Below are positions 1 through 55,654 of a stretch of 55,654 nt of DNA, in pieces (within the stretch, counting starts at the first letter, position 1; every line of letters starts with the position of its first letter). The stretch lies in the NCBI GenBank assembly GCA_902776195.1, contig CACYPF010000013.1, positions 1-55,654 on the forward strand, written 5' to 3'. The DNA is from an uncultured Prevotellaceae bacterium. Lineage in GTDB: Bacteria; Bacteroidota; Bacteroidia; Bacteroidales; Bacteroidaceae. The translations under genes were made by a program, and so were the position numbers. A model generated the notes under the pieces. That model was given only the letters and a program-made list of their open reading frames with translations, made no database searches and was not told the DNA's origin.

Positions 1-169
1 AGCGTCTCAACAACACCTCAGCAAGTTGTCGCAAACGCCATTTACGCTTCGCCCGTTTGCCGTGCATGACATAGTGGCAATGGCGGCAGATGCCCCGTCG
101 GGTGCCGGTGGCATATTGCTCGAACTGCTCCAGTGGCAGTTCCCTTCTACAACAGTAGCACGTCTTCAT
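1..169 (-). CDS. Zinc-ribbon-like small basic protein (3' end off window)
   Basis: The gene starts at 169 and runs off the left edge, so only about 56 residues are visible. They show Cys4-x2-Cys7 and Cys28-x2-Cys31, the spacing of a four-cysteine zinc ribbon, followed by a very basic Lys/Arg stretch. The ATG overlaps the TGA of the upstream M15 peptidase gene (ATGA), so the two are probably translationally coupled. A nucleic-acid-binding role is inferred from the zinc site plus basic tail only. I do not recognise the family. The pairing with a cell-wall peptidase could be phage-derived, but no other phage gene is visible. Confidence 0.6.
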   Translation of the reverse strand, partial: MKTCYCCRRELPLEQFEQYATGTRRGICRHCHYVMHGKRAKRKWRLRQLAEVLLRR

Positions 170-612
170 CGCACATGGTAGTTAGGGAAACACTGGTGGC
201 GGTTCTCTCGCTCGTCGAGGCATACGGAGCAGTGGATCCACATGCCTCCATGACGGTTGTACTCGAACAGCAGTTGGTCGAAGTCCACATGTTGCTTGAT
301 GAAGCGGAAGTAGGCTCGCCCCGTCTCCTCGTCGGGTAGGTAGATGTCGGCAGCCTCGCCGCTGAGATGCTTCGAGTTGCCCACACCGTGTACACCCTCG
401 TTGACCAGCGGACAGCGGAAGCCGCTGTTGATGCGGATCGGTCCGAACTCTTGGCGCAACGGCTCCAGCAGTTTCCTGCACAGGTTCTCCAGCGCAAGCA
501 GTTGGAGGGCGTCGGGGGTGTTGTCCACGTTGTTGCGCTCCGCCCATGCGGAGCGTGTCATCTCGTTGTAACTGAAATGCTCAGTCAATTGATAATTCTT
601 TCTTTTCTCCAT
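166..612 (-). CDS. M15 family D-Ala-D-Ala carboxypeptidase-like protein
   Basis: This 148-aa protein has the zinc-peptidase signature of family M15: His82 and Asp89 in KHLSGEAADI and His127 in WIHCSV, preceded by SGFRCPLVN. It has no signal peptide. Family members cleave peptidoglycan stem peptides; small leaderless ones are common as phage endolysins and as conserved genes in Bacteroidales. The start at 612 is preceded by a promoter at 656-686, and the stop overlaps the next gene. The substrate (D-Ala-D-Ala or L-Ala-D-Glu bond) cannot be told from sequence. Confidence 0.85.
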   Translation of the reverse strand: MEKRKNYQLTEHFSYNEMTRSAWAERNNVDNTPDALQLLALENLCRKLLEPLRQEFGPIRINSGFRCPLVNEGVHGVGNSKHLSGEAADIYLPDEETGRAYFRFIKQHVDFDQLLFEYNRHGGMWIHCSVCLDERENRHQCFPNYHVR

Positions 613-655
613 GTTACTTTAAGTTTTAATTCTACATCTCGCAACGTTGCGGAGG

Positions 656-686
656 CAAAATTAGAACCGTTTGTCGTGACGGGCAA
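656..686 (-). promoter_or_regulatory. Promoter of the M15 peptidase gene
   Basis: On the minus strand TTG (686-684) is followed after 20 bp by TAATTTTG (663-656), matching the Bacteroidetes -33/-7 consensus. It lies about 45 bp upstream of the start codon at 612. Confidence 0.6.
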
Positions 687-729
687 CTAATCGTAACGTG
701 TCGTCAAAAAGAAATACTATAGGAAAGAA

Positions 730-760
730 ATTACGACACCCCGTGATGAGGTGTCGTAAT
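730..760 (-). terminator. Hairpin terminator downstream of the secreted unknown gene
   Basis: A perfect 11-bp inverted repeat (730-740 with 750-760, 9-nt loop) is followed on the minus strand by a T-rich run. It sits 37 bp past the stop codon at 798 and separates that gene from the M15 unit. Confidence 0.7.
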
Positions 761-797
761 CATTTTGAGGTAAAATATTCAAGAACCGCCCCCAATT

Positions 798-1622
798 TCA
801 ATGATACGTATAGGTCATTCTCATGGAGACGTAGCCCTTGGGCCATTTCACTTTATCCAGGAAGAATTTTGCCGAGCCTTGTGACAGCAGGAACAGGTCG
901 GGTCGCACTTCCTTGAACTCATACTGCATATTGTTCTGTTTCTCCTGCCAGTTGATGCGTGATATCTGCCAGCAGCCATCAGCGATATGCACCCTCATGT
1001 TGTCGAGTTTCACAATATAGAACGTCCTGTTACCCTTGGTGTAACTGCCCACATATTCCATGCCCGTCTCTTTCTTCTTCCTGTATTTCTTCTGCAGTTC
1101 CTTCACTTTCTCTCGAACCCTCTTGTAGAACTGGTCATACACGTTGGCACTCATCATGCCATCGTGCTTCAGGAACGACTTGATCTGCTTCTGCGTCAGT
1201 TTCTGCTTCATCTCCACCATCCGTACATTCGAGGTCGTGATCCTGCCATTGTTGAACAGTACGTCCTCTGCCATCGTGATACCGAAATGCTTATGTTCCC
1301 TGAGGGCAGTCACAATAGGTCCGTAGCCTGCCAGGCGGGCAGCGAAGGTGATGGTCCTGCGGTGGGGGAACTTCGTCAGGTCAATATCCTTCTCCAGTTG
1401 GCAGGTCACTGAGTAGCGCAGTGCCCTGACCCGTTTTTTGAGCGGCTGGGAATTGGCAAGCACCTTCTTCAGCAGGTACTCCTCGAAGGTCGTACCGTCA
1501 GACAGTACCACCGTCTCGGCTAGATTGAGTGAATAGGCAATATCCTCGTCCTCATCTTGTGCGTGAACATTCAATGTCACGAGTAAAACAGCAAACGTAA
1601 AGATAAATCGTATAACTTTCAT
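798..1622 (-). CDS. Secreted protein of unknown function
   Basis: Translation from the ATG at 1622 gives 274 aa beginning with a clear signal peptide (MKVIRFIFTFAVLLVTLNVHA, cleaved near residue 21). An AGGAGG ribosome site sits directly before this ATG. The reading frame extends upstream to 1712, but the promoter TATCTTTG at 1653-1646 lies inside that extension, so 1622 is the real start. The mature protein is rich in Lys, Arg and aromatic residues and shows no catalytic motif I know. It is probably periplasmic or surface exposed. It is monocistronic between its own promoter and a terminator. Confidence 0.7.
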   Translation of the reverse strand: MKVIRFIFTFAVLLVTLNVHAQDEDEDIAYSLNLAETVVLSDGTTFEEYLLKKVLANSQPLKKRVRALRYSVTCQLEKDIDLTKFPHRRTITFAARLAGYGPIVTALREHKHFGITMAEDVLFNNGRITTSNVRMVEMKQKLTQKQIKSFLKHDGMMSANVYDQFYKRVREKVKELQKKYRKKKETGMEYVGSYTKGNRTFYIVKLDNMRVHIADGCWQISRINWQEKQNNMQYEFKEVRPDLFLLSQGSAKFFLDKVKWPKGYVSMRMTYTYH

Positions 1623-1645
1623 TCCTCCTGTTATTATGTTTTTTG

Positions 1646-1653
1646 CAAAGATA
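1646..1653 (-). promoter_or_regulatory. -7 element TATCTTTG before the secreted unknown gene
   Basis: An exact TAnnTTTG -7 box lies 24 bp upstream of the ATG at 1622. No clear -33 box was assigned. Confidence 0.55.
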
Positions 1654-1699
1654 CGAATAAGTGAGTAAAATGCCAAATATTCTCCTCGATAATTACAGA

Positions 1700-1730
1700 G
1701 AGGGGCGGTCAAACATGTTGACCGCCCCTC
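1700..1730 (-). terminator. gdhA terminator hairpin
   Basis: A 13-bp perfect GC-rich stem (1700-1712 with 1718-1730) around a 5-nt loop lies 35 bp downstream of the gdhA stop codon. The T-tract on the minus strand is weak. Confidence 0.65.
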
Positions 1731-1765
1731 TTATCTATTCAGTGTTTGTGTCGGAAGATAGTTTC

Positions 1766-3103
1766 TTATACAATACCCTGGCTCATCATGGCAGAAGCCA
1801 CCTTCATGAAGCCTGCCACGTTGGCGCCCTTCACGTAGTTGATGTAACCGTCAGGCTGTGTACCATACTTCACGCAGTTCTCGTGAATATCGTTCATAAT
1901 GCGCTTCAGGTAGTCGTCAACCTCCTTGGCAGTCCATGACAGACGCTCAGAGTTCTGTGACATCTCCAGACCGGATACTGATACACCACCGGCGTTGGAA
2001 GCCTTACCAGGAGCATACAGGATCTTGGCATCCTGGAAGATCTTGATAGCCTCAGGCAGTGAAGGCATGTTAGCACCCTCAGCGACAGCGATGACACCGT
2101 TATCTACGAGAGCCTGAGCCTGCTCACCGTTGATCTCGTTCTGGGTAGCGCAAGGCAGTGCGATGTCAGCCTTCTCGTGCCAAGGACGCTCACCAGCGTG
2201 ATATACTGCGTTAGGATACTCCTCAGCATATTCCTTGATACGTCCACGCTCTACGTTCTTCAGCTCCTTCACGTACTCCAGCTTCTCAGCGGTGATACCG
2301 TCTGGGTCGTAGATGTAACCGTCAGAGTCAGAGAGGGTCATAGGAATAGCACCGAGCTGGATGCACTTCTCAGTAGCATACTGTGCTACGTTACCAGAAC
2401 CGGAGATCAGCACCTTCTTACCCTTGATGTCGATATTGCGGGTAGCGAGCATAGAGGTCAGGAAGTAAACACAACCGTAACCGGTAGCCTCAGGACGGAT
2501 CAGTGAACCACCGAAGGGGATTCCCTTACCGGTCAGCACACCCTGGAACTGGTGGGTCAGCTTCTTGTACTGTCCGAAGAGGTAACCTACCTCACGGCCA
2601 CCGACACCGATGTCACCAGCGGGAACGTCCTCGTCCGGACCAATCACGCGATATAACTCATTCATGAATGCCTGGCAGAAACGCATTACCTCAGCGTCGC
2701 TCTTGCCACGTGGAGAGAAGTCAGAGCCACCCTTGGCACCACCCATAGGAAGGGTAGTCAGCGAGTTCTTGAAAGTCTGCTCGAAGGCGAGGAACTTCAA
2801 AATACCGAGGTTCACACTCTTGTGATAACGGAGACCGCCTTTGTACGGACCGATAGCGTTGTTGTGCTGGATACGATAACCCATGTTGGTCTGAACCTTA
2901 CCCTGGTCGTCAACCCATGTGATGCGGAACTCATAAACACGATCGGGGATGCAAAGGCGCTCAATCAGATTAGCCTTCTCAAACTCAGGGTGCTTGTTGT
3001 ACTCTTCTTCGATAGTAGGAAGAACTTGGCTTACTGCCTGGATGTACTCCGGCTCATTGGGAAATCTCTGTTTCAGATCCTCTACAACTTTTGCTGCATT
3101 CAT
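1766..3103 (-). CDS. gdhA: NADP-type glutamate dehydrogenase
   Basis: The 445-aa length is that of the hexameric NADP(H)-dependent enzyme, which aminates 2-oxoglutarate with ammonium to make glutamate in the cytoplasm. Visible signatures are GPYKGGLRYH, the catalytic-lysine segment LPMGGAKGGSDF, PAGDIGVGGREVGYLFG and the Rossmann motif SGSGNVAQY. The gene stands alone with a consensus promoter (3165-3195) and a strong terminator. High expression is plausible because this is a main route of ammonium assimilation in gut Bacteroidales. Cofactor choice is inferred from length and subfamily. Confidence 0.95.
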   Translation of the reverse strand: MNAAKVVEDLKQRFPNEPEYIQAVSQVLPTIEEEYNKHPEFEKANLIERLCIPDRVYEFRITWVDDQGKVQTNMGYRIQHNNAIGPYKGGLRYHKSVNLGILKFLAFEQTFKNSLTTLPMGGAKGGSDFSPRGKSDAEVMRFCQAFMNELYRVIGPDEDVPAGDIGVGGREVGYLFGQYKKLTHQFQGVLTGKGIPFGGSLIRPEATGYGCVYFLTSMLATRNIDIKGKKVLISGSGNVAQYATEKCIQLGAIPMTLSDSDGYIYDPDGITAEKLEYVKELKNVERGRIKEYAEEYPNAVYHAGERPWHEKADIALPCATQNEINGEQAQALVDNGVIAVAEGANMPSLPEAIKIFQDAKILYAPGKASNAGGVSVSGLEMSQNSERLSWTAKEVDDYLKRIMNDIHENCVKYGTQPDGYINYVKGANVAGFMKVASAMMSQGIV

Positions 3104-3164
3104 AATCTTTTTACTTTTTTGGTTATTATACTATTGAAATTTGTCTCTTAGTTTATTTCGGATG

Positions 3165-3195
3165 CAAAATTACATCAAAATTTTGAATTACCAAA
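3165..3195 (-). promoter_or_regulatory. gdhA promoter
   Basis: On the minus strand TTTG (3195-3192), 19 bp, then TAATTTTG (3172-3165). This is a near-ideal Bacteroidetes promoter, leaving a leader of about 60 nt before the ATG at 3103. Confidence 0.7.
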
Positions 3196-3297
3196 CATTT
3201 TATCAAAAAAATAACGAAAAAAGTTTCTTTTTGTCACTAATTGATGAAAATCAAGGTAAAAATGATAATAATATACGGTTATTATGTGTGCGAAAAC

Positions 3298-3330
3298 AAC
3301 AAGCGCCTGCCGAGCTGGCAGGCGCTTGTT
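3298..3330 (-). terminator. clpC terminator hairpin
   Basis: A 14-bp perfect stem (3298-3311 with 3317-3330, loop GAGCT) is followed on the minus strand by GTTTTC. It lies just past the clpC stop codon. Confidence 0.75.
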
Positions 3331-3352
3331 GTGAAAAAATGTGGGTGGGAGT

Positions 3353-5875
3353 TTAATGGGTGAACGACAGTTCGTCTTTTCCTTCCACCTTATTAATATA
3401 TATAGTGTCTCCGTTCTGGAGGTCACCATTAACGATAAGTTCTGAGATACCATCTTCGATATAGGTTTGGATGGCTCGCTTCAGTGGTCGTGCACCAAAC
3501 TGGACATCGTATCCCTTCTCGGCGACAAACTGTTTCGCATCGTCGCTCAGGTTGATGGTATAGCCCAGTTCTTCGATTCGTTTATAAAGACCTTTCAGTT
3601 CCACGTCAATAATCTGCTTGATGGCGTTGAGGTCAAGCTGGTCGAAGGTGATGATCTCGTCCAGACGGTTCAGGAACTCTGGGGAGAACTGTTTCGACAG
3701 CGCTTTCTGCACGATGCTTCGTGCATGTTCCTTGTCTTGTTCGTTGAGCATCAGTGAGCCAGAGCCGCCACTGGTGAATCCCACGCCACGTCCGAAGTCC
3801 TTCAGTTGTCGGGTACCGGCATTTGAAGTCATGATAATAACAGTGTTGCGGAAGTCCACGAAGCGTCCGTTGCCGTCAGTCAGTCGTCCCTCGTCAAGTA
3901 CCTGCAGCAGCAGGTTGAACACATTGCCGTGTGCCTTCTCAATCTCGTCGAGCAGAACGATAGAGTAGGGGTGACGGCGTACACGCTCCGTCAATTGACC
4001 ACCCTCCTCATAACCGACATAGCCCGGAGGAGCACCAATCAGTCGTGACACATTGAACGACTCCGTATATTCACTCATATCGATACGGATTAGTGCCTCG
4101 CTGCTGCCAAACATGAACTCGGCGAGTTTCTTTGCCAGGTAGGTCTTACCTACACCCGTCGGTCCGAGGAACATAAAGGCACCGATAGGATGGTTGGGCT
4201 CTTTCAGTCCCACACGGTTGCGCTGGATGGCACGTACCATTTTCTCAATCGCCTTGTCTTGTGCGATGACGTGCTGCTTGAGTTCCTGTGCCATACCTTT
4301 CAGTCGGATGCCCTCCTCCTGTGCCATACGCTGAACGGGGACACCCGTCATCATCGATATCACATCCTGTACTTCCTTTTCTGTCACCATCTGGCGGTCA
4401 TCGATATCTCCCTCCTGCCATTTGCGGTTCATCTCAGCCAACTGACTCTCCATGACTGTTTGGCGGTCACGGAAACCAGCAGCCAGTTCGAAGTTCTGGT
4501 TCTTGACGGCGAGTTGCTTTTTCTCCGTCACCGTCTTCAGTTCCTGTTCCAACTGAGCAATCTCCGGTGGTACTTGCACATTATTAAGATGTACGCGCGA
4601 ACCAACCTCATCCATGGCATCAATCGCCTTGTCGGGTTGCTGCCGGTCACTGATATAGCGGTCTGTCAATTTGACACATGCCGCCAGTGCCTCGTCGGAA
4701 TAGCTCACATGGTGATGCTGCTCATAATGTCCTTTGATGTTATGCAGTATCTGTATCGTCTCCTCTGCATTGGTCGGTTCGATGAGTACTTTCTGGAAAC
4801 GGCGTTCCAGTGCACCGTCCTTCTCAATGGAGTTACGGTATTCGTCAAGTGTTGTGGCACCGATGCACTGGATGGTGCCTCTTGCCAATGCGGGTTTCAG
4901 GATATTGGCGGCATCCATTGACCCTGGTGTCGAACCGGCTCCTATGAGCGTGTGTATCTCATCGATGAAGATAATCACATCGTTGTTCTGTTCCAACTCC
5001 TTGATAAGTTGTCGGAGACGCTCCTCAAACTGTCCGCGGTATTTCGTGCCAGCCACCACGCCAGTCAGGTCGAGTGTCACCAGCCGTTTCCCGAAGAGCA
5101 TGGGCGAGCAGTCCCTGCGGGCAATCATCTGTGCCAGTCCTTCTACGATGGCACTCTTTCCCACGCCGGGTTCACCAATCAAAATGGGGTTGTTCTTTTT
5201 CCTTCTACCTAAGATCTCCACCACACGCTGGATTTCACGCTCTCGTCCTACCACAGGATCCAGTTTGTTGTCCAATGCCTGTTGAGTAAGGTCTGTGGAG
5301 AAGTTGTCGAGTACGGGGGTCTTTGACTTCGTCTGTTTGGTCTGTGTCGTAGTATGGCTTCCAGACGGTGACTGGCGCTGGCTGTTAGAGGCCTGTTCCT
5401 CTTCCTCCTCGAAGTCCTCGTCAGGCAGTCCGATGCCGTTCTTGACACTCAGCAGTGCCAGTGTATCCTCATAATTCATATTATTCATTTCCAATACTAT
5501 TTTTGCTCCGTTATCTACTTGGTCGTGAAGGATGGCGAGCAGCAGATGTTGCTCATCCACACGGGTAGTCCGCTGGATACGTGCCTCCAGCACAGCCAGT
5601 TTCAAGATGTTACTGGCTTTTTCGTTGAGCACCAGCTCATTGGTGTTGATGGGCATCCCTATCTCATCTTCCCTCACTCGTGACTCCAATGCTGTCTTCA
5701 CGTTAGCGGTGTTGATGGCGAGACGGTGGAACACGTCAATGACAGGTCCCTCCTTCATGCGCAACATCCCCAGTAGCAAGTGTTCTGGTCCCACGCTCCG
5801 ACTGGCAAGGCGTGCTGCCTCCTCACGGGAGTAAGCGAGTATTTCCGATATCTTTGGTGTAAATTGACTTGTCAT
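3353..5875 (-). CDS. clpC: ATP-dependent Clp protease ATPase subunit ClpC
   Basis: This is an 840-aa Hsp100 unfoldase that feeds substrates to ClpP. In order it shows a double Clp N-domain, AAA1 with Walker A GEPGVGKSAIVEG and Walker B VIIFIDEIH, a UVR-type coiled segment (ELKTVTEKKQLAVKNQNFEL), AAA2 with GPTGVGKTYLAKK and IVLLDEIEKAH, and a C-terminal small domain. The UVR segment between the ATPase modules points to ClpC rather than ClpA or ClpB. I chose ATG 5875 over the upstream ATG at 5905 because homologues begin close to the N-domain. No adaptor or ClpP gene is adjacent. Confidence 0.92.
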   Translation of the reverse strand: MTSQFTPKISEILAYSREEAARLASRSVGPEHLLLGMLRMKEGPVIDVFHRLAINTANVKTALESRVREDEIGMPINTNELVLNEKASNILKLAVLEARIQRTTRVDEQHLLLAILHDQVDNGAKIVLEMNNMNYEDTLALLSVKNGIGLPDEDFEEEEEQASNSQRQSPSGSHTTTQTKQTKSKTPVLDNFSTDLTQQALDNKLDPVVGREREIQRVVEILGRRKKNNPILIGEPGVGKSAIVEGLAQMIARRDCSPMLFGKRLVTLDLTGVVAGTKYRGQFEERLRQLIKELEQNNDVIIFIDEIHTLIGAGSTPGSMDAANILKPALARGTIQCIGATTLDEYRNSIEKDGALERRFQKVLIEPTNAEETIQILHNIKGHYEQHHHVSYSDEALAACVKLTDRYISDRQQPDKAIDAMDEVGSRVHLNNVQVPPEIAQLEQELKTVTEKKQLAVKNQNFELAAGFRDRQTVMESQLAEMNRKWQEGDIDDRQMVTEKEVQDVISMMTGVPVQRMAQEEGIRLKGMAQELKQHVIAQDKAIEKMVRAIQRNRVGLKEPNHPIGAFMFLGPTGVGKTYLAKKLAEFMFGSSEALIRIDMSEYTESFNVSRLIGAPPGYVGYEEGGQLTERVRRHPYSIVLLDEIEKAHGNVFNLLLQVLDEGRLTDGNGRFVDFRNTVIIMTSNAGTRQLKDFGRGVGFTSGGSGSLMLNEQDKEHARSIVQKALSKQFSPEFLNRLDEIITFDQLDLNAIKQIIDVELKGLYKRIEELGYTINLSDDAKQFVAEKGYDVQFGARPLKRAIQTYIEDGISELIVNGDLQNGDTIYINKVEGKDELSFTH

Positions 5876-5932
5876 ACATATCTGTATATGCAAACATTGT
5901 GCCAAAAAGATTATCAGTCTTTATTCTACTGT

Positions 5933-8485
5933 TTACAGTCGGCTCTTCTCGGCATTGCCGGCACCGGTACCTTTGTACTTGCTTCGGGTCGTATTGAATT
6001 GATACGATAGTGACACGCCGATGTATTGTGTATAGGTGTAAGCATCCTTGTCCATCGTGGTGACAGGGAAATAGGCTGTCCAGCGTGTACGAAGGCTTCG
6101 GAAAATATCATTAGCAAAGAGGGCAACGGTTAGATTACCGTCAAAGAATGTCTTCTGCACACGGGTATTGATGTAAAACTCGTGAGCAAGATGAGTGAAT
6201 CCGTAGTCGTAACTCGTGGAGTTGTGCAGATAGAGCATCGCTTTCGTAGTCTTGCCGATGGTGAACCAATTGCGGAAGTTTATTTCAAACTGTGGTTTGT
6301 TGAGTCTTGTAGTGAGACCGTATGCCTGAGTGTCAAAGTTCTGTTGCCAGTAACTGAGAGTAAGTGTCGGGCTATAGAAACCAAACTTGGGTGATGCAGT
6401 CAGTGAGGCCTTGTATGATTCATATTTATCGAAGTTGCGATTGGTCCAGAAGACTGTCTCTTTTCCCTCTTGATACAGGTCGGCATAGTGGAGTTGGAAG
6501 TCCTTGCTATGACTGTAGCCAGCGCTGAAGATCAGCCACGAGTAAGTGACATTCAGGTCGATGTCCTGTTTGATGGTTGGACGCAGCAAGGGGTTTCCAC
6601 CTTCATGAGTATATCGGTTGTTATATTGTACATTGGTGTTGAGCCACCGGAAACTTGGGCGGCTGATGCGTTTGTTGTAATTCAACTGGATATCACATTT
6701 GTCCTTTTGCCAGCCTACGGAAAGATTAGGAAAGAGGTCATGGTATTTACGGCTTGGCTCAGACTGATGCTCACCGAAAGAATAATAGTCGGAATTAACT
6801 GACTCGTAGCGCAGTCCACCAGAGAATCTCCATACGCCCCATTTCATCTGATATTCTGCAAACCCGGCAATATTGCTCTCACGGATTTTGTCATCGGAGG
6901 GCGATACGACTCGCTCTACGTTATCATATACACCGTGACTGTTGGAGCGCGTGACCTCACTGCCGATACTCAACTCGCCCTTCCATATAGGGTAAGTCAG
7001 CATCAGTTTCCCAGCCAGCATATTGTTACGATTGACGCTGTATGTATGCACATCACGGTCACCCAGTTGCGGACTGGTCTCAAAAGATGCATAGTCTTGT
7101 ATTAACTTCTTCCAAATCCATGAACCATTGAAGTCTATGCCGAGTTTTCCTACCTTACCCACATAGTAGATGTTGACCTCATGCCATGGTTTTTCACTCA
7201 CATTCATGTTTAGGGACTGTTTGACATAACCTTCGAGGGATTTGTTGCGTGTAATAGTCTGTTGTGTCTGAGCTGTTCCGCCCTCATAAAGCGACCCACT
7301 CAGGTTGTAAGAGAAACCAATGGAATTATCCTCGTTGAAGTCGTAACTGGCACCAATCTGTCCGCCCAGCATGGTGTACCAGAAATTGTTGGGACAGACT
7401 TGTACGATATTAACGTGATTACCGTTTGCTCTGATGCCTGCTGTAATGGTATTGTCATCGGAAAGGTTTCCGTTATTAATCATCATGTATCCAAATACTT
7501 CCAAGCCTCCCGTGTGGTATCTCACAGTGGCATCGTTATAGGTTGTCCATTTCTTGTTATATTTCACTTGGCTATATGCCTCCACACTGATGCCATTGCC
7601 TTGGCGTTTCTTCGTCTTGATATTGATGACTGCCCCCACCTCAGCATTATATTTGGCACCTGGGGAGGTGATGATGTCCACCGACCTGATATCTGTCGAT
7701 TTCAACTGTTTTAGTTCCTGGGTGTTCTGTACCTTCTTGTTGTTGATATAGATCTCTGGCGTTCCCTTGGCAAATACTGTGAAGTTACCGTCCTCACCTT
7801 GGACTTGCGGCAGCATAGACAGCACGTCATCGGCAGTTCCTACATCTCGGAGCAGCGAGTTCTGTATATCGACTGTCAAGCCGCCTGTTGTCATCTGGTA
7901 TTGTGGAATATCACCTTTTACAACGACCCCCTTGATGGTATAGGCCTCAGTCTGCATGTGGATGGTGCCGATATGCTCAGAACTACACAGGCGATAGATG
8001 GTTTTGTAGCCGACAAAGGAGATACGGGCGAGGACGGTAGGACGCTCATAGGGGATCACGAAGTCGCCGTTCTCATTACTCACACCGCCACCAAGCAGGG
8101 TGGAGTCAGTGGGTGAGAGCAGGGCGATGTTGGCGAAGGCGACAGGACTGTTGCTCTCGTCAACGAGTCGACCTGTTAAGTGACGGTTTGTTTTGTGGGT
8201 ACACTCCACATAGATCTTACGCTCGTCGTTGCGGACCACACGGATAGGATAGAGTCCTACCACTTGCAGGATAGCGTCGGAGACCGACTTGTTCTTGACA
8301 TCGGTAGTGACACGGAAGTCTTCCAGTTCGTTAGCGATGAAGTTAATATCATAGCGGCGGGTCTGCGATTGGATATACTGCAATGCCTCCGTCATGCTGA
8401 CATTATGGAAGTGATGGGTGATATGCTGTGCCAGTAGGGTGTTCGCAAAAGTACACAATACGAACAGGGATAGTCGTCTTCTCAT
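5933..8485 (-). CDS. STN-domain outer-membrane receptor (TonB-dependent-receptor-like)
   Basis: This 850-aa protein has a signal peptide ending near AQ, an STN secretin/TonB short domain (about residues 22-75), a carboxypeptidase-regulatory-like beta domain (about 80-165), a plug-like region (about 170-290) and a long beta-barrel. The STN domain is the part that talks to a FecR-like anti-sigma factor across the periplasm, and the next two upstream genes are exactly that anti-sigma factor and an ECF sigma factor. No SusD-like lipoprotein or polysaccharide-degrading gene is adjacent, so the ligand is unknown. The start is 2 bp after the anti-sigma stop, so the three genes form one operon. Confidence 0.85.
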   Translation of the reverse strand: MRRRLSLFVLCTFANTLLAQHITHHFHNVSMTEALQYIQSQTRRYDINFIANELEDFRVTTDVKNKSVSDAILQVVGLYPIRVVRNDERKIYVECTHKTNRHLTGRLVDESNSPVAFANIALLSPTDSTLLGGGVSNENGDFVIPYERPTVLARISFVGYKTIYRLCSSEHIGTIHMQTEAYTIKGVVVKGDIPQYQMTTGGLTVDIQNSLLRDVGTADDVLSMLPQVQGEDGNFTVFAKGTPEIYINNKKVQNTQELKQLKSTDIRSVDIITSPGAKYNAEVGAVINIKTKKRQGNGISVEAYSQVKYNKKWTTYNDATVRYHTGGLEVFGYMMINNGNLSDDNTITAGIRANGNHVNIVQVCPNNFWYTMLGGQIGASYDFNEDNSIGFSYNLSGSLYEGGTAQTQQTITRNKSLEGYVKQSLNMNVSEKPWHEVNIYYVGKVGKLGIDFNGSWIWKKLIQDYASFETSPQLGDRDVHTYSVNRNNMLAGKLMLTYPIWKGELSIGSEVTRSNSHGVYDNVERVVSPSDDKIRESNIAGFAEYQMKWGVWRFSGGLRYESVNSDYYSFGEHQSEPSRKYHDLFPNLSVGWQKDKCDIQLNYNKRISRPSFRWLNTNVQYNNRYTHEGGNPLLRPTIKQDIDLNVTYSWLIFSAGYSHSKDFQLHYADLYQEGKETVFWTNRNFDKYESYKASLTASPKFGFYSPTLTLSYWQQNFDTQAYGLTTRLNKPQFEINFRNWFTIGKTTKAMLYLHNSTSYDYGFTHLAHEFYINTRVQKTFFDGNLTVALFANDIFRSLRTRWTAYFPVTTMDKDAYTYTQYIGVSLSYQFNTTRSKYKGTGAGNAEKSRL

Positions 8486-8487
8486 GG

Positions 8488-9015
8488 TTATTCTGCGATA
8501 ATCGTGTTACCTTCCTGTGTCAAGTGCAACTGCTCGAAGTTATTCAGCTCCTCTATCACGCTCTCTATGCTTGTCTTTCGGTCCCAGCGATAGAAGAGTC
8601 TCAGGTCACGCAAAGCCTCGTTACGGATCTCTACCTGATGGTGATAATAGGTGGCGATGTCCGTCAGCATGGTATCCAGACGTGTGTTCTCGAAGTTGAC
8701 GGGCGTGACGGTCATGGTGGAGTCTGTCATGGAGGTCTGCTCTTCTTGGCTGTCACTTGTCTTTAGTGTCTCTTGCTTCTGGGATGTCTTGGTCTCTTCA
8801 ATATGAGTGTTGGCAAAGTGTATAGCGGCATAGGCAATACCAGACAGCATTAGCACACCGATAAATAGTGCCGCTATCTGCGTCCATCCCCAAGACTTGC
8901 GTTTAGGGGTAAAGTGCTTCGCCTCGAACTTCTGCCATTCCTCGTCAAGGTCCACCTGTGTCTCCTCAGCATACATCTGCCGGAGCAACTCCTCTAATTT
9001 GTCATTTGATTCCAT
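8488..9015 (-). CDS. FecR-like membrane anti-sigma factor (short form)
   Basis: The 175-aa protein has an acidic N-terminal cytoplasmic part, one membrane helix (about residues 45-66), a Ser/Thr/Gln-rich linker and a C-terminal domain (from about 105) that looks like the DUF4974 domain closing Bacteroidetes FecR proteins. The middle FecR domain usually present is missing, so this is an unusually compact version. Its start overlaps the sigma gene by 14 bp. By analogy with Fec-type signalling it should hold the sigma factor until the outer-membrane receptor binds its ligand. Confidence 0.75.
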   Translation of the reverse strand: MESNDKLEELLRQMYAEETQVDLDEEWQKFEAKHFTPKRKSWGWTQIAALFIGVLMLSGIAYAAIHFANTHIEETKTSQKQETLKTSDSQEEQTSMTDSTMTVTPVNFENTRLDTMLTDIATYYHHQVEIRNEALRDLRLFYRWDRKTSIESVIEELNNFEQLHLTQEGNTIIAE

Positions 9016-9490
9016 AACCTAAGGATTTTAAGTGTTCTTTAATTCGTTTGAGTGACTGTGACAGATGGTTATGTACGGTGACCTCGCTGACTTGTAACTC
9101 CTCGGCAATCTCCCTGTACTTCAGTCCTTGATGGTAGCGCAGACGGAGCACCTGTTGAGAGAGGGGAGGCAGTTCGTCGCTGACAAAGCGGTGAATCATT
9201 CCCAGTAGTTCCTCATCCACCTCGGATGTCGTGGGATTCCAGTCCGCTATGACTGCTTGTGTCCGCTGCTGATGAGCCAGCAAGTTGATACAGCGGTTGC
9301 GCACACTGGTAAGCAAGAAGCCTTGGAGGGTCGTGGAGTGGAGATCGACGGTGCTGTTCAGCAGTTGGGTGAACACCTCGCTTACCACGTCCTTGCTTTC
9401 CGCCTCGTCATGGAGCATACGCAATGCAAAAGCGTACATCCCTTTGTAATAGTGTCGGAATACAGCCTCAAACTCTTGCTTGTCTTTCAT
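9002..9490 (-). CDS. ECF-family RNA polymerase sigma factor
   Basis: This 162-aa protein has the sigma-70 region 2 helix set (FEAVFRHYYKGMYAFALRML ... DVVSEVFTQL) and a region 4 helix-turn-helix (LRYHQGLKYREIAEELQVSE), without regions 1 or 3, as in ECF factors. It is the first gene of the sigma - anti-sigma - receptor operon and probably activates that operon. The upstream sequence lacks an exact TAnnTTTG box, which would fit autoregulation from its own ECF promoter, but this is inference. Confidence 0.92.
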   Translation of the reverse strand: MKDKQEFEAVFRHYYKGMYAFALRMLHDEAESKDVVSEVFTQLLNSTVDLHSTTLQGFLLTSVRNRCINLLAHQQRTQAVIADWNPTTSEVDEELLGMIHRFVSDELPPLSQQVLRLRYHQGLKYREIAEELQVSEVTVHNHLSQSLKRIKEHLKSLGYGIK

Positions 9491-9561
9491 CTGTCACTTA
9501 GTCTTTTTACTCTATATACAAACGAATACCTTGTTTTCCTAAGCAAAAAGACGGGAAAATA

Positions 9562-11460
9562 TCAGGGAATTATCAGATAGCCGTCCTTCTGCATGATATA
9601 TTCCTCTTGCAGAAGGTAGGTGAGGGCTTTGTCCAGCTCTTCCTTGCGCAGTTGCAGCCGGAGGAGCTCTGTGACGTGATGACGCTGGCGGTCGGAGAGT
9701 AGGGTGAGGATCTGCTGTTTCGCCTGTTGGATGTCCGTCTTGCTGGTGTGATGGCAGACATCACACTGTCCGCAGTCCTTCGTGTCTTTCTCACCGAAAT
9801 ACTCCAGCAACTGGCGACTGCGGCACTTGCTGTTATCCTTGGCATACCGCAACATCGCCTCGATGCGCTCCTTGTATTGTGTCAGGCGCTCCTCATAGAC
9901 TTCCTTTGACAGCAGCACATGTTCGCTGTCCTCCCTCCGCTGCATATAACGGATATACGGCACCTGTTTGCGGGGGATGAAATGGAGGACGTGTTTCTCG
10001 GAGAGTCCCTTCAGCGTCTGATAGACCTCATGCGACTTCATGCCACACTGGTTGGCTATCATACTCTCGTCGATGAAGCCGTAGTCGGCAAAGAGTCCTC
10101 CGTAGTTGCGGAGCAGGGCGATGATGACACGCTCCTCATCGGGGGAGTCGCCACGGAGGCGGTAGAGGTCGTCACGGGTGACAAGGAATCTCACACGTGC
10201 CTGGTTGTCCTGCTCCTCTGTATACTCGATATAGCCGGCACGCTGCAGAATCTGCAAGGCAGCATGCACACGGATGGGGAAGTGGTTGAACTTCCTACAG
10301 AAGTCATCGATATTGAACTCTCGCGAGACTCCATACCCGTCACCCGTCGCTATCTGGTAATAATAGGCGAGGTGATCGTAAACCTTGCGGATATACTCTT
10401 TCTCGGGGAAGGTGTCGCTGATGCGTTTACGGAGCTTGGGCTCGTCGGCAGCATTATATAAAAGGATTGCGCGGGAGGGGTGTCCGTCACGTCCCGCACG
10501 ACCAGCCTCCTGGAAATATGCCTCAATGGAGTCTGGGCAGTCATAGTGTGCTACGATGCGTACGTCAGGCTTGTCGATACCCATGCCAAACGCATTGGTA
10601 GCTACCATGATACGTACCCTGTCATGTTGCCAGTCACGCTGCCGCTGGTCCTTTACCGCATGCTCCAGTCCGGCATGATAGAAGGTGGCACTGAGTCCTG
10701 TCTCCGTCAACAGCTCCGCTACCTCACGGGCATGCCGGCGACTGCGGACATAGACGATGGCAGCGCCTTTCTCACCATTCAGCAACTGTATCAGTTCCGT
10801 CCGCTTGTCCATGGCATGACTTACGAGATAGGTGAGGTTCTTACGCTCGAAGGACATGCGGAAGATGTTGAAGGTGTGGGGAGTGGAGAGGGTTAACTTG
10901 TCACAGATGTCCTCAACAACCTTAGGTGTCGCCGTTGCCGTGAGGGCGAGGACGGGGACATCGGGGCAGATACGTCGTATCTCGGCAATCTGCAGATACG
11001 AGGGGCGGAAGTCATAGCCCCACTGTGAGATACAGTGTGCCTCGTCGACAGTGATGAAGCTCACCTTCATGTGGCGGAGCTTCGTCTGGAACAAGCCGCT
11101 GCCCAAACGCTCAGGGGAGACATAAAGGAGTTTGGTACTTCCTAAGATACAGTTCTCCAAGATGCGGATGATGTCATCATGCTGCATCCCGCTATAGATG
11201 GCAGCCGCCATGATGCCCCGTTGGCGCAGATGGTGCACCTGGTCTTTCATCAATGCTATCAGGGGAGTGATGACAATACATACCCCCTCCATAGCGAGAG
11301 CAGGTACCTGAAAGGTGATGGACTTGCCACCACCCGTAGGCATCAGTCCCAGTGTGTCATGTCCGGAACCGATGGACTCGATGATCTCCCGCTGAATACC
11401 ACGGAAGTCATCGTAGCCCCAGTACTTCTTTAGTAAATGAGAAAACTCCTCATTTCCCAT
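9562..11460 (-). CDS. recQ: ATP-dependent DNA helicase RecQ
   Basis: The 632-aa protein carries the RecQ helicase motifs: GLMPTGGGKSITFQVPAL (Walker A), VDEAHCISQWGYDFR (DEAH and aromatic loop), ATATPKV, and QEAGRAGRDG. A zinc-binding cluster near residues 565-590 contains CGQCDVCHH, and a winged-helix region follows. I see no clear HRDC domain. It unwinds recombination and fork intermediates 3' to 5'. It is the last gene of an operon in which recJ lies 10 bp upstream; RecQ and RecJ act together to process gaps and stalled forks. Confidence 0.95.
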   Translation of the reverse strand: MGNEEFSHLLKKYWGYDDFRGIQREIIESIGSGHDTLGLMPTGGGKSITFQVPALAMEGVCIVITPLIALMKDQVHHLRQRGIMAAAIYSGMQHDDIIRILENCILGSTKLLYVSPERLGSGLFQTKLRHMKVSFITVDEAHCISQWGYDFRPSYLQIAEIRRICPDVPVLALTATATPKVVEDICDKLTLSTPHTFNIFRMSFERKNLTYLVSHAMDKRTELIQLLNGEKGAAIVYVRSRRHAREVAELLTETGLSATFYHAGLEHAVKDQRQRDWQHDRVRIMVATNAFGMGIDKPDVRIVAHYDCPDSIEAYFQEAGRAGRDGHPSRAILLYNAADEPKLRKRISDTFPEKEYIRKVYDHLAYYYQIATGDGYGVSREFNIDDFCRKFNHFPIRVHAALQILQRAGYIEYTEEQDNQARVRFLVTRDDLYRLRGDSPDEERVIIALLRNYGGLFADYGFIDESMIANQCGMKSHEVYQTLKGLSEKHVLHFIPRKQVPYIRYMQRREDSEHVLLSKEVYEERLTQYKERIEAMLRYAKDNSKCRSRQLLEYFGEKDTKDCGQCDVCHHTSKTDIQQAKQQILTLLSDRQRHHVTELLRLQLRKEELDKALTYLLQEEYIMQKDGYLIIP

Positions 11461-11470
11461 TCCTCATTCC

Positions 11471-13198
11471 TCATTTCTCATTTTCCGAAGGCATGATGTC
11501 CTCTATCTGCAACTGTACCTCGCCACGCTTGTAGGTATTCTCCTCAATGGTATAGACGATGTCGAATGAATGTTTTGACTTGATATAACGAGCCTCGGCA
11601 CTCTGTCCGAAGGCAATACCATTCATCACGACGGCAGACTTGGAGTCGACCAGTTCCAGTTTGATATGCTCCTGATGTTTGCCTACTACCTTCGAAGTGC
11701 CGTAGTCATAGACATTACGGGTGAGGAAGAGTGGCTTGGGGTTGTCAGGACCATGAGGTGCCAGACGGCGTAAGTCATTGTGCAACTTCTTGGAAATATC
11801 CTTGAAGTCTATCTCCTCATCGATTTCGAGGGTGGGCAGTGTCTGCTCGGGCAGGATATGCCCCGTGACATACTCTTGGAAACGGCGGCGGAACTCCGGG
11901 ATATTCTCCTGTTTGAGTGTCAGCCCCACAGCATAGGTATGTCCACCGAAGTTCTCCAACAGGTCACGGCAACTCTTGATGGCATCATAGATGTCAAAGC
12001 CGGCGACACTACGTGCCGAACCAGAGGCGATACCATCTATGATGGTCAGGACAACAGTAGGACGGTAATAAAGCTCCGTCAGACGGGAGGCGACAATACC
12101 TACCACACCTTTCTTCCATCCCTCGTCATAAAGAACGATGGACTGCATGTGCTGCTGACTCTCCAGTCGTGCCACAATCTCGTTCGCCTCTTTGGTCATC
12201 TCCTTGTCGACATCCTTGCGCTGCTCATTATACTCATTGATGCGGTTAGCCTCCGTGAGTGCTTTCTGCAAGTCTTTCTCCACCAATAGCTCTACGGCTT
12301 CCTTGCCGTTCTGCATGCGACCACTGGCATTGATGCGTGGACCAATCTTAAAGACGATGTCACTCATCGTCAGTTCACGACCTGTGAGTCCGCAGATATC
12401 GATAATCGCCTTCAGTCCGATAGACGCACTTTGGTTCAGCTGTTTCAGTCCGTGGAAAGCAAGGATGCGGTTCTCACCTACGACAGGGACTAAGTCGGCG
12501 GCGATACTCACCGCACAGAAGTCGAGTAGGGGAATCAGACGGGCGAAAGGAATACCGTTGTTCTTGGCGAACGCCTGCATCAACTTAAAGCCTACACCAC
12601 ATCCACACAAGTCCTTAAACGGATAAGTGGAGTCTGCTCGTTTGGGATTGAGGATAGCAACAGCTGGTGGCATCACCTCGTCAGGGACATGGTGGTCGCA
12701 GATGATGAAGTCGATGCCCTGCTGTTTCGCATAGGAAATCTCCTCGATTGCCTTAATACCGCAGTCGAGGACAATAATCAGTTTCACACCAGTCTCCTTT
12801 GCATAGTCTATCCCCTTGATACTGACCCCATAGCCTTCCTCTTCACGGTTAGGGATATAATATTCAATATTGGAATAGAACTGCTGCAGGAACTTATATA
12901 CCAGTGCCACCGCTGTACACCCGTCAACATCGTAGTCGCCATACACCATGATACGTTCTTTTCGTCCCATGGCATCGTTCAGACGGTCGACGGCAACATC
13001 CATGTCATTCATGAGGAACGGGTCGATGAGCTCGTTCATCATGGGTCTGAAGAATCGCTTAGCCGCACTTTCGGTCTTGATACCGCGACCTATCAATAGG
13101 TCAGCGACAATAGGACTCATGCCAATCTTCTCCGCCAGTTCTTTAGCCGCTTGCTGTCTTTCGGGTGTAGGTGGTTTGTAATTCCATTGATAATTCAT
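11471..13198 (-). CDS. recJ: Single-stranded-DNA-specific exonuclease RecJ
   Basis: Translation from ATG 13198 gives 575 aa. It shows the DHH phosphoesterase motifs MVYGDYDVDGCTA and FIICDHHVPD, DHHA1-type GGHTYAVGL, and a C-terminal OB-like part. RecJ degrades single-stranded DNA 5' to 3' in mismatch repair and RecF-pathway recombination. The frame is open upstream to 13252, but that start overlaps the peptidase gene whose stop is at 13212. The start at 13198 leaves a 13-bp gap and matches family N-termini. It is the third gene of the peptidase - peptidase - recJ - recQ operon. Confidence 0.95.
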   Translation of the reverse strand: MNYQWNYKPPTPERQQAAKELAEKIGMSPIVADLLIGRGIKTESAAKRFFRPMMNELIDPFLMNDMDVAVDRLNDAMGRKERIMVYGDYDVDGCTAVALVYKFLQQFYSNIEYYIPNREEEGYGVSIKGIDYAKETGVKLIIVLDCGIKAIEEISYAKQQGIDFIICDHHVPDEVMPPAVAILNPKRADSTYPFKDLCGCGVGFKLMQAFAKNNGIPFARLIPLLDFCAVSIAADLVPVVGENRILAFHGLKQLNQSASIGLKAIIDICGLTGRELTMSDIVFKIGPRINASGRMQNGKEAVELLVEKDLQKALTEANRINEYNEQRKDVDKEMTKEANEIVARLESQQHMQSIVLYDEGWKKGVVGIVASRLTELYYRPTVVLTIIDGIASGSARSVAGFDIYDAIKSCRDLLENFGGHTYAVGLTLKQENIPEFRRRFQEYVTGHILPEQTLPTLEIDEEIDFKDISKKLHNDLRRLAPHGPDNPKPLFLTRNVYDYGTSKVVGKHQEHIKLELVDSKSAVVMNGIAFGQSAEARYIKSKHSFDIVYTIEENTYKRGEVQLQIEDIMPSENEK

Positions 13199-13211
13199 TG
13201 TGGGGACTTTT

Positions 13212-14414
13212 TTATAGTCCGAGTTTCTTGCGGATATCCTTAGGAATCGCATTCTTATTGACCGTGTAATCCATCGTGTTGGCAGCGATGAAGGTCTTCG
13301 TCATGTACCAGATACCTTTATAGTCGCCACTCTCACCCCAAGAGTTCTTAACCATATAATACTCTTTGCCGTTCTGGTCCTTGGCGATGCCGTAGATCAG
13401 CATGCCATGGTCGTCAGTCAACTCCCAGTTGTCGTAGCGCTCCTGACGCATTTCCTGTGTAGGAACAATCTCTGGTACGGTGCATCCAAGTGAGTCGATA
13501 AGGTTACGTTTTTTGGCAGCAGACAGTTTCAGCCAGCGAGCCATGTCAGAGCCCTGCATACTCTCCGTTTTCTTGGTGTCGATGGCATAGGCGAGACCCT
13601 GACGGGTGAAACCGTCCTCTGACACGTCACCACCCCAAGCTACCGTGTAACCGTTCATGACGGCATTATCGATAATCTTCATCATCTCGTCCATAGGTAC
13701 GTTATAAGATAATGGGTTACGCCAGTTGTCCTGTACCTCAACAGGGAATGCGGTATAGAAAGGATGATGGGTATAGCTGGTGATACTTACATAGTCGTTC
13801 CAGTCAAGTCCCAGACTGGCGGCGAAAGTCTGTGGTGTATAGGTCTTGCCCTCATAGGTGAAGCTCTCGGGACACTTGCCCAGGTAAGCATCGAGGATAC
13901 CCTGCAAACCTACTTTCCACTGTGGGGAGATCTTCTTTGCCTTGTTCTTTGCCACAGCATCCACGTATGGCTCCATCAGCGAGAAGAACTCATTGAAATT
14001 ATTCAGAGAGTCACCATAGAGGGAACCGGGGAAGGGCATGGCATCCTCAGGACAGATACCATAGTGCTGTAATACATAGTGCACGTCATAGGCAGAGCCG
14101 CCCTGCGAGAACTGACAGTCACCATGCAGGCGTACTACCTGAATGGCACGGTCCATATAGTTCTTGTTGGCAACGAAACTCTCGCATAGGTCATAGGTCT
14201 TACCTGTCTTCTTCAGAATCTCAGCCTCGAAATAGGAGAGGGTGGAATAGTCCCAGCACGTACCACTACGGTTCTGATCCTTGATGGAGGTGATAGGATT
14301 CTCCTTAATCACCGTGAACACAGGCTTGTTCTTGTTGGCGGAGTCTTTTTTTTCCTCCGCCTGTGCACCGACAGTTACCATTGCCATCAGCGCAAGGGTT
14401 AAAATCTTTCTCAT
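13212..14414 (-). CDS. Secreted C1B-family cysteine aminopeptidase (PepC/bleomycin-hydrolase-like)
   Basis: This 400-aa papain-fold peptidase has its catalytic cysteine at residue 53 (QNRSGTCWDYSTLSYFEAE), the histidine in DDHGMLIYG and the asparagine in VKNSWGESG. Unlike cytoplasmic PepC it begins with a signal peptide (ALMAMVTVGAQAE), so it should work in the periplasm, probably trimming peptides for uptake. It sits 13 bp after the M24 aminopeptidase gene and 13 bp before recJ. The peptidases make functional sense together; their link to recJ-recQ is probably only transcriptional. Confidence 0.9.
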   Translation of the reverse strand: MRKILTLALMAMVTVGAQAEEKKDSANKNKPVFTVIKENPITSIKDQNRSGTCWDYSTLSYFEAEILKKTGKTYDLCESFVANKNYMDRAIQVVRLHGDCQFSQGGSAYDVHYVLQHYGICPEDAMPFPGSLYGDSLNNFNEFFSLMEPYVDAVAKNKAKKISPQWKVGLQGILDAYLGKCPESFTYEGKTYTPQTFAASLGLDWNDYVSITSYTHHPFYTAFPVEVQDNWRNPLSYNVPMDEMMKIIDNAVMNGYTVAWGGDVSEDGFTRQGLAYAIDTKKTESMQGSDMARWLKLSAAKKRNLIDSLGCTVPEIVPTQEMRQERYDNWELTDDHGMLIYGIAKDQNGKEYYMVKNSWGESGDYKGIWYMTKTFIAANTMDYTVNKNAIPKDIRKKLGL

Positions 14415-14427
14415 TGTCTTTTTATTT

Positions 14428-15825
14428 TTAATTATTACTCATAAATTCTTCCAATTCGTGAGGATGGTAAGGAATACGTTTTGTACCTAAGAAGCGACAG
14501 CCGTCTTTTGTTATCAGAACGTCATCCTCTATGCGGATACCTCCAAAGTCTTTGTAGGTCTCCAGTTTCTCGAAGTTGATAAAGTCCTTACAGTGTCCAC
14601 TGGCTTTCCACTCGTCAATGAGGGCGGGGATGAAGTAGATGCCTGGCTCGTCAGTCACCACGAAACCTTCCTCCAGCCGTCGCCCCATACGCAGACAGTT
14701 TGTACCGAACTGTTCCAGATTAGGACGTGTCTCATTGTCGAAGCCCACGTAAATCTGTCCGAGTCCTTCCATATCGTGAACGTCCATACCCATCATGTGT
14801 CCTAAGCCGTGGGGCAGGAACATGGCATGGGCACCAGCCCTTACAGCCTCCTCGGTATCGCCTTTCATGAGTCCAAGTTCCTTCAGACGGTCTGTCATCA
14901 TGCGGCATACGGCGAAGTGCACGTCCATATATCTTACACCGGGCTTCGCGACTTCTAAGACATAGTCGTGACATGCCTCTACGATGGAGTATATCTCCAG
15001 TTGGCGTTGGTCAAACTTTCCCGTGACAGGCATCGTACGAGTATGGTCAGAGCAATAGTCGTCCAGCTCACAGCCAGCGTCACAAAGTGCCAGTCGTCCC
15101 GCCTCTAATTTAGCCTCAGACGGATTACCGTGCATAATCTCACCATGCTGACTGAAAATGGTGGCGAAACTCGTGCCATTTGCCAGTGAGCGGGCAATAC
15201 CGTCAACCTGTCCGCCAACGAAACGTTCCGTCACTCCAGGCTTGATCAGCAGTTGGGCTGTGGTGTGCATGGCATAGCCGACATCACAGGCACGGTCGAT
15301 GGCCGCAATCTCCTGTGGCTCCTTGGTGGCACGCATCTTTACCACGGCATATATCAGTTTCAATGAGGCAGCCTCCTTTTGTTGTGAGGGATGTATACCT
15401 AGCAGATCCATGATCTGTATCTTGGTGTCGTAGCGATAGGGAGGGAGGAAGTGGACGTTCCTGTGTGCACTGATGGCATCCCTGCACACAGTGCTGAGAA
15501 ACTTCATCGGGGCAGTCTTGCTGACTCCCACCTCGGCAGCCAAATCGCTGACGGAAGGTGTGAATCCCATCCAGACGATATCCTCTACATCTATATCGTC
15601 ACCGAAGATTGTTTCTTCGTCATTGTCAATATCTATGACACCTACCAGTCCGTCACGGTGCTGTCCGAAATAATATATGAACGAAGAGTCTTGCCGCATG
15701 GGGGCATAACAGTTGGCAGGATAGTTACAAGGAGCCTCATTGTTGCCAAAGAGTACAATGATGCCTTCGCCTACCAGTTTTTTCAGTTCAGCACGACGCT
15801 GAACGTATGTGTTTTTATCAAACAT
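14428..15825 (-). CDS. M24B family Xaa-Pro aminopeptidase
   Basis: This 465-aa protein has an aminopeptidase-P N-terminal domain (to about residue 150) and a pita-bread catalytic domain. Metal-ligand segments are visible in CDAGCELDDYCSDHTRTMP, FLPHGLGHMMGMDVHD and VVTDEPGIYFIP, and the final glutamate in GGIRIEDDVLIT. It removes an N-terminal residue preceding proline and has no signal peptide. It is the first gene of a four-gene operon, with a promoter (15862-15869) back to back with that of a patatin gene. Confidence 0.93.
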   Translation of the reverse strand: MFDKNTYVQRRAELKKLVGEGIIVLFGNNEAPCNYPANCYAPMRQDSSFIYYFGQHRDGLVGVIDIDNDEETIFGDDIDVEDIVWMGFTPSVSDLAAEVGVSKTAPMKFLSTVCRDAISAHRNVHFLPPYRYDTKIQIMDLLGIHPSQQKEAASLKLIYAVVKMRATKEPQEIAAIDRACDVGYAMHTTAQLLIKPGVTERFVGGQVDGIARSLANGTSFATIFSQHGEIMHGNPSEAKLEAGRLALCDAGCELDDYCSDHTRTMPVTGKFDQRQLEIYSIVEACHDYVLEVAKPGVRYMDVHFAVCRMMTDRLKELGLMKGDTEEAVRAGAHAMFLPHGLGHMMGMDVHDMEGLGQIYVGFDNETRPNLEQFGTNCLRMGRRLEEGFVVTDEPGIYFIPALIDEWKASGHCKDFINFEKLETYKDFGGIRIEDDVLITKDGCRFLGTKRIPYHPHELEEFMSNN

Positions 15826-15861
15826 ATTTCAAGTTTTCGGTTATATTGTCTATTTTGTATG

Positions 15862-15899
15862 CAAAGTTACACATTATTTATTAAAATATACTACCTTTG
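15862..15899. promoter_or_regulatory. Divergent promoters: M24 peptidase operon (-) and patatin (+)
   Basis: TAACTTTG on the minus strand (15869-15862) serves the peptidase operon. TACCTTTG on the plus strand (15892-15899) serves the patatin gene starting at 15919. Neither has an ideal -33 box. The two -7 boxes are only about 20 bp apart, so both polymerases cannot easily bind at once. Confidence 0.6.
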
Positions 15900-15918
15900 C
15901 ATCATAAAAAGCATTAAA

Positions 15919-16761
15919 ATGCAAATAACTCCAAATACAGGGTTGGTTCTTGAAGGTGGTGGCATGCGTGGCGTGTTCACTTCTGGTGTACTTGACGCAT
16001 TTATGAAACATGAGGTTTATTTCCCTTATGTGGTTGCTGTGTCGGCAGGAGCCTGTAATGGTCTGTCGTATATGAGTCGTCAGCCTCGCCGTGCCCGTTG
16101 GTCGAATATTGATATGCTGCAGAAGTACGACTATATCTCCCTGAAGAGTCTGATTGTCAATGGCAGCATTTTCGACCCTGATATTCTGTATGAGCGTTTC
16201 CCTAACGAGCTTGTACCATTCGACTATGATACCTATGAGCAGAATCCTTGTGTCTTCGAGGTGGTTACTACAAACTGTAAGACAGGACGTGCCATGTATC
16301 TTTCCGAGAAGCATGACCACCGCCGTCTGACTCAGATTGTCAAGGCATCCAGTTCTCTTCCCTTTGTTGCGCAGATTACAGAGGTAGATGGTATTCCCAT
16401 GCTTGATGGCGGTATCGTCGACAGCATTCCAATTGTGCGGTCTGTCGATACGGGTCATCAGGAGAATGTGGTGGTACTGACCCGCAATCGCGGATACCGT
16501 TCCTCAGAGCCTGACATCAAGGTCCCGAAACTGTTTTATAAAGAATACCCTCGTCTGCGTGTTGCCTTGAGCCATAGGACGGAGGAGTATAATAAACAGC
16601 TGGACTTGATAGAACATATGGAAGACTGGGGCGAGATTATCGTCATCCGCCCTGAGCGTCCTTTGGAGGTGGGGCGTATCTGTGAGGATGTAGAAAAACT
16701 GGAACGCCTCTATGAAGAAGGGTTCCAGTTAGGGGAGAAGTTTGTTGGTAAGTACTTATAA
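15919..16761 (+). CDS. Patatin-like phospholipase (copy 1)
   Basis: This 280-aa protein has the patatin oxyanion segment LEGGGMRGVF, the nucleophile Ser42 in AVSAGACNG (the first Gly of GxSxG replaced by Ala) and the dyad Asp in MLDGGIVDS. Such proteins hydrolyse acyl esters of lipids. I chose ATG 15919 because the consensus -7 box ends at 15899; the long in-frame extension upstream lies opposite the M24 peptidase gene. It is a clear paralogue of the minus-strand protein at 17440-18291, and the two genes point at each other across trmD. Confidence 0.88.
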   Translation: MQITPNTGLVLEGGGMRGVFTSGVLDAFMKHEVYFPYVVAVSAGACNGLSYMSRQPRRARWSNIDMLQKYDYISLKSLIVNGSIFDPDILYERFPNELVPFDYDTYEQNPCVFEVVTTNCKTGRAMYLSEKHDHRRLTQIVKASSSLPFVAQITEVDGIPMLDGGIVDSIPIVRSVDTGHQENVVVLTRNRGYRSSEPDIKVPKLFYKEYPRLRVALSHRTEEYNKQLDLIEHMEDWGEIIVIRPERPLEVGRICEDVEKLERLYEEGFQLGEKFVGKYL

Positions 16762-16768
16762 TTGTCTG

Positions 16769-17443
16769 TTATTTCAGCAAATCAGGTCTGAGCTTACGGG
16801 TTCTTTCCATTGCCTGTTCCAATTCCCAGTTTCTTATTTTTGCCTCATTGCCCGACAATAAAATGTCAGGAACTTTCCAACCTTTATAGTCAGCGGGACG
16901 AGTATAGATAGGAGCGGCAAGGAGGTCATCCTGGAAGCAGTCACTAAGTGCGCTTTGCTCGTCACCGATAACTCCTGGAACTACTCTGACAATGGCATCT
17001 GCTATCATGGCGGCAACTAACTCACCACCTGTCAGGACGAAGTCACCAATGGATATCTCTTTTGTAATTAAATGGTCACGGACTCTTTGGTCAATACCTT
17101 TGTAATGTCCTGCCAGAATAATGAGGTTACCTTTGAGTGACAACTCGTTTGCCATGTGCTGGTCGAAACGCTCCCCGTCAGGAGATGTGAAAATCACCTC
17201 ATCGTAGTCACGTTCCGACTTCAGTGCCGTGATGCAGCGATCAATGGGCTCACACTGCATCACCATACCGGCAGACCCTCCGTAAGGATAATCGTCCACT
17301 CGCCTCCATTTGTCGAGGGTATAGTCACGTAGGTTATGCAGTCGTATCTCGGCAAGTCCTTTCTTCTCGGCGCGAGCCAGAATACTCTCATGGACGAAGC
17401 CCTCCAGCATTTCGGGTAATACGGTGATGATGTCTATTCTCAT
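16769..17443 (-). CDS. trmD: tRNA (guanine-N1)-methyltransferase TrmD
   Basis: The 224-aa length and SPOUT knot motifs ([34 protein letters not shown]) identify TrmD, which methylates G37 of tRNAs using S-adenosylmethionine and prevents frameshifting. Its ATG overlaps the TGA of the upstream patatin gene (ATGA), so translation is coupled. It is the last gene of the sstT - GH3 - patatin - trmD run. The usual ribosomal neighbours (rpsP, rimM, rplS) are absent. Confidence 0.96.
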
Positions 17444-18291
17444 ATCTGATAAAAGTCTTTGATTCTTTCAATATAGTGTTCCCCAACTTTGCGTCCTATC
17501 TCATAGACATGGCGCATCTCATCAGGGTCGTGGGAGATGTGTCCGATGGGAATCTTCTCATCCGGACGGATCACCAGACAGCGTCCTTCTTCTTCGGCTT
17601 TTGCCACATACGCCAGTTCACGGTTATACATCATGTGTCGCTCGTCCATCGCCTTAATCATGTTAGGATATTTCCGTAGGGCGATACGCATGATGGGCAT
17701 CAACTTATTGGGCTCTTTCACAAACCCCTCAGGCTGTGTCAGAATGACCACATTCCTGTCGTACCCTTGTGTTTCGAAATACTCTAAAGGGATGGAGTCA
17801 GCGACACCTCCGTCAAGCAACTGGTGTCCTTGTACTTTCACGACCTTAGATGCCAGTGGCATTGATGCCGATGCCCTGAGCCATTCCAGTTCGTCATAGT
17901 CCACGTGGTTGATATCGTGATAGACAGCCTCTCCTGTCAGTACATCGGTGCAAACGACGGTGAACCTCATAGGGTTCTGCTCGAAGGTCTGTATGTCGAA
18001 GATATCGTATTCGTAAGGGACGATATGGTAACCGAACTCAGCGTTGAAATAGTCACCACTCTTCAGTAAGGAGCGTAATCCACTATAACGAGGGTCTTTG
18101 GCAAAACGGGTGTTGTAACGGATGGCACGTCCTATCTGCCGTGACTTGTAATTGCATCCGAAGGCGGCACCAGCCGATACACCGATGAGTCCGTCAGGCT
18201 TGATACCATGTTCCATCATCACATCGGTCACGCCTGCCGTCCACAGTCCTCGCATGGCACCGCCTTCCAATACCAGTCCTCGCTTCATCAT
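17440..18291 (-). CDS. Patatin-like phospholipase (copy 2)
   Basis: This 283-aa protein shows [12 protein letters not shown], the nucleophile Ser39 in a canonical GVSAG and the Asp in LLDGGVADS. It aligns along its length with copy 1, including SRQ near residue 50, EQNP, IRP and the C-terminal GEHY/GEKF, so the two arose by duplication. A second Met directly follows the first, leaving the exact start ambiguous by one codon. It lies 6 bp after the GH3 gene and overlaps trmD. Confidence 0.88.
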
Positions 18292-18297
18292 TGTTTC

Positions 18298-20619
18298 TTA
18301 GATGTTCGGCTCGTCCCAGACTTTAGTCTGTGTACATGCTGTGCCTACCGTCTGGTTGGCTATTTTCAGAATAAAGTCACCCTCCTCAAGTGTCCAACGT
18401 CCGTCAGCACCGACAAAGGCAAGATTCTTGGCGGGCAATTGGAAGGTGACCGTCTTCGTCTCACCTGGCTGCAACTCAATCTTTGTGAAGTCACGCAGCC
18501 GTTTGTTATCAGGCACGATAGAGGCAACGAGGTCGCTGGAGTAGAGCAATACAGCTTCCTTACCAGCGCGGCTGCCAGTGTTCTTCACATCAACGGTGAC
18601 GGTCAGCACGTCATTAGCAGTGAATTGTGTCTTGTCCACTTTCAGATTGGCATATTCATAGGTCGTATAACTCATGCCGTAGCCGAAAGGCCATTGAAGA
18701 CTGACTTTCGCATCATAGTTATAAGCACCAGACATCGTCCCCACTTCCTCACTCACCTTATAATCGTAAGTGTTCAGCGAGTTAATCTCACGAGGATAGG
18801 TGTATGGCATCTTTGCCGAGAAATTGGCATCACCGGTAAGCAGGTTGGCAAGGGCATCACCACCGTAGTTGCCGGGAATCAGGATATTCACCACAGCCTT
18901 GGCAAGGGGCTCGATATCGGCAATCAGTCGGGGACGACCCTCATTCAGTATGAGGATGATGGGCTTTCCCGTTTTGGCAAGTTCCTTCACAAGGTTGCGC
19001 TGGTTCTCTGACAACCAGAGGTCGGTGAGGTTACCGGGTGTCTCTGTATAAGAGTTCTCACCGATGCAGGCGATGATAACATCAGCCCCTTTGGCAGCGT
19101 CAACAGCTTTTTGTATCTGTGGCTCGTTCTCGTCATAATAAGCGCCGTCCTCGTTATAGGTCACACCCTGTTCGAGGATGACATTCCCTTTTCCGTATTT
19201 ATTGCAAAGTGCCTCATAGATGGTATTGTATTTCTCTGAGAGATCCTCTGCTTTGGAGCCTTGCCACGTATAACTCCATCCGCCATGCAGACAGCGCATC
19301 TGGTTGGCGTTAGGGCCTGTCAGCAGAATTTTCTTGCCCTTGGCGAGAGGAAGTATGTTCCCTTCGTTCTTCAAAAGAACCTCTGATTCCTCAGCAGCTT
19401 TCAATGATGCTTTAGCTAATTCATCACAGCCAAACTTCTCAAAACCATTACCGCCAGTGTTAGGCTCGTCGAAAAGACCGAGGCGGTATTTCGCACGGAG
19501 GATGCGGCGAACGGCATCGTCGATACGGGACATCTTAACCTTTCCCTCGTTGACAAGTTCCTTCAGCAGAATGCAGAAATCCACGCTATAGGGGTCCATC
19601 GACATATCGATACCTGCGTTGATGGCAATTCGGATAGCGTCTTTCTTGTCTTTTGCCACCTTCTCACGAGTGAAGAGGTTGTTAATGTCAGCCCAGTCGG
19701 TAACGAGGAATCCGTCCCACTGTAAGTCCTCTTTCAGCCATTTTGTCAGGTACTCATAGCTGGCATGAACAGGGACACCGTTGATAGAGGCGGAGTTAAC
19801 CATCATGGTGAGTGTTCCGGCAAGAGCGGCTTGTTTGAATGGCTCGAAATATTTCTCACGGATCATCTGCGGAGAGAGATAGGCGGGGGTACGGTCTTTA
19901 CCTGTCCAGGGGGCTCCGTATGCAAAATAGTGCTTGGTACTGGTACCTACATGGAAACGGTCGATGTGGTTGGGGTCGTCACCCTGATATCCTTTGATTT
20001 CTGCCACCACCATCTTCGAGTTCAGGATGGCATCCTCACCGAAACTCTCATACATACGGGGCCAGCGTGGATCACGGCTCAGGTCGACAACTGGGTTGTA
20101 TACCCATGGGCAGTTTGCCGCACGACTTTCATAGGCGGTAATCTCTGCTCCTCTGAAGGCAAGGTCCGTATTGAAAGAGGCACCAATGTTAATAGGCTGG
20201 GGGAATAGTGTTCCACCTTGTGTATATGTCACACCATGGTTATGGTCGAGTCCGTAGATATCTGGAATACCGGTATACTTCATTGATTTCTTCTGAATCA
20301 ACTGAATCCATTCTTGCCACTGAGCCACACTGGCTGCACGGGTAGCTGGCGCATTCAGGATAGACCCCACCTTCCATTTTGAGATAATGGTGTCGAGCAT
20401 CGTTTCGTTCAGTGTCCAAGTACGTGTGCTCCAGTCTGTCTTTCCCATCACGTCAAGGTTCAGTTCTAACATCTGTCCGATTTTCTCGTCCAGAGTCATC
20501 TTTGAGAGTGTTTTCTCAACTTTCGCTTCTAAAACCGCATCACGTGGGATAGCTGGCTTCTGTGCCTGTGCTGCAAACGTTGTGCAACTTAGCAGTAATA
20601 CAAATAGTTTTGTTTTCAT
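18298..20619 (-). CDS. Periplasmic GH3 family beta-glucosidase (BglX-like)
   Basis: This 773-aa protein has a signal peptide ([12 protein letters not shown]), a GH3 TIM-barrel with DHNHGV and a nucleophile Asp in LVTDWADI, the alpha/beta sandwich with KHYFAYG upstream and LLTGPNA, and a C-terminal fibronectin-III-like domain. Such enzymes release terminal glucose from beta-glucans or aryl glucosides. It starts 2 bp after sstT, so the two are co-transcribed. No SusC/SusD pair is near, so this is not a classic polysaccharide utilisation locus. Substrate specificity cannot be read from sequence. Confidence 0.9.
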
Positions 20620-20621
20620 AT

Positions 20622-21839
20622 TTAGGAATGTTTTGATTGGTCGTAATACTCAGCCGTTGCTGTGAAGAAAACGTCGGCACTGGAATTCATGGCAGTCTCC
20701 ACCGAGTCCTGGACTACACCGATGATAAAACCGATAGCAACAGCCTGCATGGCAATATCGTTGCCGATACCGAAGAGTGAGCATGCCATTGGAATCAGTA
20801 ATAAGGAACCTCCAGCGACCCCCGATGTACCACATGCGGCAAGGGAGGCAATGACGCAGAGGAAAATAGCAGACCATAAGGTTACCTCGACTCCTACCGT
20901 ATGAGCTACGGCAAGGGTCATGACGGTGATGGTTACTGCTGCTCCATTCATATTAATCGTAGCACCTAATGGGATGCTCACGGAATAGAAATCCTCGTCA
21001 AGTCCCAGTTTCTTACAGAGACTCATATTAATGGGGATATTAGCTGCCGATGAGCGGGTGAAGAAGGCATTGAGTCCACTCACCTTCAAGCACTCAAAAA
21101 GTAGGGGATAGGGATTCCTCCTTGTCAGCAAGAAAGCTATCAGCGGATTGAAAAGCATGGTGTTGACAAGCATGCAGCCTACCAGCAACATCAGCAGATA
21201 ACCGTAGGTCGTGAATATCTCCAAACCATTCTCGGACACGGTAGAGAAAACCAGACCCATAATTCCGAAGGGGGCAAACTGGATGATCCATTTTACGCAG
21301 ATGGTAATAACTTCGGCTATGTCACCAACGATATCAATCGTTGATTGACTGGCTTTGAATTTCAAACCAATACCCATCACAATGGACCAGAATAGGATTC
21401 CAATGTAATTTGCCTCTGCAATGGATGTGACAGGGTTTGTCACCATATTATTTAATAGGTTAGTGAAGACATCGGACAGTGCGCTAGGTGCGTTTGCCAT
21501 TGCTGCATCCTGTAAGTCGAGGGTGATGGGAAACAGAAAACTGCCTATCACTGCACCGATGGCAGCGATAAACGTGCTTAACATGTATTCTGAGATAACA
21601 GTACGGAAACGTGGACCAAGTCCCTTTCCAGCTTTTGAGATGCTGGAAGCAACCAATACCATTACCAATAAAGGAGCGATAGCCTTCAGCGCATTGACAA
21701 ACATTTTGCCCGGAATGCCAATTCCCGTCCATCCTGGTAAGGTAAGTCCCAGTACGGCACCAATGGTCAAGCCTATAAAGATGCGGAACATCAAACTCAG
21801 TTCTGACCATTTACGTATAAGATATTTTATTTTCTCCAT
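20622..21839 (-). CDS. sstT: Sodium:serine/threonine symporter SstT
   Basis: A 405-aa DAACS-family transporter with about eight membrane helices, two re-entrant loops and the signatures [28 protein letters not shown] and [12 protein letters not shown]. It imports serine and threonine with sodium. The frame opens at 21860, but the -7 box TATCTTTG at 21855-21848 lies within that part, so the start must be ATG 21839. This leaves a leader of only a few nucleotides. It heads the sstT - GH3 - patatin - trmD operon. Confidence 0.92.
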
Positions 21840-21847
21840 ACAGCCTA

Positions 21848-21855
21848 CAAAGATA
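21848..21855 (-). promoter_or_regulatory. sstT -7 element
   Basis: Exact TATCTTTG on the minus strand, ending 8 bp before the sstT ATG. Transcription should begin within a few bases of the start codon. Confidence 0.6.
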
Positions 21856-21884
21856 CACATTTTTTTCAGATTTATCCTTTTGCT

Positions 21885-21929
21885 GAGAAAAAAAGACTTC
21901 GAGCAACCGAAAACTAACGGTGCTCGAAG
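21885..21929 (-). terminator. pheS intrinsic terminator
   Basis: A 9-bp stem (21897-21905 with 21921-21929), extended by three more pairs after one bulged base, is followed on the minus strand by TCTTTTTTTCTC. This is a textbook intrinsic terminator 36 bp past the pheS stop codon. Confidence 0.8.
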
Positions 21930-21964
21930 CCAAGTTCGTTTATAAAGGGTCTTTGCGTACCTTA

Positions 21965-23023
21965 TTAATTAGCTGCCTCAAACTCCTTCAAGAAGCGGAC
22001 ATCATTCTCAGAGAACATACGGAGGTCGCTGACCTGGTATTTCAGATTGGTGATACGCTCGACACCCATACCGAAGGCATAACCACTGTAAACCTTGGAG
22101 TCGATGCCACACTGTTCGAGAACATTGGGGTCAACCATACCACAACCAAGAATCTCCACCCATCCGGTGTGTTTGCAGAATCCACAACCCTCACCGCCAC
22201 AGATGAAGCAGGAAATGTCCATCTCAGCACTGGGCTCCGTGAAGGGGAAATAGCTGGGACGCAGACGAATCTTTGTGTCGGCTCCGAACATCTCACGGGC
22301 AAAGGACAGCAATACTTGTTTCAGGTCGGTGAAGCTGACATTCTTGTCGATATACAGTCCTTCTACCTGATGGAAGAAACAGTGAGCACGAGCTGTGATA
22401 GCCTCGTTTCGATAGACACGTCCAGGGCAGATGACACGAATAGGAGCAGTCAGCTTGCCGTCCTCAGTGTGCATATGCTCCATCACACGAGCCTGAACAC
22501 TGGAGGTATGTGAGCGCAACAGGATATTTTTTGTTACATCATTAGGATGCTGGCTGACAAAGAAGGTGTCCTGCATATCACGGGCAGGGTGGTCGGCGGC
22601 AAAGTTCATCTTGGTGAATACATGGAGGTCGTCCTCCACCTCAGGACCGTCGGCAAGGACAAATCCCATACGTGAGAAGATATCGATGATCTCATTGGTG
22701 ACAATAGTCAGAGGATGACGTGTACCTAACTTAATAGGATAAGGGGTGCGTGTTAAATCTACAGCATCGCCCTCGCTCTCCTGCGTCTGACAATCCTCAC
22801 GCAACTGATTGATGCGCTCAGTGGCAAGTGTTTTCAACTCGTTGATCTTCATACCAACGGTTTTCTTTTGGTCGGCAGCCACATTGCGGAAATCATTCAT
22901 CAACGCCGTAATCTCACCTTTCTTACTGAGGTATTTCAGTCGGAGCTGTTCTACCTCGTCAGCGTTTTTAGCGCTCATCTCCTGCACTTCTTTGAGCAGT
23001 TCGTCTATCTTATCAAGTATCAT
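21965..23023 (-). CDS. pheS: Phenylalanyl-tRNA synthetase alpha subunit
   Basis: This 352-aa class II synthetase subunit has an N-terminal coiled-coil arm (about residues 1-90), motif 2 in GRVYRNEAITARAHCFFHQ, a cysteine cluster CFICGGEGCGFC and motif 3 in GYAFGMGVERI. It forms an alpha2-beta2 enzyme with PheT, which is not in the window. It is flanked by its own promoter and an intrinsic terminator, so it is monocistronic. Confidence 0.96.
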   Translation of the reverse strand: MILDKIDELLKEVQEMSAKNADEVEQLRLKYLSKKGEITALMNDFRNVAADQKKTVGMKINELKTLATERINQLREDCQTQESEGDAVDLTRTPYPIKLGTRHPLTIVTNEIIDIFSRMGFVLADGPEVEDDLHVFTKMNFAADHPARDMQDTFFVSQHPNDVTKNILLRSHTSSVQARVMEHMHTEDGKLTAPIRVICPGRVYRNEAITARAHCFFHQVEGLYIDKNVSFTDLKQVLLSFAREMFGADTKIRLRPSYFPFTEPSAEMDISCFICGGEGCGFCKHTGWVEILGCGMVDPNVLEQCGIDSKVYSGYAFGMGVERITNLKYQVSDLRMFSENDVRFLKEFEAAN

Positions 23024-23051
23024 AATCTTGCGTTAAAATAAATTTTGCGTG

Positions 23052-23111
23052 CAAAGATACAAAATATTTATCAATTATCAATTGTCAATTCTCAATTATT
23101 TTGTACCTTTG
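23052..23111. promoter_or_regulatory. Back-to-back promoters of pheS (-) and the lipoprotein operon (+)
   Basis: Minus strand: TTG (23081-23079), 19 bp, TATCTTTG (23059-23052). Plus strand: TTG (23082-23084), 19 bp, TACCTTTG (23104-23111). Both -33 boxes are halves of one CAATTG palindrome at 23079-23084. Confidence 0.65.
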
Positions 23112-23154
23112 CATCAAATTTGAGAGTTAATATAAAATAAGTGCGAAGTTCAAG

Positions 23155-24000
23155 ATGAAACATTTTTTGTTTGTCGTTTGCGTGGCAGTATTGTTGCTTA
23201 CCGCCTGTCAGGGACAGAAAAGCGCTGGTGTTGAGGAGGAAATTACTGCTGACTCGATACAAAAGGCAGATACGACAGCCTCGACCCTGGAAGAGGAAGT
23301 GGCTTCAGAACAAGCAGCTTTGCCTAAGGCAGCTGATGAGCTTTTTGACGATTTTATCTTTAATTTCGCTGCCAATCGTAAGTTGCAGTACGCTCGTATT
23401 AAATTCCCTCTGAAAATTCAGCGAGGCGATGAAATCAGCTATGCCAAGAATGGACAATGGCAGATGGAGTATTTCTTCATGAAGCAGGACTCTTATACCC
23501 TTTTGTTTGATAGCGAGAAGGACATGGAGCATGCGAAGGAGGCGACAGATATCAACCATGCTGTTGTTGAGAAAATCTATTTGAAGGCAAAGACGGTGAA
23601 GCAATATGTTTTTGACCGCATCAATGGGTTATGGATGCTACAGGAGGTGATTCATGAACCGATGAGTGAGTCACATAATGCCTCTTTTCTGGAATTTTAT
23701 GAGCATTTTGCCTCAGACCCGGATTTCCAACAGAAGCATCTGATGGAGAGCGTGAAGTTCGTGGGACCTGACCCTGACGATGACTTCAGTCAGATGGAAG
23801 GGGTTATCACACCAGACACCTGGGAGGCTTTTGCCCCAGAGCTGCCCTCAGGGATGATTTTCAATATCGTGTATGGTGATTCGCAGAAGGATACTGGACG
23901 GAAGATCTTTGTACTGCGTGGTATTGCCAACGGTTTGGAGCTGGAACTGACCTTCAAGCATGAGGGCGGGAAGTGGAAACTGGAGAAAATGACGACATAA
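23155..24000 (+). CDS. Lipoprotein, DUF4348-like
   Basis: This 281-aa protein has a lipoprotein signal (VAVLLLTACQGQ, lipidated Cys near residue 19), an acidic linker to about residue 60 and a compact alpha/beta domain with YFFMKQDSYTLLF and a closing EGGKWKLEKM. It resembles Bacteroidales lipoproteins of the DUF4348 group, whose function is unknown; the family assignment is from memory. The stop codon overlaps the murB start (TAATG), so the two are translationally coupled. Confidence 0.75.
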   Translation: MKHFLFVVCVAVLLLTACQGQKSAGVEEEITADSIQKADTTASTLEEEVASEQAALPKAADELFDDFIFNFAANRKLQYARIKFPLKIQRGDEISYAKNGQWQMEYFFMKQDSYTLLFDSEKDMEHAKEATDINHAVVEKIYLKAKTVKQYVFDRINGLWMLQEVIHEPMSESHNASFLEFYEHFASDPDFQQKHLMESVKFVGPDPDDDFSQMEGVITPDTWEAFAPELPSGMIFNIVYGDSQKDTGRKIFVLRGIANGLELELTFKHEGGKWKLEKMTT

Positions 24001-25001
24001 TGAAGGATTTAGGCAATTATAGTTTATGGCTGCATAATACCTTTGGCATAGAGGCTCATTGCCGCAGGTTCTTAGAGTTTGCTTCTGTGGAAGAAGCTCA
24101 GCAGGTGGCAAAGATACTGCGTGAGACGACACTGCCATATATTATAATAGGTGGAGGTAGCAATCTGCTGTTGACGAAGGATTTCGACGGAATTGTGGTG
24201 CATTCTGCCATCAAGGGTATCTCTGTCGTCGGTTCCCAGATGTTCTGTGGAAGTGGGGTGGCATGGGACGATGTCGTCTCCTGTGCCGTGTATAATCATC
24301 TCTATGGTGCAGAGAACCTTTCCCTGATACCAGGTGATGTGGGTGCCTCCGCAGTACAGAATATCGGTGCATACGGAACGGAGGTGAAAGACTTGATTCT
24401 GGAAGTGGAGGCTATAGAGATCGCCACAGGCAAGTTGTGTGTCATCTCCAATGAGGAATGTGCCTATGCTTATCGGCAGAGTCGCTTTAAACAGGAGTGG
24501 CGAAACCAGTATCTCATCACGCATGTCACTTATCAGATGGATACTGTCTTTGAGCCTCGTCTTGACTATGGCAATATTCGTTCAGAACTGGCAAGAAGGA
24601 ATATCATTCAGCCTACGGCACCAGAGCTAAGGCAAATCATTATAGACATCCGTAATGCAAAACTTCCTGATCCGAATAAGATAGGGAATGCTGGTAGTTT
24701 CTTCATGAATCCTATTGTCAGTCGGGAGAAATATGAGGATTTGGCAATGTATCACGAAGACATTCCTCATTATACCATTGATGCCGAACATGAGAAAATT
24801 CCCGCAGGTTGGTTGATAGAGCAATGCGGTTGGAAGGGGAAGTCGATGGGGCGTGCCGGTGTATATGACAAACAGGCTTTGGTGTTGGTGAATCTCGGAG
24901 GTGCCACAGGACAGGAGATATTGTCATTGTGTAAGGCTATCCAGAATGATGTATGGGAAGTGTTTGGCATTAATATCCAACCGGAGGTGAATATTATATG
25001 A
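24000..25001 (+). CDS. murB: UDP-N-acetylenolpyruvoylglucosamine reductase MurB
   Basis: From ATG 24000 the protein is 333 aa. MurB reduces UDP-GlcNAc-enolpyruvate to UDP-MurNAc with FAD and NADPH, the second committed step of peptidoglycan synthesis. Visible motifs are the FAD-binding IIIGGGSNLLL, SLIPGDVGASAVQNIGAYG, the catalytic Ser loop NAGSFFMNPIV and AGWLIEQCGWKG. The presence of the extra loop makes it a type I enzyme. An in-frame ATG nine codons upstream lies within the lipoprotein gene and is less likely. Confidence 0.95.
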   Translation: MKDLGNYSLWLHNTFGIEAHCRRFLEFASVEEAQQVAKILRETTLPYIIIGGGSNLLLTKDFDGIVVHSAIKGISVVGSQMFCGSGVAWDDVVSCAVYNHLYGAENLSLIPGDVGASAVQNIGAYGTEVKDLILEVEAIEIATGKLCVISNEECAYAYRQSRFKQEWRNQYLITHVTYQMDTVFEPRLDYGNIRSELARRNIIQPTAPELRQIIIDIRNAKLPDPNKIGNAGSFFMNPIVSREKYEDLAMYHEDIPHYTIDAEHEKIPAGWLIEQCGWKGKSMGRAGVYDKQALVLVNLGGATGQEILSLCKAIQNDVWEVFGINIQPEVNII

Positions 25002-25759
25002 GACTGACATTCTTGGGGACGGGAACATCGTGTGGCGTACCTACAATAGGGTGCCAGTGTTATACTTGTACGAGCAAGGACCCGCATGACAAGCGATTAC
25101 GCTGTTCTGCACTGGTAGAGACAGAGACGACACGTATCCTGATAGACTGTGGTCCTGACTTCCGTCAACAAATCATGCCGCAGCCATTCCGTAAGATTGA
25201 TGGAATTCTGATTACCCATGCGCATTATGACCACATGGGAGGAATGGATGACATCCGTCCTTATTGTCAGTTCGGTGAGATCAATGTCTATGCCGACCCT
25301 ATTGCCAAGGCTGGTTTGTTACAGATGTTACCTTACTGTTTCGCAGAACATCGCTATCCTGGTGTTCCTGCTATTCAGCTCCATGAGATTCATAAGCATG
25401 AGCCGTTACGGATTGGCGATTTGGAGGTGATGCCCATCGAGGTGATGCATCATGACCTGCCGATTCTTGGTTATAGGATAGGAAAACTCGCCTATATCAC
25501 GGATATGAAAACCATTGATGAGGGTGAACTGGACTATCTGCAAGATGTGGAAACCTTAGTGGTGAACGCCCTTCGTCAAAAACCTCATCACTCTCATCAG
25601 ACATTGGACGAGGCTGTCACTTTTGCCAAGAGGGTGGGAGCCCGTCAGACATGGCTTATCCATAGCAGTCATGATATCGGTCGCCATAAGGAGGTAAACG
25701 CTTTCTTGCCCTCTGACATCCAGATGGCTTATGATGGTCAAGTCATAGAAATTAAATAG
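24998..25759 (+). CDS. MBL-fold metal-dependent hydrolase (PhnP-like)
   Basis: This 253-aa metallo-beta-lactamase-fold protein has the metal site THAHYDHMGG, ligands in IEVMHHDLP and TDMK, and an N-terminal cysteine cluster GCQCYTC typical of PhnP-related cyclic phosphodiesterases. It overlaps murB by 4 bp (ATGA). Related proteins cleave cyclic phosphodiesters; the physiological substrate here is unknown. No phosphonate genes are nearby, so it is unlikely to work in phosphonate breakdown. Confidence 0.85.
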   Translation: MRLTFLGTGTSCGVPTIGCQCYTCTSKDPHDKRLRCSALVETETTRILIDCGPDFRQQIMPQPFRKIDGILITHAHYDHMGGMDDIRPYCQFGEINVYADPIAKAGLLQMLPYCFAEHRYPGVPAIQLHEIHKHEPLRIGDLEVMPIEVMHHDLPILGYRIGKLAYITDMKTIDEGELDYLQDVETLVVNALRQKPHHSHQTLDEAVTFAKRVGARQTWLIHSSHDIGRHKEVNAFLPSDIQMAYDGQVIEIK

Positions 25760-25766
25760 GGACTGA

Positions 25767-26051
25767 TTACTTCTTTTTTTTCTTCTTTCCTAAGCCGAAG
25801 ATAAAACCGTAATTCTTGTAGAGCTTCCTTGCTGTCAGGATAAAGTCGAGCACGGTAATGCCGTTGACAAGAAGTCCTCCGATAAACGCGGTCTTTGAAT
25901 GATCCTCCTTAGCCATGAATAACTGATTCCATTTTGCACTGAAATGGGTGTTCTCGGTATGGAGCTGGTCCAACAGCTCGTCCTTACGGGCTTGAATGTC
26001 CTCAAGCGACTGGTAGTTGTTTGTCTTGGGATTCTGTATGGGCAACTTCAT
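25767..26051 (-). CDS. Small membrane protein of unknown function
   Basis: This 94-aa protein from ATG 26051 has a polar N-terminal half, a hydrophobic stretch (FIGGLLVNGITVLDFILTA) and a run of lysines at the very end. An alternative ATG at 26081 would overlap the preceding holin-like gene by 26 bp. It is the third gene of the YtxH - holin-like - this gene cluster, which suggests an envelope role. It ends 8 bp from the oppositely oriented MBL hydrolase gene. Confidence 0.65.
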   Translation of the reverse strand: MKLPIQNPKTNNYQSLEDIQARKDELLDQLHTENTHFSAKWNQLFMAKEDHSKTAFIGGLLVNGITVLDFILTARKLYKNYGFIFGLGKKKKKK

Positions 26052-26055
26052 CGGA

Positions 26056-26406
26056 TCAGTTATTGAGTAGGAGGTTGGCAAAGAAACGGACTAATGGTTT
26101 CTCAATCCATGCGTGACGGTTGAAAAAGACAAGCAGGATGAGAAGAAGATGAAGCACTCCTACCACGAGGAAGGCAACCGCCGTCCCCGTGTAGGAGGAA
26201 AGCCAGAAAGCGAATGCGAACGAACAGAACATCGCCACTCCCAGTAGAATCAGTAAGAATACAACAGAAAGTGCTATAAATGTCAGCAGACGTACTAACT
26301 TGTCAACCACATCCAACTTCAGATATTCTGTCTGAATACCTAGATAATGCTTGACAATTTCTGCCAACTGTGCGATGGTCTCTACGTTCTTATCGCTTGA
26401 CAACAT
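26056..26406 (-). CDS. Phage-holin-superfamily-III-like membrane protein
   Basis: This 116-aa protein has a short N-terminal amphipathic part and two long hydrophobic helices (about residues 42-70 and 73-95) followed by a basic tail. That layout fits the putative Actinobacterial Holin-X/superfamily III group, widespread in chromosomes of non-phage origin and often next to YtxH proteins, as here. A lytic function is not implied. It starts 5 bp past the YtxH gene. Confidence 0.7.
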   Translation of the reverse strand: MLSSDKNVETIAQLAEIVKHYLGIQTEYLKLDVVDKLVRLLTFIALSVVFLLILLGVAMFCSFAFAFWLSSYTGTAVAFLVVGVLHLLLILLVFFNRHAWIEKPLVRFFANLLLNN

Positions 26407-26411
26407 ACTGG

Positions 26412-26627
26412 TTAGTCTACTTCAGGAGCAGCTTCTTTAATGTCATCGACGAGGTCGCTTACTTCTTTGCGACTCAATTTGATGTTGTGCTTCTTCATGA
26501 AGTCATCCACAGCATCCGTAATCTTCTCGCGAGTGTCCTCACCCTTTTCCGGAGCGAGCAACAAACCAAGCACTGCGCCAGCGATAGCACCGCCAAAAAA
26601 TGCGCCTAATACACCTAAACCTTTCAT
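26412..26627 (-). CDS. YtxH-domain protein
   Basis: This 71-aa protein from ATG 26627 has a glycine-rich membrane helix (GAFFGGAIAGAVLGLLLAP) followed directly by EKGEDTREKI, the hallmark of the YtxH/gas-vesicle-like family, and an acidic helical tail. Members respond to envelope or general stress in other bacteria. The open frame reaches to 26714, but the promoter at 26676-26669 excludes the longer form. It is the first gene of a three-gene operon. Confidence 0.85.
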   Translation of the reverse strand: MKGLGVLGAFFGGAIAGAVLGLLLAPEKGEDTREKITDAVDDFMKKHNIKLSRKEVSDLVDDIKEAAPEVD

Positions 26628-26668
26628 AGTCTTATCTTTTTTAGTTAATATAATACGAATTGTATCTG

Positions 26669-26676
26669 CAAATATA
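26669..26676 (-). promoter_or_regulatory. YtxH operon -7 element
   Basis: Exact TATATTTG on the minus strand, about 40 bp upstream of the ATG at 26627. Confidence 0.5.
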
Positions 26677-26717
26677 GGCAAAGTTTTTGAAAATATGGAC
26701 AAAAAGAAAGACATTTT

Positions 26718-26774
26718 TTGTTAAATAGGTTAGAAAATCCTTATTTAACAAACTTTAGGCACGATTTTTCGTGC
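26718..26774. other. Two inverted repeats between YtxH operon and SPOR gene
   Basis: A 10-bp perfect dyad (TTGTTAAATA 26718-26727 with TATTTAACAA 26742-26751) is followed by a second one (GCACGA 26759-26764 with TCGTGC 26769-26774). They lie upstream of both divergent genes, so operator function is possible. Neither carries a clean T-tract. Confidence 0.4.
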
Positions 26775-26853
26775 TATTTGCCCGATATTTTGTAATTTCG
26801 CACGGAATTAATGAAATAACGTATAGTTGAATTATAATTATTAAGAAAGAAAC

Positions 26854-27360
26854 ATGAAAAAGTACTTGGTAGTATGCGCTGGTTTGTGCGCAGCAATGGT
26901 TTTCACAAGTTGTAAATCAAGCGAGAGTGCCTATAAGCAGGCTTATCTGAAAGCAAAGCAGCAGGAAGAGCTCCAGCAACAGCAGCCCGCTGTTGTCCAG
27001 ACTCAGCAGCCCGAGACCAACGTGGTTGTTCCTCTGGAGACGAGGTCTGCCAACAACACACAGGTTGTTGATAATACGGATAATGTAAGAGTTACCCAGG
27101 AGCGTGTGTCTTTGGTTTCCGGTAGTGGACTGAAGAACTTCAGCGTGGTGGTTGGCTCTTTCCAGTCGGAGGCTAACGCACTGGGACTGCAGCAGCAGCT
27201 GAATAACGCAGGCTATAACGCACAAGTTGTGAAGAACGTGGAGCGTAACATGTACCGCGTAGTGGCTACAACTTTTGATACTAAGGAGGAGGCATCTGCC
27301 AGCCGTAACGACTTGCAGGGCAAGTATGCTGGTGCATGGCTGCTCTATAATGCCCGTTAA
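26854..27360 (+). CDS. SPOR-domain lipoprotein
   Basis: This 168-aa protein has a lipoprotein signal (AMVFTSCKSS), a Gln-rich linker (residues about 35-55) and a C-terminal SPOR domain (about 95-168) with FSVVVGSFQSEANAL and YRVVATTFDTKEEA. SPOR domains bind denuded glycan strands of septal peptidoglycan, so a role at the division site or in cell-wall remodelling is likely. It heads the run SPOR - ruvX - def - TPR - secreted protein. Confidence 0.9.
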   Translation: MKKYLVVCAGLCAAMVFTSCKSSESAYKQAYLKAKQQEELQQQQPAVVQTQQPETNVVVPLETRSANNTQVVDNTDNVRVTQERVSLVSGSGLKNFSVVVGSFQSEANALGLQQQLNNAGYNAQVVKNVERNMYRVVATTFDTKEEASASRNDLQGKYAGAWLLYNAR

Positions 27361-27378
27361 AGGCTGAAAGGCGTTGGC

Positions 27379-27795
27379 GTGGCAAGGATATTGTCAATCG
27401 ACTACGGAAAAAAACGTACAGGTTTAGCAGTCACCGATCCTCTCCAGATTATAGCGGGAGGGTTGGCGACTGTTGCTACTTCTGGACTTTTTGAGTATTT
27501 GCAGGCATATATCGCCCATGAGGAGGTGGAGCGTATCGTTATTGGAGAGCCCCGGCAGCCAAACGGGCAACCTAGTGAGAACCTGCAGCGCGTGCAGCAG
27601 TTTGTCAATCGGTGGCGTAAGGCAATGCCCCAGATTCCTATAGAGTATTATGATGAGCGCTTTACTTCCGTATTGGCACATCAGGCAATGCTGGATGGGG
27701 GACTGAGAAAGAAGGCACGTCAGGACAAGGCTTTGGTCGATGAGATCAGTGCCACCATCATCTTAGAGGATTATATGCGTTCAAAGAAGTTGTAA
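27379..27795 (+). CDS. ruvX: Holliday-junction resolvase-like RuvX/YqgF
   Basis: This 138-aa RNase-H-fold protein begins ARILSIDYGKKRTGLAVTD, contains GEPRQPNG and YDERFTSVLA, and ends with the Asp-rich KKARQDKALVDEISATIIL. It is a putative Holliday-junction resolvase that also acts in pre-16S rRNA end maturation in other bacteria. The start codon is GTG (27379), 18 bp after the SPOR gene. Confidence 0.93.
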   Translation: MARILSIDYGKKRTGLAVTDPLQIIAGGLATVATSGLFEYLQAYIAHEEVERIVIGEPRQPNGQPSENLQRVQQFVNRWRKAMPQIPIEYYDERFTSVLAHQAMLDGGLRKKARQDKALVDEISATIILEDYMRSKKL

Positions 27796-27822
27796 TTTCT
27801 AATTTCTCATTTTTAATTTAAA

Positions 27823-28380
27823 GTGATATTACCTATATATATATATGGTCATCCCGTGCTTCGCAAGGTAGCCGAGGATATACCTGCTGACTATCCTGGT
27901 CTGCAGCAGTTGATTGCTGATATGTGGGATACGCTGGCAGAGAGTGAGGGCATTGGTCTTGCCGCCCCTCAGGTTGGCAAATCAATTCGGGTGGTTGTAA
28001 TTGATTTGGATGTCCTCAGTGATGACATGCCGGAATACAAAGGTTTCCGTCATGTGTATATCAACCCTCATATTATTGAATATGATGATACGGAGACGAC
28101 TTCCATGGAGGAGGGTTGTCTGTCACTTCCTGCCATTCATGAGAAAGTGACCCGTCCTACTCGTATCCGTGTACAATGGCTTGACGAGGACTTGAAACCT
28201 CATGACGAATGGGTAGAGGGATATTTGACCCGTGTCATGCAGCATGAGTTCGACCATCTGGATGGAAAGGTCTTCGTGGATCGTATCACTCCACTTCGTA
28301 AACAGCTTATCAAGAGTAAGTTACGTGCACTCACTCAAGGGCGTTACCGTTGCGGATATAAGACCAAAAGCATCAGGTAA
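27823..28380 (+). CDS. def: Peptide deformylase
   Basis: The 185-aa protein has all three deformylase motifs: GIGLAAPQVG, EGCLSLP (metal-binding Cys) and QHEFDHLDG (metal-binding His pair and catalytic Glu). It removes the formyl group from nascent protein N-termini. The start is GTG at 27823, giving the usual ILPIYIYGHPVLR opening. A low-complexity TTTCTAATTTCTCATTTTTAATTT-like stretch fills the 27-bp gap after ruvX. Confidence 0.96.
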   Translation: MILPIYIYGHPVLRKVAEDIPADYPGLQQLIADMWDTLAESEGIGLAAPQVGKSIRVVVIDLDVLSDDMPEYKGFRHVYINPHIIEYDDTETTSMEEGCLSLPAIHEKVTRPTRIRVQWLDEDLKPHDEWVEGYLTRVMQHEFDHLDGKVFVDRITPLRKQLIKSKLRALTQGRYRCGYKTKSIR

Positions 28381-28384
28381 ATAG

Positions 28385-30355
28385 ATGAAGAGATTAGTGC
28401 TATTCGCCCTGCTTCAATTGTCAATTGTCTGTTGTCAGTTGTCAATTTGTTATGCCCAGTTCAAAACCGACCGGCTGGTGATGATAGGGCGATCGGCACT
28501 CTATTTCGAGGATTACGTCCTTTCCATACAGTATTTCAACCAGGCGATCTCTGCCAAGCCTTATCTCTATGAGCCATGGTTCTATCGCGGTGTGGCAAAA
28601 TATTATCTTGACGACTTTGCCGGAGCGGAGGACGATTGCTCTGAGGCAATCAAGCGGAATCCTTTTGTGGTGGGGATGTATGAGTTGCGTGGTCTCTGTC
28701 GCATCCAGCAGAAGAAGTATCGGGATGCTATCAAAGACTATAACCAGGCATTGCGTTATGACCCAGAGAATCAAAGCCTTTGGCATAACCGTGTGCTCTG
28801 TCATATTAATGAGAAAGATTATGACACGGCACTCCTGCAATTGGATACCATCTTGACCCGTTGGAGCAAGCACGCTCCAGCCTATGCCATGCAGGCAGAG
28901 GTTTTTATCCTGCAGAAAGATACCACCAAGGCAATAGCTGCTCTCGACAAGAGTCTGGAGGTTGACCCCTACGATGGTAACCTGTGGAGCCAGCGTGCCG
29001 TCATCAGCCTCTCACGTAAGGAATGGAAAGAGAGTGAGGAGTTTCTCTCTAAAGCAATCCATCTGTTGCCTAAGCAAGCTAACAATTATATCAATCGTGC
29101 GTTGGCTCGTTTCAACCAGAATAACCTGCGTGGCACCATGGCAGACTATGATACTGCACTTGACCTTGACCCTAATAACTTCCTTGGACATTATAACCGT
29201 GGATTGCTCCGTGCTCAGGTGGGTGATGACAACCGTGCCATCCTCGACTTCGACTTTGTGTTGAACCTGGAGCCGAATAACCTGATGGCACTTTTCAACC
29301 GTGCTTTGCTGTTGGAGAATACGGGTAATCTGCGTGGTGCCATCCGTGACTATTCCAAAGTCATCGAGGAGTTTCCTAATTTCTGGTTTGGCTTACAGCA
29401 CCGTGCCTCCTGCTATCGCCGTCTGGGTATGACCAGCAAGGCGGATGCCGATGAGTTCCGTATCCTAAAAGCACAGATGGATAAGCGTTATCTGGGCAGA
29501 CAGCCCCGACTCTCGAAAGAGCAGATGCGTAAGCGTAGCGACTTGGATATAGAGAAATACAACCAACTTGCAGTGGCTGACGAGCAGGAGGTGGAGCATG
29601 AGTATCAGAGCGAGTACCGGGGCAGGGTACAGAACCGTCGTGTGGTATTGGACTATCTCCCCATGTATATCCTCTCTTTCGAACAGGAGCAGAGTCAGGT
29701 GAAACAATATATCGCCTTTGATAAACAGGTGGACGCATATAACGCAGGTGGACCGAGACAGCGCCAGTTGTATATCATCAGCAACAGTCCTGCCTTGGAT
29801 GAGACAGACACGAAGAAGTACTTCGCGTATATCGACACCCTGTCCAGTCAGATAGATCGTGAGCGGAGCACACAGCGTGCCACGGACTTGTTGTTTAAGC
29901 GTGCTGTCGCTTATAGTGTCATCCAGAACTTTGAGGCAGCCATCGAAGACCTCTCCACTTATCTGCAAATCGACTCGACCTCGTCGCTTGCCTATTGGCA
30001 ACGTGCGGCATGCCAATCGAAAATCAATGCTTTCAATGCTGCCCAAGGTACGGATGTCCGTATGAAGACAGCTAATGTGTTGTCCGACTTGACAGAGGCT
30101 ATCCGTTGTCATGAGAATGCTTACCTCTATTATAATCGTGGCAATGTCTATGTCAAACGGAATGACTTCACACATGCTATCGAGGATTATACCCATGCGA
30201 TAGCCATGGATGCCAACCTTGCTGAGGCGTATTACAATCGTGGACTTGCCCGTATTGCCAACAAACAGCAGAATGAGGGCATCAGCGACTTGTCAAAAGC
30301 TGGTGAGCTGGGACTTTATACTGCATATAGTATTATTAAAAAATATCGGAAATGA
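28385..30355 (+). CDS. Exported TPR-repeat protein
   Basis: This 656-aa protein has a signal peptide and then many tetratricopeptide repeats with the usual N-x-A-x2-Y/D-P spacing (for example FNQAISAKPYLYEPWFYRG and DYDTALDLDPNNFLGHYNRG), in two arrays (about residues 35-350 and 490-650) separated by a charged linker (about 365-480). It probably scaffolds protein contacts in the periplasm or at the outer membrane. Its signal-peptide codons are a repetitive CAATTGTC/TTGTCAGTTGTC stretch. It overlaps the next gene by 4 bp. Confidence 0.88.
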   Translation: MKRLVLFALLQLSIVCCQLSICYAQFKTDRLVMIGRSALYFEDYVLSIQYFNQAISAKPYLYEPWFYRGVAKYYLDDFAGAEDDCSEAIKRNPFVVGMYELRGLCRIQQKKYRDAIKDYNQALRYDPENQSLWHNRVLCHINEKDYDTALLQLDTILTRWSKHAPAYAMQAEVFILQKDTTKAIAALDKSLEVDPYDGNLWSQRAVISLSRKEWKESEEFLSKAIHLLPKQANNYINRALARFNQNNLRGTMADYDTALDLDPNNFLGHYNRGLLRAQVGDDNRAILDFDFVLNLEPNNLMALFNRALLLENTGNLRGAIRDYSKVIEEFPNFWFGLQHRASCYRRLGMTSKADADEFRILKAQMDKRYLGRQPRLSKEQMRKRSDLDIEKYNQLAVADEQEVEHEYQSEYRGRVQNRRVVLDYLPMYILSFEQEQSQVKQYIAFDKQVDAYNAGGPRQRQLYIISNSPALDETDTKKYFAYIDTLSSQIDRERSTQRATDLLFKRAVAYSVIQNFEAAIEDLSTYLQIDSTSSLAYWQRAACQSKINAFNAAQGTDVRMKTANVLSDLTEAIRCHENAYLYYNRGNVYVKRNDFTHAIEDYTHAIAMDANLAEAYYNRGLARIANKQQNEGISDLSKAGELGLYTAYSIIKKYRK

Positions 30356-30966
30356 TACGTAAACTTCTCTTTCTCCTCGTGATGTTTCCCGTGTGCTGTA
30401 TGGCACAGAGTAAATATTGTGTCACATGGCAGGACTTTCTGGATGGTCAGTGGCGAGAACCCGAGGGCAGGGTAGAGCTTGTCCCCTCGTCAAAGGAGGA
30501 TGCCCTTGCCATGGTGGTCAAGGCAGAGAAGAAGAAAACCGCTCATTTGCTGCGTCGTGGAGCCTGTGTCATGGAGTATGGGGACTCCCTCTATCTCAAC
30601 CTCCGTCGTTTCAATACCTTTGGCGATGTCTATGTGCAGGCATGGCGGTTAGGTCCCGACAAACTCCTTTTTGCTCGTCAGGATGTAGCCCCCACAGGGT
30701 TCAGTGTCACTTTTGGAGGTAATGTGTCCCCATTGTCCAGCAAGTCATTCCGCACCCTCTCCCATTTGGAGAATCTTGTCTGCTATCTTGCCGTATGGGA
30801 TCCCAACCGTGAGGAGCTCCGTATGGCACGAGTCACGGAGGCTGTCGTGCTGCAGCTCCTCACCAACCATCCCGACCAGCTGTCCCACTACCAGTCGTTG
30901 AGTCGCAAACAAAAAGAGAGTGCTGATGTCATCATCACCCTCCTCCATGCCGCCGGCATCATTTGA
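30352..30966 (+). CDS. Secreted protein of unknown function
   Basis: The 204-aa protein has a signal peptide (FLLVMFPVCCMAQ) and a mature domain with alternating beta and helical stretches but no motif I can name. It overlaps the TPR gene by 4 bp (ATGA), so the two are coupled and may form a complex. It is the last gene of the SPOR - ruvX - def - TPR operon and marks the left edge of the accessory block. Confidence 0.75.
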   Translation: MIRKLLFLLVMFPVCCMAQSKYCVTWQDFLDGQWREPEGRVELVPSSKEDALAMVVKAEKKKTAHLLRRGACVMEYGDSLYLNLRRFNTFGDVYVQAWRLGPDKLLFARQDVAPTGFSVTFGGNVSPLSSKSFRTLSHLENLVCYLAVWDPNREELRMARVTEAVVLQLLTNHPDQLSHYQSLSRKQKESADVIITLLHAAGII

Positions 30967-31007
30967 TAGTTGGTGGTACGTGGCTTGAAACCTTCACCTC
31001 GGAGAAT

Positions 31008-31022
31008 TCACAAGGCTTGTGA
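31008..31022. repeat. CACAAG/CTTGTG palindrome, copy 1
   Basis: TCACAAG-G-CTTGTGA is a perfect dyad. It ends 11 bp before the -33 box of the next promoter. Related copies lie at 33441, 39214 and 42607. Confidence 0.6.
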
Positions 31023-31033
31023 TGACTTTTTCC

Positions 31034-31064
31034 TTGGAGGCAAAGAATGAATTTATTATCTTTG
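31034..31064 (+). promoter_or_regulatory. Promoter of the 25-residue-repeat gene
   Basis: TTG (31034-31036), 20 bp, TATCTTTG (31057-31064). The -33 region reads TTGGAGGCAAAG, very like TTTGGTGGCAAAG at the promoter near 39,240. Confidence 0.65.
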
Positions 31065-31088
31065 TCGTGTCATTTATAAATTAAAGTC

Positions 31089-31625
31089 ATGAAAAAAGTT
31101 ATCACATCATTCGTTTTTATGCTATTGGCAACAACTGCCAATGCGCAGTATTATGGAGTCGGTTCGTCAACCAGTTCTACCGACCCATGGGGAACTACCA
31201 CCACGGTCCACAAAGATGCCTATGGCAATCGTACAGGCACTTCCACGTCAAGTACAGACCCGTGGGGTACTACCACGACGACCCATAAGGATGCCTATGG
31301 AAATAGGATAGGGACTTCCACAAGCAGTACCGATTCATGGGGTACTACCACGACGACCCATAAAGATACCTATGGCAATCGTACAGGCACATCGACCAGT
31401 AGCCGGGACTCATGGGGTAACACCAATACCACCTATAAGGACAGTTATGGCAACCGTACAGGCACTTCCACTAGCAGTACAGACTCATGGGGAAACACCA
31501 CCACAACCTATCGAGACTCCTATGGCAACAGAACAGGCACTTCTACGAGCAACACAGACTCATGGGGTAATCGTAATACCCAGCAGCGTAGCAACGATCC
31601 CAATTCAAGTATCTGGACCTGGTAA
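31089..31625 (+). CDS. Secreted tandem-repeat protein (25-aa repeats)
   Basis: This 178-aa protein has a signal peptide (ending near ANAQ) and then six copies of a 25-residue unit of the form D-[PS]-W-G-[TN]-T-x-T-T-x-[HY]-[KR]-D-x-Y-G-N-R-x-G-T-S-T-S. The GAC codons that open each copy fall exactly 75 bp apart at 31182, 31257, 31332, 31407, 31482 and 31557. The composition is Thr/Ser/Gly-rich with one Trp and one Tyr per unit, so a surface fibre, adhesin or amyloid-like role is possible. I do not recognise the family. Confidence 0.8.
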   Translation: MKKVITSFVFMLLATTANAQYYGVGSSTSSTDPWGTTTTVHKDAYGNRTGTSTSSTDPWGTTTTTHKDAYGNRIGTSTSSTDSWGTTTTTHKDTYGNRTGTSTSSRDSWGNTNTTYKDSYGNRTGTSTSSTDSWGNTTTTYRDSYGNRTGTSTSNTDSWGNRNTQQRSNDPNSSIWTW

Positions 31626-31636
31626 ACACGAATAGC

Positions 31637-32149
31637 ATGATGAAAAGATTATGTATCGTAATGGCATTTCTGATAGGGAATGCCATTACCACTTTGGCAC
31701 AATGCTACAAGTTAGACCAAGACCCCGAAGTCAATGGCATCAGAATTGGTATGTCATACATGGAGTTATCCAGCGTCTTGGAATATATAAACAAGACAGA
31801 CATGGGAGCTGATGTCTATGCCGTCAAAGGCAGCCGTTATTATAACCTCTATGGTGTCGTAGTGGATCAAGTTGTCGTTTTCATATATGAAAGTCGAGTA
31901 ACAGGAATATACTTTGTCAAACGCTTTCCCCCAGGCGCCACCTTGCGGTTTACGGAACAGCTGTCGATAGAAGCCGCACTGACCAACAAATACGGTTCCC
32001 CTATGTATAATATCAGCGACCCCACTACTGATCCAGCCCCCTTTGGTGTCCAGTGGCGAGGAAGAAATCATGAGGCAACCGTCTGCACCTATTATTACGG
32101 CATAGACGAAGGCTTTTCTCTTACTTATTTGTTGGCGGAGATTAAGTAG
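31637..32149 (+). CDS. Secreted protein of unknown function
   Basis: This 170-aa protein has a signal peptide (VMAFLIGNAITTLAQ) and a mature domain of about 150 residues with repeated beta-strand-like segments (YNLYGVVVDQVVVFIYE, VTGIYFVKRF). It starts 11 bp after the repeat-protein gene, so the two are probably co-transcribed and the proteins may work together. A second Met directly after the first leaves the start ambiguous by one codon. No function can be assigned. Confidence 0.7.
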   Translation: MMKRLCIVMAFLIGNAITTLAQCYKLDQDPEVNGIRIGMSYMELSSVLEYINKTDMGADVYAVKGSRYYNLYGVVVDQVVVFIYESRVTGIYFVKRFPPGATLRFTEQLSIEAALTNKYGSPMYNISDPTTDPAPFGVQWRGRNHEATVCTYYYGIDEGFSLTYLLAEIK

Positions 32150-32214
32150 AGCTTTCTACGTGAAATTTTTAAAAATTAATTGATGGAAAAATATTAACAT
32201 TCCAATATTTTTTG

Positions 32215-32222
32215 TATCTTTG
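32215..32222 (+). promoter_or_regulatory. -7 element before the HNH gene
   Basis: Exact TATCTTTG, about 85 bp upstream of the HNH endonuclease ATG, leaving an AT-rich leader. Confidence 0.5.
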
Positions 32223-32306
32223 CAGTATCCAAGAACTAAAAAAATAATTCATATCAAAATCAGTTTAATTACTGACATTAATTAATGCAAGAAGGAATTA
32301 AAGCTA

Positions 32307-33176
32307 ATGAAGGAAACTGTGAATACATCTAGTTATCAGAAAAAAGAAAAATCTTCTTTTGTAAAAAAGGAAGATAATCTTGGACAAATAAAACTGTCTT
32401 ATATGACAGGGGCTTCTATGGATATAGTTGATGATATACCAAAAGGATATGAAGACCCAAGATGGATAGAGAAGAGTAATTCTATAAAAGGACGTGATAA
32501 TTATACCTGCCAACTTTGTCATGCTTTTAATCCGATGCAAGGAGGACTCGTTTACATCCAACGAGGGGATTATGAAACCTATCATCATTATGAGGCAGCT
32601 AGTAGAAGTTACATAATACATGTTAAAGACTACGACTTTACAGTCAATTTTGATTTCTATCCAGGCTTTCACTTAGCAATGCCAAGACTTAACGTCCATC
32701 ATAAAATATATTACAGGAATCGAGACATATGGGATTATCAAGATGATTGCTTAATTACATTATGTGAGGACTGCCATCATTACGTTCATTCGTTGAATGA
32801 CATAGGCATTCCTGTGGTAGAGGAAAAATCTACCGGGCAATCTGTTCTTATAGGAAAGACTCAGCCAAAACAATATCAACCAAGATTAGATCATACTGAT
32901 TTAAGTACATTTCCTCCGTTTGCTTTGGTTAAAGAAGATAGATGGGGAGTTGAACTGAGAGAACAAGATAAAAAAGGTTTTGAGCGTGCTATGGCTGAGA
33001 ATAAAAAATGGTATAACTATCATGAAACATTCGATAACCACGTCGCCCATATAAGTTATTTTAAGTCTTATGATCCACGTAGGAACAAGCATACCCCTGA
33101 AGAAATAAAGAAAGTGGCAGATTTCATTATTCTCGATTTTATTGAACATATTTTAGGGTTTAGTAAGAAAAAATAG
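32307..33176 (+). CDS. HNH endonuclease-like protein
   Basis: This 289-aa protein contains a zinc-HNH core: Cys68-x2-Cys71 after a basic RDNYTC, then VHHKIYY (His131/132) and LCEDCHHYVH (Cys153, Cys156, His157/158, His161). Two CxxC pairs framing a His-rich beta-beta-alpha motif mark DNA-cutting HNH nucleases. The long insert between the pairs (about 60 residues) and a 125-residue C-terminal region are unusual. Codon use is clearly more AT-rich than in the core genes. It stands alone, so it may be a defence nuclease or a mobile-element remnant. Confidence 0.75.
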   Translation: MKETVNTSSYQKKEKSSFVKKEDNLGQIKLSYMTGASMDIVDDIPKGYEDPRWIEKSNSIKGRDNYTCQLCHAFNPMQGGLVYIQRGDYETYHHYEAASRSYIIHVKDYDFTVNFDFYPGFHLAMPRLNVHHKIYYRNRDIWDYQDDCLITLCEDCHHYVHSLNDIGIPVVEEKSTGQSVLIGKTQPKQYQPRLDHTDLSTFPPFALVKEDRWGVELREQDKKGFERAMAENKKWYNYHETFDNHVAHISYFKSYDPRRNKHTPEEIKKVADFIILDFIEHILGFSKKK

Positions 33177-33440
33177 TGATAGTTTTGTGGAGGATTTAAT
33201 TGCTGAGAAATAGATTTAACTAGTGATATGAAGAATTTATACTGATTACATTTTTTGTGCTGTTGGGTTTTGCTGGCTTTACACAGATAATAGATAATCC
33301 TCCTGTGTTTGATAGATATGACTAAGATGCATTTATAGTGATAAGGTCAAGATAACTAAAGATGCATCATTTGTTTTCTGCTCATTAATTACACAGAAAC
33401 AGTCAACCGACCAGAGAATATGCAAACCCTTAACCCTAAA
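33177..33440. other. AT-rich gap after the HNH gene
   Basis: No convincing gene is seen. The stretch resembles decayed coding sequence (short interrupted frames), but nothing could be identified. Confidence 0.4.
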
Positions 33441-33458
33441 TCACAAGCCTTGTGATTT
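33438..33458. repeat. CACAAG/CTTGTG palindrome, copy 2
   Basis: AAATCACAAG-C-CTTGTGATTT is a perfect 21-bp dyad, the longest of the four copies. It lies 52 bp upstream of the -7 box at 33511. Confidence 0.6.
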
Positions 33459-33487
33459 TAATATTTTTCAAATTTTCTGTCATTTAC

Positions 33488-33518
33488 TTGCAACTTTGCA
33501 AAATAATCTCTATCTTTG
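33488..33518 (+). promoter_or_regulatory. Promoter of the structured RNA / TerB operon
   Basis: TTG (33488-33490), 20 bp, TATCTTTG (33511-33518). Transcription should begin near 33525, about 180 bp before the TerB-like gene. Confidence 0.65.
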
Positions 33519-33523
33519 CCATT

Positions 33524-33640
33524 GTTCTGCTAAATGTTGAAAGCCCTTAAGTAATCTCATAAGGTGGAACACATGCATACAAAGGCGGTTTCTGACTGGG
33601 ATTTGTTCAGAACAGGCTCCACGTTTTTCGTATGTATCTG
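33524..33640 (+). ncRNA. Putative structured small RNA or leader RNA
   Basis: Several helices are visible in the transcript from the 33511 promoter. GTGGA (33564-33568) pairs with TCCAC (33618-33622). ATGCATAC (33573-33580) pairs with GTATGTAT (33630-33637), crossing the first helix as a pseudoknot. A hairpin TTCTGA/TCAGAA (33590-33595, 33607-33612) lies inside, and CCTTA/TAAGG forms an upstream hairpin. GTTCTG at the 5' end could instead pair with CAGAAC (33608-33613). It could be a 6S-like or other small RNA, or a regulatory leader; the class is not established. Confidence 0.4.
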
Positions 33641-33702
33641 TACTAACCTAAAATAGAAAAAATAGCTTGAGGTAGCCGGGCTGAGAAAAGTATATTTGAT
33701 AA

Positions 33703-34104
33703 ATGGCTATTAGTAAAAGTCTACAATTGCATTTCCTTAATCTTTATTGTATGGTAATAGCAGATGGGATAGTAGATCCAAAGGAAATGGAAACAATTTA
33801 TCGGATAGGACGTGAAAATTATGGACTATCAGAAGAGGAAATTAATAAGGCTGTAGTTGAGGCAGGAACAACGTATGCAATACCAGAGTCTAACGAGGAG
33901 AAAGTTCGAATTCTCTACGAGATGGCTGTTGTTGCATGGGCTGACGGAAAGATTGAAGACTCGGAGCGCAAAATGTTGCGAAGTTATGCTTTGAGATATG
34001 GTGTCATAGAAAAGAGTGTAACATCTTTTGTAGACTATTTATTGGAGAAAGCACATGACGATGTGAGCGAAGAAGATATTATTAAAGAATTGACTAATAA
34101 TTAA
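33703..34104 (+). CDS. TerB-like protein
   Basis: This 133-aa all-helical protein has the two acidic metal-binding loops of the TerB family: ADG at 20-22 followed by Glu28, and ADG at 80-82 followed by Glu88. TerB proteins bind divalent metal and act in membrane-linked stress complexes with VWA-type partners. It is the first gene of a tight same-strand run and is directly followed by a coiled-coil membrane protein and a VWA-like lipoprotein. It is clearly AT-rich. None of the classic tellurite genes terC, terD or terZ is present. Confidence 0.82.
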   Translation: MAISKSLQLHFLNLYCMVIADGIVDPKEMETIYRIGRENYGLSEEEINKAVVEAGTTYAIPESNEEKVRILYEMAVVAWADGKIEDSERKMLRSYALRYGVIEKSVTSFVDYLLEKAHDDVSEEDIIKELTNN

Positions 34105-34113
34105 TAAAAGAAA

Positions 34114-35358
34114 ATGAATTTTAATCTTGATAGTCTCTTTAAAAAAGAGAAACCTGTTGTGTCTAAACCTGCAATAGACATTGAGCCTATAAGTCCAAAT
34201 GATCGCAGGCGAGGTGAAACCTATTATAATTGGGGCCTTAGGATGTGTGCAACTGTTATGGGTACTAGTTATGTTTTATCCCCTTTTTTGCAAAGGGTTT
34301 ATTTGGATATTTATAATGAGCAAGCAAAAAATGTAGAATTACAAGAGCAATTCCGTAAAAATACTCAAGCTCAGATAGATGAACATAATAACAATATAGA
34401 ATCACTTAAAAGTCAGATTGTTAATTCAACAAATAAAAAGAGTGAAAACAAAGAAGAAATAGATGTGTTAGAGCTACAAAGGTCTGAACTGAAGACAAGA
34501 GGAAAGTCAATTAATAAAGATGCTAAAATTAAAATGATACTTGGAATTATTATATTGATTCCTTTGACTTTCTATTTGTTCTTGTTTTATAGTTCAACAT
34601 TTTATACTGGTTTTATCATGGACATAAAAGATGTGACAAATTCTACAGGTGTTGCTATGGCTATGTTTAATCCACAAGCCTTTAGTGGGGCATTAGTCAA
34701 AGGACTTACATCTTTCTTTTTGATATTGAGTTTTCCTGTAGTTTTTCTAGGATTGGGATTTGGGTTGCACTTCTTTTCTGTTCAGCAGTCAAAATCGCGT
34801 TTTCTTAAGATGAGTGCAATATTGGTGGTGACTTTTTTATTTGATTGTATAATAGCTTACAAAATAGGAAAATTCTTATATGATATTGAAGGTATGTGGA
34901 AAGAACAGTCGGATGTCTATACTTTTAATATGGCTATTAGTGATATAAATACATGGGCTGTTATCTTTTGTGGATTTATTGCTTATATTATATGGGGGAT
35001 AGTTTTTGATATGGCAATGAGTGCATATAGTAAGTTGGATTTAAATAAAGAGGAGACAAAAATGATTGACAACAAAATTCAACGATTAAAAGATGAAAAT
35101 GTACGAATTAATGAACAGATTGCTAATTATAACAAACAGATAACCTCTTTAAAAAATGAAATAAGCAGTTTGATGGCAAAACTTAGTAACAATGTTAATA
35201 TCAATATTAATGAAATAAAAAAGGAAATGACGAATTTCTATAATGGATGGATTACCCAGATGGGAGTGTTGGGTTGTAATCAGCAGGACCAGAGTATGGC
35301 AAATGCAACCTTTCAAAACATATTAAATACGCTAGTTAACAACAATACTATTAAATAA
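34114..35358 (+). CDS. Four-helix membrane protein with two cytoplasmic coiled coils
   Basis: This 414-aa protein has a polar N-terminus, a first coiled coil (about residues 65-135), four membrane helices (about 141-166, 190-222, 233-252 and 283-303) and a second coiled coil (about 310-385), then a polar tail. I do not recognise the family. The symmetric coiled-coil / membrane / coiled-coil build would suit a scaffold joining cytoplasmic TerB (9 bp upstream) to the lipoprotein encoded 6 bp downstream. GC content is very low. Confidence 0.75.
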   Translation: MNFNLDSLFKKEKPVVSKPAIDIEPISPNDRRRGETYYNWGLRMCATVMGTSYVLSPFLQRVYLDIYNEQAKNVELQEQFRKNTQAQIDEHNNNIESLKSQIVNSTNKKSENKEEIDVLELQRSELKTRGKSINKDAKIKMILGIIILIPLTFYLFLFYSSTFYTGFIMDIKDVTNSTGVAMAMFNPQAFSGALVKGLTSFFLILSFPVVFLGLGFGLHFFSVQQSKSRFLKMSAILVVTFLFDCIIAYKIGKFLYDIEGMWKEQSDVYTFNMAISDINTWAVIFCGFIAYIIWGIVFDMAMSAYSKLDLNKEETKMIDNKIQRLKDENVRINEQIANYNKQITSLKNEISSLMAKLSNNVNININEIKKEMTNFYNGWITQMGVLGCNQQDQSMANATFQNILNTLVNNNTIK

Positions 35359-35364
35359 ATAATT

Positions 35365-36186
35365 ATGAAAAAGAATTTTATATTCCTAATTTTGGTATGC
35401 GTGTTAGTTTCTTGTGGTAGTAGAGAGACATCACAAGAAGTAACTCAACTACCTCTTAATATCTCCGTCTTCATAGATCTATCTGACAGATTAGTACGAG
35501 AAATGGAACCTAATCAGATGTCAAGAGATACTGCAATTATTGGATATTTGGCTGATTATTTCAAATCTGTCACATTAGGTCCGCAGATTCTTAGTAGTAA
35601 GAACAACATCAAAGTGTTTTTCTATCCTACACCACAGAATTCTGATATTGTAACATTGGCACAAGGATTATGCGTGGATTTAAGCACTTTGCAAGGTAGC
35701 GATAGAAAAAAAGCTATTTTATCAATGAAAAGAAATTTTCAAAATAATCTTACTCAAATATATAGCAAAGCGATTGATGATGGCAACAATCACAAATGGC
35801 CAGGCTGTGATATTTGGGATTTCTTTAGTAGTAAAAAAGTTGATGTACAGTGTATTAGAAAAGATTATCGAAATATACTGATTATATTGACAGATGGTTA
35901 TTTGTATGAAGGAAGTAATAAAATGCAAGATAATCATGCTTATTCTTATGTTTTACCTCAGACCTTAAAAGATCCAGAATCATCACTTATTGTTAAAAGG
36001 CAAGGACTTGATGATTTGGAAGTTCGCATTTTAGAGGTTAATCCTTATAACAAACAGGAGGGATACAAATTAGTTCCCGTCCTAGAAAACTGGTTAAAAG
36101 GAATGGGTGTACAAAAGATAACTGTATCAGAAACCGACTTGCCTACTAATACACAAACAATAATCAAAAGTTTTTTAGAAGATTAA
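35365..36186 (+). CDS. VWA-like lipoprotein
   Basis: This 273-aa lipoprotein has a lipobox LVSC (Cys17) and a Rossmann-like alpha/beta domain. The first strand ISVFIDLSDR gives Asp38-x-Ser40, and a later strand ILIILTDGY gives Asp177-Gly178, the placement of MIDAS residues in von Willebrand A domains; the third Ser of DxSxS is Arg, so the site is incomplete. Ter-type systems pair TerB with VWA proteins, normally in the cytoplasm; a lipid-anchored one is unusual. It is the third gene of the run. Confidence 0.72.
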   Translation: MKKNFIFLILVCVLVSCGSRETSQEVTQLPLNISVFIDLSDRLVREMEPNQMSRDTAIIGYLADYFKSVTLGPQILSSKNNIKVFFYPTPQNSDIVTLAQGLCVDLSTLQGSDRKKAILSMKRNFQNNLTQIYSKAIDDGNNHKWPGCDIWDFFSSKKVDVQCIRKDYRNILIILTDGYLYEGSNKMQDNHAYSYVLPQTLKDPESSLIVKRQGLDDLEVRILEVNPYNKQEGYKLVPVLENWLKGMGVQKITVSETDLPTNTQTIIKSFLED

Positions 36187-36196
36187 TAGTTCATAT

Positions 36197-36433
36197 ATGG
36201 GGAATACTCTTATGGTATTTGTGTTTTTGTTGATGACAAACATCACATCTTTCTGTACATTACAGAGTGTTCAGGGTGAAACTTATGTGTATATTTGTAC
36301 AGGAGGGAATGCGTATAGGTATCATTGTAATAGTGAGTGTAGTGGGTTAAATAGATGTCATGCAGAAATAAAGAAAGTTACATTGGAGTATGCAAAATCA
36401 AAAAGGCGCACACCTTGTAGAATATGTTATTAA
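36197..36433 (+). CDS. Small secreted Cys/His zinc-site protein
   Basis: This 78-aa protein has a signal-peptide-like N-terminus (to about residue 27) and a domain with His43, Cys44, Cys48, Cys54, His55 and Cys74-x2-Cys77 (PCRIC). The pattern Y-H-x4-C ... C-x2-C suggests one structural metal site. The same pattern recurs in the C-terminal domain of the protein at 37129-37728. It lies 10 bp after the VWA lipoprotein gene. An internal Met6 could also be the start. Confidence 0.65.
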   Translation: MGNTLMVFVFLLMTNITSFCTLQSVQGETYVYICTGGNAYRYHCNSECSGLNRCHAEIKKVTLEYAKSKRRTPCRICY

Positions 36434-36451
36434 TGGGGAAGTATCTATAAT

Positions 36452-37105
36452 ATGGCAAGAGATGATTCTAATAGTGGATGTGGTTGCTTGATTCTTATCG
36501 TTATTGCAATTGCGCTTATAGTGAACAAATGTAATGATTCAGACTCGTCATCATCCTCTTCAACAAAAACTACAACATCAATGATAACGACAAAAGCAGA
36601 GTCTAGCAACTCTGCTTACCAATATAGTAATTCTCAAGATTATTCTGTAGTAGATGAACTTTCTTCCGAGGACAAACAATATGAATATAATTCATTATCA
36701 ACAGGAGTTACACCATATACGGCATATTATGGACAGAACTATAAATGTCCGTATGAGCAATGTTCTGGTATAAAAGTAACAGCTCCCTCCGAAAGTGATA
36801 TTGTTGTAATTATTAAAAGGAGCAATCAAAATGGCAAAGTAATTGCCCATGGATATATCAAAGCTGGAGGTTCATTGCAATTTGATATCCCAGATGGAAC
36901 ATACCAAACGTTTTTCTACTACGGCATAGGGTGGAATCCCAACAAAGATATGGGAAATGGAGTGAAAGGTGGTTTCGTGAAAAACGAGATTTTTTCGAAG
37001 GATAATCCTCAAGATATTTATAGCGGTATTTTAACTTATGTTCTCCAATTGCAACGTGATGGTAATTTCCAGACTAAGGGGAGTAATAGAGGTGAAGTTT
37101 TTTAA
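36452..37105 (+). CDS. Membrane-anchored beta-rich protein of unknown function
   Basis: This 217-aa protein has one N-terminal membrane helix (about residues 10-27, with a CGC motif before it), a long Ser/Thr-rich linker (about 30-75) and a folded C-terminal domain with strands such as SDIVVIIKRSN and GTYQTFFYYGIG. No lipobox is clear, so it is probably an inner-membrane anchored periplasmic protein. It continues the TerB run (18-bp gap). Confidence 0.65.
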   Translation: MARDDSNSGCGCLILIVIAIALIVNKCNDSDSSSSSSTKTTTSMITTKAESSNSAYQYSNSQDYSVVDELSSEDKQYEYNSLSTGVTPYTAYYGQNYKCPYEQCSGIKVTAPSESDIVVIIKRSNQNGKVIAHGYIKAGGSLQFDIPDGTYQTFFYYGIGWNPNKDMGNGVKGGFVKNEIFSKDNPQDIYSGILTYVLQLQRDGNFQTKGSNRGEVF

Positions 37106-37128
37106 AAATTAGGAATGATAGGAAGATT

Positions 37129-37728
37129 ATGGAAAAAGTCAAACAATCGTACTTATCCAACCTGATTGGTGAGCACAGTTATGAGGAGTATTCCAGTATA
37201 GCAAAGAAGGTTGTCGGAATTGGTGGACTTGTATTGGTTATTCTTTTTACACTGTCTCAATTCTTCCATTCAGGCATTGTCAATTACTTGCTGAAACTCA
37301 CAACAGGCACATCGCTGCTGTTTATCGCATATATTGCTGCATGCATCTTATTGCTGGATATACGTGTAGAAGTGGAAAAACAGGAAAAGGAATGGTGGGA
37401 AAATAAGAAAGAGTGTCCCCAGTCCTTAAAGTACAAACTTAGTGTTGTGTGGGGTGTCGTTTTGTTGTTGCTGGGTATTGCTGCAATCTATTTCAGTAAT
37501 AAGTATAGAAATCGGTACGATTTCGAATGTACTACATTCCTGGTTGATCATAAAGCTCATATCTATCATTTGGATTGGAATGATGATTGCGAAAATGCTG
37601 CGAATGCCGAGAAACTTGAAGAGATGTATGGATATGAAATAGATGATTCTTATTCTTTCTGTGAAGAATGCAAAGAATACGAAGATGATATGGAATCTGA
37701 AGCATCTGTTGCGCATATAAGAAGATGA
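37129..37728 (+). CDS. Membrane protein with C-terminal Cys/His domain
   Basis: This 199-aa protein has three predicted membrane helices (about 29-47, 58-77 and 103-122) and an acidic C-terminal domain with His144, His147, Cys154 and Cys178-x2-Cys181. The arrangement mirrors the small secreted protein at 36197 (Y-H ... C ... C-x2-C with 24-26 residues between). Both probably hold a metal. No enzymatic motif is seen. Confidence 0.68.
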   Translation: MEKVKQSYLSNLIGEHSYEEYSSIAKKVVGIGGLVLVILFTLSQFFHSGIVNYLLKLTTGTSLLFIAYIAACILLLDIRVEVEKQEKEWWENKKECPQSLKYKLSVVWGVVLLLLGIAAIYFSNKYRNRYDFECTTFLVDHKAHIYHLDWNDDCENAANAEKLEEMYGYEIDDSYSFCEECKEYEDDMESEASVAHIRR

Positions 37729-37776
37729 GAGGTATCTGGCTAATATACGTTCTTATTTTTATAAAAGATTGGTAAA

Positions 37777-39177
37777 ATGAATACAATATACCTATTCCTT
37801 GCAGCGATCTTGCTGCTGTGTTTGGCTCCGATGCCGTATGGCTATTATGTCCTTGTCAGGTTTCTGTCAATGGTGGGATTTGGCATCATGGCATATCGCT
37901 ATTATCAAGAGAAGAAAGAGTCTCTTGCTTGGACATTTGGTATTTTGGCTTTGTTGTTTCAACCATTTGCAAAGATTGCTTTAGGCAGACTGATATGGAA
38001 TATAGTAGACGTGATAGTGGCTGTTGGGCTAATTATCTTGTTTTTCATTAAAAAGAAAGAGAAGGAGTCTCGGCAAGTTATACCTCTTAATCCCAAAGAG
38101 TCCTCGGAATCAGAAAAGCAAGAGAATAACAGGTTTGAGTTTCAATTGGAGGGGAAACTGGCTCCCAAGGAATTGATATATGTTGCCAGTGAGGAAGACA
38201 GAATACTGACAGAATTGTTCGAGAAGAGTCCTGAAGTGTTTGAAGGGTGGGGGCAAATGATAGGTTACCATGTGATTTATCTACCTCTGTTATTGAAACG
38301 GTTGAAAAATGCGGAAGTGCTACAATATCGTGCACCATATTTGACAAATGTGGAGATTGCAAGTACTAATCTCAAAAATGACTTCTTGCTGCAATATCTG
38401 AATAATCCTTCGGATAAAATGCATATCAAGCATGGATTAATCCGTACAGAAGATATTCACAGAGGTGGTGACGGGAAAGATAAGGCTATTAATAGATTCT
38501 ATCCTTTGACATCTAATAGCTCTGAGCCTATCGCAGACCAGTTGCACAGAATAGGTAAACAGATATCTATCGAGCAGCAACAACATGATCGATTAATTGA
38601 AAGTTATGATGACTGGGGTGATGTTGTCAGCGGTGGGGCTGATGATGGCTTCAATTCTCAATTAGCAGAAGAGAATATTGATGACTTGATTGAAGAGGTG
38701 AAGGAGAGAATCCTTAAGTTAAGACAAAGGGGTATATCACAATATATCTTGGAACAGTTGATACATCCAGACGACCGGCTTAGTAAAATGGTCATCACCA
38801 AAGATTATCGAATTATCTTGCCAGACTACAACAATATGGAAATCAAAATGGAACCTCTTGTGAAAGCAGTTTATCTGTTGTTCCTGGCTCATCCCGAAGG
38901 AATATTGTTTAAGCGTCTTCCGGATTATCGTGAGGAACTTACACGTTTATATGTGAAGTTGAGACCAACGGGATTGACTGATAGGGTGTTGCGGAGCATC
39001 GAGGATGTGACGAATCCTGTACTTAACTCAATCAATGAGAAGTGTGCTCGTATCCGTGGTGCTTTTGTCGGACAGTTTGATGACCATATTGCTCGCCATT
39101 ACTATATCGACGGACTACGTGGTGAACCCAAGAAGATTTCCCTTCCTCGTGACTTGGTTATTTGGGAAACCGATTAA
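37777..39177 (+). CDS. DUF6804-like membrane protein with SLPRDLV-tail domain
   Basis: This 466-aa protein starts with four short membrane helices (to about residue 92) that look like DUF6804, then a charged region and a C-terminal domain (about 330-466) with VYLLFLAHPEGILFKRLPDY, NSINEKCARIRGAF and the ending KKISLPRDLVIWETD. I associate this C-terminal domain with uncharacterised Bacteroidetes accessory proteins. It lies 48 bp after the previous gene with no promoter of its own that I can see. Sequence nearly identical to its last dozen residues reappears at 41717-41758 and, weaker, near 42647. Confidence 0.68.
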   Translation: MNTIYLFLAAILLLCLAPMPYGYYVLVRFLSMVGFGIMAYRYYQEKKESLAWTFGILALLFQPFAKIALGRLIWNIVDVIVAVGLIILFFIKKKEKESRQVIPLNPKESSESEKQENNRFEFQLEGKLAPKELIYVASEEDRILTELFEKSPEVFEGWGQMIGYHVIYLPLLLKRLKNAEVLQYRAPYLTNVEIASTNLKNDFLLQYLNNPSDKMHIKHGLIRTEDIHRGGDGKDKAINRFYPLTSNSSEPIADQLHRIGKQISIEQQQHDRLIESYDDWGDVVSGGADDGFNSQLAEENIDDLIEEVKERILKLRQRGISQYILEQLIHPDDRLSKMVITKDYRIILPDYNNMEIKMEPLVKAVYLLFLAHPEGILFKRLPDYREELTRLYVKLRPTGLTDRVLRSIEDVTNPVLNSINEKCARIRGAFVGQFDDHIARHYYIDGLRGEPKKISLPRDLVIWETD

Positions 39178-39213
39178 AGTCGCTTCGCTTGTCGAAGCAT
39201 AAATTCACATTTC

Positions 39214-39226
39214 CACAAGGCTTGTG
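39214..39226. repeat. CACAAG/CTTGTG palindrome, copy 3
   Basis: CACAAG-G-CTTGTG, a perfect 13-bp dyad, 11 bp before the -33 box of the DnaB-like gene promoter. Confidence 0.6.
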
Positions 39227-39237
39227 AAGTAAAATCG

Positions 39238-39269
39238 TTTGGTGGCAAAGGTACAAGTTCGTATCTTTG
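39238..39269 (+). promoter_or_regulatory. Promoter of the DnaB-like gene
   Basis: TTTG (39238-39241), 20 bp, TATCTTTG (39262-39269). This is a full consensus promoter, about 25 bp upstream of the ATG. Confidence 0.7.
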
Positions 39270-39294
39270 CCACTGAATTTTAATATGCAGAATT

Positions 39295-40311
39295 ATGACA
39301 AGTGTGAACAAGATGATGAGCGATGACAGCTATATCAATATGCGGGAGATGTTGAAGGATTGCATCTCTGATGTAGAGGAAAGGGCTATAAATACAGGTG
39401 TGCCAGGAATCCCTACGGGTTTTCAGCCGTTAGACGATTTGATTGGTGGCTTCGAGAAGGGGAAAGTATATGTGATTGGCGGAAGGCCTTGCATGGGAAA
39501 AGAAGAACTCATGCTGTCAATGATAATAGACATCATTTTAGAAAGCAAACTGTCCGTGTTGTTGTTCTCGACGAATCATCAGAAGGCAGACTATGTACAA
39601 AGGCTTCTTGCCATCCATTGTGACATACTTGTTATGCACTTGTTTCAAGGGTCGTTGGAACCTCATGAGTGGGATAGGTTGGATAAACGGACAGGTGAAT
39701 TGGTAGATGCGCCATTGTTTATGCATGACAGTTTGGATTTGCCGCTTAACGAATTGGTCGAAACTGCACGAAATTGTATCAGAGAGAAGGAGGTGAAAAT
39801 CATCCTTATAGACTGTCTGCAAATGGTTGACTTTACAAATGAAGACGACAATCCTTCTGATAGAGTTGCGAAGGTGATGCTTTCATTAAAACAACTGGCT
39901 CGTTTATGCAATATACCTATCATAGTAGGATCCATGTTGAGTAGAGGGATAGAATACCGAGAAGGACTTGAGGGCAAACAGCCTCAGTTGATGGATTTGA
40001 TGAACTCTAGTTTTATCGAGGGTCTTGCTGATGTTATCATGATGGTGCATCGTCCTGAGTATTATCACATCTATCAAGATGATAATGGGCGAAATCTGCG
40101 AGGGCTGATAGAAATCATTGTAAGAAAGAATGCCCTTAAACCATTGGGCAGCATTTTCCTGGACTATCATGAGAAAACGGGTGTAGTATGCGTAAGGAAG
40201 AATGGTAAAAGTACTTCAAAGCCTGTCAGCCTGAAAGATTTTAGTCCATTTAATGAACCTGTGAAAAAGTTAATCAAAGAACTTGATCTTGAAGAAGAAT
40301 TACCATTTTAA
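39295..40311 (+). CDS. DnaB-like RecA-fold protein with degenerate ATPase site
   Basis: This 338-aa protein matches the C-terminal motor domain of replicative helicase DnaB but lacks the primase-binding N-terminal domain. Recognisable parts are TGFQPLDDLIGGFEKG, Walker B IILIDCLQMVD (Asp173) and CNIPIIVGSMLSRGIEYR. The P-loop is GRPCMGKE (63-70): the Gly before Met is Cys and the essential Thr/Ser after Lys69 is Glu. The catalytic Glu of FSLEMS is replaced (FSTNHQ). It is therefore probably a non-hydrolysing relative, perhaps a decoy, a sensor or a loader. A 154-aa protein gene follows. Confidence 0.82.
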   Translation: MTSVNKMMSDDSYINMREMLKDCISDVEERAINTGVPGIPTGFQPLDDLIGGFEKGKVYVIGGRPCMGKEELMLSMIIDIILESKLSVLLFSTNHQKADYVQRLLAIHCDILVMHLFQGSLEPHEWDRLDKRTGELVDAPLFMHDSLDLPLNELVETARNCIREKEVKIILIDCLQMVDFTNEDDNPSDRVAKVMLSLKQLARLCNIPIIVGSMLSRGIEYREGLEGKQPQLMDLMNSSFIEGLADVIMMVHRPEYYHIYQDDNGRNLRGLIEIIVRKNALKPLGSIFLDYHEKTGVVCVRKNGKSTSKPVSLKDFSPFNEPVKKLIKELDLEEELPF

Positions 40312-40331
40312 CATTATAAACCGATGAAGAT

Positions 40332-40796
40332 ATGACAGATTTCGAGTACATTCTGCAACAGGCAAGACTTTTCCATTATAAAGGATGGGAGGATAGTGAG
40401 TTAAGAAAGTGTGTAGATATGCTACCATCACTTACCAGACAAGAACTTGTGGCTTTATACAGGAGTAAGTGGATATCAGATGGAAGAATCATCAAACAGA
40501 CGATATTCAACATCCTCTTTAAAGATAAGGTTGGGAAACGCGAGGAGCGAATTAAAACGGAAGATACAAGTGCTCTTATAAAGGAGTTCCAAGACAAGAA
40601 AGGTGGCAATGTTGCATTGGCCCGGAAAGAACTGCGTGAGCGATATAAGGCAGGGAAGGATAAACAACAGATAGCAACGATATTCAATTCCTCTACAAAA
40701 AGTGACCAACAGTGGGTGAAGTCTCAGATACGGAAAGAACGCTATGGCGACTCGAACGGCAATAATTATCAGTGGAAGAAACCGTCATGGAAGTAA
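40332..40796 (+). CDS. Protein of unknown function, partner of the DnaB-like gene
   Basis: This 154-aa, mainly helical, basic protein opens with an aromatic N-terminus and contains GWEDSELRKCVDMLPSLTRQ and a Lys/Arg-rich second half. No family is recognised. It starts 20 bp after the DnaB-like gene and shares its promoter, so a joint role on DNA is a reasonable guess. A 24-codon mini-frame (40798-40872) starts right after its stop. Confidence 0.65.
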   Translation: MTDFEYILQQARLFHYKGWEDSELRKCVDMLPSLTRQELVALYRSKWISDGRIIKQTIFNILFKDKVGKREERIKTEDTSALIKEFQDKKGGNVALARKELRERYKAGKDKQQIATIFNSSTKSDQQWVKSQIRKERYGDSNGNNYQWKKPSWK

Positions 40797-40797
40797 A

Positions 40798-40872
40798 ATG
40801 AGTGTCAACGGACACTACTTCTCGCGTATCTTCTGGCAACAGATTGGTGATGAGTTTAAGAGAATTTATTAA
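40798..40872 (+). other. 24-codon mini-ORF, possible gene-end remnant
   Basis: ATG at 40798 directly follows the TAA of the preceding gene (TAAAATG) and encodes MSVNGHYFSRIFWQQIGDEF and four more residues. The peptide looks like the end of a larger protein rather than a functional small one. Confidence 0.35.
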
Positions 40873-40888
40873 TTCACAAGAATTTTAT

Positions 40889-40896
40889 TAACTTTG
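40889..40896 (+). promoter_or_regulatory. -7 element before the ADP-ribosylglycohydrolase gene
   Basis: Exact TAACTTTG, 17 bp upstream of the ATG. A half-site TTCACAAG of the local palindrome lies just upstream at 40873-40880. Confidence 0.5.
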
Positions 40897-40913
40897 CAGA
40901 AAAAAAGAATTTT

Positions 40914-41717
40914 ATGGGGAAATTTAACATGTTAGGGGCACTGGTAGGCGATATAGTCGGCTCTGTGTATGAGTTTTGCAATACAAAGTCAACGGATTTT
41001 GAATTATTCTGTGGTGCGAGTAATTTTACGGATGATTCTGTGATGACATTAGCGGTTGCGAAATGGTTACTGGAAGATGAGGCACACACGATCCATTATC
41101 TCATATATTGCATGCAAGAACTTGGAAACCATCACCCCAATGCTGGGTATGGTGGACGGTTTGCAGGATGGCTATGTGAAGACAATCCCCAGCCGTACAA
41201 CAGCTGGGGTAATGGGGCGGGCATGCGTGTTAGTCCTGTGGGACTGTATGCCAAGACGCTTGATGAAGCGTTGGCACTTGCTGCATTAACGGCATCTGTG
41301 AGTCATAATCATCCAGAAGGAGTGAAAGGTGCACAGGCAATCGCTACAAGTGTATTTCTCTGCAAGCAGGGGAAGTCGAAACAAGAAATCAAAGAATATG
41401 TCGAGAAAACGTTTGGCTATAACTTACATCGCACTATTGCAGAGATTCGTCCGAGATACGAATTCGATGTGTCCTGTCAGGGTAGTGTTCCTGAAGCGAT
41501 TATAGCTTTTTTGGAAGGTAACTCCTTTGAGGAAGTGATTCGTCTGGCAATCTCGCTTGGTGGTGATTCGGATACCATTGGTTCAATGGCAGGAGGCATC
41601 GCCGCTTGTATGTATCCTATCCCAGAAGAGATTGCCGAACGATGCGATAACATTCTTACTGCCGATTTAAGGGAAATAAAAGATAAGTTTATCCAAATGA
41701 TTGAAGCAAATGATTGA
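40914..41717 (+). CDS. ADP-ribosylglycohydrolase family protein
   Basis: This 267-aa protein has the dinuclear metal motifs of DraG/ARH enzymes: GDIVGSVYE with FTDDSVMTLAVAKWLL near the N-terminus, and SLGGDSDTIGSMAGGIA near the C-terminus. It removes ADP-ribose from modified protein or nucleic acid. In an accessory block this could reverse a toxin-type modification. An internal Met six codons in is an alternative start. The stop codon overlaps a 13-codon mini-ORF (TGATG). Confidence 0.9.
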   Translation: MGKFNMLGALVGDIVGSVYEFCNTKSTDFELFCGASNFTDDSVMTLAVAKWLLEDEAHTIHYLIYCMQELGNHHPNAGYGGRFAGWLCEDNPQPYNSWGNGAGMRVSPVGLYAKTLDEALALAALTASVSHNHPEGVKGAQAIATSVFLCKQGKSKQEIKEYVEKTFGYNLHRTIAEIRPRYEFDVSCQGSVPEAIIAFLEGNSFEEVIRLAISLGGDSDTIGSMAGGIAACMYPIPEEIAERCDNILTADLREIKDKFIQMIEAND

Positions 41718-41758
41718 TGACGATTTCGTTACCTCGTGACTTGGTGGTGTGGGAGTGA
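41717..41758 (+). pseudogene. 3'-end remnant of an SLPRDLV-tail gene
   Basis: The mini-ORF encodes MTISLPRDLVVWE and stops. It nearly repeats the C-terminus of the 466-aa protein at 39177 (KKISLPRDLVIWETD), with high DNA identity over about 32 bp. Its ATG overlaps the stop of the ADP-ribosylglycohydrolase. It is most simply the stump of a lost paralogue. Confidence 0.55.
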
Positions 41759-41761
41759 GAA

Positions 41762-41791
41762 GGACCCCCTCGGTCCCCCTGTTTAGGGGGA
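41762..41791. repeat. GC-rich REP-like hairpin element
   Basis: Two mutually exclusive hairpins overlap: GGACC-CCCTC-GGTCC (41762-41776) and TCCCCCT-GTTT-AGGGGGA (41774-41791 region). The element sits between gene remnants and a terminator and resembles dispersed intergenic repeats of Prevotella-type genomes. Confidence 0.5.
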
Positions 41792-41808
41792 GGAATGAAG
41801 AAAAATAA

Positions 41809-41835
41809 CCGAAAGTTTTGCGCTTTCGGCTTTTA
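41809..41835 (+). terminator. Intrinsic terminator before mntA
   Basis: CCGAAAG (41809-41815) pairs with CTTTCGG (41823-41829), followed by CTTTTAT. The loop holds the TTTG that serves as -33 box of the next promoter. Confidence 0.65.
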
Positions 41836-41847
41836 TGCTTATCTTTG
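41817..41847 (+). promoter_or_regulatory. mntA-hepT promoter
   Basis: TTTG (41817-41820), 19 bp, TATCTTTG (41840-41847). This is a full consensus promoter overlapping the terminator hairpin, about 20 bp before the ATG. Confidence 0.65.
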
Positions 41848-41868
41848 CCACGATAAAACTAAATCTTT

Positions 41869-42162
41869 ATGAAGAAGGATGAGTGTATCTTGTTGCTTAA
41901 AACGTGCATGAACATACTTAAAGAAAAGTATGGAATTACTTCTTTGTCTCTTTTTGGCTCGACAGCAAGAGGTGAGCAAAAGGAGGGAAGCGACATTGAC
42001 CTGTTTGTTGATACAGAAACGCCAAACCCTTTCCTCCTGATGGATGCCAAAGAGTTTTTGGAGGAAGCTACAGGTACTTCAGTTGATATAGTTCGTAATC
42101 ATCAGAACTTGAATCCTCGATTAAGAAGACGTATATTAAAAGATGGAATCTTTATCTTCTGA
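41869..42162 (+). CDS. Minimal nucleotidyltransferase antitoxin (MntA-like)
   Basis: This 97-aa protein has the polymerase-beta-type nucleotidyltransferase motif GSTARGE (30-36) and SDID (41-44; Asp42 and Asp44 bind metal), with a third Asp in SVDIV. In characterised pairs, MntA silences the HEPN toxin by adding AMP residues to a tyrosine next to its active site. The stop overlaps the HEPN gene by 20 bp, the usual antitoxin-first arrangement. Confidence 0.9.
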   Translation: MKKDECILLLKTCMNILKEKYGITSLSLFGSTARGEQKEGSDIDLFVDTETPNPFLLMDAKEFLEEATGTSVDIVRNHQNLNPRLRRRILKDGIFIF

Positions 42163-42532
42163 AACCAAAGGCATTGCTTTAGATATCCTTGAGGACATTC
42201 TATCAGCGATTGAGAAACTTGAGGAGCGGACAAAAGACATTCACTCTATTGATGATTTCCTTGCTTCGGCTTCTGGTATGGTGCTATTGGATGCCACATG
42301 TATGTTGCTTATTGCTATAGGCGAAAGCCTGAAAAACCTTGATAAAACTACGGAGGGAGTACTTTTGCCTATGTATCCTTCTATACCATGGAAAAATATC
42401 AAAGGATTACGAGATATTATTGCTCATCATTATTTTGATGTGGATGCTTCACAAATCCTTTGGATTATTAAGAACGAGGTTTCTCCTTTAAAGAATGCTA
42501 TCCAATTCTTTATAAAGGAATTGAATAAATGA
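42143..42532 (+). CDS. HEPN-domain toxin (HepT-like)
   Basis: This 129-aa helical protein has the HEPN ribonuclease motif R-x4-H as Arg90-Asp-Ile-Ile-Ala-His95, followed by a tyrosine (Tyr97), the residue AMPylated by MntA in known systems. HepT toxins cut RNA and stop growth. It is co-encoded with the nucleotidyltransferase. The pair looks intact. A phage-defence or plasmid/island-maintenance role is typical of the family; which applies here is unknown. Confidence 0.9.
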   Translation: MESLSSETKGIALDILEDILSAIEKLEERTKDIHSIDDFLASASGMVLLDATCMLLIAIGESLKNLDKTTEGVLLPMYPSIPWKNIKGLRDIIAHHYFDVDASQILWIIKNEVSPLKNAIQFFIKELNK

Positions 42533-42606
42533 AATAACTTGGAATAGTGATTTGATACTGGTGAATAAATTGATCAGAGATCTCATCGGAAATAATCTTT
42601 TATTTC

Positions 42607-42619
42607 CGCAAGCCTTGTG
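42607..42619. repeat. CACAAG/CTTGTG palindrome, copy 4 (imperfect)
   Basis: CGCAAG-C-CTTGTG pairs over 6 bp with one G-U. It precedes a TTTG-N20-TATCTTTA string, but no plus-strand gene follows. Confidence 0.45.
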
Positions 42620-42646
42620 AACATTTGGATGTATTACGAAAAAACA

Positions 42647-42691
42647 GTATCTTTACCGAGAGAGCTTGTGGTGAAAACCTTTTCCAGTTGA
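42647..42691 (+). pseudogene. Possible second remnant of an SLPR[DE]LV-tail gene
   Basis: In the frame starting at 42647 the DNA reads VSLPRELVVKTFSS and a stop. This is similar to the C-terminal tail of the 466-aa protein, preceded by YYEKT. The match is short and could be chance. Otherwise the 179-bp gap between hepT and vanW holds no gene. Confidence 0.35.
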
Positions 42692-42711
42692 GGTCACCCT
42701 CATGTAAGTGG

Positions 42712-43533
42712 TCACCCGGCATTATTATCTGAAGACGGCAGCTCGTACATGACCCTGGCATGATTCGTGCGGATGAGTTGTCTCTCCACGCAGTTGCCAG
42801 TCGTGCGGTCAATGATGTCCCGATAGACCTTGCCGTTGCGATAGAAGAAGTCCCCTTCCTGGGAGAAATGTTCATCCTCCACATGAATATGGAAGGTGTG
42901 CGGTTGCACTTCCATGGCACGCAACTCTCCACAGAGATACTCGCCATCCACCCAGAGACGGAGCTGATAGGTGTTGGTCGTGTCATTCCTTACCCGGTAG
43001 TCAATATAGTTGTATGAGATGCTGGTCCCCGTACCGAAAGGAATCTGTCTGCCAAAATCGGGAAAGAGGTCTAAGCCGTCGTGATGATGATGCTCGGTAA
43101 TCGTCAGCTCACTATGCAGCACCATCCAGTGTATCAGGTTAGACAACTGGCACAGTCCGCCACCGATTCCCTGCGACGGTGCTCCCTTCGCTATGGTCAG
43201 TCCCTCTTTGTAACCTTTCCGTTTGGTGGTACGCCCCACCTGTCTCCATACCGAGAACGTCTCACCCGGTCGGATCAGCAGTCCGTCGATATGCTTCACT
43301 GCCAAGGCGAGGTTGACCGCTTTGTTTTCCTGCAGTTGCATGTTGACATTACCCAACCTGCGGCGAATCAGTGAGTTATGACTATAGACCAGGACGGGCA
43401 GTGGCTCCTCTGTCCGTTCGTGGGCAAACGGTGTCTTACTGATGAAGTCTCTCAGATGACGTTTCAGTATCTCTTTCTCCACCGACAGCCTGTAGGTGAA
43501 GGGTGATATCTCACAAAACAGTTTCCTTTTCAT
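42712..43533 (-). CDS. VanW family protein
   Basis: From ATG 43533 the protein is 273 aa. It shows the VanW core: GETFSVWRQVGRTT, KRKGYKEGLTI, GIGGGLCQLSNLIHW and a C-terminal beta domain. VanW was named from vancomycin-resistance clusters, but its biochemical function is unclear and no other van gene is here. An upstream ATG at 43587 lies inside the promoter (43592-43585) and is excluded. It is divergent from the vsr remnant. Confidence 0.88.
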   Translation of the reverse strand: MKRKLFCEISPFTYRLSVEKEILKRHLRDFISKTPFAHERTEEPLPVLVYSHNSLIRRRLGNVNMQLQENKAVNLALAVKHIDGLLIRPGETFSVWRQVGRTTKRKGYKEGLTIAKGAPSQGIGGGLCQLSNLIHWMVLHSELTITEHHHHDGLDLFPDFGRQIPFGTGTSISYNYIDYRVRNDTTNTYQLRLWVDGEYLCGELRAMEVQPHTFHIHVEDEHFSQEGDFFYRNGKVYRDIIDRTTGNCVERQLIRTNHARVMYELPSSDNNAG

Positions 43534-43584
43534 CACGCTATTGTTTTTGTAAATCCGTTTATGGTACTGCTTCCTTTCATTTTG

Positions 43585-43675
43585 CAAAGATAAGCAGCAT
43601 TTCCGATACTTCCAAATTTATGTTCGAGAAAATTTGTCATTCTTTTGGTATTCTGCTCACATCATCGTATCTTTG
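43585..43675. promoter_or_regulatory. Divergent promoters: vanW (-) and vsr remnant (+)
   Basis: Minus: TATCTTTG at 43592-43585. Plus: TTTG (43644-43647), 20 bp, TATCTTTG (43668-43675), a full consensus now driving only the vsr remnant. Confidence 0.6.
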
Positions 43676-43693
43676 CAAAGAAATAGTTAAGAC

Positions 43694-43903
43694 ATGTCAG
43701 ACAAGCTCACCCCACAACAACGCCATAAGAATATGGCTGCTATCCGGTCGAAAGACACGAAACCGTCGAAACGGGAGGAGACGCTGGACTCCATCGCTTT
43801 CACATTAAACCATATATGGTTGCAGGACCACCATGCAAAATCTGTAGCCAGTAATCATTCTGAAGAAGAAAGCGGAGCAGTACCTATGGCGGCAGAAGAG
43901 TGA
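43694..43903 (+). pseudogene. vsr remnant: very-short-patch-repair endonuclease with internal deletion
   Basis: The 69-aa frame joins the conserved N-terminus of Vsr (LTPQQRHKNMAAIRSKDTKPS, residues 5-25) directly to what looks like the Vsr C-terminus (REETLDSIAFTLNHIWLQ). Vsr nucleases are about 140-150 aa, so roughly 75 central residues with the catalytic Asp and His are missing. The frame is kept. Repeated GAAACSG around the junction suggests deletion between short repeats. No cytosine methyltransferase gene is present. It cannot be catalytically active. Confidence 0.75.
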
Positions 43904-43971
43904 CTCACCCGATTTTGATAAATATAATACAAATAAATTTGCATTCTCTTCGCTAAATCGAAATTTTACAC

Positions 43972-43979
43972 TACCTTTG
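43972..43979 (+). promoter_or_regulatory. thrS -7 element
   Basis: Exact TACCTTTG, about 33 bp upstream of the thrS ATG; no well-spaced -33 box. Confidence 0.5.
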
Positions 43980-44012
43980 CAAGCGAATTAAACTTAAACA
44001 TATATTGTAGAT

Positions 44013-45956
44013 ATGATCAACATTACTTTTCCAGACGGATCTGTTCGCTCGTATGAGCAGGGCGTTACTGGACTTCAGATTGCCGAGAGTATCTCACCGG
44101 CTCTGGCTCGCGACGTATTGGCGTGCGGTGTGAATGGTGAGACAGTAGAGTTGAACCGACCGATTATGGAAGATGCGAAGATCGCACTCTATAAATGGGA
44201 CGACGAAGAGGGAAAACACACATTCTGGCACACCTCAGCCCATTTGCTTGCTGAGGCACTGCAGGAGCTTTATCCCGGTATCCAGTTCGGATTCGGTCCT
44301 GCCATCGAGAATGGTTTCTTCTATGATGTGCTGTTGAAAGACGGTGAGAGCATCAAGGAGAGTGACTTCCCGAAGATTGAGGAGAAAATGCGTGAACTGG
44401 CTTCCAAGAAAGAGCCCGTCGTTCGCAAGGAGGTGGCAAAGGCAGACGCTCTGAAAGAGTTTGCCGCTGACGGTCAGACCTATAAGTGCGAGCACATCGA
44501 GCAGGACTTGGAGGACGGCAGTATCACCACCTATACACAGGGTGCGTTCACCGACCTCTGCCGTGGTCCGCACCTGATGAACACCGGTGCCATCAAGGCT
44601 ATCAAGCTGACCAATGTGGCTGGTGCTTTCTGGCGTGGTGACGCTACCCGTGAGCAGATGCAGCGTCTGTATGGTATCTCGTTCCCCAAGAAAAAGATGC
44701 TCGACGAGTATCTCGTCATGCTGGAGGAGGCTAAGAAACGCGACCACCGTAAGATCGGTAAGGAGATGGAGCTGTTCATGTTCTCCGATAAAGTGGGTAA
44801 GGGTCTCCCCATCTGGTTGCCGAAAGGTACCGACCTGCGTCTCCGCTTGCAAGACCACTTGCGTAAAGTGCAGAAACGTTTTGGTTATCAGGAGGTTATT
44901 ACTCCGCATATCGGTTCCAAGAACCTCTATATTACCAGTGGTCACTATGCCCATTATGGTAAGGACTCCTTCCAGCCCATCCATACCCCAGAGGAGGATG
45001 AGGAGTACATGTTGAAACCCATGAACTGTCCTCACCACTGTGAGATTTTCGCATGGAAGCCCCGTAGCTACCGTGACCTGCCCTTGCGTATCGCCGAGTT
45101 CGGTACGGTATACCGTTATGAGCAGAGTGGTGAGCTGCACGGACTGACCCGTGTACGTTCCTTCACACAGGACGATGCCCACCTGTTCTGTCGTCCCGAC
45201 CAGGTGAAGCAGGAGTTCCTCAACGTGATGGATATCATTGGTATCGTACTGACAGCCTTCGGTTTCAACTTCGAGGCACAGATTTCCTTGCGTGACCCTA
45301 ACGACCACGACAAGTACGTAGGTACTGACGAGGACTGGGCACTGGCTGAGGCTGCTATCGTGGAGGCATGTCGTGAGAAGGGGCTGACCGCCAAGGTAGA
45401 ATATGGTGAGGCTGCATTCTATGGTCCTAAGCTCGACTTCATGATCAAGGATGCTATCGGTCGCCGCTGGCAGCTGGGAACTATCCAGGTAGACTACAAC
45501 CTGCCGAAGCGCTTCCAGTTGGAGTATACCGATGAGGACAACCAGAAGAAGACCCCTGTGATGATTCACCGCGCACCCTTCGGTTCGCTGGAGCGTTTCT
45601 GTGCCGTACTCATCGAGCACACCAGTGGTCACTTCCCCTTGTGGCTGACTCCTGAGCAGGTTGCCATCCTGCCGTTGTCAGAGAAATATAACGACTATGC
45701 CAACGAGGTGGCAAAGAAGTTTGAGCAGGGTGGGGTACGTCCTACCATCGACCTGCGTAACGAGAAACTGGGTCGTAAGATTCGCGATAACGAGTTGAAG
45801 CGTATTCCTTATATGGTGATTGTCGGTGAGAAGGAGCAGGCTGACGGAACAGTCGCCGTTCGTCCACAGGGCGGTGGTGAGCAGATAGTCATGACCATCC
45901 AAGAGTTCATCGACCATATCAACGCTGAGGTTGCTGAGATGACGAAAGACTTTTAA
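44013..45956 (+). CDS. thrS: Threonyl-tRNA synthetase
   Basis: The 647-aa class II synthetase has an N-terminal TGS domain (about 1-62), the editing/SAD domain with His73-x3-His77 (HTSAH), the catalytic core with [10 protein letters not shown] and [17 protein letters not shown], and a C-terminal anticodon-binding domain (from about 540). It charges tRNA-Thr. It heads a likely operon with the nucleotidyltransferase and DHH genes and marks the return to core sequence after the accessory block. Confidence 0.97.
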
Positions 45957-45979
45957 AGAGTTGAGATAATCTAAGAAAT

Positions 45980-46921
45980 ATGAAACCAACATTATTTTTA
46001 TTGGCTGCTGGTATGGGAAGCCGCTATGGCGGGCTGAAGCAGCTGGATGGTCTGGGACCCAATGGGGAGACCATCATGGACTATTCTATCTACGATGCCA
46101 TCCAGGCAGGATTCGGAAAGATCGTATGGGTCATCCGCAAGGATTTCGAGGAGCAGTTCCGTACACAGATTCTCTCTAAGTACGAGGGTCATATCCCCTG
46201 TGAGTTATGTTTCCAGGGTATCGACGCACTCCCCGAGGGCTTTAAGGTGCCAGAGGGTCGTCAGAAACCGTGGGGTACCAACCATGCCGTACTGATGGGT
46301 AAGGATGTCATCAAGGAACCGTTCTGCGTCATCAACTGCGACGACTTCTATAACCGTGATGCCTTCATGGTGATTGGCAAGTTCCTGAGCAGTCTGCCGG
46401 AGGGTGCCAAGAACCAGTATGCGATGGTGGGTTTCCGTGTGGGTAACACACTCAGTGAGAACGGTACTGTGGCTCGTGGTATCTGCTCCAAGAACGAGAA
46501 GGGTCATCTGACTACTGTCGTAGAGCGTACCGAGATCGTACGTTGTGCAGAGGATGGCTCTCAGGCAGGTGCTGCCGACCAGCCTATCCGTTATAAGGAC
46601 GAGGACGGCAAGTGGGTGGTTGTCGATGACAATACTCCTGTGTCCATGAATATGTGGGGTTTCACTCCTGACTATTTTGAGTATTCTGAGGCTTACTTCA
46701 AGGAGTTCCTGAGTGACCCGAAGAATATGGAGAACCTGAAGGCTGAGTTCTTTATCCCGCTGATGGTCAATAAACTCATCAACGACAAGACAGCAACAGT
46801 TGAGGTGTTGGACACTACATCCAAATGGTTTGGTGTGACTTACGCCGCAGACCGTGAGGATACGGTGAAGCGTATACAGAAACTGGTGGACGAGGGTGTC
46901 TATCCGAACAAATTGTTCTGA
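45980..46921 (+). CDS. Sugar-phosphate nucleotidyltransferase family protein
   Basis: This 313-aa GT-A-fold protein begins LFLLAAGMGSRYGGLKQLDG, a variant of the nucleotidyltransferase loop GxGxRxxxxTxxxPK, and has CVINCDDFYNRDAF with the metal-binding Asp pair. Such enzymes make NDP-sugars from sugar-1-phosphate, but the altered loop means the substrate is uncertain. It starts 23 bp after thrS, and its stop overlaps the next start (TGATG). Confidence 0.82.
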   Translation: MKPTLFLLAAGMGSRYGGLKQLDGLGPNGETIMDYSIYDAIQAGFGKIVWVIRKDFEEQFRTQILSKYEGHIPCELCFQGIDALPEGFKVPEGRQKPWGTNHAVLMGKDVIKEPFCVINCDDFYNRDAFMVIGKFLSSLPEGAKNQYAMVGFRVGNTLSENGTVARGICSKNEKGHLTTVVERTEIVRCAEDGSQAGAADQPIRYKDEDGKWVVVDDNTPVSMNMWGFTPDYFEYSEAYFKEFLSDPKNMENLKAEFFIPLMVNKLINDKTATVEVLDTTSKWFGVTYAADREDTVKRIQKLVDEGVYPNKLF

Positions 46922-47955
46922 TGCTGAAAGAAATCATGACAGAAAGGGAGTGCAGTCAACTGCGCTCCCTTATCAATAACGCAGAGACGATCGTGTTGTG
47001 TTGCCATTTGAATGCGGATGGTGACGCACTGGGGGCTATGCTGGGTTGGGCAGAGGTGTTGAAAGCGATGGGAAAGGAACCCTTAGTGGTGGCTCCCGAC
47101 CAGTATCCCGATTATCTCCAATGGTTACCGAATACAGAGAAGATAGTCCGTTACGACAAGCGCAAGGACTTTGTCAATACTGTATTGAAAATAGCTGACT
47201 TGGTGTTCTGTCTGGACTTCAATACCTTGTCACGAACTGATGCGATGGCAGAGGCGTTAGGGAATTCGCCAGCCCAGAAAGTTCTTATTGACCACCATCC
47301 GGACCCGAATGTGGGTGCGGTATTGACTTTCTCTCATCCCGAGATGTCATCCACCTGCGAACTGGTGTTCCGCATCGTCTGGCAGATGGGAATGTTCGAC
47401 CAGTTGGGGAAGCACTTCGCCATCCCTGTCTATTGTGGGATGATGACTGATACAGGAGGGTTTACCTATAACTCGTCCTCACCGGATATCTATTTTATTA
47501 TCAGCCAGTTGCTCACTAAACATATCGACAAGGACAAGATTTACCGCAACGTCTTTCATAACTATAGCGAGCATCGCATCCGCATGGTGGGATATGTGCT
47601 CTGCCATAAGCTGGTGGTGGACGAGCTGCATCATGCCGCTTTCTATACCCTGACCCGTGATGACCTGAAGCGTTTCCATTTCATCAAGGGTGATGCGGAG
47701 GGATTGGTCAACATGCCTTTGCAGATCAAGGGACTAAAACTGAGCATCTCGTTGCGTGAGGACACGGAGCGTGACAAGTTGATATGGGTCAGCTTGCGCT
47801 CTGTTGACGACTTCCCCTGTAACAAGATGGCAGAGCAGTTCTTCAATGGCGGAGGGCATCTCAATGCCTCGGGAGGTAGATTACAATGTACGATGGATGA
47901 GGCTGTAGAGGTGGTAAAACGTGCCATCCTCCATTTTGAAAACACGTTAAAGTAG
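46921..47955 (+). CDS. DHH/DHHA1 phosphoesterase (NrnA-like)
   Basis: This 344-aa protein has the DHH-family motifs LNADGDALGAMLG, LDFN, VLIDHHPDPN and the DHHA1 end GGGHLNASGG. Relatives degrade nanoRNA and 3'-phosphoadenosine-5'-phosphate, or cyclic dinucleotide products. Which substrate applies here is unknown. The start overlaps the previous stop by one base. Confidence 0.88.
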   Translation: MLKEIMTERECSQLRSLINNAETIVLCCHLNADGDALGAMLGWAEVLKAMGKEPLVVAPDQYPDYLQWLPNTEKIVRYDKRKDFVNTVLKIADLVFCLDFNTLSRTDAMAEALGNSPAQKVLIDHHPDPNVGAVLTFSHPEMSSTCELVFRIVWQMGMFDQLGKHFAIPVYCGMMTDTGGFTYNSSSPDIYFIISQLLTKHIDKDKIYRNVFHNYSEHRIRMVGYVLCHKLVVDELHHAAFYTLTRDDLKRFHFIKGDAEGLVNMPLQIKGLKLSISLREDTERDKLIWVSLRSVDDFPCNKMAEQFFNGGGHLNASGGRLQCTMDEAVEVVKRAILHFENTLK

Positions 47956-47987
47956 CCTAATATTGCGATTATTTGCTATTTTATTTG

Positions 47988-47995
47988 TAAATTTG
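47988..47995 (+). promoter_or_regulatory. -7 element before the DUF4827-like gene
   Basis: TAAATTTG, 25 bp upstream of the lipoprotein ATG. The -33 spacing is not ideal. Confidence 0.4.
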
Positions 47996-48020
47996 CGCCC
48001 AAAATTAATATAAGAGTACA

Positions 48021-48683
48021 ATGAAGAAAACGTATAGTCTGTTGATACTGCTCTGTGGTATTCTGTTCCTGACCAGTTGTAATAATGGTGAGACCTATTC
48101 TGACTTGAAAGACGCGGAGCGTGACGCTATTAATAAATATATTTCGAGCAATAATATCAAGGTCATTGATGAGAGTAAGTTCTCTTCTCAGGGAGAGACG
48201 ACCAGTCTTGATAATAACGAGTTCGTCTATCTTTCCAAGAGTGGTGTCTATATGCAGATTGTGCGTAAGGGATGTGGTGAGAAAGTCAAGGATGATGAGT
48301 CGCTGGAGATCCTGTGCCGTTTCTCTGAGTACAATATCAAAAAGAACACATTGTTGGTTAGAAACGATGTCCCTTATTATCTCGTTTCATCAAATACGGC
48401 ATACGATTATTCCAGTTTTCCTGACAAAATGATGGTGGAACGGACCGGGAGTTCTTTTTCGGGTTCTTTTGTGTCTGGAGCCATGTCATTATACCATGCT
48501 TCGGCAGCAGCACCTGCCGGTTGGTTAGTTCCGCTATTGTATGTGAATGTAGGGCGACCGCAGAATGATGGTGACGAAGTGGCTAAGGTGCGCTTGATCG
48601 TGCCACACTCCCAGGGTACGGTGGATGCCTCGTCAAGTGTGTATCCCTGTTATTACGAGATTACTTACGAAAGAGATAATTAA
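48021..48683 (+). CDS. Lipoprotein, DUF4827-like
   Basis: This 220-aa lipoprotein has a lipobox LTSC (Cys20) and a C-terminal domain suggestive of an FKBP-like fold with GWLVPLLYVNVG. It resembles the Bacteroidales DUF4827 family (assignment from memory), which has no known function. It lies 12 bp upstream of glmM and is co-transcribed with it, hinting at an envelope role. Confidence 0.75.
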   Translation: MKKTYSLLILLCGILFLTSCNNGETYSDLKDAERDAINKYISSNNIKVIDESKFSSQGETTSLDNNEFVYLSKSGVYMQIVRKGCGEKVKDDESLEILCRFSEYNIKKNTLLVRNDVPYYLVSSNTAYDYSSFPDKMMVERTGSSFSGSFVSGAMSLYHASAAAPAGWLVPLLYVNVGRPQNDGDEVAKVRLIVPHSQGTVDASSSVYPCYYEITYERDN

Positions 48684-48695
48684 AACCAAGAAAAC

Positions 48696-50108
48696 ATGAC
48701 ACTTATTAAATCGATTTCTGGTATCCGTGGAACCATAGGCGGTTCTACGGGCGATACCTTGAACCCTCTTGATATCGTGAAGTTCACCACAGCCTATGCG
48801 CAGTTTATCCGTCGTAGTGGAAAAGGTTCCTCCAACAAGATTGTGGTGGGACGTGATGCACGTATCTCCGGTGAGATGGTGAAGAACGTGGTTTGTGGCA
48901 CGCTGATGGGAGTAGGGTATGATGTCATCAATATCGGACTTGCCACTACTCCTACCACGGAACTGGCAGTCAGAATGTCGGAGGCTGATGGTGGTATCAT
49001 CATTACGGCATCACATAACCCTCGTCAGTGGAATGCGTTGAAACTGCTGAACAACGAAGGTGAGTTCCTCACTGCTGCTGATGGTGCCGTCGTACTTGAC
49101 ATGGCAGAGAAGGAGCAGTTTGAATATGCGGATGTCGATCATCTGGGACATTATATCGAGGACTATTCCTTTGATGCCCGCCATGTGGAGAATGTACTGC
49201 AGCTGAAACTGGTTGACGTGGAAGCTGTCAAGGCTGCGAAGTTCAAGGTGTGTGTGGATACCATCAATAGTGTCGGTGGCATCATCCTGCCCAGGCTTTT
49301 CGAAAAACTGGGCGTGGAGTATACCATCCTGAATGAGGATGCCAATGGTGACTTCGCCCATAATCCTGAACCATTGGAGAAAAACCTGCAGGGTATCATG
49401 GATGAGATGAAGACGGGTAAGTATGACTTGGGTATCGTGGTGGATCCTGATGTCGACCGTCTTGCGTTTATCTGTGAGAACGGAAAGATGTTCGGTGAGG
49501 AGTATACGCTGGTCAGCGTTGCTGATTATGTCCTTTCAGAAATGAGTAATGAGAAAGGAAATGAGCCGTTGGCAACCGTTTCAAACCTCAGTTCTACCCG
49601 TGCCCTGCGTGATGTCACCCAGAAGTATGGGGGCTGTTATGCCGCTGCCGCTGTGGGTGAGGTCAATGTCACCACGAAGATGAAGGAGGTGAATGCTGTC
49701 ATCGGTGGTGAGGGTAACGGTGGTGTCATCTACCCCGAGAGCCACTATGGTCGTGATGCCCTGGTGGGTATCGCCCTCTTCCTGACCTCTCTTGCCAAGA
49801 AGGGATGTAAGGTGAGTGAGCTGCGTGCCACTTTCCCCGATTATCAGATTGCCAAGAACCGTATCGACCTGACCCCGGAGACGGATGTGGATGCCATCTT
49901 GGTGAAGGTGAAGGAGATGTTCGCTGCTGATCCGACAGCACAGGTGAATGATATCGACGGCGTGAAGATTGACTTCCCCGATAAGTGGGTACACCTGCGC
50001 AAGTCGAACACCGAGCCGATTATCCGTGTCTATAGCGAGGCAAACACCATGGAGGAGGCTGACGCTATCGGCAAGAAACTCATGCAAGTAGTTTACGACA
50101 TGCAATAA
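48696..50108 (+). CDS. glmM: Phosphoglucosamine mutase
   Basis: This 470-aa alpha-D-phosphohexomutase has the phosphoserine loop TASHNPRQWNALK, the metal-binding DPDVDR, the sugar-binding GEGNGGVIYPE and the phosphate-binding RKSNTEPIIRVY. GlmM converts glucosamine-6-phosphate to glucosamine-1-phosphate for UDP-GlcNAc synthesis. It could also act as a phosphomannomutase; the sugar-binding GEGNGG favours GlmM-type enzymes of Bacteroidetes. It is followed by a strong terminator. Confidence 0.88.
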   Translation: MTLIKSISGIRGTIGGSTGDTLNPLDIVKFTTAYAQFIRRSGKGSSNKIVVGRDARISGEMVKNVVCGTLMGVGYDVINIGLATTPTTELAVRMSEADGGIIITASHNPRQWNALKLLNNEGEFLTAADGAVVLDMAEKEQFEYADVDHLGHYIEDYSFDARHVENVLQLKLVDVEAVKAAKFKVCVDTINSVGGIILPRLFEKLGVEYTILNEDANGDFAHNPEPLEKNLQGIMDEMKTGKYDLGIVVDPDVDRLAFICENGKMFGEEYTLVSVADYVLSEMSNEKGNEPLATVSNLSSTRALRDVTQKYGGCYAAAAVGEVNVTTKMKEVNAVIGGEGNGGVIYPESHYGRDALVGIALFLTSLAKKGCKVSELRATFPDYQIAKNRIDLTPETDVDAILVKVKEMFAADPTAQVNDIDGVKIDFPDKWVHLRKSNTEPIIRVYSEANTMEEADAIGKKLMQVVYDMQ

Positions 50109-50114
50109 AACAAG

Positions 50115-50140
50115 AAGTGCTTCCAAATCCGGAAGCACTT
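50115..50140. terminator. Bidirectional terminator between glmM and trmB
   Basis: AAGTGCTTCC (50115-50124) pairs with GGAAGCACTT (50131-50140), followed by TTCTTTTTATTT on the plus strand; the minus strand has a TTG-TTTTATTG run. It serves both convergent genes. Confidence 0.85.
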
Positions 50141-50146
50141 TTCTTT

Positions 50147-50908
50147 TTATTTCGCTGTTTCTAACGAACTGCGCTTGTCACGCCGGTAGGAGCGGTATTC
50201 GTCAAGCTCTATCTCCACATCAGGCTCTTGCAGCTCGCCTTCGTGGGGGAGATGGAACTTCATATAACGGATATTCAGTCCCCGGTCTATCCACATCTGC
50301 TCGTAATACGTTTGGATGGAGGCGGCGACAGGGTCGCTGCACACGGAGCCATACAGGTCTTCCGTACGGAAATCCAGGGGCAGGTGGTTCTTCTCCACCA
50401 TATAAGTGGTGTAGGTGAAGAGGAAGTTGGAGTCGGTCTTCAGGTGGATGATGCCACCGTCGATGAGGAAACGGCGGTAGCGGTTCATGAAGTAGGTGGA
50501 GGTGAGACGTTTGCGAGGGTTCTTCATCTGCGGGTCACTGAATGTCAGCCAGATCTCCTGTACCTCATCAGGAGCGAAGAAACGGTCGATGATCTCGATA
50601 TTCGTACGCAGGAAGGCGACATTCTTCAGTCCTTCCTTGATAGCTTGTGTGGCACCCGTCCACATACGGGCTCCCTTGATGTCCACTCCGATGAAGTTTA
50701 TGTGGGGGTATAGCTTGGCGAGCCCGACGGTATATTCCCCTTTGCCACAACCTAACTCCAGCACGATAGGGTTGTCGTTATGGAAATACGCCTCATGCCA
50801 GTGTCCCTGCATCTCAAACGGAACGTGTTCCACCACCGAGTAGGGGTACTGGAACACGTTCTCATAAGTCTCCATGTCGGCGAATTTCGCCAATTTGCCT
50901 TTACTCAT
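50147..50908 (-). CDS. trmB: tRNA (guanine-N7)-methyltransferase TrmB
   Basis: This 253-aa methyltransferase has the S-adenosylmethionine motif [16 protein letters not shown], followed by [10 protein letters not shown], and the family motif [14 protein letters not shown] with KTDS after it. It methylates G46 of tRNA. It lies 23 bp downstream of ilvE and is probably read from the ilvE promoter. Confidence 0.94.
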
Positions 50909-50931
50909 GCAAAATCTTGATAGTATATGGT

Positions 50932-51948
50932 CTATTCAATCACAACGGTTGTCCAGCCGTGCTTGTCTTCAATCTCACCATACTGGATGCCACGCAGGGT
51001 GTCGAAGAGCTTCTTGGAGATAGGACCTGGCTTCTCACCAAAGTCATAACGCTTACCGGTCTCCAGGTCGTCGATATAGGAGATAGGACTGATGACAGCG
51101 GCTGTACCACAGGCACCTGCCTCCTCGAAGGTCTCCAGTTCCTCCTCAGGGATAGGACGACGCTCTACCTTCAGACCGAGGTCCTCAGCGACCTGCATCA
51201 GACTCTTATTGGTGATAGAGGGCAGGATAGAGGTGGACTTTGGAGTGATATAGGTGTTGTTCTTGATACCGAAGAAATTGGCGGCACCACACTCGTCAAT
51301 GTACTTCTTCTCTTTGGCATCGAGGTAGAACTCACAGGCATAGCCCTTCTCATGGGCGAGATTGTTGGCAAAGAGGGAAGCGGCATAGTTACCACCGACC
51401 TTGTATTTACCAGTACCAAGGGGAGCCGAACGGTCGTACTCACGGATGATGACGTAGGGATTGCTGGAGAAACCGCCCTTGAAATACGGACCTACGGGGG
51501 TCACGAAAATCAGGAAGCAGTATTCCTTGGCGGGATGAACACCCACCTGGGCACTGGTACCGATCAGCAGGGGACGGATATACAGGGTAGCGCCACTCTC
51601 GTAAGTGGGAATCCATTCCTGGTTGAGGCGTACCACCTTCTTGACCATCTCGATAAACAGTTCTGTCGGCAGTTCCGGCATCAGGATACCACGGCAGGTG
51701 GACTGCAGGCGGGCAGCGTTCTCCTCTACACGGAAGATGCGCACCTTACCGTCCTTACAGCGATAGGCCTTCAGTCCCTCGAAAGCCTCCTGACCGTAGT
51801 GCAGACAGGTTGCTGCCATGTGCAGGTTCAGATACTCGTCGGAGCAAACTTCAATCTCGCCCCATTTGCCGTCACGATAGTAACAGCGAACGTTGTAGTC
51901 GGTCTTCATATAACCGAACGACAGGTTTCCCCAGTCTAAATCTTTCAT
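50932..51948 (-). CDS. ilvE: Branched-chain amino-acid aminotransferase
   Basis: The 338-aa length and motifs ([12 protein letters not shown], the PLP lysine in [23 protein letters not shown]) mark a fold-type IV BCAT of the longer, eukaryote-like group. It interconverts leucine, isoleucine and valine with their 2-oxo acids. It has a full consensus promoter at 51988-52019. Confidence 0.94.
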
Positions 51949-51987
51949 ATCGTAATAATTTTAGTCCTTTTTCTTTTAAATTGTGTG

Positions 51988-52019
51988 CAAAAGTACACAT
52001 TTTGTGGCACACTTGCAAA
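51988..52019 (-). promoter_or_regulatory. ilvE promoter
   Basis: On the minus strand TTTG (52019-52016), 20 bp, TACTTTTG (51995-51988). It partly overlaps the 3' end region of xseB. Confidence 0.65.
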
Positions 52020-52030
52020 TGAAATGTGCA

Positions 52031-52213
52031 TTATTTGTCTTCTTCGAGTATCTTTTTGATGTCCTCGTCGGTTTTTGTCAACTTATCCTTACATTGTTGG
52101 ATGAGTTCCCGAGCCTTCTTCAGTTGTGTCGTCAACTCATCGATACTGTATTCGTTACGCTCCATTTTCTGGACAATCTCATCCAGTTGTCTTAATGCCT
52201 CTTCGTATTTCAT
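52031..52213 (-). CDS. xseB: Exodeoxyribonuclease VII small subunit
   Basis: This 60-aa helical protein opens with YEEALRQLDEIVQKMERNE and matches the XseB coiled helices that wrap the large subunit. With XseA it cuts single-stranded DNA into oligonucleotides from both ends. It follows xseA after a 57-bp gap filled with a 14-bp repeat. Confidence 0.92.
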   Translation of the reverse strand: MKYEEALRQLDEIVQKMERNEYSIDELTTQLKKARELIQQCKDKLTKTDEDIKKILEEDK

Positions 52214-52270
52214 ATCTCTAACCTTGAATCTTGATACCTGAAACTTGAAACCTGAAACTTGAAACCTGAA
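52214..52270. repeat. Low-complexity tandem repeat between xseA and xseB
   Basis: Tandem copies of a CCTGAAACTTGAAA unit (14 bp) plus degenerate copies fill the gap. No ORF, hairpin or promoter is seen in it. Confidence 0.7.
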
Positions 52271-53437
52271 TCACTCAACCCTCGACCTGAACACTCCTTT
52301 CTCCACCCGGGTCTCAATCTGGTCACCTGCTTTCAGTTGATGCGGGTCACGCACCACCTTTCCGTTAAACAGCGTGATACTGTATCCACGGCGTAACAAA
52401 AGGGTGGGGTCGAGCAGCTCCACCTGTTGGGCGGCAAGTTCCAGTCGGTGCCGCTCTTGCACGAGACGTTGCTGGAGGGCATGACAGATACGCTCATAAC
52501 GCTGGTCCAACTGATGCTCAAAGTTGGTCTTGAACATCGTGAGCATGAACGACAGTCGTTGCTGCAGGTCGTTCAAATGCTGCAGGGTGTCCGCCAGATG
52601 GGCAATCAGGAAAGCTGCCGCGGCAGTGGGGGTCTTCACTCTTGTATTTGACACCATGTCCAGCACACACTCGTCCCTGTCGTGTCCGATACCTGTAATG
52701 ATGGGCAAGGGGAAGTTGGCGACATTCTCGGCAAGTGGCAGGGTATCGAAACCGCTCATGTCACTCGTGGAGCCGCCCCCACGGATAATGACGACCACGT
52801 CATAGTCGTCGGCATGTCCGTTGATCTGATTCAGGGCTGCTATCACACTCTGTTCCACCTGCTCACCTTGCATGACAGCAGGGAAAAGGGTGGGGTAGAA
52901 TACCAGTCCGTATTCGTTTTCCTCCAACTGGCGGCAGAAGTCCCCATAGCCTGCTGCTGTTGCTGCGGAGATAACGGCGATACGCTGACAGAATCGGGGG
53001 ATCACCAGTTCCCGCTGGAGGTCGAAGACACCCTCGGCTTTCAACTGGGCGATGATCTGTTGGCGGTGCTGTGCCATATCACCCAAGGTATAGTTGGGGT
53101 CTATATCGGTGACAATCCATGAGAATCCGTATGCCTCGTGAAACTGCGGATAGACTTTCAGCAGTACTTTCATACCGGCCCTCAGCGGTTGCCCGGTGGT
53201 ACGCTCGAAATAGGGTTGTACCATCGCCCACGTCTGTTTCCAGCATTTGGCGGAAGCCTTGGCAACAGGGGTGTTCGATAACTCGTCTTTCTCTACGAGT
53301 TCCATATAACAATGCCCACGGCTCTCTCTGCATTCCGACAGTTCTGCCTCTACCCAATACTCATCGGGCAGCTCTGCCTCTATCGCCTCTCTTACCAGTG
53401 CGTTCAGCGTATGCAGTGTATATCGCTTGTCCCCCAT
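52271..53437 (-). CDS. xseA: Exodeoxyribonuclease VII large subunit
   Basis: This 388-aa protein has the N-terminal OB-fold (about 1-100), the catalytic domain with VIIRGGGSTSDMSGFD and GIGHDRDECVLD, and a coiled-coil arm and beta-tail that anchor XseB. It is slightly shorter than E. coli XseA (about 456 aa), mostly in the coiled-coil arm. It starts 3 bp after the subtilase gene. Confidence 0.94.
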   Translation of the reverse strand: MGDKRYTLHTLNALVREAIEAELPDEYWVEAELSECRESRGHCYMELVEKDELSNTPVAKASAKCWKQTWAMVQPYFERTTGQPLRAGMKVLLKVYPQFHEAYGFSWIVTDIDPNYTLGDMAQHRQQIIAQLKAEGVFDLQRELVIPRFCQRIAVISAATAAGYGDFCRQLEENEYGLVFYPTLFPAVMQGEQVEQSVIAALNQINGHADDYDVVVIIRGGGSTSDMSGFDTLPLAENVANFPLPIITGIGHDRDECVLDMVSNTRVKTPTAAAAFLIAHLADTLQHLNDLQQRLSFMLTMFKTNFEHQLDQRYERICHALQQRLVQERHRLELAAQQVELLDPTLLLRRGYSITLFNGKVVRDPHQLKAGDQIETRVEKGVFRSRVE

Positions 53438-53440
53438 CTC

Positions 53441-54844
53441 TTACTTTTTTACCTTTCCAATCATGTATGCACGCCAGAAATTGGGAAGTCCGTAGCCGTA
53501 GATATTGTCCGGGTGTTCTTTGTTATTGCCCGACTGTCGGATCAGTTCCATGATTTCCAAGGCAGACTTCTCTGGTAATGCCTGCCATAGGCATGCGGCA
53601 AGTCCGCAGATGATAGGAGCGGCAAACGAGGTGCCCATGTCTTGGGCGATAGAACCTCTGCCCGTGATGACCGTGGCAGGACTCCCTATCGCAACGACAT
53701 CGGGCTTCACTCGACCGTCCTGTGTGGGACCTACCGAACTGAAGGGGGCATTGGTCAACAAATCGGTGACGGCACCTACCGTCAGACAGTCTTCTGCGTC
53801 GGCAGGGAAGGTCAGTTTCTTCCAGGGACCCATTCCGGAGTTGCCTGCTGAGTTGACGAGAATCATACCTTTCCTCGCCACCATGGAGGCTGAGTGACTG
53901 ATGAGTGTCGAGTGTCCGTCGAGTTGCCACAGCTTGTGTGACTCGTAGCCTTTGTCAAAGTCGTTGTAACCCAGTGACGAGTTGATGAGGTCGCATCCGA
54001 CAGAGTCGGCAAACTCAGCGGCGATAGCCCAGTAGTCTTCCTCTACTTCTTGTTCCGACTGCCCGTCCTCACAGCGCAGCAGCCAGTAACAGGCGTGGGG
54101 GGCTGTGCCGATATAGTAATGGGGCTTCTGGGTGGTCATCGCCGACAAGACTTTCGTGCCATGGTCGAGCTCATAGTAGACTGAGGGGGAGAAAGGGTAT
54201 ACAAAATCACGGGTGCCTCGGATGTCTGCCTTGCCAAAAGCAGGAATCTTGTCTACGTTCTTAAAACCACCATCCAGTACGGCGATCATCATACCCTCAC
54301 CCATGCAGTTGATGTCATGCAGGCGCTGTCCGTTCAGACTCCTGATCTGGGCATCGGCTCGTCCGTATGGGGTTGTCGAGATGGAGTCCCATTCGTTGAA
54401 CTCCTCCTCGTATTTCATCTTGAGTGCGGTGGGCTGGATGGAGTCTGGGGCATGCCATACCAGATGACAGTCCTTCACACAGGGAAGTTGACGGATGCGC
54501 TCTAACTCACTGGTGTCTTTCATCTGTGCCAGCACGGTATTGTTCCAGCGGCTCGTTCCTATGATGGCGGTCTTCAGTGACTCTATCTGTCTCACATACT
54601 TGGGGGTGACGGGCAGGTCGGTAGTGTCCAGCGGCAGTCCTTGTTTCCTACGTCTTTCCACCGACCGTCTGGAGAGGAATCGGGTAGGGCGCTCCAACGA
54701 GTAGGGGGAGTTCTGCTTATCCTTCAGTGTCACCCGAAAGATAAACGACGGACACTCCTTGTTCCGCACCTTTTTGGCACGGTCTTGTGCCCAGCAGGTA
54801 ACCACTGCCGTTACCAGTATGATGATGAGTAAAAATCTCCGCAT
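53441..54844 (-). CDS. Secreted S8 (subtilisin-type) serine peptidase
   Basis: This 467-aa protein has a signal peptide (VTAVVTCWAQ), an N-terminal prodomain-like part (to about 150) and the catalytic triad in AVLDGGF (Asp), DHGTKV (His) and GTSFAAP (Ser). NSAGNSG is the oxyanion asparagine region. It probably acts in the periplasm or outside the cell. It is the first gene of a subtilase - xseA - xseB operon; the link to exonuclease VII looks transcriptional only. Confidence 0.93.
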   Translation of the reverse strand: MRRFLLIIILVTAVVTCWAQDRAKKVRNKECPSFIFRVTLKDKQNSPYSLERPTRFLSRRSVERRRKQGLPLDTTDLPVTPKYVRQIESLKTAIIGTSRWNNTVLAQMKDTSELERIRQLPCVKDCHLVWHAPDSIQPTALKMKYEEEFNEWDSISTTPYGRADAQIRSLNGQRLHDINCMGEGMMIAVLDGGFKNVDKIPAFGKADIRGTRDFVYPFSPSVYYELDHGTKVLSAMTTQKPHYYIGTAPHACYWLLRCEDGQSEQEVEEDYWAIAAEFADSVGCDLINSSLGYNDFDKGYESHKLWQLDGHSTLISHSASMVARKGMILVNSAGNSGMGPWKKLTFPADAEDCLTVGAVTDLLTNAPFSSVGPTQDGRVKPDVVAIGSPATVITGRGSIAQDMGTSFAAPIICGLAACLWQALPEKSALEIMELIRQSGNNKEHPDNIYGYGLPNFWRAYMIGKVKK

Positions 54845-54870
54845 TCCTATGTTTGAAGTTTTTGAGAGTT

Positions 54871-54900
54871 CAAAATTACAATAAATAATGCAAAGTACAA
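54871..54900 (-). promoter_or_regulatory. Promoter of the subtilase operon
   Basis: On the minus strand TTG (54900-54898), 19 bp, TAATTTTG (54878-54871), about 27 bp upstream of the ATG. Confidence 0.6.
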
Positions 54901-55092
54901 AATAAAAGCACTTCTTTTTTGTGCCTTTATGAATTATTCAGGTTAAAATGGCCTCCACCTCGGGGATTTTTTTAATGTTAAAATAAAATAATAAAACGTC
55001 TTTTTCATCCGATTAAGGGCTTTATTTAATTCAAATGGAGCCTCTTTTCACACCGTTTAAAGCCTTTATTTACAGCATGTTATGTCGAAAAT

Positions 55093-55206
55093 GTGATTTA
55101 GTGATTCTTATATACGCAAACTCTATATATAGCAATAAAATAAAAAATGTTAAATTTATTTTTTGTATATATATAGGGTTTGTGAAAACTACAATCACTA
55201 AATCAC
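55093..55206. repeat. Large compound inverted repeat
   Basis: Left arm 55093-55131, right arm 55168-55206, 39 bp each. The outer block GTGATTTAGTGATT is matched 14/14, and the inner block CAAACTCTATATATA 14/15. The 10-bp spacers between blocks are unmatched but equal in length on both sides. A 36-bp centre separates the arms. Confidence 0.75.
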
Positions 55207-55328
55207 CTTTTTCCTTAATTCTTTCATTATCAGTGAGTTCCGTACTCTTTTAAATGTCGCAATATTTAATTAACTTATTTTCCGGTCAGTTCTATTTTTC
55301 TGACCTCCTTCTTATCTCATCAAAGAAT

Positions 55329-55373
55329 GCCACTGATGATAATGTCACTGATGATAATGCCACTGATGATAAT
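55329..55373. repeat. 15-bp tandem repeat, three copies
   Basis: GCCACTGATGATAAT, GTCACTGATGATAAT and GCCACTGATGATAAT stand head to tail. In one frame from 55327 they encode a hydrophobic 23-residue peptide (Met/Ile/Leu-rich) ending at 55398. Confidence 0.7.
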
Positions 55374-55467
55374 ATGGCTAATTTATAATTATATATAATG
55401 TGTCGTACTATTTTTGTCATGAAAGTCGAAAATTTTTATTATTTCTTGAAAAAAGTTGGTGAAAAGT

Positions 55468-55498
55468 TTTGGCAGTTCGGAAAATAGTCGTACCTTTG
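55468..55498 (+). promoter_or_regulatory. Strong consensus promoter of the probable rRNA operon
   Basis: TTTG (55468-55471), 19 bp, TACCTTTG (55491-55498) match the Bacteroidetes consensus exactly. An A/T-rich stretch just upstream could serve as an UP-like element. Confidence 0.7.
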
Positions 55499-55654
55499 CA
55501 TCCGCTTTCGCTCAAAAACAAGAGCGTTGGCAAAAGAAAGAGATCTTTGATAAGACTTACATAAAACAGAGAAGTAGTAGTACAAGAAGCGAATGTCCTT
55601 TTAGGGCATTTGGGTAAAACTTTTACGAACCGTCAATGAAGAGAAGGTGCTAGT
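55499..55654 (+). other. Probable rRNA operon leader (pre-16S)
   Basis: The sequence after the promoter (AAGAAAGAGATCTTTGATAAG, then ACTTACATAAAACAGAG and a hairpin AATGTCC/GGGCATT) resembles pre-16S leaders of Bacteroidales from memory. The 16S gene itself is not reached before the window ends, so the call is inference. Confidence 0.55.

Follow-up and report, generated by a model that had tools for sequence, protein, structure and literature searches.

The window analysed here is a stretch of 55,654 nucleotides from an uncultured Prevotellaceae bacterium. It carries six genes on the same strand (ORF1 to ORF6; Table 1), separated by gaps of 9, 6, 10, 18, and 23 bp, and both the coordinates and the spacing of 6-23 bp reported in the first-pass annotation are borne out. 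Each ORF was taken as the longest open frame, which leaves start positions and overlaps approximate. Cys/His motifs can be recognized by eye in ORF4 and at the end of ORF6, and ORF5 has a single hydrophobic stretch at its N-terminus, in agreement with the Cys/His proteins and the membrane anchor described earlier. The DUF6804 gene that follows lies outside the six-gene range first described. Pattern scans placed a hairpin over a promoter-like site of the Bacteroides type; the operon may possibly end at this hairpin, 3' of the DUF6804 gene.

Table 1. Features of the locus, in window coordinates.
Feature	Position	Strand	Details
Segment of 13.6 kb holding the module	30372..43971	.	In same-genus loci, missing from the interval bounded by the TPR gene and the 44013 gene
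ORF1, core gene 1, TerB-domain protein	33703..34104	+	133 aa; predicted cytosolic
ORF2 (CC), core gene 2, four-TM membrane protein with coils	34114..35358	+	414 aa; no named family
ORF3, core gene 3, VWA-like lipoprotein	35365..36186	+	273 aa; predicted extracytoplasmic
ORF4, small Cys/His protein, optional partner	36197..36433	+	78 aa; hydrophobic N-terminus
ORF5, N-terminally anchored protein, optional partner	36452..37105	+	217 aa
ORF6, membrane protein with C-terminal Cys/His motif, optional partner	37129..37728	+	199 aa
Recurrent partner with a DUF6804 membrane domain and, fused to it, an unnamed C-terminal domain	37777..39177	+	466 aa; PF20619, E 2.2e-29
Terminator-like hairpin	39237..39278	+	Pattern scan; overlaps the promoter-like site at 39238-39269

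The blastn match to locus L168 ends at 30371 and restarts at 43972. Between these points, no blastn match was found in six same-genus loci, and tblastn recovered none of the eight island genes tested (0/8). The gene at 44013 was named by eye as thrS. GC content is 0.31-0.36 at 32-38 kb and 0.39-0.43 at 37-43 kb, compared with 0.44-0.53 outside the island (2-kb intervals), which upholds the description of the block as AT-rich. Its reported neighbours were retained in part: the HNH gene has a PHROG match (1.9e-8) and the ADP-ribosylglycohydrolase matches ARH3 (E 5e-15), but the toxin-antitoxin pair at 41869-42532 is named by eye only, and a search for a solved-structure relative of its second gene returned none. 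No obvious toxin effector accompanies the window copy.

The two folds on which the first-pass annotation depended are upheld by HMM searches and structure prediction. ORF1 matches PF05099 (TerB) by direct hmmscan (E 5.9e-9), its 36.7 bits exceeding the cut-off of 24.4, and its family profile matches the TerB-type structures 2ou3 (7.2e-5) and 2h5n (8e-4), so the TerB-like assignment stands. A whole-genome TerB search listed a single TerB, on contig C17, and overlooked the window protein, for which the direct hmmscan is clear. CC has four TM helices, with coiled coils at 74-128 and 310-358, before and after the TM block; this flanking arrangement had been noted, but it holds for the sequence only, as both coils are predicted to be cytoplasmic.

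ORF3 combines a lipobox-type Cys, a predicted VWA fold, and an atypical metal motif, in keeping with a VWA-like lipoprotein with an incomplete metal site. The classical MIDAS motif of VWA domains is DxSxS ... T ... D; ORF3 has DLSDR instead of DxSxS. Across its family, D38, S40, R42, and D177 are kept in 73/73 rows, the second Ser of DxSxS being replaced by Arg, and the classical motif is absent from all 73; D149 may serve as a stand-in for the MIDAS Thr. Relatives begin with a lipid-type Cys in 64/73 cases and with a plain hydrophobic N-terminus in 9/73, and because the lipid anchor can be swapped in this way, the sequences point to a VWA domain on the periplasmic side of the inner membrane. 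The proposal of an envelope-spanning complex is thereby narrowed to a set that spans the inner membrane, with VWA at its periplasmic face. The VWA fold is shared with BatB of Bacteroides (3ibs), Rpn10, and TFIIH p34, whereas identity is 6-16% among the matches listed and the metal motif of the ORF3 family is altered.

The conserved unit is a three-gene TerB-CC-VWA set, the only part of the operon that is constant among the compared Bacteroidota loci. Co-occurrence thus holds for the first three genes but fails for the six as a unit. It is extremely improbable that the six-gene block is the functional unit: the short intergenic gaps in the window, and the presence of ORF5 and ORF6 relatives after the trio in L089 and L095 as well, speak for it, while ORF4 relatives occur in 12/107 loci (operon-chained in 7), ORF5 relatives adjoin the core in four (L089, L090, L095, and L118), ORF6 relatives do so in two (L089 and L095), and DUF6804, which lies outside the block, is present in 18/107. 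DUF6804 is operon-chained in 15/107 loci, against 0/653 far genes. The six-gene unit is therefore largely refuted. TerB is undetectable in 12/107 loci despite room for the gene, and the 20/20 overlap owes something to the training of the CC profile on genes that lie beside VWA genes.

About 3-5% of the sampled genomes carry the trio, patchily within Bacteroidota, and the 12 other same-genus genomes listed gave no match to it. In genome contigs, 448 stretches encode VWA-protein relatives, whereas none were found in viral contigs or phages (VWA query) or in plasmids (CC query), so there is no sign of carriage by such elements. This distribution bears on a scaffold that would shape septa or peptidoglycan. 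SepT of Anabaena joins TM helices, coiled coils, and a TerB-C domain, but it is a single polypeptide that serves a cytoskeletal function in a clade of cyanobacteria, and the accessible text of PMC10653889 mentions no VWA partner. Since SepT typifies a whole filamentous cyanobacterial clade while the trio is rare and unmatched in congeners, a SepT-like role is highly improbable.

Among known systems, Ter resembles the trio in composition: TerB is proposed to act at the membrane together with TM and VWA proteins (PMC7824862, accessible part), as the trio's components may do. The two also differ. Nothing in the genome, which is 93.55% complete, matches the TerD/TerZ family (PF02342), the only TerC match lies on contig C11, and CC matches no TerC model; the reported absence of terC, terD, and terZ is thus correct for the locus and, for TerD/TerZ, genome-wide, but not for TerC in the genome as a whole. 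The trio VWA has an altered metal site and is predicted outside the cytosol, unlike a TerF-like VWA below the membrane.

Shango consists of TerB, an ATPase, and a DEAD/DEAH helicase (PMC10250203, accessible part). It shares with the trio a TerB gene, and in Chitinophaga filiformis (L164) the trio lies directly 5' of an ATPase-helicase pair matched by SngB and SngC models; a remnant occurs in L167, and no others were seen among the compared loci. However, this pair scores better in PADLOC with BrxHI (3.3e-160) and BrxD (5.9e-79) than with SngC (7.4e-130) and SngB (8.5e-57), the accessible text of PMC10250203 mentions no four-TM/VWA protein for Shango, and neither SngB nor SngC matched among the ten window proteins scanned. 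VWA-centred NTP-dependent conflict systems and GAP1-N2 systems offer a further parallel: they contain VWA domains, some outside the membrane, and FGS effectors are described alongside them (PMC7159879, accessible part). FGS presumably denotes the FGE-sulfatase domain. That text never mentions TerB, however, and the window operon contains no MoxR or GTPase gene; for relatives, the family lists covered 25 families at most. The literature searched yielded no description of the trio, although the Ter literature may hold an earlier mention.

The partners of the trio differ by lineage and include exported nucleases, restriction-type nucleases, transglutaminase, DUF6804, caspase with TIR-FGE, and the ATPase-helicase pair. 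Caspase and TIR-FGE stand beside the trio in Chitinophaga loci, the TIR/caspase company being confined to this one genus, and exported nucleases adjoin it in other clades. None of the PADLOC 2.0 system models names the trio when window proteins are searched: TerB matches PDC-S48 (7.3e-5), CC gives coil-type matches (best LmuB, 5.8e-8), and VWA gives none. PADLOC families are not more frequent near the trio (74 among 136 hand-chosen genes, namely 64/81 downstream and 72/129 upstream chained ORFs, leaving out short ORFs, near-duplicates, and the window's three genes after DUF6804) than far from it (82 among 124 length-matched genes at least 5.5 kb off in the same loci, a control that differs from a genome-wide baseline and leaves out genes with trio-study family labels; 124/125 usable genes aligned, one being dropped by hand). 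The defence-like setting suggested earlier is thus visible as caspase, TIR-FGE, and the BREX/Shango-type pair in one clade and nucleases elsewhere, but not as a raised count of PADLOC families.

Downstream partners are enriched in hydrophobic N-termini (43/76 versus 180/603 controls, membrane partners such as DUF6804 included). Four Endonuclease_NS neighbours located by motif search carry export-type N-termini according to a script (one lipobox, three hydrophobic), and EXOG/EndoG nucleases are the closest matches of the single one tested. Both observations would suit a machine that handles or assembles exported nucleases and small envelope proteins, or processes periplasmic DNA during uptake or degradation, with no signalling relay. 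We judge this improbable: the core has no recognised ATPase, channel, or secretin, an exported nuclease is chained in only a few loci, and upstream partners are not enriched (33/118).

A Ter-type complex that responds to envelope stress or metals is a stronger rival, although on balance unlikely. TerB and VWA would sense metal or redox across the inner membrane, nucleases and small exported proteins would be stress cargo, and there would be no dedicated anti-phage role. TerB is linked to metals, and its duplicated acidic motif (D21/E28 and D81/E88) is kept in 24/24 aligned rows; Flavobacterium-type loci repeatedly have the c3/c4 families upstream, which were identified by eye as two-component-like. 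In the accessible parts of the sources, TerB-C is termed putatively metal chelating (PMC10653889) and the ter operon is connected not only with phage but also with Zn, Mn, and tellurite (PMC12054061). Conversely, TerD is unmatched in the genome, TIR, caspase, and BREX/Shango-type partners are atypical of stress genes, and patchy spread with an island location is more in line with accessory conflict genes than with housekeeping control of stress.

We tentatively favour, with doubt slightly outweighing confidence, a conserved three-protein inner-membrane complex that defends against phage or invading elements at or near the envelope. Tethered at the periplasmic face through either a lipid or a hydrophobic anchor, the VWA domain would engage an extracytoplasmic partner or signal. 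CC, with its predicted topology, would relay it through a conserved membrane core and the first periplasmic loop to a cytosolic coiled-coil hairpin, where TerB would bind and then license or gather effectors, which may be swapped by lineage as the gene company is. More specifically, and more doubtfully, the trio is possibly a new envelope-crossing immune sensor of Bacteroidota, in which the outward VWA senses the entry of phage or DNA at the inner membrane, and the hairpin with TerB triggers exchangeable effectors such as TIR-caspase, exported nucleases, or a BREX/Shango-type ATPase-helicase. The higher BREX than Shango scores of the L164 pair lower our confidence in both readings.

TerB is present in phage- and stress-linked loci such as Shango and Ter, and we know of no account of how it is switched on. 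In the trio, a minimal and recurrent set, TerB is joined by a membrane protein that belongs to no named family and by a VWA domain predicted outside the membrane; the set also forms a bridge between TerB and the TIR-caspase and BREX/Shango-type genes. Further searches can start from the two unnamed families, and the arrangement proposed here, with a sensor outside, a relay, TerB inside, and exchangeable effectors, would constitute a testable design.

A TerB gene, a gene for a four-TM coiled-coil protein (CC) and a gene for a VWA-like lipoprotein form a real and conserved trio; no account of it was found in the literature searched, and it is undescribed as far as the searches show. The first-pass annotation had proposed a larger unit of six plus-strand ORFs (33703-37728). 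These ORFs are present, with gaps of 9, 6, 10, 18 and 23 bp, and the first indeed encodes a TerB protein (PF05099, E 5.9e-9, above the Pfam cut-off), whose family keeps the duplicated acidic motif of TerB (D21, E28, D81 and E88 in 24/24 alignment rows). No Pfam model reaches cut-off for CC. For the lipoprotein, single-sequence searches of Pfam, PADLOC, NCBIfam and PHROGs gave nothing convincing, and 3 of its 73 relatives match Pfam VWA_2 weakly (best E 6.7e-4).

Co-occurrence across genomes holds for the first three genes, while genes 4-6 are optional; the unit is TerB, CC and VWA, not six genes. From 118 pooled loci, 107 non-redundant ones were obtained, and 86 carry the complete trio, always in the order TerB, CC, VWA (86/86), with median gaps of 3 bp (TerB-CC) and 4 bp (CC-VWA). 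The others are broken off at a contig end (5), have no detectable TerB (12) or lack CC (4). Among the CC-less loci, L112 and L121 begin at a contig edge, the VWA gene of L019 is truncated, and L124 seems a true orphan. Over 79 loci, the three proteins show correlated pairwise identities (Pearson 0.69-0.82, Spearman 0.41-0.62), as expected from shared descent. In TerB-less L145 (3694-3972) and L147 (8466-8741), genes belonging to a single family (91-92 aa, PH-like by eye) lie 5 bp before CC, as if replacing TerB. A TPR and aspartyl-protease protein occupies TerB's place in L014 (7730-9778), 50 bp before CC. CC appears as two ORFs in L061, L101, L140 and L152, whether from a frameshift, a split or duplicated gene, or an error of assembly.

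Searches with the lipoprotein, then its profile, matched 12 of 201 family genomes (5 weak, dropped), 13 of 393 order genomes and 20 of 395 phylum genomes; the window genome is the sole match among itself and 12 other listed same-genus genomes. A CC profile matched 29 phylum-sample genomes, 20 at E 4.4e-23 or better and 9 at E 4.3e-7 or weaker. The strong 20 are exactly the 20 lipoprotein genomes, although the profile was built from CC genes adjoining VWA genes and distant lone CC genes could escape it. A contig scan found 448 lipoprotein relatives; of the best 80 retained, 76 are Bacteroidota by record title. The trio or its VWA gene also occurs on L101, L105, L141 and L166, whose titles name MAGs of Bacillota, Succinivibrio, Treponema and Roseburia; these contigs are probably misbinned Bacteroidota. 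Searches of viral contigs, phages (VWA query) and plasmids (CC query) gave no relatives.

The block is AT-rich, as first described (GC 0.31-0.36 at 32-38 kb), and the opening 1.6 kb of the putative insertion is not. In same-genus L168, the blastn match ends at window position 30371 and restarts at 43972. A TPR gene is followed by a gene matching 44013-45956 (thrS by eye) in 5 of 6 same-genus loci, and the sixth retains a TPR fragment. The segment has no blastn match in these six loci, nor do eight of its genes by tblastn. The trio thus sits in 13.6 kb of sequence that was either inserted here or lost by these relatives. Phosphohexomutase-like and/or RuvX-like genes (by eye) lie around the trio, at window 27379-28380 and 48696-50108 and in L014, L057, L058 and L060, a possible recurrent insertion neighbourhood in several Bacteroidales.

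The HNH nuclease and ADP-ribosylglycohydrolase neighbours noted earlier are both present, the former probably outside the operon given its 526-bp gap to TerB. The operon may extend from TerB to DUF6804, judging by the hairpin and promoter-like site beyond it. The DnaB-like gene is followed by a 154-aa gene, a relative of which also lies past the trio in Prevotella L089. A search for a solved relative of the second gene of the pair at 41869-42532 gave none.

Features around the trio in the window
Feature	Coordinates	Evidence
Hydrophobic-N-terminus protein, mostly repeats of unit type GTSTSSTDSWGNTTTTYRDSYGNRT	31089-31625	
HNH nuclease	32307-33176	PHROG 1.9e-8
DUF6804, next gene past the six ORFs	37777-39177	
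Terminator-like hairpin and Bacteroides-type promoter-like site	between DUF6804 and DnaB-like genes	pattern scans
DnaB C-terminal-domain protein, 338 aa, without N-terminal domain	within 39295-40796	PF03796 3.5e-56
ADP-ribosylglycohydrolase, ARH3-related	40914-41717	E 5e-15
Nucleotidyltransferase-like and HEPN-like small gene pair	41869-42532	by eye

Operon-chained neighbours were scanned downstream (64 of 81 ORFs) and upstream (72 of 129). Downstream Pfam families were DUF6804 (8), Endonuclease_NS (4), DUF4236 (3), SNase (2), Exo_endo_phos (2), CHAT (1) and BrxC/D (1); upstream were DUF6804 (7), Transglut_core (6), DUF1508 (5), HSDR_N (5), and FGE-sulfatase, caspase, TIR and DUF4236 (4 each). 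None appears among the 25 listed of 177 in the far control (124 genes), from which genes bearing our own family labels had been excluded beforehand. With labelled genes included, DUF6804 is operon-chained in 15/107 loci versus 0/653 far genes. TPR histidine-kinase-like (c4) and response-regulator-like (c3) genes, by eye, recur upstream of the trio in many of the loci L069-L083 and L160 (the last Flavobacterium aquicola by title). PADLOC families are not more numerous near the trio (74 in 136 genes) than far from it (82 in 124), which argues against a general defence link.

Chitinophaga operons run caspase, TIR-FGE, c21, TerB, CC, VWA (two of them, L142 and L161, each run singly against Pfam), c21 being taken as DUF1508 from family counts. 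In L164, VWA is followed after 96 bp by two further genes, one for an ATPase of BrxC/D type and one for a DEAD helicase. Single strong near-set PADLOC matches to BrxHI (3.3e-160), SngC (7.4e-130), BrxD (5.9e-79) and SngB (8.5e-57) were attributed to this pair through its domains. The pair is thus of a kind common to BREX and Shango, and the BREX models give it the higher scores. Beyond an 86-residue ATPase remnant in L167 (95% identity), no other compared locus has the pair. Shango, as PMC10250203 describes it, comprises TerB, an ATPase and a helicase, so the L164 trio may occupy the place of Shango's TerB.

The reported lack of terC and terD holds for TerD genome-wide (0 matches) and for TerC at the locus; TerC is encoded elsewhere in the genome. 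Tested against the defining parts of Ter and Shango, the trio does not match them and is therefore placed in neither, yet it would work like a TerB system of either type. Defence, tentatively, is the likeliest use, and a Ter-like stress response ranks below it. The anatomy of the trio suggests that an outward-facing VWA domain would act as sensor, a membrane relay would connect it to the cytosol, and cytosolic TerB would be the inner partner, with exchangeable effectors.
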